A stretch of DNA of 34,554 nucleotides from contig JAGVHR010000014.1 of the NCBI GenBank assembly GCA_020056455.1, positions 1-34,554 of the forward strand. The letters are read 5' to 3'. Within the stretch, counting starts at the first letter, position 1. The number at the start of each line of letters is the position of its first letter. Shown here piece by piece: positions 1-34,554 of this stretch. The DNA is from Thermodesulfovibrionales bacterium. GTDB lineage: Bacteria > Nitrospirota > Thermodesulfovibrionia > Thermodesulfovibrionales > UBA6898. Made by a program: the position numbers and the translations under genes. The notes below the pieces were generated by a model. That model worked only from the letters and a program-made list of their open reading frames with translations. It was not told the origin of the DNA and searched no databases.

Positions 1-156
1 GAAGGCAGGATCGCGAGCCTGAAAAGGCAGAAGGATGACGTGAAAGAAGCTCAGACAGGCTATGAGTGCGGTATACTGATAGAGAACTTTAATGACTTGA
101 AGATCGGCGATATACTTGAGAATTTTATCATAGAAAAAATCGCGACAAGACTCTGA
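1..156 (+). CDS. infB: Translation initiation factor IF-2, C-terminal fragment (truncated by left window edge)
   Basis: Frame 1 reads [51 protein letters not shown], which matches the IF-2 C-terminal domain; followed by rbfA as in many genomes. Confidence 0.88.
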
Positions 157-238
157 TGCCGGGCCTCAGAATTCTGCGCTCAATCCGATTGGCGGGTGAA
201 TTCTGTTTATCTTTAGAAACGGAAGTCTGATAATTTTA

Positions 239-401
239 TGAATGACAGACTTGTAAAAAGTTGAAAATGAGATGGGTTTGTAAAAAGCTCCGGAGGCAAG
301 GCGCGCAAGAAATGAGGAATGAGGCGTACTGGCAGGTACGTCGCAGTGATGAATTTCGAAGCGCAACGCAGCATACGGACTTTTTACGAAGCCGTCATTG
401 A
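239..401. repeat. MITE-like / long palindromic intergenic repeat
   Basis: Terminal inverted repeats at 239-261 and 379-401 (about 18/23 matching by eye: TGAATGACAGACTTGTAAAAAGT versus ACTTTTTACGAAGCCGTCATTGA). Imperfect dyad inside, centred near GTACTGGCAGGTAC (about 327-340). No coding potential. Confidence 0.6.
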
Positions 402-426
402 ATGATTTCCATGAATCAGGTGATTA

Positions 427-786
427 ATGCTGCCTTATAAACGTTCACAGAGAGTCAGTGATCTCATTCGCGAGGAGGTCGCTGATATTATTATGTACAG
501 GCTCAAGGACCCCAGGATCGGCTTTATCACTGTGACCGGCGTTGAAATGACAGAGGACCTCAAAATGGCACGGGTTTTTGTCAGTATCCTCAAGGAAGAG
601 GAGCGGGACCTGACTCTTCAGATCCTTAATGATGCCAGAACGTTTATCCGTTCAGCGCTTTCAAAAAGACTCAAAATGAAATTCATTCCGAGCGTTGAAT
701 TCAGTCTGGACGCTTCCATTGAATATGGCTATAAGATAGACAGTCTCCTTAAGAAGATCAGGAAAGAGGATGAAGGTCCCGACTAA
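427..786 (+). CDS. rbfA: Ribosome-binding factor A
   Basis: MLPYKRSQRVSDLIREEVADIIMYRLKDPRIGFITVTGVEMTEDLKMARVFVSIL is typical RbfA; sits downstream of infB. Confidence 0.95.
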   Translation: MLPYKRSQRVSDLIREEVADIIMYRLKDPRIGFITVTGVEMTEDLKMARVFVSILKEEERDLTLQILNDARTFIRSALSKRLKMKFIPSVEFSLDASIEYGYKIDSLLKKIRKEDEGPD

Positions 787-1726
787 GCTTGTTTCAGCCT
801 TTAGGAGCAGAAGTGCCTTTCTTCTGGCTGCTCATATCAACCCCGATGGCGATTCTCTGGGGTCCTGCCTTGCCCTTGCTGAAGGGCTTGAATCTCTTGG
901 AAAAAAGGTCTTGATCTACAGCAGGGAAGGGGCGCCTGAATTTTACCGGTTTATGCCCGGGCATAAAAAAATCAAGTCAGGCATCGGGAAGATGCCTGAT
1001 AAGGATACCCTTCTTGTTCTGCTTGATTGCAACAGCCCGGAGAGGGCAGGACTGGAGCGACAGCCATGTAATGCATCTGCTGTTATTGATCATCACGAAA
1101 CCGAATCATTGTTCGGCGATATTCGCTGGATAGACAGAGGGGCAGCAGCAACCGGACTTATGGTGTTTCATCTATTGCGGGCCTTAAAGATTGTTGTTAC
1201 GAAATCCATGGCTGTAAATTTATATACAGCCATGGCAGTTGATACCGGAAGCTTCAGGTACAGCAACACCAGCCCGGATGTGCTCAGGGTAGCGGCTGAG
1301 CTTGTGGAGGCAGGAGCCAGTCCCGGCATGATAGCGGAGCATCTCTATGAGCGGTGGGGGAAAAATCGCTTTGACCTGCTTAATCTTTCGCTCGGCACTC
1401 TGGAGATAAGGGACCGGATAGCAGTTATGTATATTACCAGGGACATGTTTCTGAAAACCGGGACTGCTGAGGCTGATACGGAAAATTTTGCGAATGTACC
1501 GAGGACGCTCGATATAGTCAGGATTTCTGTTCTTGTCAGGGAAGTTGATGAGGGGCTCTGGAAGGTGAGCATGAGGTCAAAGGGCCAGGCGAATGTTGCA
1601 AAAATTGCAGAGGCCCATGGCGGCGGCGGTCACAGGAATGCGGCAGGTTTTAAAATAAAGGCAGATTTTTTATCTGTAATAAAGACGATCTTCTCGGAAG
1701 GCGGGAAAGTTCTCGCAATAAAATGA
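770..1726 (+). CDS. nrnA: DHH-family phosphoesterase (NrnA-like bifunctional oligoribonuclease/PAP phosphatase)
   Basis: DHH/DHHA1 motifs: HINPDGDSLGS, LLDCNSPERAG, VIDHHE, MAVDTGSFRYSNT, GGGGHRNAAGF; infB-rbfA-nrnA-truB order. Confidence 0.9.
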   Translation: MKVPTKLVSAFRSRSAFLLAAHINPDGDSLGSCLALAEGLESLGKKVLIYSREGAPEFYRFMPGHKKIKSGIGKMPDKDTLLVLLDCNSPERAGLERQPCNASAVIDHHETESLFGDIRWIDRGAAATGLMVFHLLRALKIVVTKSMAVNLYTAMAVDTGSFRYSNTSPDVLRVAAELVEAGASPGMIAEHLYERWGKNRFDLLNLSLGTLEIRDRIAVMYITRDMFLKTGTAEADTENFANVPRTLDIVRISVLVREVDEGLWKVSMRSKGQANVAKIAEAHGGGGHRNAAGFKIKADFLSVIKTIFSEGGKVLAIK

Positions 1727-1751
1727 AGCGATGTACGGCTTCGATTTTTTT
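1725..1751 (+). terminator. Weak candidate intrinsic terminator after nrnA
   Basis: GAAGC-gatgtacg-GCTTC followed by a T-rich run (GATTTTTTTG); short 5-bp stem overlapping the stop codon. Confidence 0.3.
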
Positions 1752-1778
1752 GTGCTATTTCAGTAATCTTCAACATTT

Positions 1779-2657
1779 ATGAACATCATCATCAATCTTA
1801 ACAAGCCAAGAGGTATTACCTCTCAACAGGCTGTTACAAGAGTAAAAAAACTGTTTGGCGTCAGAAAAGCCGGTCACACCGGCACACTTGACCCCATGGC
1901 TACAGGAGTTCTTTTGGTTTGTCTGAATGAGGCAACAAAAGCTTCCCGGTTTCTTCTTGATAAAGACAAGGTATATTCAGCGAGGATGAAACTTGGCCAA
2001 AGGACGGATACCTGTGACGCTGATGGCAAGATCATTGAAACCCGAAGCGTACCGTTACTATCGAGAGACGATATTTCGGCAGTTTCCAATAGATTTATCG
2101 GTACGATACTTCAGCGGCCTCCCATGTACTCAGCTGTTAAAATCAACGGCAGGCCGCTTTATGAACTGGCGAGAAAAGGCATTGAAGTTGACAGGGCTGA
2201 AAGGCAGATTAAGATCTACGATATCAGGATTACAGAAGTAGCATTACCCTATATAGACCTTACGATTTCCTGTTCAAAAGGCACATACATACGGACGCTT
2301 TGTGATGATATCGGGCTTATGCTCGGCACTGGCGCTCATCTTACAGCTCTTGACAGGCTGCGTATCGGCAATTTTTCCATTGATGGGGCTGCGACATTTG
2401 ATACTCTTCAGTATGGCGCGCTGCCTGAAGGGCCTCATGTATTATCGATTGATGCGGCGCTATCCGAGCTTCCGGAGATATTTCTAAGTGAGCCGGATTG
2501 CAGGAAGGCGCGAAACGGTGTGGCTTTGGATAGAGAAATCGGGTTGGATATGCCTTCAGGCACTTTCATGCGGATGAAGACTCCGGCAGGAGAATTGTTC
2601 GGTATTGGGCTTATGAATCAGACAAAAATCGCCATAGAAAGAATACTGAATTTGTAA
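1779..2657 (+). CDS. truB: tRNA pseudouridine(55) synthase TruB
   Basis: NLNKPRGITSQQAVTRVKKLFGVRKAGHTGTLDPMATGVLLVCLNEATK: TruB active-site region with catalytic Asp in GTLDP. Confidence 0.95.
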   Translation: MNIIINLNKPRGITSQQAVTRVKKLFGVRKAGHTGTLDPMATGVLLVCLNEATKASRFLLDKDKVYSARMKLGQRTDTCDADGKIIETRSVPLLSRDDISAVSNRFIGTILQRPPMYSAVKINGRPLYELARKGIEVDRAERQIKIYDIRITEVALPYIDLTISCSKGTYIRTLCDDIGLMLGTGAHLTALDRLRIGNFSIDGAATFDTLQYGALPEGPHVLSIDAALSELPEIFLSEPDCRKARNGVALDREIGLDMPSGTFMRMKTPAGELFGIGLMNQTKIAIERILNL

Positions 2658-2729
2658 TGCCAAAGCCATTTGTTAAACCATTTTCTGAAGAATTAGTTTG
2701 AACTATCTGAAATAAATACAAATAAATAC

Positions 2730-2758
2730 TTGACAAGAGATTAATTTTCTGGTATTCA
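2730..2758 (+). promoter_or_regulatory. Candidate sigma70-type promoter for pilMNOPQ
   Basis: TTGACA (2730-2735), 17-bp spacer, TATTCA (2753-2758), then ATG at 2765. Confidence 0.5.
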
Positions 2759-2764
2759 TATCCT

Positions 2765-3829
2765 ATGCTTTTTGATGGAATTTTTGGTGGAAAAGGATCA
2801 ATAGGTTTAGATATCGGCTCAAGCTATATCAAAGCGGTAAAGCTTAGAGAGTCAAAGGGCGGCTATGAGCTTGAGCTTTGTCATCTTCATTCACTTCCTC
2901 CTGAACTTATCGTTGACGGTTCTATAATCGATTCCATGCGTCTTGTTGATTCTTTGAAGGAAATGGTAAGGGCAGCAGGGATCAAGGTTAAGGACACAAC
3001 GATTTCCATATCCGGTCACTCATCAGTAATTATTAAAAGAATTTCACTCCCTGAGATGTCGGAAGAGGAACTCTCCGAGTCGATCAAGTTTGAGGCTGAA
3101 CAGTACGTCCCTTTTGATATTGAAGATGTTAATCTGGATTTTCAGATCATCGGGCCAAAGGATGAACCTGGCCAGATGGATGTGATCCTGGTTGCTGTCA
3201 AGAAGGACATTATCAATGAGTATATTCAGGTGGTCAAAGAGGCTGGACTGAACCCGATCATTGTTGATATTGACTCCTTTGCCCTTGAGAACATGTTTGG
3301 AGTCAACTATGAAATCGAGCCCGGCAAAAATATCGCGTTGCTCAACATCGGGGCGAGCACGATCAATATAAGCATCCTGAAAGGCGGCATTTCCGTTTTT
3401 ACGAGGGACAGTTCTCTCGGCAGCAACCTGCATACAGAGGCCCTGCAGAGAGAATTTAATATTACCTATGAACTTGCAGAGAAACTGAAGCGCGGCGAAA
3501 CTGTGGAGAATGTGTCTCAGGAAGATGCAAATGGCGTGATCGAATCAGCTTCGGAAGAGATCCTGAGCGAGATCAGCCGTTCTTTTGATTACTACCGGAG
3601 CACAACAGTCCATGAGGATATCTCTGAGGTCATCCTGAGCGGCGGGTGTTCGCTTATCAGGAATTTTGCTTCGATGATTACTGAGCGGTCTGGCATAGAG
3701 ACAAAAATAGCCGAACCTTTCAGAAATATCAGGATACCGAAAAAATTTGATGCTGCTTATATAGAAGAAATAGCCCCGATGATGGCAGTGGCTGTCGGGC
3801 TGGCCATTAGGAAACAAGGCGACAGATGA
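2765..3829 (+). CDS. pilM: Type IV pilus assembly protein PilM (actin-like ATPase fold)
   Basis: GSIGLDIGSSYIKAVKL, KFEAEQYVPFDIEDVNLDFQIIG, ALLNIGASTINISILKGG, EVILSGGCSLI; first gene of a pilMNOPQ series. Confidence 0.95.
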   Translation: MLFDGIFGGKGSIGLDIGSSYIKAVKLRESKGGYELELCHLHSLPPELIVDGSIIDSMRLVDSLKEMVRAAGIKVKDTTISISGHSSVIIKRISLPEMSEEELSESIKFEAEQYVPFDIEDVNLDFQIIGPKDEPGQMDVILVAVKKDIINEYIQVVKEAGLNPIIVDIDSFALENMFGVNYEIEPGKNIALLNIGASTINISILKGGISVFTRDSSLGSNLHTEALQREFNITYELAEKLKRGETVENVSQEDANGVIESASEEILSEISRSFDYYRSTTVHEDISEVILSGGCSLIRNFASMITERSGIETKIAEPFRNIRIPKKFDAAYIEEIAPMMAVAVGLAIRKQGDR

Positions 3830-4383
3830 TTAAGGTAAATTTATTACTAGCGAAAAAGAAAAAGAAACAGAAACCTGTTCCGGCATTTCTTATATATACT
3901 GTTCTTCTTACAATTGTTACAGGCGCGATAATGGCTTATATCGTATATTTTTTTGACACCCGTTTATCCGACCGCGAGACAAGAGTAAAGGAAAATGACA
4001 AAAAAATCAGCGAATTAAAAGAAAAGATCAAAGCGGTGGAAGACTTTGAAAGACTGAACAGGACATTTCAGCAGCGAAAAGATATTATTGAAGAGTTGGG
4101 GAGAAATAAGACGAGGCCGGTCAAAATACTTGATGAAATCAGCCTGCAACTTCCGGCCGGCGTGTGGATGAACAGCATGGAAGTCAAGAGCTCGGAGATA
4201 CGTCTTGAGTGTACGGCGTTCAGCAATACGGATGTTGTGAATTATGTGAATAACCTGAAAAATTCAAAAATCTTTACTGACGTGTATCTTCAGGAGTCAG
4301 TGCAGGCCAGGGAGGCATCCAAGGCAAAAGCCGCGGGTATTCAGATTTATACCTTTAAATTAGTGCTCAAGGTGAAATCGTAA
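3826..4383 (+). CDS. pilN: Type IV pilus assembly protein PilN
   Basis: MIKVNLL start, one N-terminal TM helix, coiled coil, ferredoxin-like C-term (LPAGVWMNSMEVKSSEIRLECTA); 4-nt overlap with pilM. Confidence 0.93.
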   Translation: MIKVNLLLAKKKKKQKPVPAFLIYTVLLTIVTGAIMAYIVYFFDTRLSDRETRVKENDKKISELKEKIKAVEDFERLNRTFQQRKDIIEELGRNKTRPVKILDEISLQLPAGVWMNSMEVKSSEIRLECTAFSNTDVVNYVNNLKNSKIFTDVYLQESVQAREASKAKAAGIQIYTFKLVLKVKS

Positions 4384-4384
4384 T

Positions 4385-5014
4385 ATGGCCTTAAAGCTGG
4401 ATATTAGATCTCTGCCTGTGTATGTGAAGGGGCCTATTGGTGTATTGCCATCTGTCATTATAGCGTTGCTGGTTTTATTTCTTGTGGTCAGTCCGAAACA
4501 GAAACAGATCAAGGTGCTTGAAGGAAGGATAGATAAGCAGAATAGTGAAATTGGTGCAAGTCAGGCAAAAGCAGCCAGGCTTGAAGTGCTTAAACTGGAA
4601 AATGAAAGGCTTGTCGCCAGGATTAATGAGTTGAAGGAACAGCTCCCTGAAGAGAAGGAAATCACCAGTCTTCTTAAACAGATTTCCGATATGGGCATTG
4701 CATCAGGTCTTGAAATTAAATCGTGGAAGCCGGCTCAGAAGATAACCCATCCAAGTGGAATTGTCTACGAGATTCCGGTTGCTGTTGAAGTTACAGGAAC
4801 CTATCATAATCTGGGTAACTTTCTGAGCAGCCTGACAAGACTCAACAGAATCGTCAATATTAACGATATGAAGCTTGGGTCGCAAAAGAAGGAAAAAGGA
4901 GAAAGCACCCTGCAGGTTTCATTCAAAGCTTCAACCTTTTCAGCGATTCCGGAGGGCGAGTCTCCGGAGGCCCAATCCGAAAAAGGAAAAGCCCCGGCAG
5001 GGAAGAAAAAATGA
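4385..5014 (+). CDS. pilO: Type IV pilus assembly protein PilO
   Basis: N-terminal TM, coiled coil, LKEQLPEEKEITSLLKQISDMGIASGLEIKSWKP and YEIPVAVEVTGTYHNLGNFLSSLTRLNRIVNI are PilO-like. Confidence 0.94.
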   Translation: MALKLDIRSLPVYVKGPIGVLPSVIIALLVLFLVVSPKQKQIKVLEGRIDKQNSEIGASQAKAARLEVLKLENERLVARINELKEQLPEEKEITSLLKQISDMGIASGLEIKSWKPAQKITHPSGIVYEIPVAVEVTGTYHNLGNFLSSLTRLNRIVNINDMKLGSQKKEKGESTLQVSFKASTFSAIPEGESPEAQSEKGKAPAGKKK

Positions 5015-5541
5015 GATTATTTTATAAGGCCCATTCTGCGCTACTGATTTGTTTTGCCGTGACCGTTGTTTTCAGCGCATGCGCTGACAAAAAGCCTGCT
5101 GAAAAAAAGGCAAGGCCCGTAAAAGCTCAGCCGGCCGGTCCGGTGGCGCAGCCTCCGATCCAATCGGAGGAGGTCAAGGTTGAAAAGGAAGTATATGCCT
5201 ATGATTCAAAGGGCAGAAGAGATCCGTTTTTCCCCCTGACTGAAACCATGAAGATCAAGCCTCCCCGAAAAATAGGTTCATCTCCTGTTGAGAACGTTGA
5301 TGTTGAGGATATAAGATTGATAGCCATCGCGTGGGATAATCAGCAATATTATGCAATGATCACACTTCCCGACAATAAATCATACACTGTCAGGAAGGGC
5401 ATGTCCCTTGGATTATACGGGGGCAAAATTCGTGATATTACCCGTGATACTGTGATAATAAGCGAGCAGGTCAAGGACTATATAGGACGGATTAAAACAA
5501 AAGAAACTATCCTGAGACTCCGCAAGGAGGGAGAAGAATGA
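5011..5541 (+). CDS. pilP: Type IV pilus assembly lipoprotein PilP
   Basis: Lipobox-like VFSAC; YDSKGRRDPFFPL and VEDIRLIAIAWDNQQYYAMITLPDNKSYTVRKG; 4-nt overlaps with pilO and pilQ. Confidence 0.92.
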   Translation: MRLFYKAHSALLICFAVTVVFSACADKKPAEKKARPVKAQPAGPVAQPPIQSEEVKVEKEVYAYDSKGRRDPFFPLTETMKIKPPRKIGSSPVENVDVEDIRLIAIAWDNQQYYAMITLPDNKSYTVRKGMSLGLYGGKIRDITRDTVIISEQVKDYIGRIKTKETILRLRKEGEE

Positions 5542-7703
5542 AAGATAATAGATTTTCAAAGATAATAATATCAGCAACTCTTTTTTTTGTGCTCATTGGG
5601 TGTGCAACTACCCATGCGTTTAAAAAGGAAGCTGATAGTCCTGTACTTTCAGCTATCACGGCGGTACATATTGAGGAAGACAGACTTATCATCAGGGGGA
5701 ATAATCCCTTTGATTATACTCTTTTCAATGCGGATGATCCCTACAGGGTCATAGTGGAAATCCCCGACGTGACAACAGGGACCTTTAACGAGAGGATAGT
5801 ATCGGACAAGATTGGTGGTATCTCCGAGATTATACCGCAGCAGATCGATTCTCCCCGGCTCATTGCAAGATTTGAAATCGTACTTCAAAATCCTTCAACT
5901 CTGGTTCCTGAATACAAAGATAATTCACTTGTCCTTACGATAAAGAAGGACGTTTCGGCTGTTGTTGCCGGGCCCAGGACAGTTGATGAGGGGACGGCCT
6001 CCGAACGCAGGCCTGTAATACGCCTTGCCGTAGATGAAAAGACCCTTGAAAAGCCGGCTCAGCCGGATGGCGAATCTGTTAAGGCCACAGAAATAAATAA
6101 TGTTGACATTAAGAAGGCGGCTGACGCTGTAAAGGTCATCATAACCGGCAATGGGAACATGATCCCTAATGTATTTCCTGTAAATGAAAGAATTGTTGTT
6201 GATATCCCTGATGTTGTATTGAAGACTTCAATCCCGGATCAGGCCATATCCCCACTGAAAAGTATCAGGGCCGGCAAACATAAGGAAAAGCTGCGGCTGG
6301 TTATAGATCTTATGGAAAAAACTAATTTTGATGTTAATGCAACGGGAAATATCATAGAGGTGTCGCTCCTGGCAGCCAAAGAACCTCCGGCAGTAAAGCA
6401 GGCTGTCAATGGCTCCGCGAGGCAGCTGTCTGTTCCGGTGGCTGCAGCCCCAAATGGAGCAGCCAGGCCGGAGCCTGTGGTAAGTCCGCTTACGGAGGGC
6501 AAATATGAAGGCAAAAAGATATCGCTTGATTTCCAGGATGCTGACATAATTCCAATATTCAGGCTTCTTGGGGACATCAGCGGATACAATATTGTAGTGC
6601 ATCCTGAGGTAAAGGGAAAGATTACGCTTAAGCTGATCAATGTGCCGTGGGACCAGGCCCTAGAGGTTGTCCTTAGAACATTTTCATTGTCCAGGATTGT
6701 AGACGGCAATATTATCCGCATTGTTCCTACCAATATTGTTGCCAAGGAACTCGATGAATTGTCCCGGGCGAAAAAGGCGGCATCTGAAGCCGGAGAACTG
6801 AAAACACGCATATTCCCGGTAAATTACGCTCTGCTTGATAAACTTAAAGAGGCTGTCGATAAGGCCAAGATTGTCAGCTCACGGGGCAGCTTGTCCCTTG
6901 ATGAACGCGGCAGCAGTATTATCGTGAATGATCTTGAGCAGAATCTTGAGATGATCGCCTCTCTTATCAAGGAAATCGACCAGGAACACATGCAGGCGCG
7001 GCAGGTGATGATAGAGGCCAAGATTGTAGAGATAAATTCAGATTATCTGAACGAAATTGGTATATCCTGGGACACATCCTTCCAGACGCCGGGGCAGGGC
7101 AGTCTTCTGCTGAACAATATTGTTGATTTTCCGGCTGCTGCCGCCGTAGGCTCCGGAGGATTATTCGGCCTCGGATACGTCAGCAAAGCCGCTAATTTTA
7201 CGTTGAATATGCAGCTGACTGCAATTGAAAATTCCAATAACGGAAAGGTCTTATCCAACCCGAGAATCATGACCATGAATAATCAGGAGGCAAAAATAAC
7301 TCAGGGCCGGACCATTTATGTCCCAACTGCTACTGCTGATAAAATCGAGTTTAAGGCAATTGATGCGCTGCTGTCTCTGACTGTCAAGCCGCGTATTGCG
7401 CCCGGCGGAGCGATCTTTATGGACCTTGATATTACAAAAGACGAGCCAGGGACACCGACGGCCGGCGGCGTGGATATCCTTAAAAATACCGTAAAGACTT
7501 CTGTTCTGGTAAATGATGCTGATACTGTTGTTATTGGCGGCATTTTCAAGAAAAGCGAGATAGACAGAGTGGAAGGGATACCAGGATTATCCAAATTGCC
7601 GCTGGTTGGATTGCTGTTCAAAAGAGACCGCGACCAGCTTACAACAACTGAGGTGCTGATTTTTATCACGCCAAAAGTTGTTAATTTTGCAGATCTGAAA
7701 TAA
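5538..7703 (+). CDS. pilQ: Type IV pilus secretin PilQ with AMIN-like and STN regions and an N-terminal lipobox
   Basis: KISLDFQDADIIPIFRLLGDISGYNIVVHPEVKGKITLKL (STN), RQVMIEAKIVEINSDYLNEIGISW (secretin), VVIGGIFKKSEIDRVEGIPGLSKLPLVGLLFKR (secretin C-term); N-term FFVLIGCATTHA. Confidence 0.95.
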   Translation: MKDNRFSKIIISATLFFVLIGCATTHAFKKEADSPVLSAITAVHIEEDRLIIRGNNPFDYTLFNADDPYRVIVEIPDVTTGTFNERIVSDKIGGISEIIPQQIDSPRLIARFEIVLQNPSTLVPEYKDNSLVLTIKKDVSAVVAGPRTVDEGTASERRPVIRLAVDEKTLEKPAQPDGESVKATEINNVDIKKAADAVKVIITGNGNMIPNVFPVNERIVVDIPDVVLKTSIPDQAISPLKSIRAGKHKEKLRLVIDLMEKTNFDVNATGNIIEVSLLAAKEPPAVKQAVNGSARQLSVPVAAAPNGAARPEPVVSPLTEGKYEGKKISLDFQDADIIPIFRLLGDISGYNIVVHPEVKGKITLKLINVPWDQALEVVLRTFSLSRIVDGNIIRIVPTNIVAKELDELSRAKKAASEAGELKTRIFPVNYALLDKLKEAVDKAKIVSSRGSLSLDERGSSIIVNDLEQNLEMIASLIKEIDQEHMQARQVMIEAKIVEINSDYLNEIGISWDTSFQTPGQGSLLLNNIVDFPAAAAVGSGGLFGLGYVSKAANFTLNMQLTAIENSNNGKVLSNPRIMTMNNQEAKITQGRTIYVPTATADKIEFKAIDALLSLTVKPRIAPGGAIFMDLDITKDEPGTPTAGGVDILKNTVKTSVLVNDADTVVIGGIFKKSEIDRVEGIPGLSKLPLVGLLFKRDRDQLTTTEVLIFITPKVVNFADLK

Positions 7704-7715
7704 TATTTCATATTG

Positions 7716-7751
7716 AAAGAGGGAATGTTAATCGCGACATTCCCTCTTTTT
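7716..7751 (+). terminator. Intrinsic terminator downstream of pilQ
   Basis: Perfect 13-bp stem AAAGAGGGAATGT-taatcgcg-ACATTCCCTCTTT followed by TT. Confidence 0.75.
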
Positions 7752-7776
7752 CCCCATACTTCATAGCAATTCAACT

Positions 7777-8982
7777 ATGCATACTATAAAAATTCTTACA
7801 GCAGGCGAATCTCATGGCAGGGCCCTTGTCGGTACCATGGAGGGCGTTCCCTCCGGGTTTTCACTTTCATCTGAGGATATAGACAAGGATCTCAGGCGGA
7901 GGCAGGGGGGCTATGGTCGTGGGGGCCGGATGCAGATAGAATTAGATCACGCCGAGATCCTTTCAGGAGTGAGATGGGGAAGGACCCTTGGTTCTCCGAT
8001 TTCTCTCCTGATAGAAAACAGGGATTGGAACAACTGGCAGAAGGGGATGTCGGTTGAAGAAAAAGACCAGGGGTCTATAGAGCCTGTCGTGAGACCGAGA
8101 CCCGGTCATGCTGACCTTGCGGGCGCTCTTAAATACGCAACCGGTGATGTGCGCGATATTCTTGAGCGGTCAAGCGCACGAGAGACCGCCATGAGGGTGG
8201 CGCTGGGCTCCATTGCGAAACGTATGCTTTCTGAATTTAATATTTTTATTGGAAGTTATGTCGTTCAGATAGGAAGTCAGAAGTCTGAAGCCGAAGGCAG
8301 GAAGTTAAAGGAAAAACATCTTTTGGATCTCTTCTGCAGGGCGGAAAAATCTCCTGTCAGGTGCCCTGATGATGATGCCTCTAAGGGGATGGTCGATCTG
8401 ATCGACAGGTCGGCTAAAGATGGCAATTCATTAGGCGGAATTTTTGAGGTTTTTGCCGTGGGGGTGCCGGTTGGCCTTGGAAGCCATGTCCAGTGGGACA
8501 GGAAACTCGACGGCAGGCTCGCACAGGCGGTGATGAGCATTCAGGCGATCAAGGGCGTTGAGATAGGCAGAGGTTTTGAAGCTGCGACCCTTGGCGGTTC
8601 CGAGATCATGGACGAAATCTTTTTCAGCAGTCTGAAGTTGAAAGATAAGGGACAGCCAAGTGGTTTTTACCGGAAGACCAATAATGCCGGAGGTATTGAG
8701 GGTGGGATTTCAAACGGCATGCCGGTTGTTCTCAGGGCCGCGATGAAGCCGATTCCGACACTTCGCAAACCGTTGCGGTCGATCGATATGAAGACCAGGA
8801 AGGCTGTTTCCGCTGCGTATGAGCGGTCTGATGTTTGCGCTGTCCCGGCGGCGGCGGTCGTGGGAGAAGCCATGATGGCCCTGGTTCTTGCTGATGCCAT
8901 GTTCGAAAAGTTCGGGGGAGACAGCCGGGAGGAGATACTGGGAAATTACCGGAATTATCTTTCCAGCCTAAGACTACTCTGA
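7777..8982 (+). CDS. aroC: Chorismate synthase
   Basis: TAGESHGRALVGTMEGVPSGF, LRRRQGGYGRGGRMQIE, RPRPGHADLAGALKY, ERSSARETAMRVA, NAGGIEGGISNGMP: AroC signatures. Confidence 0.97.
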   Translation: MHTIKILTAGESHGRALVGTMEGVPSGFSLSSEDIDKDLRRRQGGYGRGGRMQIELDHAEILSGVRWGRTLGSPISLLIENRDWNNWQKGMSVEEKDQGSIEPVVRPRPGHADLAGALKYATGDVRDILERSSARETAMRVALGSIAKRMLSEFNIFIGSYVVQIGSQKSEAEGRKLKEKHLLDLFCRAEKSPVRCPDDDASKGMVDLIDRSAKDGNSLGGIFEVFAVGVPVGLGSHVQWDRKLDGRLAQAVMSIQAIKGVEIGRGFEAATLGGSEIMDEIFFSSLKLKDKGQPSGFYRKTNNAGGIEGGISNGMPVVLRAAMKPIPTLRKPLRSIDMKTRKAVSAAYERSDVCAVPAAAVVGEAMMALVLADAMFEKFGGDSREEILGNYRNYLSSLRLL

Positions 8983-9564
8983 GTCTTCGTCGGTATTCTG
9001 TAAATCCTTGTCAGCTTCACGAGGATTTGAGATGGCAGCGGCATCGAGCTTGACGGAAAGTTCCTTCGGATTTTTTGTATTTCTTATTCTCACGTCGAGG
9101 CTGGGGAGGACTATATAGGGAGTGCGGGTTTCCAATGCGTATAGAATATCGGCAAGCGCCCTAACGTCAGGCACTGCAGCATCAATGGTCACGTTGACAA
9201 TTTTAAAGCTGCTAAAAGTTTCAACCTTTCCTGTCCGCTCGCTGGATATGGTTCCGCCTTTTGCCGTCACCGCGGCCTTTACAGCATTCTGAAGAGCTGC
9301 TGCCACGATAGAGACAGTCTGACCTTCAGTAAGTTTTGCATTTTCTTCCGTGCGCGTGTGCTTCAGGGCTGCGAGGTTTTTTTCCAGCGCCGGTTTTTCA
9401 GCAATTATAGAAAGCATTTTCCTGAGGGTGCGCTCCTTCATGGTCCTTTCATCAATGACTGATGCTATCTCGGCCCGCACTGCCGAATAACGCTGATAAA
9501 GCAGCAAAACTGACAGGACCAGCGCAATAGGGATAAACAACGTAATAAACCTACTTCTTCTCAT
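8974..9564 (-). CDS. gspM: Type II secretion protein GspM/PilO-like
   Basis: N-terminal TM, coiled coil, C-terminal ferredoxin-like region; last gene of the gsp operon, overlapping gspL by 14 nt. Confidence 0.72.
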   Translation of the reverse strand: MRRSRFITLFIPIALVLSVLLLYQRYSAVRAEIASVIDERTMKERTLRKMLSIIAEKPALEKNLAALKHTRTEENAKLTEGQTVSIVAAALQNAVKAAVTAKGGTISSERTGKVETFSSFKIVNVTIDAAVPDVRALADILYALETRTPYIVLPSLDVRIRNTKNPKELSVKLDAAAISNPREADKDLQNTDEDSE

Positions 9565-11092
9565 TCCTGACCTCGGTCGCCTGATTTTCTTTTTTCATCT
9601 CCTGAAATTCCATTTTGATGGAGAATCTGTCGGCATTCAGCCGCTTGTCCCTGAAAATAGTGGAAGTGAGTTCCACTTTGCTGAAGTATTTTGAAGATTC
9701 AAACTTGGGAAGCAGCTCTGTTGCAGATCCTGCGTACCCATCCAGTTCTATTGCGGTCTCCGATATCCTGAGCCTGGTCAGCCAGGCATTTGTCGGCAGC
9801 CGTGTTGTAATCTCTTTTATGACATTGAGCGCAGGAATGCGCTTTTCCCTGAATGCCGCGATTGACGCGAGTTCATCTGTAACAACCCCGATCTCTTTCC
9901 TGAGCGCTTCAACCTTCCTGACCTCATCCTTCTTTGCCTTGATCTGCGCATCGATCGCCGTTGTTTTTTTCCGTTCAAGAGAGAGTGGCGCATAGGTATA
10001 TGCAATGCCTGCCGCGATGATTGCTATTATCAGGATGGTTGATAGCAGGAGAGGCGTCCGCTTGAGCGGTCGAATTCCCCGGGAAAGCAAGTTCAGACCG
10101 CGATTGCCGGCGCTGACATGCTCAAGCAGGCAGCCGACAGCTGCAGCTCTATGTCCGTCTTCTGAGAGCTTTGGGTAAGCGCGTTTTACTGCCTCCTCCG
10201 CTGTGATTATAGCGGTCCCTTCGTGACGCTTCAGTATTTCCACCAACGCGGCAGTGTCGCCCTCGGAAGTGACCATTATGGACAACCGGCCAGGCTGACC
10301 AGCGCTGTTTTCTTCCTGTAAGCCGATTCGGTCCGACAGATACTGCTCCAGCGCCTCAGCGCCCTTCTCACTGCTTATGGAGAAGATGTCTGAAGGAAAG
10401 CCTGCGTGATAACCTGCTCCTTCATAGGCCTCAGCGCCTTCATTTACTGTAATAAAATCTGTTTCTTCCAGGGCATGAGCATAAAGAGCAGCGGCTGCTG
10501 TAAGATGCGTTGTGACGCAACTGACTACTATTCCCTTTTCTTTTAAAGCATTGATATACGGCATAATAAGATCTGCGCGGGCAGCTACAACGAGTACTGA
10601 AAGTTTGCCCCCGGATTCGCCAAGTATTTTAAAGTCATAGAGAGCATCGACAGGACTAAATGGAGTAATTCTATCAATTTCAAAACGGATGGCATCAGCG
10701 GCATTTTCCTTGATTGATGCCGGAAATTCGGAAATGCTTACAGTCGTCCAGGGCTTTGGAAGTGCAAGACAGACTGATGCCCTGCCGAACTTCAGGGGAC
10801 CTTTCTCAAGAGAAACAGTCGAGGCGACAGTCTCAGGAGTTGGAAAAGACCCTGTTTCAGAGATATATCCCCGGGCGTGTGATATTTTTACGCTGGAAAA
10901 AATGCGTCTGCCTACGGCAATAGAGAAAGAGTCATCGGCAAGAGAAAGCCCGACGACTTTCCTGTGAGCAATCAGATCTTCAGCGAGGCTGAAGAAAAGC
11001 ACCCGCCGGACAATATCAATAAAGGACGATAGCGGGCTGCGAAGTCTTAATGCCCGGGCCCATATCGCGCCAAGGATTCCCGGCATCGTCAT
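9551..11092 (-). CDS. gspL: Type II secretion protein GspL (PilM-like plus PilN-like fusion)
   Basis: PilM-like N-term (VVGLSLADDSFSIAVG, IRFEIDRITPFSPVDALYDFKIL), TM helix (LLLSTILIIAIIAAGIAYTY), PilN-like C-term (ITTRLPTNAWLTRLRISETAIELDGYAGSATELLPKFESSKYFSKVEL). Confidence 0.85.
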   Translation of the reverse strand: MTMPGILGAIWARALRLRSPLSSFIDIVRRVLFFSLAEDLIAHRKVVGLSLADDSFSIAVGRRIFSSVKISHARGYISETGSFPTPETVASTVSLEKGPLKFGRASVCLALPKPWTTVSISEFPASIKENAADAIRFEIDRITPFSPVDALYDFKILGESGGKLSVLVVAARADLIMPYINALKEKGIVVSCVTTHLTAAAALYAHALEETDFITVNEGAEAYEGAGYHAGFPSDIFSISSEKGAEALEQYLSDRIGLQEENSAGQPGRLSIMVTSEGDTAALVEILKRHEGTAIITAEEAVKRAYPKLSEDGHRAAAVGCLLEHVSAGNRGLNLLSRGIRPLKRTPLLLSTILIIAIIAAGIAYTYAPLSLERKKTTAIDAQIKAKKDEVRKVEALRKEIGVVTDELASIAAFREKRIPALNVIKEITTRLPTNAWLTRLRISETAIELDGYAGSATELLPKFESSKYFSKVELTSTIFRDKRLNADRFSIKMEFQEMKKENQATEVRNEKK

Positions 11093-12051
11093 GGAATGGC
11101 CCTGCCGGGAGATTTATAAAACAGGTAACTATAATGGGTGTTGTCGGGAACATCAACAACAGCACGGATGGAATATCCTGCAGGTCCGCTGTTGCTGAAG
11201 CCTGCCGAGTCGATGGAATAATGGGTCGTTTCATCTGAGCTGATAAACGGTTCGGCGAGTGCAAACCCGCCGCCTGAAATAAGCTTTACATCATGAAGAG
11301 AAAAAGACGGTTTCAACTGACGTTCATTGATGATCATGTCGGCTATTTCCTCTGACAATCCCGGGATAGAGGCCAGTACATCTCTATGAGCTGTGCGAAC
11401 ATTTATTCCTGCCTCCTCCGTATGAATTGTCAGAAGATCGATTATCCCTTTTTTCTCCCCCCTGCCAAAGAGGATCTCCGCAGTCATTCCTTTAACAAGC
11501 AGGAGTTCCTCGATGGTATCAAAATCATCATTTCTGGCCTTATATGGAATAGGCAGTGACAGGTAAAAGTCGCTTTCTGCGCCATGCAGTCTGTGCGCGT
11601 CACTGTCACCGCTGTCTTTCCAGTCAAGCAGGGAGTCAACAATAGTATCAGCATCTTCCATGGTCAGGCCCCGTAATATGAGGAGATTCCTGAGTATTAT
11701 ACCAGATGCGTCCGACAACATGTTGATATTGATCTTGCCTGACTCCTCAGTAATGCTGACGATATAATGACCGTCTCCGAGGTTGTTTTTATAAGGTGTT
11801 CCATCGATTCTCCAGATGTCATCAGGATTTGACAGGCCTTTCAGGTTTCTGTAGAAAATCTCAAAAAGTCCTCTTTCCAGTCCGGCTTCGGCCAATTTTT
11901 TGCTTTGCGCTGCTTCTATGAAGGTCCGCGTCGAAACGGTCTCTATCCTGACCAGCGCTGAAAAAGAGAAAACGAGAACTGAAAGGGCCGCTATAGTCCA
12001 GAGCACCATGAGCAGAGCAATGCCTTTTTCCGCTATATTTTTTATATTCAA
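11089..12051 (-). CDS. gspK: General secretion pathway minor pseudopilin GspK
   Basis: KGIALLMVLWTIAALSVLVFSF N-term; GKININMLSDASGIILRNLLILRGLTMEDADTIVDSLLDWKDSGDSDAHRLHGAESDFY is GspK-like. Confidence 0.9.
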   Translation of the reverse strand: MNIKNIAEKGIALLMVLWTIAALSVLVFSFSALVRIETVSTRTFIEAAQSKKLAEAGLERGLFEIFYRNLKGLSNPDDIWRIDGTPYKNNLGDGHYIVSITEESGKININMLSDASGIILRNLLILRGLTMEDADTIVDSLLDWKDSGDSDAHRLHGAESDFYLSLPIPYKARNDDFDTIEELLLVKGMTAEILFGRGEKKGIIDLLTIHTEEAGINVRTAHRDVLASIPGLSEEIADMIINERQLKPSFSLHDVKLISGGGFALAEPFISSDETTHYSIDSAGFSNSGPAGYSIRAVVDVPDNTHYSYLFYKSPGRAIP

Positions 12052-12713
12052 TGCGCGGGCCCCCCGGGCGGTTGTATGACGTTAAGTTCGAATTGTCCCA
12101 TATTCGGGGAGGGTGCGCGAAGGGGAATAATGAGATCAAATGTCCTGATGCCCTTTTTCAGATGGAGCAGAATTTTTTCAGGACTAATTCCGCTATCCGG
12201 CAAGGTTTCAGACCATTTGCCTTTTTCATCTGTAGCGCCTTTATAAAAAAAACGGAAATAGATTTCGTCAAAGCCCTGCAAAAGACGTGTTTCCCTGGTC
12301 CCCTTCATCCAGGGGGTCTGTTCGGTAACAACGAGGTCCAGCAATCTTTCATCAGTGTCTGTTACGCGATACGTTGCCAATACATAGCCTTTTTTCCCTG
12401 ACCAAAGGGATATGTTGGTCGGAAACCTGAGAAAAGCTGAATTGCCGCTTATAGAGATCAATGTCCCTCCCTCTTCATTTGCTTCTTCCATAGGCGGCAT
12501 AAGCAGAAAAGCCGACTGTATCTGCGAGTCGATCAGTCCGAGAGTTGCTCTTGACTGTTCAAGGAAGACAATTTTCTTTTCCCCTTTTTCCACGGAGATA
12601 TGGGAGAGTCTCATTACACCTGCGATGATGGCGGCTATAATGCCGATCATCACCATGGAAATAAGCATTTCGAGAAGAGTAAACCCCTGCTGTGAAAATC
12701 GCGCTCTTGTCAC
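12048..12713 (-). CDS. gspJ: Prepilin-type N-terminal methylation protein, GspJ-like
   Basis: QQGFTLLEMLISMVMIGIIAAIIAGVM; operon position between gspI and gspK; 4-nt overlaps. Confidence 0.8.
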   Translation of the reverse strand: MTRARFSQQGFTLLEMLISMVMIGIIAAIIAGVMRLSHISVEKGEKKIVFLEQSRATLGLIDSQIQSAFLLMPPMEEANEEGGTLISISGNSAFLRFPTNISLWSGKKGYVLATYRVTDTDERLLDLVVTEQTPWMKGTRETRLLQGFDEIYFRFFYKGATDEKGKWSETLPDSGISPEKILLHLKKGIRTFDLIIPLRAPSPNMGQFELNVIQPPGGPAH

Positions 12714-13171
12714 GGTCGCCGGGCGTCAAGTTTTAGAGTTCTCAGCGTCATGGTTTTTTCTTTTGCTCCGGTGCGCCAGTGAATAGTCAGATCAATCTCA
12801 TTAATCCTTGCAGGCAGTCTTTCAGTGCGCTCGGGCATAAAAGAAGAGATGCCCTGTATCTGCTGATCCCCTGCGTTTAATTTGCGCAGTCTTTCAGAGC
12901 GATCGGGCATAAAAGGAGAGATTGAGCAGTCCAGCCGATATCCGTCTTCGGATATCGTTGTCCATTTTTTTTCAGAAAAATCCCCTCTGTCGATGATATT
13001 TCTCATCTCTATCTCTGCCCGTGCGAGCGCAGCGCTATAGTCTTCGGATACTGACAGAGCAATCAGGTTTGCAGAAAAAAGCTGAATGATGACCGCAAGG
13101 GCGATTCCTATGAGGGCCATGGCAGCCAGTACTTCAAGGAGCGAAAAGCCGGCTGATGAATCCTGCCTCAT
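12710..13171 (-). CDS. gspI: Prepilin-type N-terminal methylation protein, GspI-like
   Basis: SAGFSLLEVLAAMALIGIALAVIIQLFSANL; operon position; 4-nt overlaps. Confidence 0.8.
   Translation of the reverse strand: MRQDSSAGFSLLEVLAAMALIGIALAVIIQLFSANLIALSVSEDYSAALARAEIEMRNIIDRGDFSEKKWTTISEDGYRLDCSISPFMPDRSERLRKLNAGDQQIQGISSFMPERTERLPARINEIDLTIHWRTGAKEKTMTLRTLKLDARRP
12813..12922. repeat. In-frame direct repeat within gspI (38-nt units, 72-nt period)
   Basis: 12813-12850 GGCAGTCTTTCAGTGCGCTCGGGCATAAAAGAAGAGAT and 12885-12922 CGCAGTCTTTCAGAGCGATCGGGCATAAAAGGAGAGAT match at 34/38; encodes FMPDRSERL / FMPERTERL. Confidence 0.85.
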
Positions 13172-13647
13172 GATTTCGGCTTCTCCCTGTGGATCACTGC
13201 GCCGGAGACAGGATCAGTCTGGACCCTGACGTATTTTTTTTGTGTCGAAAAGACAACAGCGCCTCCTTCGATGCTTCCTATCGGATCGAATATGAAATAA
13301 TGCCTGCCGCTTTGGGTGTCACCATGAAGAATATCAGAAAAAACAATGGTGATACCGCCGGGAAAATACCTTGCCGGTCTTCCTTCAATCCAGTATGACC
13401 GGCTTTCAAGGTCTATGGTAACAATCTGAGCTTCGCCGGTTGTGCCTGCAAGCATACGGGCGTGTTTCAGAGTTGATGCGAGTTCCCTTGCTGCACCATC
13501 GATTTTGCCTGTAAGGAGTGACCCTGTCAGCGCCGTAACTCCGATACCTGCCATGGTGACGATAAGAAAAAGAACTACAATGATCTCTATCAGCGTGAAT
13601 CCTGAGGAACAAGGCGCGGCGTTTGATGGATCTGAGGGTCGTCTCAT
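13168..13647 (-). CDS. gspH: Prepilin-type N-terminal methylation protein, GspH-like
   Basis: SSGFTLIEIIVVLFLIVTMAGIGVTAL; GAARELASTLKHARMLAGTTGEAQIVTIDLESRSYWIEG resembles GspH/FimT. Confidence 0.75.
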   Translation of the reverse strand: MRRPSDPSNAAPCSSGFTLIEIIVVLFLIVTMAGIGVTALTGSLLTGKIDGAARELASTLKHARMLAGTTGEAQIVTIDLESRSYWIEGRPARYFPGGITIVFSDILHGDTQSGRHYFIFDPIGSIEGGAVVFSTQKKYVRVQTDPVSGAVIHREKPKS

Positions 13648-13656
13648 GAGGAGCTG

Positions 13657-14862
13657 CTAAAAAGGCAGATCGGTCATGCTGAATACCGCTGCAAGCATCG
13701 AGATGACGATAAAACCGATAACAACAGCCATTATGAGGATCATTGCAGGTTCAAGAAGCCCCAGAAACCTCTTGATCTCTGTACGCAATGCTTTTTCATA
13801 GGTCTGTGCAACCTTGAGAAGCATCACATCGAGCTGGCCGGTTTCTTCTCCAACCTTTATCATGGAAAGGGCAAGACGCGGGAAATTACCGGTTTCAGCA
13901 AGGGGGACTGCAATGCCCTTTCCTTCTCTGGCCCCTTTAAGCACCTTGTCGACAGAGGCTGCCATGATGCGGTTATTCATAACGTCCCTGGCGTTTGAAA
14001 GCGCCTGGAGGAGGGGGACTCCGCTTTTCAGGAGTGTGCCGAGGGTCCTGCTGAAGCGCGCTGTTTCGAGTTTGCGGATGATCTCTCCAGACATACGCAG
14101 TTTTGCAGAATCCCAGAAGCGGCCGCCTTCATCAGTGCGTATGTAAGTTCTGAATACGATGAAGACGACAGCTGCTGCAAGGACAATGACCCACCAGTAG
14201 GACTGGATCAAATCGCTGAACAGCAGGAGTATTTTTGCCGAAAAAGGAAGATTGCTGCCGAGTTCATCAAAGATGACGCTGAATTTAGGCAGAATAAAAG
14301 TCAGCAGAATAATGATCGATGCGCCTCCGGTAAACATAAGTATAGCCGGATAGATCATTGCCGAGATTACGCTCTCCCTTATTTCTTTTGAGGTTTCCAG
14401 AAATTCATTCAGTTTGTCCAGAACAATGTCGAGCACTCCTCCAGCCTCCCCGGCCCTGACCATATTAATATATATGCCGGAGAATTGCCCTGGGTGTTTT
14501 TGAAGAGCATCGGAAAAGGAACTGCCCTCCCTGATCGATTTCAGTATGGACTGGATGACGGCCTTTGTACCACTGTTTTCAGAGATCTCGGCAAGGATGT
14601 TCAAACCCCTGTCAAGGGGCAGGCCGGCCCCGAGAAGTGCTGAAAGTTCTGTTGTGAAGGTAAGTAGGTCAAGTTTGGAAGAGGTCCGCCTGAACAGGGA
14701 AATGCTGCGACTCCCTGTTCCGGTTTCGCCGGCGCTGATCCTGAGGGGAATGACCCCGGCTGATTTTAATTTCTCAAGAGCTGCCGCTTCATCCGCAGCC
14801 TCGATAACTCCTTCCGTAATGGCGCCCTCAAATGTTGAGGCCCGGTAGGAAAAAACAGGCAT
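13657..14862 (-). CDS. gspF: Type II secretion inner-membrane platform protein GspF
   Basis: MPVFSYRASTFEGAITEGVIEAADEAAALEKLKSAGVIPL, LTFTTELSALLGAGLPLDRGLNIL, VRAGEAGGVLDIVLDKLNEFLE, LEPAMILIMAVVIGFIVISMLAAVFSM. Confidence 0.94.
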   Translation of the reverse strand: MPVFSYRASTFEGAITEGVIEAADEAAALEKLKSAGVIPLRISAGETGTGSRSISLFRRTSSKLDLLTFTTELSALLGAGLPLDRGLNILAEISENSGTKAVIQSILKSIREGSSFSDALQKHPGQFSGIYINMVRAGEAGGVLDIVLDKLNEFLETSKEIRESVISAMIYPAILMFTGGASIIILLTFILPKFSVIFDELGSNLPFSAKILLLFSDLIQSYWWVIVLAAAVVFIVFRTYIRTDEGGRFWDSAKLRMSGEIIRKLETARFSRTLGTLLKSGVPLLQALSNARDVMNNRIMAASVDKVLKGAREGKGIAVPLAETGNFPRLALSMIKVGEETGQLDVMLLKVAQTYEKALRTEIKRFLGLLEPAMILIMAVVIGFIVISMLAAVFSMTDLPF

Positions 14863-16377
14863 CTAAACCTCCTGAGTGACCTTCAGCACTTCGGTCAGAG
14901 TTGTTATGCCTGCCTTGACTTTGTCCGCTCCGCTCTGAAGCAATGTCTTCATTCCATGAGCTATTGCAGATTCCCTGAGCTGGTTTGCATCAGATCCCCT
15001 GAGGATCAGCTTTCTTATCTCATCGTTCACGGTCATGAGTTCATACAGACCGGTCCTGCCGAAATAGCCGGTATGGGAACACTGTTCACAGCCCTTTCCT
15101 ATAAACAGCCTGGTGTCAGGGGCTATGCCGAGAAGGCTGAGTTCCTCTGAGTCGATCTCCGCTGGATCTTCAATTTTACATGCAGGGCAGATGGCGCGCA
15201 CGAGACGCTGGGCAAGGACCCCCCTGACGGTCGAGGAAAGAAGAAAACTTTCCACCCCCATCTCAAGAAGTCTTGTTATTGCGCTTGGCGCGTCATTCGT
15301 ATGCAATGTAGAAAAGACAAGATGGCCGGTCAGCGCGGACTGGATAGCTATTTCCGCTGTCTCAAGATCGCGGACCTCGCCGATCATGATGATATCAGGG
15401 TCCTGCCTCACGATATGTCTGAGGGTATTGGCAAAATTCAGTCCGATCTGGGGCTTTGTCTGTATCTGATTGATCCCCTTGATCTGATATTCAACAGGAT
15501 CTTCTACTGTTATGATCTTCCTGTCCGGCGAATTGATCTTGTCCAGAGCGCCGTACAGAGTTGTGGTCTTTCCGCTGCCGGTCGGTCCGGTCACGAGGAT
15601 GATGCCGTTAGGTTTCCTGATGAGCATGTTGAACTCAGTGAGTGTCTCACTGGGGAACCCAAGGAGGAGAAGGTCTATTGTAATGCCTTCTTTTCTCAGA
15701 ATTCTCATTACTATGCTCTCACCGTAAAGGACCGGAATGGTGGACACCCTCAGGTCAACCTCATGCTCCTGCACCTTCAGCTTTATCCTTCCGTCCTGCG
15801 GCAGCCGCCGTTCGGCAATATTCAGCTTTGCCATTATCTTGATCCTTGAAATGACGGCAGCCTGAAGCCCTTTGGGTGCTGTTTCGACATCCTTCAGGAC
15901 GCCGTCTATGCGGTATCGGATCTTGAGCTCGTCACTGTAGGGCTCCATATGGATATCGCTTGCCCTGGCCTCAATTGCCCTTGTGATAAGAAGATTCACC
16001 AGTTTTATGATAGGCGCCTCGGACGCAAGGTCTCTGAGATGACCTATATCCTCTTCATCATCTCCAAAGAATTCGAGGCCCTTATCGCCAATGTCTTCTA
16101 TTATTTTATTGATGTTCTGCTGCTCCTGGCCGTAGAACTTTGCTATATATTCATCAAGTATTTTGCTGTCGGCTGTACAGACCTGAATATCCGCAGCAGT
16201 GGCCACCCTGAGGGCATCAACCGTCAATGTATTAACCGGATCCGACATGGCGATTTTAAGGATATTGTTTTTTAACTCAAGAGGAACGATTCTGTTTTCT
16301 CTTATGAACCGTGAAGATACTCCGTTCATTATCAGCGGCATCTTGGGGAGATCTTCCTGTGTAATCTGCTGTTCCAT
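14863..16377 (-). CDS. gspE: Type II secretion assembly ATPase GspE
   Basis: Walker A GPTGSGKTTTLY, RQDPDIIMIGEVRDLETAEIAIQSALTGHLVFSTLHTNDA, zinc-binding CPAC...CEQC, SDIHMEP. Confidence 0.95.
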   Translation of the reverse strand: MEQQITQEDLPKMPLIMNGVSSRFIRENRIVPLELKNNILKIAMSDPVNTLTVDALRVATAADIQVCTADSKILDEYIAKFYGQEQQNINKIIEDIGDKGLEFFGDDEEDIGHLRDLASEAPIIKLVNLLITRAIEARASDIHMEPYSDELKIRYRIDGVLKDVETAPKGLQAAVISRIKIMAKLNIAERRLPQDGRIKLKVQEHEVDLRVSTIPVLYGESIVMRILRKEGITIDLLLLGFPSETLTEFNMLIRKPNGIILVTGPTGSGKTTTLYGALDKINSPDRKIITVEDPVEYQIKGINQIQTKPQIGLNFANTLRHIVRQDPDIIMIGEVRDLETAEIAIQSALTGHLVFSTLHTNDAPSAITRLLEMGVESFLLSSTVRGVLAQRLVRAICPACKIEDPAEIDSEELSLLGIAPDTRLFIGKGCEQCSHTGYFGRTGLYELMTVNDEIRKLILRGSDANQLRESAIAHGMKTLLQSGADKVKAGITTLTEVLKVTQEV

Positions 16378-16388
16378 AGAATTTATAT

Positions 16389-16394
16389 ATTATA
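16389..16394 (-). promoter_or_regulatory. Consensus -10 box (TATAAT) upstream of gspE
   Basis: Minus strand reads GTCTATAATATATAAATTCT-ATG; TATAAT is 11 nt before the gspE ATG (16377). The -35 is weak (TTAAAC, about 18-bp spacer). Confidence 0.4.
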
Positions 16395-16478
16395 GACTAT
16401 ACCGACGAAATAGTTTAAGCGGTTCTCCCGGATATTTATGCCGGGCAGGGGAAGAAGAAGGCAGCGGCATGTAAATTA

Positions 16479-16556
<78 letters not shown>

Positions 16557-16600
16557 AACTTTATACACTACTTTACGAGGAACGGAAATGTCAATTCAGA

Positions 16601-17320
16601 TCAATATTTCAGTATTTCGAGATAATCGGCCAGGTCTTTTTGATCATATCCTGAGGCAGAGGACCTTTGTGCTGAGAAATCCCTGGCAGCGAGTTTGGCA
16701 TCGCCCTTATATTTGGGATTGACTGTTATGGCCTGCGTCATGGCGGCTGAAGCATCTCCATATTTCCTCATGGCATTATAGCAGAGGGACAGTCCAAGAT
16801 GAGGCGAATCAAGAAGGGGAGCCCGCTTTATCGCCTCCTTATAGGCTGTAATGGCTTCTACGTACCTGCCCGAGCGGTAATATACCCTTCCCATATTGGT
16901 GAAGGCCTTCTCCGGTGTTGCATAGCGAAGGTTTGCTGTCGCTTTTCTGTAGGAAGCTATGGCTGCATCAAATTGACCGAGTTTTTCCCTTGCGAATCCG
17001 AGATTATTATGGCCTTCCGAATAGTCCGGGTCTATCTTTACCGCATTCTGAAAAAAGTCAACGGCTTTTTGATGTTCATCAAAATAGAGCAGGTAGATTA
17101 TGCCGATAGCGTTCAGCACCTCCTTGTTGCCGGGGTTGAGTTCGTAAGCTCTCTGGAACTCGACAAACGCCTGCTGGATCTTGTTTTCACTGAGATATCC
17201 CACACCGATTTTATAGTGGGCATTTGCCTTTTGATCTGACGACTCGGTCTGGATAGTGGAGCAGGAAGAAAAAAACATAAGAAAGAACAAAGCTGCGTAT
17301 ATAGTTGATAAATGTTTCAC
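16601..17320 (-). CDS. TPR-repeat lipoprotein (PilF/PilW-like)
   Basis: GTG start preceded by GGAGG gives VKHLSTIYAALFFLMFFSSCSTIQ (lipobox), then TPR units (AFVEFQRAYELNPGNKEVLNAIG, AVDFFQNAVKIDPDYSEGHNNLG). The ORF track starts it at 17380; the GTG at 17320 looks better. Confidence 0.82.
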   Translation of the reverse strand: MKHLSTIYAALFFLMFFSSCSTIQTESSDQKANAHYKIGVGYLSENKIQQAFVEFQRAYELNPGNKEVLNAIGIIYLLYFDEHQKAVDFFQNAVKIDPDYSEGHNNLGFAREKLGQFDAAIASYRKATANLRYATPEKAFTNMGRVYYRSGRYVEAITAYKEAIKRAPLLDSPHLGLSLCYNAMRKYGDASAAMTQAITVNPKYKGDAKLAARDFSAQRSSASGYDQKDLADYLEILKY

Positions 17321-17418
17321 TTCTGATTCCTCCATATATTGTACGAACAGCATGTACCCTATCAGACAGAGCGCCGGCAAGTAAAGCGTACTTAAACATG
17401 ACCATCATCAGCCGGTTG

Positions 17419-17946
17419 TTACTTCTGCCCTGTGTAGTAGGCGGCCAGTTGCACTGCGTCCCAGGGTTTGCAGTCCTGCCTGGTGAAGCCCAACGCTGCA
17501 GCATTACGATAAACAGTCCCTGTATCCTTGCCCTCTATTTCGAGAAAGAGTGGTATAAAATCGTAAGGGGCATGATACTGGTCCAGTTCAAAATGCGCAT
17601 CCTGAAGTTCAAAGCTCGTTCTGTGTTTTTTCATCTCCAGCCAGGGAATGAATCCGAGACCTTCGAGTATTGTCTGCATTATGATGAAATCCGCTGTTTC
17701 TGTTTCGTATTCGTTTCTTTCCTTGGCAGCAGCATTGTCGACATGCACCTTGAGCGTAAGGACGGTCCTGAGACCTTCCTTTCTTAGTCTCAGTGTTTTC
17801 CTGTTTTCCCTCAGGCCATTATCCGGGAAGTCGTAATATATAGCGTGAATTTCTCCGTCGAAAACCTTATAGGCCCCAAGGCCGATGAGTTTCTTTTCGA
17901 TGATATCCCTGTCTATTTCAAGGATCTTTATTTCAATTTCCGTCAT
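17419..17946 (-). CDS. CYTH-domain protein (class IV adenylate cyclase / CyaB-like)
   Basis: MTEIEIKILEID carries the N-terminal ExExK motif; KTLRLRKEG, TLKV, LFLEIEGK are CYTH strands. Start assigned at the internal ATG at 17946 rather than 18000. Confidence 0.85.
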   Translation of the reverse strand: MTEIEIKILEIDRDIIEKKLIGLGAYKVFDGEIHAIYYDFPDNGLRENRKTLRLRKEGLRTVLTLKVHVDNAAAKERNEYETETADFIIMQTILEGLGFIPWLEMKKHRTSFELQDAHFELDQYHAPYDFIPLFLEIEGKDTGTVYRNAAALGFTRQDCKPWDAVQLAAYYTGQK

Positions 17947-18123
17947 GGCTGTCATAATTTCATTGAGGAACAAGGCAACATCGCTGTTTATTATAATCAT
18001 AATTCCGGCAAAATATCCGTCACGTGAGGCGCCTGGTATGCATTGCCTGTATCTCGATTTCAGCGTTGACGTCAGGGGCGGCTCAAAGCCTTTATTTATA
18101 GGGCTGGGCGTGATTTATAGAGC

Positions 18124-18152
18124 TTGACAAAAAAATATGTTCTTGATACAGT
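18124..18152 (+). promoter_or_regulatory. Candidate sigma70-type promoter for the HU gene
   Basis: TTGACA (18124-18129), 17-bp spacer, TACAGT (18147-18152); AGAAAGGGGGG purine-rich SD before ATG 18204. Confidence 0.55.
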
Positions 18153-18203
18153 TAGCGCAGTCATATTTTATGAAAATAATTCAGAAGAAAGGGGGGTAGA
18201 TTA

Positions 18204-18479
18204 ATGACAAAAGCAGAGCTTATTGAAAAGATTGCTGTAGGCGCGGGGCTTAGCAAGGCGGATGCCGCAAGGTCCCTTGATACGACTCTGGACTCGATCA
18301 AGGGAGCTTTAAAGAAAGGACAGAAGGTGACACTCGTCGGCTTCGGGACTTTTGGGGTTTCCAAGAGAAAAGCAAGATTGGGCCGCAATCCGAGGACCGG
18401 CCAGGAAATAAAAATTCCTGCAGCCAAGACTCCCAAATTTACTGCCGGCAAGGCTTTAAAGGACGCTTTAAAAAAATAA
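18204..18479 (+). CDS. HU-family DNA-binding protein
   Basis: [91 protein letters not shown]: complete HU/IHF fold sequence. Confidence 0.97.
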
Positions 18480-18493
18480 GTCCATGCCTGAAG

Positions 18494-18537
18494 AGCAAAA
18501 GAAAGGGGACAAAGCAATTTGTCTCTTTTCTTTTGCT
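18494..18537 (+). terminator. Long hairpin terminator after the HU gene
   Basis: AGCAAAAGAAAGGGGACAAA-gcaa-TTTGTCTCTTTTCTTTTGCT: 20-nt arms, 18/20 complementary, 4-nt loop. Confidence 0.65.
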
Positions 18538-18592
18538 TACTGCAAATTGAGGATACTATGACGGTGTTGAAACAGGAAAGACCCGGCAAATC

Positions 18593-19459
18593 ATGAAATG
18601 TAATTGCATTCTTGCCGGCGTGGACCTCGGTCCTGATACGGAAATGATCGTTTCCTACGCAGCTTGTTTTTCTACAGGCGTGAAGGCGCCGGTCAGGCTT
18701 CTCTATGTGATCGATTTTCTTCTTACTCCTCCGGCATACCTTATGCCCTATATTGAGGAAGAGGAGAGGCGCGATGAGGCTGAACTGAAGCGCTGGCATG
18801 AGGTCCTTCAACGGAGAGGCGTATCATCAGTCTCCGGCATAATGATGGGGAGGCTCCATGAAGCGTTTCTGACAGCCCTCAGAGAGTACTCGCCGGGACT
18901 GCTGATCATTGGCCATAAGTCTCATGTCTTAAGGCCCAGCAGTTCTGAGAGGCTTATCAAGTCCCTTGCGATGCCCATGCTCGTGGTAAGGGGCGGGAAA
19001 GCAGAGCAGTCGACTGATTCTGTTATAGTGAAGAAAATACTCTGTGCGGTCGATTTTTCGGAAAGCTCAGTTAAGGCCCTTGATGAGGCGTTGGGATATG
19101 CCGATGCGTTTTCCGCAGAGCTCCAGGTGGCGCATGTAGTGCCGTCACATTATCTCAGGGACAGATGGACCCAATGGGAGCATGCAGGAGAGGGAGACAG
19201 GGATCAATTCAACAGGGACGTCCAGGCTGATGCGGAAACAGCGCTGGCCGGCATAGTCGAAAAATCCGGTGTTCAGTCTTCCGGAGAACTGCTCCATGGA
19301 GATCCTGCTGAAATGATATGCTCTTATGCACGGCAGGGAGACTATGATCTTATTATCATGGGGGCTCGCGGGCTTTCCTATCTCGAGGGTATGCTTATCG
19401 GCAGCACAACGGAGTCTGTTCTTAGATCCTCTCCCTGTCCGGTCCTTATCATTCATTGA
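18593..19459 (+). CDS. Universal stress protein with two UspA domains
   Basis: Second domain ILCAVDFSESSVKALDEALGYADAF ... DYDLIIMGARGLSYLEGMLIGSTTESVLRSSPCPVLII; first domain a diverged copy (LLIIGHKS...SERLIKSLAMPMLVVRG). Confidence 0.92.
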   Translation: MKCNCILAGVDLGPDTEMIVSYAACFSTGVKAPVRLLYVIDFLLTPPAYLMPYIEEEERRDEAELKRWHEVLQRRGVSSVSGIMMGRLHEAFLTALREYSPGLLIIGHKSHVLRPSSSERLIKSLAMPMLVVRGGKAEQSTDSVIVKKILCAVDFSESSVKALDEALGYADAFSAELQVAHVVPSHYLRDRWTQWEHAGEGDRDQFNRDVQADAETALAGIVEKSGVQSSGELLHGDPAEMICSYARQGDYDLIIMGARGLSYLEGMLIGSTTESVLRSSPCPVLIIH

Positions 19460-20478
19460 TGGCTATTTCGGTTCTCCTCCTTCTGTCAGGTCTTGCCGTG
19501 ATTCTCCTTGCCGCAGAATTTTTTACAAACGGCATTGAAGCGTTCGGCAGGCACTTCTCTTTTTCCCAGGCGGTTGTCGGCAGTATTTTTGCCGCAGTTG
19601 GGACTGCCCTGCCTGAGACGATCCTTCCTATAGTGGCGATATTCATGTATGGAGGCGCATCTGCAAAGGAAATCGGGGTCGGTGCAATACTTGGCGCTCC
19701 TTTTATGCTTTCGACTCTTGCTTTTTTTGTCATCGGTCTGACCGTGACAATCGCGAGTCTCATGAAAAAGAGGCGTTTCGAGTTGAAAGTGGAATCTCAT
19801 TCCATAAAGCGGGACCTTGTTTTTTTTCTTGTCATGTATTCCTCTGCCATAGCTCTACCGATCATCGGAGGAAAGGCGCTCCTGGTGCCTGTCTCCATTT
19901 GCCTGATTGCAGGGTATGTGTTTTACGCCTATTTGACATTCAGGGGGGAGAGCGCTGAAATGGAGCACTCTGAGGGTATGTATGCATGGAGATTTATATG
20001 CAGGCTAATGCCTTCCCGATCTGGTATGATGCCTCCCCTCCCTGTGATTCTTTTTCAGATAGCAGTTTCTCTGACATTGATGATAAAAGGCGCGCATACC
20101 TTTGTACACAGCCTTGGGGTGATTTCGGCCAGGTTTGGGATGGACCCTCTTATCTTTGCGCTTCTGCTTGCGCCTGTGGCAACTGAGCTGCCTGAAAAGT
20201 TCAACAGTGTAACCTGGACCTGGAAGGGACGGGACACCCTTGCGCTTGGGAATGTCACCGGTGCGATGGTCTTTCAGTCCACCTTCCCTGTATCAGTCGG
20301 GCTTATCTATACGGATTGGAATATTACTGGAATGGCGCTTTTTTCAGCTGTTATCGCTGTAGTGTCGGCCCTGACCGTGATCGCTTCGATTGCAGTAAAA
20401 AAGAGCATTTCACCGTTGGCAATGCTCTCGGGCGGGGTCCTTTATCTCGTTTATGCGATAGTCCTTCTGGTGAGGTAA
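19459..20478 (+). CDS. Sodium/calcium exchanger (CaCA) family membrane protein
   Basis: Two alpha-repeat-like motifs, AVGTALPETILPIVAIF and APVATELPEKFNSVTW, with many TM segments. Confidence 0.82.
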   Translation: MAISVLLLLSGLAVILLAAEFFTNGIEAFGRHFSFSQAVVGSIFAAVGTALPETILPIVAIFMYGGASAKEIGVGAILGAPFMLSTLAFFVIGLTVTIASLMKKRRFELKVESHSIKRDLVFFLVMYSSAIALPIIGGKALLVPVSICLIAGYVFYAYLTFRGESAEMEHSEGMYAWRFICRLMPSRSGMMPPLPVILFQIAVSLTLMIKGAHTFVHSLGVISARFGMDPLIFALLLAPVATELPEKFNSVTWTWKGRDTLALGNVTGAMVFQSTFPVSVGLIYTDWNITGMALFSAVIAVVSALTVIASIAVKKSISPLAMLSGGVLYLVYAIVLLVR

Positions 20479-20616
20479 GGTGCGGTTCCTTATTTCCTGT
20501 GCAGGTCGGTTTGTTTTTCGTGATATCTCTCCTGCCCTGAGCAGATAAGGAGGAGCCACCTTTTTATCAAGGCTGTTTTGTTTTATTTCACCTTCCTTCT
20601 GTGATACTATCAGTTG

Positions 20617-21798
20617 ATGTTTGACAGGGAAATTGCCGGTCTCAGCAGGGCAGGACTGCTCAGAGGTGTGCTTTCAAGGGCTTCTGCCCAGGGACCTGTG
20701 ATATTCATCGGCAGGAAAAAGTATATCAACTTTGCATCAAACGACTACCTTGGACTGTCCTCTCATTCTGACCTCGCGTGCGTTGCTTCGCAGGCGCTTG
20801 AAAGATACGGTTCAGGAGCTGGGGCATCAAGGCTTCTTGCCGGGGGCACGCTACTGCACGATAAACTCGAAGAGCTCATCGTAGCATGGAAGGAAACCGA
20901 CAGAGCTATTATATTTAATTCCGGATATGCGGCGAATACCGGTGTTATCCCTTCAATTGCAGGCGAGTCCGACGTTATCTTCAGCGATGAATTGAACCAT
21001 GCCAGCATTATCGACGGCTGCAGCCTTAGCAGGGCAAGGACTGTTGTCTACCGTCACAAGGACATTTCCCATCTGAAAAGGCTGCTGAGGACGGAAAACG
21101 GCCGCAGGAAGATCATTATCACCGACACTGTCTTTAGCATGGACGGCGACATAGCTCCGATAAAGGAACTACATGAGCTATGCAGGACCCGCAATGTTTC
21201 AAGAACCACTCGCCCTTCAGTGCTTCTTTACCTTGACGATGCCCATGGCACAGGTGTCCTGGGTCAGGGAAGGGGGGCCCTTGCCCATTTCGGCCTGCAA
21301 CCTGAGCGCTGGATAATCCAGATGGGCACTTTTTCCAAGGCTATGGGGTCCTTTGGCGCTTTTGCAGCAGGAAACAGGGATATTATTCAGTGGATATCAA
21401 ACACGTCGAGGAGCTTTCTTTTTTCGACTGCGCTGCCTCCGTGTGTAATTGCCTCGGCTATTGCCGCAGTCCGTATAATCAGCAAAGATCTGCTGCTGAT
21501 TCAGAGGCTTTGGACAAACCGGGATGCGCTCATGCAGTCTCTTGGAAAAATGGGTTATGAAGAGACTGGGAGCGAAACCCCCATCATTCCCCTCAGGGCT
21601 GCGTCAGTACAGGAAGCGCTCGGCATGTCTCAGTTTTTATTTGAGCAAGGCATTTATGCGCCTGCGATACGGCCGCCTACAGTCAAAGAACCAAGAATCC
21701 GCGTTGTTGTCAGCGCAGCCCATGAAGAGCGGCATCTGAACAGACTTGTTGCGGCGCTTGGAAAATGGAGAAGCAGGAAGCTAAACCGCGGGGATTGA
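20617..21798 (+). CDS. bioF: 8-amino-7-oxononanoate synthase / alpha-oxoamine synthase family
   Basis: FASNDYLGLSSH, GSGAGASRLLAGGTLLHDKLEE, IFSDELNHASIIDGCSLSRA, VLLYLDDAHGTGVLGQGRG, MGTFSKAMGSFGAFAAG (PLP Lys), FSTALPP. Confidence 0.9.
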   Translation: MFDREIAGLSRAGLLRGVLSRASAQGPVIFIGRKKYINFASNDYLGLSSHSDLACVASQALERYGSGAGASRLLAGGTLLHDKLEELIVAWKETDRAIIFNSGYAANTGVIPSIAGESDVIFSDELNHASIIDGCSLSRARTVVYRHKDISHLKRLLRTENGRRKIIITDTVFSMDGDIAPIKELHELCRTRNVSRTTRPSVLLYLDDAHGTGVLGQGRGALAHFGLQPERWIIQMGTFSKAMGSFGAFAAGNRDIIQWISNTSRSFLFSTALPPCVIASAIAAVRIISKDLLLIQRLWTNRDALMQSLGKMGYEETGSETPIIPLRAASVQEALGMSQFLFEQGIYAPAIRPPTVKEPRIRVVVSAAHEERHLNRLVAALGKWRSRKLNRGD

Positions 21799-22413
21799 AA
21801 ATACGCACACGGGGTTTCCCTGTGCCATGCACTGCTCCAGTGTAACATTGCGGCGCAGGAGATCACTGTAAAGCCGGACTTCCTGAACACAGGCATCACT
21901 GAATTCTGTCGCCACTTTGCTTATAGGGCAGTTGAAGGTTTTGAGGATATATCTGTCGCCTTCTTTGCCGAGTTCTGCAAGAAAGCCCTCTTTATCAAGA
22001 AGATTCTTCAGGCCATGAAGGGTCCCATCAATGCCGCTGAATTCTGACAGGGCGTCTTTCCTCTGTTGCAAAAGCTTCTCCCCTCGCCAATTGAAGATCT
22101 GGCTGATCTTTGACGGGCCTTCATATTTTCTGATTTCCTTCAGTACGTCAAGGGAAAACCTGTCATATGCTTTTGGAAACATGTTGTCAGCCGTCTCAGT
22201 AAGGGCATATACAAATCCCGGTCTTCCTACTCCGCGTTTTTTTGCCGTATAACTGACGAGGCCTTTTTTTTCGAGTGAAAGAAGGTGCTGTCTGATTCCC
22301 ATAGGTGTGATACTGACTTTTTTGCTCAGCTCCTCAATGGTCATTCCCTTATTTTTCTTCAGAAGGGTAATGATATTCTGTCGCGTAGGGTTTTCGTCAA
22401 TCGCTGAGATCAT
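21781..22413 (-). CDS. HTH transcriptional regulator with C-terminal cysteine cluster (SufR-like / COG2345-type)
   Basis: ArsR-type wHTH (NPTRQNIITLLKKNKGMTIEELSKKVSITPMGIRQHLLSLEKKGLVSY...GRPGFVYALTE) and C-terminal Cys pattern NCPISKVATEFSDACVQEV...EQCMAQGNPVCVF. Likely start at internal ATG 22413. Confidence 0.83.
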   Translation of the reverse strand: MISAIDENPTRQNIITLLKKNKGMTIEELSKKVSITPMGIRQHLLSLEKKGLVSYTAKKRGVGRPGFVYALTETADNMFPKAYDRFSLDVLKEIRKYEGPSKISQIFNWRGEKLLQQRKDALSEFSGIDGTLHGLKNLLDKEGFLAELGKEGDRYILKTFNCPISKVATEFSDACVQEVRLYSDLLRRNVTLEQCMAQGNPVCVFSIPAV

Positions 22414-22475
22414 TCGAAAAAATAGCATAAAAATACTATTTCTGTAAATAAATATTTTAAAAGTCTGTTGCACGA

Positions 22476-22490
22476 ACATTTTCAAAATGT
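22476..22490. promoter_or_regulatory. Perfect 7-1-7 palindrome ACATTTTcAAAATGT, candidate operator
   Basis: Lies between the divergent SufR-like regulator and the pectate-lyase-like gene. Confidence 0.4.
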
Positions 22491-22627
22491 AACAATAAGG
22501 TAGATTATGACCGCAGCATAAAACTCAGAAGTGAACAAAGGAGGTTCGAAAATTAGAAAAAAGACTGCAAAGTGTTGCCTGAGGTTCCGGCTGCATATCA
22601 GGATCGTCATTGAACGTAAGGTCTGAC

Positions 22628-24286
22628 ATGAACCGTACGATTCCAATAATCATTTTTTGCCTGCTGTTTACCGTATCCGCATCAGCCGGAGAACCTGCGC
22701 CTGCATGGCCTGCTCCAGTGGATGTCAGGGCTTACGGCGCAGTGGGTAACGGTGTTGCAGATGACACTGCGGCAATTCAGGCCGCAATTGACGCCACTAC
22801 GGGGACAGTCCTGTTTCCAAAGGGAACATACAGGACAACGGGGACGATTACCATTTCCACAAGCGGCGTTGTTCTATCCGGGGCCGGTTCCCGCTCTATA
22901 ATCAAGCATGTTGTTGATGGTGATGCTGTTGTGTTTTCTCCATCTGATCCGGCTGACCCGAATATTTTTATCAGCGGAAACGGTATTATTGATCTCACCA
23001 TAACTTCCGACGTTGCCAGAAACGGATCAGCGCTCAAGCTGGTGAAGGTTGATGGTTTTACTGCCCGCAACTTCCATGCGTCTTATCATAAGCACGGCCT
23101 GTATTTTAAAGGAGGAAGGGCCAGCCGTTTTACAGATTTCAGGTTGGGCTATTCAGGCAGTACGGGGCCGGAGGCTGATGCGTCCATGCTAAAGATTGAG
23201 GCTCAGGAGAAGGCCGGTGGTGGTTATACGCAGCCGTGGACTACTATTTTTAGTGATTTTGTGATCGGTGGGAATTTTACGGCGGGCGCAGCCATTGAAA
23301 TTAATGCCGCAGATGGTTTCCTTTTTTCCAATGCATATATTGGAGGCTCATACGAAAGTCTTGTGAAGATAAAAAATACTGCCAAAGGGGTTAATACTGT
23401 TGCGTTGTTTTTCGATAATATCTATTTTGACGGGATAGCTGCTGCAAACGGCACTATACACGGGATGAGTCTGGAAGAAGACGGCCTCGCTTTAACCACG
23501 ATCGGCAGGATATTGATCAGTAACAGCTTTTTCGGTAATTTCGGGAAAACCAATTCAAAAGGGATACGGATATTGGAGTCCGAAGTCACTGAGATTACAA
23601 TTACAGGCACACACTTCGCCAATATTAAAGATAATGCCATCGAAATCAGGAGCGCCGAGGCAAGAGTAAATCTTGCAGGCTGCATCTTCAGAGATGTTGC
23701 CACCGCTTCATCAGGCGGGTCAGGCGTGTCGGTGTCAGCAGCTGCAAGTATAAATATCAGCGCGAGCACCTTTGCAAGCATTGATTTTATGAACAACTCT
23801 GCTATTTTTTTCCAGGGCGCTATTGGGCAGGCTTCAGTATCAGGATGTACTTTTTCGAACAATACGAATGACATCTCCAATAGCGCGACATTTACAGGGG
23901 AATATAAACAAACAGGGAATACTACGGACAACGCAACAAAGATTCCGGACAGGACCGGTGCAACCTCAACAATCCAAACAGTTGCCGGCACAGATACAGG
24001 AGATGTCTCAGCAAGCGCCATTACCCTCTTGCCCACCTCTGATTATGTGCAGGTGACCTGCCACGATACGGATGGCGGCTGTGTCTTGGCTCTCAGCGAA
24101 ACAGGCATGGCAGCCGGCAGGGTCGTCGAGATTGAGTGCATGACCGCAAATATCACGACGATCCGGGACGCGGCAGGGGTGCAGGAGCTTGCCGGGCAGA
24201 AGGCCTTCAGGTGCGGCGCGCTTGATTTGATTTCGCTCAGGTATAACGGGTCACGCTGGGTGGAGCGCTGGAGAAAACAGAACTGA
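22628..24286 (+). CDS. Secreted right-handed beta-helix protein (pectate lyase 3 / GH28-like)
   Basis: Signal peptide MNRTIPIIIFCLLFTVSASAG; VDVRAYGAVGNGVADDTAAIQAAIDATTGTVLFPKGTYRTTGTITI is the pectate-lyase-3 N-terminal hallmark; beta-helix repeats follow. ATG 22628 preferred over TTG 22610. Confidence 0.85.
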   Translation: MNRTIPIIIFCLLFTVSASAGEPAPAWPAPVDVRAYGAVGNGVADDTAAIQAAIDATTGTVLFPKGTYRTTGTITISTSGVVLSGAGSRSIIKHVVDGDAVVFSPSDPADPNIFISGNGIIDLTITSDVARNGSALKLVKVDGFTARNFHASYHKHGLYFKGGRASRFTDFRLGYSGSTGPEADASMLKIEAQEKAGGGYTQPWTTIFSDFVIGGNFTAGAAIEINAADGFLFSNAYIGGSYESLVKIKNTAKGVNTVALFFDNIYFDGIAAANGTIHGMSLEEDGLALTTIGRILISNSFFGNFGKTNSKGIRILESEVTEITITGTHFANIKDNAIEIRSAEARVNLAGCIFRDVATASSGGSGVSVSAAASINISASTFASIDFMNNSAIFFQGAIGQASVSGCTFSNNTNDISNSATFTGEYKQTGNTTDNATKIPDRTGATSTIQTVAGTDTGDVSASAITLLPTSDYVQVTCHDTDGGCVLALSETGMAAGRVVEIECMTANITTIRDAAGVQELAGQKAFRCGALDLISLRYNGSRWVERWRKQN

Positions 24287-24300
24287 ACGATATAAGGAGT

Positions 24301-25287
24301 TCAGCGCCCGGGGTTCTGTCTGATGAAGTCCGTATAAGCTTTAAACAGACCGTTGCGCAGCGGAATCTTCGCCTTCCATCCCATGCTGTTAAGCCTGCTG
24401 ACATCCAGAAGTTTGCGTAACGTTCCATCGGGCTTTGAGCTGTCAAAAACAAGCCCCCCCTCGAAACCGACTACCTCCTTTACAAGCAGGGCCAGCTCGC
24501 GGATGGTGATATCCTCTCCCACCCCGATATTAACAAGAGGCGGTTCGAATCTGCCGGTCTTTGACTCGTCGCTTCCCAGAAGAGTCCGAAACCTGTCATC
24601 AGGGAGATTCATCAGAAAGACACAGGCTTCAGCCATTTCATCACTATATAAAAATTCCCTGCGTGGTGAGCCTGTGCCCCATATGACAACTTCGCGGTCT
24701 CCTCTTTGTCTGGCCTCGTGGAACTTACGGATGAGCGCCGGAATGACATGGGAATTACTGAGATCGTAATTATCTCCTGGACCATAGAGGTTTGTCGGCA
24801 TAACGGCCAGGTATTGCGTTTCATACTGACGGTTATAGCTCCAGCACATTTCAACACCTGCGATCTTGGCAAGCGCGTAAGGCCGGTTGGTCGGTTCAAG
24901 CGGACCGGAAAGAAGATACTCTTCCTTCATCGGTTGGGGAGCATGTCTGGGGTAGATGCAACTGGATCCCAGAAACAGAAGCCGCTTAACTCCAGCCCGG
25001 TACGCCTCGTGGATGACATTGGTCTGTATTGCGAGGTTGTTACGGATAAACTCCGCCGGGTAGGTGTCGTTGGCGAGGATGCCACCGACCATGGCTGCGG
25101 CCAAAAAAAGATAATCAGGTTTCTCTGTCTTGAAAAAAGCGCGGACAGCTGCCTGCTCGGTCAGGTCCAATTCTGTATGCGTGCGGGTGATGAGATCCGC
25201 ATATCCCAAAGTTTTAAGATTTCGCATCAAGGCCGAACCGACCAGCCCGCGGTGCCCGGCAATATAGATCCTCGATGATTTATCCAT
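24301..25287 (-). CDS. fcl: GDP-L-fucose synthase (GDP-4-keto-6-deoxymannose epimerase/reductase)
   Basis: [100 protein letters not shown]. Confidence 0.96.
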
Positions 25288-25341
25288 CAGAGTTCTCCAT
25301 AGCAGATATTTATTTCTTTATCCTGTGAGCAAAGCCCCGTA

Positions 25342-26427
25342 CTATTCATGATAGTCATAGGCGGAGTATCCATGATTTTTAACCAGTTCGTCCCGCTCGG
25401 CAGTCTTGAGGTCTTCCCTTACCATCTCAGCGACAAGTTCCCTGAAGCTGATCCTTGGCGTCCAACCAAGTCTCTCTTTCGCCTTGGTGGGATCGCCTAA
25501 CAGTGTTTCGACTTCGGTCGGACGAAAATAACGCGGATCGACCTTTACAATGACTTTGCCATCCCGGTCCTTTGCTGTTTCTTCTGTGCCGCTGCCTTGC
25601 CAGTCAAGCTTCATCCCAAGTTCTGCTGAGGCGGCATTGATAAAGTCACGTACACAATACTGCACCCCTGTAGCGATGACGTAGTCCTCAGGCTGCTCCT
25701 GTTGAAGCATAAGCCACTGCATTTCGACATAGTCCTTGGCGTGTCCCCAGTCTCTCAGGGCATCGAGGTTCCCGATGTACAGGCAATCCTGCAGACCGAG
25801 CTTGATGCGCGCCAGCGCCCTTGTGATTTTACGGGTGACAAAGGTCTCTCCCCGGACAGGTGATTCATGATTGAAAAGGATCCCGTTGCAGGCATACATG
25901 CCGTATGCCTCGCGGTAGTTTACTGTGATCCAGTAGCCGTAAAGCTTGGCAACGGCATAGGGGCTGCGAGGATAAAACGGCGTTGTTTCCTTCTGCGGGG
26001 TTTCCTGCACCAGGCCGTATAGCTCTGAGGTAGACGCCTGATAGAAGCGGGTTTTATTTGTGAGCCCTAAAATTCGGATTGCCTCCAGAATACGCAATGT
26101 CCCAAGTGCGTCCGCATTTGCAGTGTACTCCGGAGTCTCAAAGCTCACAGCCACATGGCTCTGAGCTGCCAGGTTGTAAATCTCGTCCGGCTGGACCTGT
26201 TGAATGATGCGGATAAGGTTGGTCGAGTCAGTGAGATCGCCGTAGTGCAGGACGAATCTCTGTTTTTTGACATGCGGGTCCTGATACAGGTGGTCGATCC
26301 TGTCGGTGTTAAAAAGAGAAGAGCGGCGTTTTACGCCGTGGACTATATAGCCTTTTTCCAGTAAAAGCTCTGCGAGATACGCGCCGTCCTGACCTGTTAT
26401 ACCTGTTATTAAAGCAGTTCTATCCAA
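25342..26427 (-). CDS. gmd: GDP-mannose 4,6-dehydratase
   Basis: [117 protein letters not shown]. Confidence 0.97.
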
Positions 26428-26453
26428 TGTTTAACCCTCCTGTTAGACCATAT

Positions 26454-27479
26454 TTATTGACAAAGAGACTGAAATTCGGAAACCACTTCAGCGACCACGC
26501 GTTTCCGCTCCTGCACATAGGCGGATGGGTTGGAGAAAAGCTCAGTCAGCCGCGCCTGCGCCTGGCAATATAGTTCGAGAAAATCGTTGTCAGGCTCGAA
26601 TGAATTTATTCTATCAACAGCCTCTCTGACTGAAAGACCGTACAAATTAATAAAAGAGCTCTGTGGCACAAGTCGCTTCACGCTATGCCGCGGGCCGGCA
26701 AAGTATAAGGGGATTGCCAACACAGCAAAAGCATCGAAAATCTTTTCTGTAATGTATTGGCAATGATGTGTGTTTTCGAGCGCCGAGACAATAAACGACC
26801 TGCGATCGAGTGTGGCCAGCTTATCCAGATGCCAGTCAGGCAACAGTTGACGCTTCAATGAAGCTGTCCATTTCTGGCCTACCCGTACAACTCCCTCCCC
26901 ACGCACCTTTTTTGCTATAAGGGTGCGGTATCTGCACAGCCCGGCAATATCCTGCTCCGGGAAGGCTATGTCGAACCTAGCTGCGACACGGGCTTCGGCA
27001 TAAAATGCAGCCCGTATCGGGGCCCTGGCCCAGAGCCTTTTGAGTTCAGAGGATTTGCATGCCCTGTGTCTGGAGAAGAGATATGAATACCTGGCAAAAT
27101 AGTCGTCACCTGTTGTCACAAAGTAAGGGAACTTTTCAAAATCATATATCTTTGTAGTGCAGTGGTTCAAGACATGGTAAGAGAACCTTTGATCGCCTAC
27201 ACTCAGGTCTGCCTTTTTTGAAAATACGTCTCCGCTCCACACAGTGTCCCAAAGAGGTTCTTCAGAGAGGACTACCAGCCTGATTCCGGGTTTTACAGAA
27301 CAAATACGCCGGACCTCCTCAGCATCTTTTTCAATATTTTTAGAAACGCCGAAAACCAGAAAATCCGCGTCCTCAGGTCTCTCTGCATATTCGAAGTTTT
27401 TCCGGAACAGCTTTCTGTATTCCGGGTAAGCAAACGGCGTTCGCTTGACATGCTCTCCAAAGAGATAAATCTTCTTCAC
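26454..27479 (-). CDS. GT10-like alpha-1,3-fucosyltransferase family protein
   Basis: FIVSALENTHHCQYITEKIFDAFAVLAIPLYFAGP matches the conserved GT10 FucT motif; adjacent to gmd/fcl. Confidence 0.78.
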   Translation of the reverse strand: MKKIYLFGEHVKRTPFAYPEYRKLFRKNFEYAERPEDADFLVFGVSKNIEKDAEEVRRICSVKPGIRLVVLSEEPLWDTVWSGDVFSKKADLSVGDQRFSYHVLNHCTTKIYDFEKFPYFVTTGDDYFARYSYLFSRHRACKSSELKRLWARAPIRAAFYAEARVAARFDIAFPEQDIAGLCRYRTLIAKKVRGEGVVRVGQKWTASLKRQLLPDWHLDKLATLDRRSFIVSALENTHHCQYITEKIFDAFAVLAIPLYFAGPRHSVKRLVPQSSFINLYGLSVREAVDRINSFEPDNDFLELYCQAQARLTELFSNPSAYVQERKRVVAEVVSEFQSLCQ

Positions 27480-30400
27480 AAGACAGGTCCCAGAACAACT
27501 TTTTTAGCTTCAAGGGCCTTAATCATTGCCTTTGAATATTTGCCGCCGCTGAAGGTCATCGCCCGCTTGTACGCGGTGCGAAAGGCTTTGTTTTCTTTGT
27601 AGCGGGTCAAAAATTCAGAGGGATCAGTCAGTAAGCGACTGCTGCAGCCAAGAATGAACACGTCAACTACCCCAGCCTCTGTGCCCTTTCCCTGATTTAT
27701 CCTGGCAGCCATGTCAAATAGTCTGCCATATGAAAAGACAGGCCGCGCCATGGGCACATCAGCAGCTTCAGCAGCCAATGAGAGAAAAAGCTTCTGAATA
27801 TCGTAAATAAAACAGTCCGGCCCATAGAGCATCCGGAGTTGCCGTATGGCATGCCGCTTTCTCTCAATCAGCGCCTTGTCGCGGGCAAGCTCTTCCAGCC
27901 GCTCAGGCAGGGCCTGGATGTCTTCCAGTCGCTCAGCGCACGAAACAGTCGCTTCTTCCCATAGCGCAGCGCTGCCGGGCGGGAGATAAGAGTCGGCCAA
28001 TACAACCGGAATTGACCCGCACCCAAGCGCTTCCCACAGGCGCACCGAATTCGGTCCCGGGCCGGAAGGGCACAACGAGAAGATGCTTTCTTCCAGAATC
28101 TCCTGCAATTTCAGAGGCGCAGATTTATCTGTGAACTCCTGTGCGCTATCCGCACTGGCCATGACTTTGTTCAACTGTTGATGATTACGTGTCAAAACGA
28201 TACCGCGTTTGTCTCCGGCAATGCTGTCGATAATCATCTTGGGGGTTTCAGTCAGACAGGTTCCCGTAGATACTGCCTCAACAAAGGAAAAGAGATATTT
28301 CCTGTCTGTATCACCGTAGGCAGAGCAATCTGAGGTCGGCACCGCAGCGAGCGGAAACGGCAATATCTTAATGTCTTTGTGTTCGGGAAAATAATCCTGT
28401 CCCTTAACAGCATGCGCCCAGAAAACATGAGTAATGCCGGTCTCCGCAAAAATATGCTGATATTTCAGCATATGGATATGCTGGCAAACAGTGATAACGA
28501 ACTTATATCCCTTGAGCTGAAGTCTTGCGTTTTCAAGAGCTTTCATTAAACTGCTGCCTGTCAGCTTTTTTGAATTCAACTGTTTAATAAGCGTGGCCCA
28601 GGGAAATCCGAAATACATTGCCCCCGGCGTTCCGGGCAGTAATTTGACGGCCTGCGAGAAGGCCTGCTTTTCGGTAATAGCAGGAGGCTGCTGCCATTCA
28701 GCGTCATAGGCAAGGATGGAGCGCAGTTGTTTCATGCGCTGTTTGTCGCCTGCCGGATTGGGATCGGCTGAATGGGATTTGGGCAGCGGAGCAGATTCCG
28801 GTTTCATTGTCCTGCCTTTTGAAAATCGGTTTGTAACGCCCTTTTTTTCTATGACCGTCTTTTCTCTAGGTCGGGCCGCGCAGACCACATTTGCCTGTAG
28901 CGCATCCCTCTGGACATACAGTCGCTGAAACGCATTGTCCCGCTTTTCCATAGACAGAGCGGCTTCGACTTCAGCGTTATACTCATCCCGCATTGTTATG
29001 GAAAGCTGACCGTCCCTTTTGCGGAATGCGCCCAAAGGTTTTCCAGACTGATAGTATTCGGCATGGAGAGCGAACTCTCGCCACAAGGCCCAGTCTCCGG
29101 CCAGTTTATAGCTCTGCAAGACATGCATAGCCTTTAGCCACAGGCTTTTTTTGAAGAACATGCCTTCCTGCTGGAGATGACGCCAGTGGAAGTCGCGGCC
29201 GTCGCACAGACCTTCGCGGATGACTGCCGAAGGCGTGAGATTGGGACCGCCTCCAATCTTATTGCCGTCCCGGTCAATAATAAAGGCGGGGCTGCCTATC
29301 CATTCGATTTCAGGATGATCAGCTGCTATTGTTGTGATAGTTGCCAGGGCATCAGGAAGAAGAATATCGTCTCCATTTATCCAGGTCATGAAATCAGTCA
29401 ACGCCATATTCATAATGCCAAATCCCTTTAAGATGGCATTATATACTCCCTGATCTGCCTTGCTGGACCACGTAAAGCTGACTCCACGGCACTGCACATG
29501 AGGATTAGGCTTTGAAAGCTCCTTTTCCCAATGCCTCAACCTGGCAACTGTCCCATCGGCTGATCCCCCGTCCTGGATATGGTAATTGATGGAAAAATCG
29601 CCTGCCTGACTGACGACGCTCTGAATGGTTCTGTCTATAGTGTCAACAGCATTCAGGCAAGGGGTGACAATAGACAAGACTCCTGCCGCATTTCTTGGGT
29701 TTTCGGATGGATCTGCTGCTTTATTTGAGCTGTGAGGTAACTTAAAAATAGATAATTCAGCCGGATCAACATTGAAGAGATCAGGAGCATCGATCAAAGG
29801 AATCTCTGCTGTTTTACGAAATATTTCATCGAGCAAGGATAGTGAGGGATGCATATTATCCGTATGCGTATTTGATAATATTTTGTCGATATAATTATCA
29901 GATGAATTGAGACTTCTATAAATTTTTCCTGCGGAAACAGCTGCTTTTTTATAAGATGGGAAATCATCTATAAGCTTCCGAAGGGCTTCAATATAGCTAT
30001 CGATATTTGAACCGGTCAGGCCATTGCCGGTTGTTATCAGCGATGATGGGAAAGTATTTTCTGTAGTCAGTATGACTTTGCCTGTAGTCAAGGCTTCTAC
30101 GGCGATGCCCGACCCCCGGATCTGATAGCGCTGCCGGTCATATAACAGCAAAATGATGTCAGATGAGATTATCAGCTGCGAATAATCTACAGAAGACAAG
30201 GCTGAATCATAAAGTTTCACATAATCTGTCGGATATTGGCGCAATTCATCAAGAGCCTTTAGAATATTTGGCGTATAACCTACAAACTGGGGTGTGGCTT
30301 GTATATTAAAACATATCCTGTTGGAATGGCCGTGACTATCAAAAAGTTGCCGGACCAGCTGAGGGAGATGAAGGAATCCTTTTTCCTCTCTTGCTGTCCC

Positions 30401-31030
30401 CGGATAAAATATAGTGATCTTTCCGGATGTCTTGTTTCCGTTGCGGTCGGCATGCCACATTGGCGGCGGAAGTTCCAGAGGCAGAACACTACTGTTGAAT
30501 GCAGCGCTGAAATATTCAGCCAACGGTCTTGTCTCCGCATATAGTTTGATTCTATTTGATTGCTTTATCAGGGCTTTTAATGAATCGGTTATTTTATCAA
30601 AATCAACACTCCTCGCATGCGGCATGACTTCACGGTCGTACGGTGTGCATAGGTGAAAATATGGAAGAAGAGCAGGATCAATGGTTGAGAAGATATGCGC
30701 TATAGCAGCATAGGTAAAACCGTCAGCTGTATGAAATAAAATATGATCTTCCGGAGCACATCCAATCTGCCTGATACCATTCAGGATTTCTGCTGCAAAT
30801 TCTAAATGGTATGATGAGTTATCCTTGAATTTAAACCTTTCATACATCGAGTAAGTAAAGGCCTTATACACGCGGATGGATTCGGAATCAACAGCGTCGG
30901 ATTTCTTATTGGCAAGCCACGCGATATGAATATTTTTTGCTTTTGCACCATTGGATATATTAACGGCAAGCTCATAATGATGGCCCTGTGTTGTGAATAG
31001 CGACGGATCTGCAATTACTAATTTTCTCAT
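27476..31030 (-). CDS. 1184-aa multidomain glycosyltransferase (N-terminal GT-B-like, central GT2, C-terminal exostosin/GT47-like)
   Basis: GT-B-like region (KITIFYPGTAREEKGFLHLPQLVRQL...LLLYDRQRYQIRGSGIAVEALTTGKVILTT); GT2 region (VLSIVTPCLNAVDTIDRTIQSVVSQAG...QDGGSADGTVARLR...WINGDDILLPDAL); exostosin-like region (SIFSLCPSGPGPNSVRLWEALGCGSIPVVLADSYLPP). Confidence 0.8.
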   Translation of the reverse strand: MRKLVIADPSLFTTQGHHYELAVNISNGAKAKNIHIAWLANKKSDAVDSESIRVYKAFTYSMYERFKFKDNSSYHLEFAAEILNGIRQIGCAPEDHILFHTADGFTYAAIAHIFSTIDPALLPYFHLCTPYDREVMPHARSVDFDKITDSLKALIKQSNRIKLYAETRPLAEYFSAAFNSSVLPLELPPPMWHADRNGNKTSGKITIFYPGTAREEKGFLHLPQLVRQLFDSHGHSNRICFNIQATPQFVGYTPNILKALDELRQYPTDYVKLYDSALSSVDYSQLIISSDIILLLYDRQRYQIRGSGIAVEALTTGKVILTTENTFPSSLITTGNGLTGSNIDSYIEALRKLIDDFPSYKKAAVSAGKIYRSLNSSDNYIDKILSNTHTDNMHPSLSLLDEIFRKTAEIPLIDAPDLFNVDPAELSIFKLPHSSNKAADPSENPRNAAGVLSIVTPCLNAVDTIDRTIQSVVSQAGDFSINYHIQDGGSADGTVARLRHWEKELSKPNPHVQCRGVSFTWSSKADQGVYNAILKGFGIMNMALTDFMTWINGDDILLPDALATITTIAADHPEIEWIGSPAFIIDRDGNKIGGGPNLTPSAVIREGLCDGRDFHWRHLQQEGMFFKKSLWLKAMHVLQSYKLAGDWALWREFALHAEYYQSGKPLGAFRKRDGQLSITMRDEYNAEVEAALSMEKRDNAFQRLYVQRDALQANVVCAARPREKTVIEKKGVTNRFSKGRTMKPESAPLPKSHSADPNPAGDKQRMKQLRSILAYDAEWQQPPAITEKQAFSQAVKLLPGTPGAMYFGFPWATLIKQLNSKKLTGSSLMKALENARLQLKGYKFVITVCQHIHMLKYQHIFAETGITHVFWAHAVKGQDYFPEHKDIKILPFPLAAVPTSDCSAYGDTDRKYLFSFVEAVSTGTCLTETPKMIIDSIAGDKRGIVLTRNHQQLNKVMASADSAQEFTDKSAPLKLQEILEESIFSLCPSGPGPNSVRLWEALGCGSIPVVLADSYLPPGSAALWEEATVSCAERLEDIQALPERLEELARDKALIERKRHAIRQLRMLYGPDCFIYDIQKLFLSLAAEAADVPMARPVFSYGRLFDMAARINQGKGTEAGVVDVFILGCSSRLLTDPSEFLTRYKENKAFRTAYKRAMTFSGGKYSKAMIKALEAKKVVLGPVL

Positions 31031-31848
31031 ACGTGAGCATATTCTTCTTTATCAAAAAAGTTCCACACCTCAACAGGTTCGATCATATTAAAAGGCGGGT
31101 TTCTGTACCTGTCGCCGCTAAAATGCGTTGATTCCGGACCCAGGCCAAAATTATAAATGGTTCTTCTGGATGTTCGGCGATGCTTATACCCATACAAGGC
31201 AGAAAGCAGACAAAGAGTCTCATCCCAGGCAAAAAAATTCTTTAAAGTGGAGGATGGCTGTCTGCCTGGAGTGACCTCTATGCGGTCGAGTATCTCAGGG
31301 GTAAGCGCCTTATTGATAAACTTGAGATAATTCTCCTCAGTCAACGAATAAACCTGTATCAGAGGTTTTAGAATTGTACGCAGCTTTTTGCTCGTTGTAG
31401 CCCAACCCCATCCCTGAAACCGTCCGAATTTTGTCTCGTCCTCACCAGGGACATAGAAGGGGTGTCCATAAACAGAGAAAATATCCGGTTCTGATTCAAT
31501 GGCCTTAAGGTCATCCCTGAAAATTCTGACAGCATTCTGAGTAGGGAAACAGTCATCTTCCAATACCAGAATATGATCAGCTTCTTTGGAAGTTTCGTAG
31601 AGAGCCTGAAGTATAATCTTTCGAAAACCAAAATTGCCTCTGTGTTTTACAATACGGCGGACCCCAAATTGCTTTGCAATTTCATATGTCTTGTCGGTCT
31701 TTTTCCTCAACGTGGGTGAACCCTGATCGCCGTCGATCCATACGTCTGTAAACTCAAGAGCTTCCTGACGTCTTAAGCTTTCCAGAACAATTTGTAGAAA
31801 ATCAGACCGTGTATGAGAAAATACAAGAATCCTGAATTTACTGCTCAT
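31027..31848 (-). CDS. GT-A-like glycosyltransferase
   Basis: FRILVFSHTRSDFLQIVLESLRRQ...DVWIDGDQGSP...HILVLEDDCFPTQNAVRIFRDDL (DxD-like EDDC); GRFQGWGWATTSKKL. 4-nt overlap with the 1184-aa gene. Confidence 0.72.
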   Translation of the reverse strand: MSSKFRILVFSHTRSDFLQIVLESLRRQEALEFTDVWIDGDQGSPTLRKKTDKTYEIAKQFGVRRIVKHRGNFGFRKIILQALYETSKEADHILVLEDDCFPTQNAVRIFRDDLKAIESEPDIFSVYGHPFYVPGEDETKFGRFQGWGWATTSKKLRTILKPLIQVYSLTEENYLKFINKALTPEILDRIEVTPGRQPSSTLKNFFAWDETLCLLSALYGYKHRRTSRRTIYNFGLGPESTHFSGDRYRNPPFNMIEPVEVWNFFDKEEYAHV

Positions 31849-31917
31849 GCTGAATATGACCTCCTGAACAAATATAACGGTTTCGCAGCAGATAACATCT
31901 GAGCCTCATCTGCAAGG

Positions 31918-33123
31918 CTAAATAGAGTTTTTTGAACCAATACTGTCAACTTCCATGTCATCGCACCAGCATGAAGTGCAGATTATTCTGCTCTCATCGC
32001 AGCGATGCTTATATTTTCCCGCGACCTTCAGGACTTCGCTCATTAACCCATTTTCCAGCTTTGTGGGGTTAAGCCCCAGGCTGAGGAATTTTTCGTTTTT
32101 CACCAGGAGATCGTTTTTCGGCGCTTCTTTTCGCGGATTTTTGTAATAGCGAATTTCCGCTCCGGTGGCCTGAGACACGAGTTCAGCCAGGTACTTCACG
32201 GAATGGGTCTCCGTGGCCTGGTTGAAGATTGCCACTTTTGACCCGGCATCCGGCGGATTGTCTATGGCCAGCCGTACGCATCTGACAGTATCCCGAATAT
32301 GGATGAAGGCCCTGGTCTGTCCGCCGGTGCCGTGTACTGTAAGCGGGTGATTCACAACAGCCTGCATGAGAAACCTGTTTAGAACTGTACCGTAATCCCC
32401 GTCATAATCAAAGCGGTTGATCAAAATTTCATCAAGGTCGGTCTCGTCTGTAGTCGTCCCCCAGACAACCCCCTGGTGCAGATCTGTAACCCTCAGCCCG
32501 TCGTTTTTATTGTAGAAGTAGAACATAAGGGCGTCCTGGGTCTTGGTCATGTGGTAGATGCTCCCAGGGCTGGCAGGATAGAGAATATCCAGTTCTTTCT
32601 GACCCTGATCGGTTTCTACAAGGACCTTCAGATATCCTTCGGGTATTTGCAGCCCGGCTGTCTGATAGCCATAGACTCCCATGGTCCCAAGGTGTACCAC
32701 ATGAACATCAAGCTTTGATTCAACAATAGCTGCTAAAAGATTGTTGGTGGCATTGAGATTGTTGTCAACCGTATATCGTTTATGGTAAGACGACTTCATT
32801 GAATATGGCGCGGCACGCTGTTCCGCGAAATGGACAACTGCATCCGGTTCGAATTCCCTGATCAGGGTGAGAAGGCGATGATAGTTTTTGGCGATATCAA
32901 AATTGTAGAAAGGTATCTTTTTTCCGGTCAATTCCTCCCAGCGCTTGATTCTTTTGAATATGCTGGAGATCGGAGTGAGAGAGTCACATCCCAGTTCAAT
33001 ATCTATCTTCCTTCTGGAGAGATTGTCTACGATTACCACCTCATAACCCTGCCTGGACAGGAAAAGAGCTGTGGGCCAGCCGCAAAAGCCGTCTCCGCCG
33101 AATATGATTATTTTCTTGTTCAT
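31918..33123 (-). CDS. sqdB: UDP-sulfoquinovose synthase-like NAD-dependent epimerase (SQD1/SqdB/Agl3 family)
   Basis: GGDGFCGWPTALFLSRQGYEVVIVDNLSRRKIDIELGCDSLTPISSI; VVHFAEQRAAPYSMK; LGTMGVYGY; SIYHMTKTQDA; HQGVVWGTTTDETDLDEILINRFDYDGDYGTVLNRFLMQAVVNHPLTVHGTGGQTRAFIHIRDTV: very close to plant SQD1 motifs from memory. Confidence 0.88.
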   Translation of the reverse strand: MNKKIIIFGGDGFCGWPTALFLSRQGYEVVIVDNLSRRKIDIELGCDSLTPISSIFKRIKRWEELTGKKIPFYNFDIAKNYHRLLTLIREFEPDAVVHFAEQRAAPYSMKSSYHKRYTVDNNLNATNNLLAAIVESKLDVHVVHLGTMGVYGYQTAGLQIPEGYLKVLVETDQGQKELDILYPASPGSIYHMTKTQDALMFYFYNKNDGLRVTDLHQGVVWGTTTDETDLDEILINRFDYDGDYGTVLNRFLMQAVVNHPLTVHGTGGQTRAFIHIRDTVRCVRLAIDNPPDAGSKVAIFNQATETHSVKYLAELVSQATGAEIRYYKNPRKEAPKNDLLVKNEKFLSLGLNPTKLENGLMSEVLKVAGKYKHRCDESRIICTSCWCDDMEVDSIGSKNSI

Positions 33124-33156
33124 ATGATTTTCTCCTATTGATTCAATATGTTAAGG

Positions 33157-33193
33157 TGAACAGGTCTCCTGACTATTAATCAGAGTCTGTTCA
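33157..33193 (-). other. Inverted repeat / hairpin between the sulfotransferase and sqdB
   Basis: TGAACAG (33157-33163) pairs with CTGTTCA (33187-33193), with inner CTC.TGA/TCAGAG pairing and loop CTATTAA; no clear T-tract. Confidence 0.4.
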
Positions 33194-33204
33194 TATTACA
33201 GTAG

Positions 33205-34152
33205 TTACTTTTTATAGCACAGACGAGCAACAAGTTCAATATATGAGTCACATTTTTCAGCATTATTAATAAATTCCTCATTGGCTTCCCTTCTGGGCCG
33301 CAGTTCAATTGTGGCCCCTTTCCTGCCGCTGTCGCCTGAAAAATGAAATGTATCAAAGGTGTCAATAAAGGTTTCAGAGTAATTGAAACCAAAGACCCGG
33401 CATATTTCAACCATAGTAGCTGCCGGGGCACTGACAAAGTCTTCATACCGGAAAACAGGAACATTTTCATATGCATCGAGGAAGGCGTGATAGCGGCGGC
33501 AATATTCGTCAAAAGTGTTAGGCTTGAAATGTTGCCATCCAAGTTTTTCCAATGATAAGAAACTGTCGATCGGCTCCCGAACAGTGACAATTGAAATCGT
33601 TTGAAAACGACTGCTGACCATGGAAAGCATCGTCGGCCTGCGGGCCACTTCGTTTCCCGTAAGAAATTGACTATGGCTATGGTCCCGCAGAAGAAGCCGC
33701 TTCCCAATTGAGCCAAATTCATTACGCACAAGATTCAAATTCTCAAGGAAAAGCCTAACCAGCAGGTCATCAGACACTTTCTGATTTCCCTGCCGCAATA
33801 AAGAAGGCATATCTGTAGGTGTAAACGACGGTTTATCGGCCTTGAATGTCATGGTGCTCAGCGGATCAACTTCATTGAGCGCCATAACATTGGGCATCGC
33901 AGCCAGGCACTTAGTGATCAGAGTGCCGCCTGTGCAGGACAGGTGATGGATAGTCCGAATCGGCTCGAGGGCGTGCGCTGTGTTTTGCCTGCAAAGTTCA
34001 ATGCATTGTTCAAACAAACTGGGTTGAATGGCGCTCGCCCTTGCCGGCAAGGCATTGCAGGTCCTGTCAGAGGCAAGCAATTCAAGCGCGTCATCAAGAA
34101 CTTCAGCAAGCTGCCTAAGCTCCGGCAGCGCGGCAAGCTTTCGCACGTCCAT
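33205..34152 (-). CDS. Sulfotransferase-family protein
   Basis: RTIHHLSCTGGTLITKCLAAMPNVMALNEVDP (5'-PSB-like loop), SIVTVREPIDSFLSLEKLGW (3'-PB-like motif), VFRYEDFVSAPAATMVEICRVFGF. Confidence 0.8.
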   Translation of the reverse strand: MDVRKLAALPELRQLAEVLDDALELLASDRTCNALPARASAIQPSLFEQCIELCRQNTAHALEPIRTIHHLSCTGGTLITKCLAAMPNVMALNEVDPLSTMTFKADKPSFTPTDMPSLLRQGNQKVSDDLLVRLFLENLNLVRNEFGSIGKRLLLRDHSHSQFLTGNEVARRPTMLSMVSSRFQTISIVTVREPIDSFLSLEKLGWQHFKPNTFDEYCRRYHAFLDAYENVPVFRYEDFVSAPAATMVEICRVFGFNYSETFIDTFDTFHFSGDSGRKGATIELRPRREANEEFINNAEKCDSYIELVARLCYKK

Positions 34153-34553
34153 CAGGTTCGCTTCGCTTTTTTTGTTAAACGTTGGGCAGGGCTACGCCGC
34201 TTCAGAGGGGTTATTGTCTGCCTTTTTGCAGGCAATGCCTGGTGTTCCCTAAGCTGATGAAAATACTGAGCAGCCGACTGGAGGCGCTCTTCCAATCTAC
34301 TGAGCAGGTGGCGCTGTTGCTCTTGCGCAGCCATCGCCTCCTTATATCGCTGCTGTAGGTCCTGCAGGTCTGATTCACGCAAAATATGCAGCTTTGTAGA
34401 TAGATTTGCGGTTTGACGAGCCTGAAGCAGCTCAGTCGTGAGCAGCTCGATCCTGGCCTGACGTTCATCAGAAAGTTTAGCGAGCCCAGCTCTGGCCTTA
34501 TTGGCCTCTTCAAGCTGAGACAGGCGATTCGCCGCAAGTTTAGCCTGTTCGTC
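34152..34553 (-). CDS. Coiled-coil protein, C-terminal fragment (continues beyond right edge)
   Basis: Open frame from the edge: DEQAKLAANRLSQLEEANKARAGLAKLSDERQARIELLTTELLQARQTANLSTKLHILRESDLQDLQQRYKEAMAAQEQQRHLLSRLEERLQSAAQYFHQLREHQ...KKAKRT*. The listed 34152-34382 ORF is only its 3' part (TTG start). Confidence 0.7.
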   Translation of the reverse strand, partial: DEQAKLAANRLSQLEEANKARAGLAKLSDERQARIELLTTELLQARQTANLSTKLHILRESDLQDLQQRYKEAMAAQEQQRHLLSRLEERLQSAAQYFHQLREHQALPAKRQTITPLKRRSPAQRLTKKAKRT

Positions 34554-34554
34554 C

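Follow-up and report, generated by a model that had tools for sequence, protein, structure and literature searches.

The locus described here raises the question of whether a bacterium can build a glycan that carries L-fucose together with both a C-sulfonate, in the form of sulfoquinovose, and O-sulfate groups. Sulfoquinovose is mainly treated as the head group of a membrane lipid, and its turnover as the catabolism of that sulfolipid. The window that we analysed, 34,554 nucleotides, is an entire contig from a probable Nitrospirota bacterium, and a sequence-only reading of it had proposed such a glycan.

Layout and extent of the locus

Seven genes run on the minus strand at 24301-34152, and gene calls and profile searches recovered there every gene family that had been named earlier. 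The spacing is operon-like: two junctions overlap by 4 nt each (-4 and -4 nt), the coiled-coil and sulfotransferase genes share a 1-nt TGATG overlap, and the remaining gaps are 26-81 nt. The run extends past 34152 with a coiled-coil protein gene (34152..34553, minus strand), which is cut by the contig end so that only its 3' end is present. The right end of the window overlaps the end of contig C113 at 97% identity over 117 nt, and the start of the coiled-coil gene lies in that end of C113, which appears to continue the locus. On C113 the run gains coiled-coil genes and a further GT2 before asd is met; no flippase, polymerase or exporter is therefore part of the locus. None of these three was found among the scanned genes of the window or on C113, and no initiating transferase was found in the locus. 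The rightward extension proposed earlier as a check thus lengthened the gene set and yielded no wzx, wzy or exporter there. Profiles of defence systems gave no match to four cluster proteins.

GDP-L-fucose synthesis and predicted fucosyl transfer

The gmd product (GDP-mannose 4,6-dehydratase; 25342..26427, minus strand, 361 aa) scored 601 bits against TIGR01472, over the cut-off of 415, and matched PF16363. The adjacent fcl (GDP-L-fucose synthase; 24301..25287, minus strand, 328 aa) scored 477 bits against NF047922, under the cut-off of 500, matched PF01370, and contains the active-site motifs GSSC (Ser/Cys), YALAK (Y-x3-K) and SHVIPAL. With the two genes side by side and the epimerase/reductase residues present in Fcl, synthesis of GDP-L-fucose is borne out by both profiles and motifs. 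The next gene (26454..27479, minus strand, 341 aa) encodes a GT10 family fucosyltransferase-like protein with 42 bits against PF00852 (cut-off 23.9) and PDB matches to FucT chains, FUT9 and bacterial FucT, at 3e-4 to 6e-4. It has the donor-binding motif EN..H..YITEK expected of a fucosyltransferase, present as ENTHHCQYITEK at 235.

The predicted UDP-sulfoquinovose synthase

The best-supported part of the locus, as judged by sequence comparison, is the predicted UDP-sulfoquinovose synthase SqdB (31918..33123, minus strand, 401 aa). It matches SQD1 in the PDB at 1e-102 over residues 3-386 and is similar over its full length to SqdB of Sinorhizobium meliloti (62% identity over 97%), which sits in an sqdB-sqdD-sqdC-like layout. 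The motifs HFAEQR, GTMGVYG and SIYHMTK supply the Thr and Y-x3-K of an SDR active site and the equivalents of His95, Arg101 and Met145, a set taken from the Agl3 mutants described in PMC4388408. Where Agl3 has Glu147, both the window SqdB clade and the S. meliloti protein have Val. Whether this Glu-to-Val difference in the GTMGxYG loop marks a non-sulfonating enzyme was considered, and that idea was rejected because the S. meliloti protein shares the Val.

Against NF041015 the protein scored 350 bits, under an equivalog cut-off of 575 that is a threshold for naming rather than a biochemical one, the window SqdB being the one member of its clade scored; the assignment was kept despite this score because of the clade and the identity to S. 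meliloti SqdB. A tree of 105 relatives places the window protein in a clade with SqdBs that adjoin SqdX-like or CysH genes, an SqdX-like GT4 lying directly downstream in five loci and CysH adjacent in nine. For this comparison neighbouring genes were grouped by homology clustering, as clustering of longest ORFs was unreliable in high-GC loci. On the S. meliloti-type identity and the shared clade, the earlier claim of UDP-sulfoquinovose synthesis stands as a prediction. RNA folding of the 69-nt gap before sqdB gave no signal (z +0.9).

Other glycosyltransferases and the sulfotransferase

Between the GT10 gene and sqdB lie two further glycosyltransferase genes. The larger (27476..31030, minus strand) encodes a 1184-aa protein with three modules, GT4-like at about 1-430, GT2 at about 450-690 (PF00535, 36 bits) and exostosin/GT47-like at about 880-1035 (PF03016, 53 bits). 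Its N-terminal module is 28% identical over 431 aa to the product of a separate GT4 gene in L076, an alphaproteobacterial contig, and its middle module resembles the GT2 gene adjoining that GT4. The smaller gene (31027..31848, minus strand, 273 aa) encodes a GT-A fold glycosyltransferase with 22.6 bits against PF00535, just below the cut-off of 23.3; its AlphaFold model (pLDDT 68) gave POMGnT1 and hyaluronan synthase as best Foldseek matches, and it shares 53% identity with the C-terminal part of a fusion protein in L076. This small enzyme is our candidate sulfoquinovosyltransferase.

The gene at 33205..34152 (minus strand, 315 aa) resembles Sulfotransfer_3. Its product scored 25 bits against PF13469, below the Pfam cut-off of 27, and we therefore call it sulfotransferase-like and divergent. 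Sulfotransferases were the leading Foldseek matches (E 2e-5 to 1e-3) of an AlphaFold model of low confidence (pLDDT 62), whose input alignment consisted partly of other sulfotransferases. The 3' phosphate-binding motif R192EPIDSFLS is present, and the P-loop reads CTGGTL where RSGTT is usual. The protein is 32% identical to a homologue in genome G152 and is poorly conserved, with matches in 3/176 other genomes of the order (best 29%); no relatives were found in viral contigs. Agreement of the fold matches, obtained with that low-confidence model and a Pfam score under the cut-off, points to a PAPS-dependent type, as had been supposed. A check of whether SqdB or the sulfotransferase belongs to a family of unrelated substrate, which would have told against the reading of the cluster, placed neither in such a family. 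The stop of the coiled-coil gene, recognised by its heptad pattern, overlaps the start of the sulfotransferase gene. Sulfotransferase, coiled coil and glycosyltransferase form a single fusion protein in L076; in the window they are encoded by neighbouring genes, the first two with translational overlap.

Candidate precursor and export genes elsewhere in the genome

About 690 kb of genome sequence was taken in, in stretches. The earlier statement that the window holds no flippase, polymerase or PAPS-synthesis gene is correct for the scanned proteins, the PAPS part of it being local only: contig C39 carries an APS kinase together with CysQ. ManC is encoded on C156. Candidate transporters were found only away from the locus, a Wzx-like protein on C82 and a KpsMT-like ABC exporter on C6. 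For CysH (PF01507) the genome gave one weak partial match, of 25.5 bits in a 514-aa frame, which we did not accept as CysH. On C230, an APS-kinase-like gene next to a Sulfotransfer_1 gene was dropped as a source of PAPS because the genes around it resemble a phosphoramidate (MeOPN-like) pathway and its product fits PRK05541 better than apsK. The C39 pair is the better source. No end overlap of contig C203 with C230 or C39 was found.

Recurrence in other genomes

Comparable gene sets occur in other bacteria as well. A search for co-occurrence of the enzymes, suggested by the sequence-only reading, found an independent equivalent in L076, which has SqdB, CysH, Gmd, Fcl, the three homologous glycosyltransferase modules, sulfotransferases and an ABC exporter, that is, all elements but GT10. 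In G008, a genome of the same family, a 70% identical SqdB is clustered with gmd, fcl, manC, manB, an EpsC/WbaP-like initiating transferase and a Wzy-like gene; no sulfotransferase was found near it in the 40 kb scanned. PF13469 sulfotransferases occur in 6/50 SqdB loci against 1.4 expected (Poisson P about 0.003), the baseline being genome density and not glycan clusters, which sulfotransferases may favour in general.

Proposed product and pathway

We consider it probable, at about 0.6, that the operon makes an O-sulfated glycan with L-fucose and sulfoquinovose among its sugars. The argument starts from gene content, family membership, operon layout and recurrence of the set, all of which can be read from the sequences themselves; from these we infer that fucose, sulfoquinovose and O-sulfate would sit on one shared product. 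Of the glycan as first proposed, the predicted genes for GDP-fucose, UDP-sulfoquinovose and sulfate transfer are in place, and an exporter and polymerase are absent from the locus. Weighing against this reading, besides that absence, are the scores of the sulfotransferase, SqdB and Fcl under their cut-offs, the unusual P-loop, the failure to find a clear CysH that could supply sulfite, the poor conservation of the sulfotransferase, and the G008 cluster with sqdB, gmd and fcl but no sulfotransferase in the 40 kb scanned.

In the proposed pathway, ManC would provide GDP-mannose, which Gmd and Fcl would convert to GDP-L-fucose, and SqdB would join UDP-glucose and sulfite into UDP-sulfoquinovose. 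The chain would be assembled in the cytoplasm by the GT2 of C113, the small GT-A enzyme, the three modules of the 1184-aa protein and GT10, with GT10 adding fucose and another glycosyltransferase of the set adding sulfoquinovose. The sulfotransferase would then move sulfate onto the glycan from PAPS supplied through the C39 APS kinase and CysQ, and an ABC exporter or a Wzx flippase, encoded away from the locus, would export the product. A probable role for the coiled-coil proteins, of which one shows translational coupling with the sulfotransferase, is to arrange the enzymes or to fix the length of the chain. Sugar order, sulfate position, export route and surface location are presumed in this scheme.

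The same genes might instead serve two unrelated products: SqdB would supply the membrane sulfolipid SQDG, and the fucosylated glycan made through gmd, fcl, GT10 and the remaining glycosyltransferases would lack sulfoquinovose. To our knowledge, the bacterial SqdBs proven genetically all serve SQDG. A Rhodobacter sphaeroides deltasqdB strain is without SQDG (PMC11346425), SqdX-like genes adjoin the same-clade SqdBs in the five loci noted above, and no other gaps in the run are as wide as the 69 nt and 81 nt on either side of sqdB. However, no SqdX was found in the genome, where the best matches were generic GT4s at 26%, and the SqdX route to sulfolipid is therefore unlikely; nor does an SqdD/SqdC-like pair adjoin sqdB, which stands between the sulfotransferase and glycosyltransferases. 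The closest relatives (G008, L038, L039 and L041) have sqdB within polysaccharide clusters, and we judge separate products unlikely. Much the same improbability attaches to the idea that the product is no polysaccharide but a fucosylated and sulfonated oligosaccharide attached to a protein such as a pilin or a secreted protein. The locus is without polymerase or exporter, the same contig carries type IV pilus and type II secretion genes at 2765-16377, and archaeal sulfoquinovose is found on the N-glycans of surface proteins (PMC4388408, PMC2948927). Yet no oligosaccharyltransferase or flagellin/pilin glycosylation gene was recognised in the window, the L076 set comes with an ABC exporter, and polymerase- or flippase-like genes accompany SqdB in G008, L039 and L041.

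Two further alternatives concern single enzymes. That the product of the SqdB-like protein is some other C6-modified UDP-sugar, such as a 5,6-ene or the adduct of a different nucleophile, and carries no sulfonate appears very unlikely: the clade's Val replaces a Glu147 whose Ala mutant in Agl3 retains about 12% activity (PMC4388408), but the S. meliloti SqdB has the same Val motif in an sqdBDC-like operon, and three cyanobacterial genomes with this type as their sole SqdB would be expected to make SQDG. It is somewhat easier to imagine, if still doubtful, that the sulfotransferase-like protein is inactive or sulfates something outside the glycan, leaving a product with fucose and sulfoquinovose only. 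Its score under the Pfam cut-off, its altered P-loop, its absence from nearly all relatives and the lack of a sulfotransferase in the 40 kb scanned at the G008 cluster agree with this; its translational overlap with the coiled-coil gene, the fusion in L076 of a sulfotransferase with a counterpart of the small glycosyltransferase, and the lead of sulfotransferases among its fold matches speak against it.

Comparison with known systems

The sulfonated and O-sulfated fucose glycan that we favour is best read as a new variant among bacterial sulfated glycan clusters. The Sinorhizobium/Rhodobacter sqdBDC sulfolipid operon uses the same SqdB family, with GTMGVYGY and Y-x3-K motifs in common, but the window sqdB has no adjacent SqdD, SqdC or SqdX and is set among glycosyltransferases, gmd, fcl and the sulfotransferase. 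Agl3 of Sulfolobus acidocaldarius likewise provides UDP-sulfoquinovose for a glycan and not a lipid; that system differs in making an archaeal protein N-glycan with a Glu-type motif, and the available parts of its reports (PMC4388408, PMC2948927) mention no fucose or sulfotransferase genes. The synechan (xss) cluster of Synechocystis 6803 is also a bacterial polysaccharide locus with many glycosyltransferases and sulfotransferases, whereas its Wzx/Wzy lie inside the cluster, no sqdB is mentioned, and its product consists of rhamnose, mannose, galactose, glucose and sulfate (PMC8205485). The sulfated capsule cluster of Vibrio sp. KMM 8419 has sulfotransferases and ABC export, but its PAPS genes are within the cluster beside UDP-glucose and rhamnose synthesis, and the abstract of PMC11641403 mentions no sulfoquinovose or GDP-fucose genes.

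In WbdD-type terminators of ABC-exported O-antigens, a catalytic cap, a coiled coil and a glycosyltransferase are arranged in a comparable way (PMC3482155, PMC11231755). By analogy, the sulfotransferase might be a chain terminator with a coiled coil as its molecular ruler, and sulfate would then cap and size a sulfoquinovose/fucose polysaccharide, a conjecture that we rate as improbable. The caps described in those reports are methyl, methyl-phosphate or Kdo, with no mention of a sulfotransferase cap, and with only 249 aa the L076 ATPase has no room for the usual carbohydrate-binding domain of such systems.

In the open-licence literature searched, sulfoquinovose glycans were archaeal N-glycans only, and we found no description of a bacterial polymer with sulfoquinovose or a sulfate cap; the combination with fucose and O-sulfate appears as undescribed there as had been supposed. 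If the main reading is true, bacterial glycans with both C-sulfonate and O-sulfate would be a new class, a highly acidic polymer. The small glycosyltransferase, conserved between the window and L076, is the first candidate sulfoquinovosyltransferase for assay. If many non-photosynthetic bacteria put sulfoquinovose in glycans, UDP-sulfoquinovose-dependent glycosyltransferases beyond the sulfolipid synthases and the archaeal one would still be to be found, and polysaccharides would supply a share of environmental sulfonate.

Gene cluster and its extent

Seven adjacent genes on the minus strand (window 24301-34152) encode Fcl, Gmd, a GT10 protein, a 1184-aa protein consisting of three glycosyltransferase modules, a small glycosyltransferase, SqdB and a sulfotransferase. 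The sequence-only reading had named this set correctly; all seven genes are present. Because 4-nt overlaps occur within the run and a TGATG overlap joins the stop of a coiled-coil gene to the start of the sulfotransferase gene, the layout is operon-like. The window is one entire contig (C203, 34,554 bases) of a draft genome that totals 2.59 Mb over 263 contigs, at 92% completeness. Compared by protein with two named draft genomes, it is probably from Nitrospirota: stretches of a Nitrospirae MAG gave 58 reciprocal best hits (median identity 47%), a deltaproteobacterial MAG 17 (median 40%), which supports this placement but does not prove it. At its end, the last 117 bases of C203 match the end of another contig, C113, at 97% identity. 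Both ends fall within a coiled-coil gene whose sequence is repeat-like, so the two contigs very probably adjoin in the genome. C113 continues in the direction of the cluster with genes for a GT2 protein (589 aa) and a coiled-coil protein (457 aa), and a second coiled-coil gene begins there; asd, on the opposite strand, is the boundary of the locus. The coiled-coil genes 5' of the sulfotransferase gene (window 34152-34553 and C113 3175-5024, locus L158) are nearly identical in internal sequence at the contig break, which suggests an internal repeat.

Following the locus rightward into C113, as the sequence-only reading had proposed, yielded no flippase, polymerase or exporter (window plus C113 up to asd). 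Other contigs of the genome encode a Wzx-like protein (C82), ManC (C156), APS kinase and CysQ (C39) and, as read from sequence, a KpsM/KpsT-like exporter with GlfT2-like transferases (C6).

The window also holds two pilus/secretion sets, PilM-PilN-PilO-PilP-secretin at 2765-7703 (+) and T2SS M/K-like, prepilin-like, T2SSF and T2SSE genes at 8974-16377 (-). The gene for a secreted-looking right-handed beta-helix protein (22610-24286, +; Pect-lyase_RHGA_epim, 51 bits) converges on fcl, the ends of the two lying 14 bases apart on opposite strands; its product could act on a polysaccharide.

SqdB and the sulfotransferase

The window SqdB aligns over its full length with Arabidopsis SQD1. A scan of 84,980 genomes returned at least 556 relatives in many phyla, the best 80 of which are 63-72% identical to it. 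In a 106-row tree it falls within a clade (support 95/98), clearly separate from the Arabidopsis type, with copies from G008 (a genome of the same family), a Nitrospirae MAG, Desulfovibrio relatives, three gammaproteobacterial MAGs and one archaeal bin. A Candidatus Pacearchaeota bin (L074, JAFCDK010000029.1) carries a bacterial-type SqdB that clusters with a Desulfohalobiaceae copy, by either transfer or mis-binning. Val occupies the position of Agl3 Glu147 in all clade rows but three, which gave no match to the pattern used for that position. The S. meliloti SqdB, 62% identical to that of the window, also has Val there; in its operon sqdB is followed by two genes that we read as GT8-like and reductase-like, a layout in keeping with the known sqdBDC. 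A deltasqdB strain of R. sphaeroides is without SQDG (PMC11346425). Directly downstream of SqdB in five relatives lies a GT4 gene, presumably SqdX-like, and in nine the SqdB gene adjoins one for CysH, a sulfite-releasing enzyme (profile-confirmed in one). In three cyanobacteria, Leptothoe, Moorena and Lyngbya, this is the sole SqdB type. On this evidence, the window SqdB very likely synthesizes UDP-sulfoquinovose.

The sulfotransferase scores 25 bits against PF13469 (cut-off 27), and across 177 genomes of the order its best homologue reaches 29-32% identity. Sulfotransferases are the leading PDB matches to its predicted model (pLDDT 62); the 3' phosphate-binding motif is present and the P-loop is atypical. 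The protein is probably active as a sulfotransferase. Fifty genomes carrying this SqdB type contain 272 PF13469 sulfotransferases, and six SqdB loci hold one, against 1.4 expected from genome-average density (Poisson P about 0.003). This excess does not establish a specific partnership with SqdB, because glycan clusters draw sulfotransferases generally.

Contig C230 of the same genome (L028, 1-8161) carries a gene set resembling the O-methyl-phosphoramidate pathway of Campylobacter. It encodes a methyltransferase, a nucleotidyltransferase, an APS-kinase-like protein (PRK05541), a PRK05849 protein (984 bits, cut-off 501) and a gamma-glutamyl-CDP-amidate hydrolase-like protein (170 bits, cut-off 250). 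A truncated Sulfotransfer_1 gene adjoins the set, which possibly serves a second unusual glycan decoration in this genome.

Destination of the sulfoquinovose

A search of the contigs of this genome found no SqdX, and no SqdD/SqdC-like pair lies beside the window sqdB. In its closest relatives sqdB is placed in polysaccharide clusters: with glycosyltransferases, an EpsC/WbaP-like initiating transferase, gmd, fcl, manC and manB in G008 (C85); with Wzx-like and Wzy-like genes (read from sequence) and a profile-confirmed sulfotransferase in loci L039 and L041; and with a profile-confirmed sulfotransferase and a polymerase-like gene in L038.

The closest parallel is an alphaproteobacterial MAG contig, L076. 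It carries SqdB, CysH, Gmd and Fcl together with an ABC exporter and a Sulfotransfer_2 gene, and the GT4-like and GT2 modules of the 1184-aa protein have matching genes there. The co-occurrence of SqdB, Gmd, Fcl, glycosyltransferases and sulfotransferases thus recurs there without GT10, which is restricted to the window among the loci compared (G008 C85, L038, L039, L041, L076). L076 also encodes a 751-aa fusion (4060-6315, -) of sulfotransferase, coiled coil and glycosyltransferase, the last 53% identical to the window small glycosyltransferase. Three functions split among window neighbours are therefore one protein in L076, a hint that they act together.

Five order-level relatives (L004-L008, from G032, G052, G038, G058 and G049) have an Arabidopsis-type (Glu motif) SqdB in glycan clusters, its gene adjoining other sugar-nucleotide genes; they are a second, independent indication that bacterial glycans may contain sulfoquinovose.

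Proposed product

The most economical reading is a single glycan, for which GDP-fucose and UDP-sulfoquinovose would supply the building blocks and onto which sulfate would be transferred from PAPS. A glycan with fucose, sulfoquinovose and O-sulfate had been proposed from the sequence alone; the gene families and their recurrence in L076 support this in part, the one shared product being what we infer from them. The sulfotransferase may, by analogy, be a chain terminator, since the L076 fusion has the layout of the chain-length rulers of ABC-exported O-antigens, in which catalytic cap, coiled coil and glycosyltransferase form one protein (PMC11231755). In those systems, however, a carbohydrate-binding domain reads the cap, and the L076 ATPase, at 249 aa, is too short for such a domain, which argues against termination.

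PMC4388408 and PMC2948927 report sulfoquinovose glycans in archaea, and PMC11641403 and PMC11766843 sulfated polysaccharides in marine bacteria; one is also reported in Synechocystis (PMC8205485). The sequence-only reading took the combination of fucose, sulfoquinovose and O-sulfate as not known from a described bacterial polymer, and we found no bacterial sulfoquinovose-containing polymer in the open-licence literature, which is absence of evidence only, most subscription papers being outside that scope. With the observation confirmed and its interpretation partly supported, the cluster is best seen as a variation on known bacterial sulfated glycan loci.
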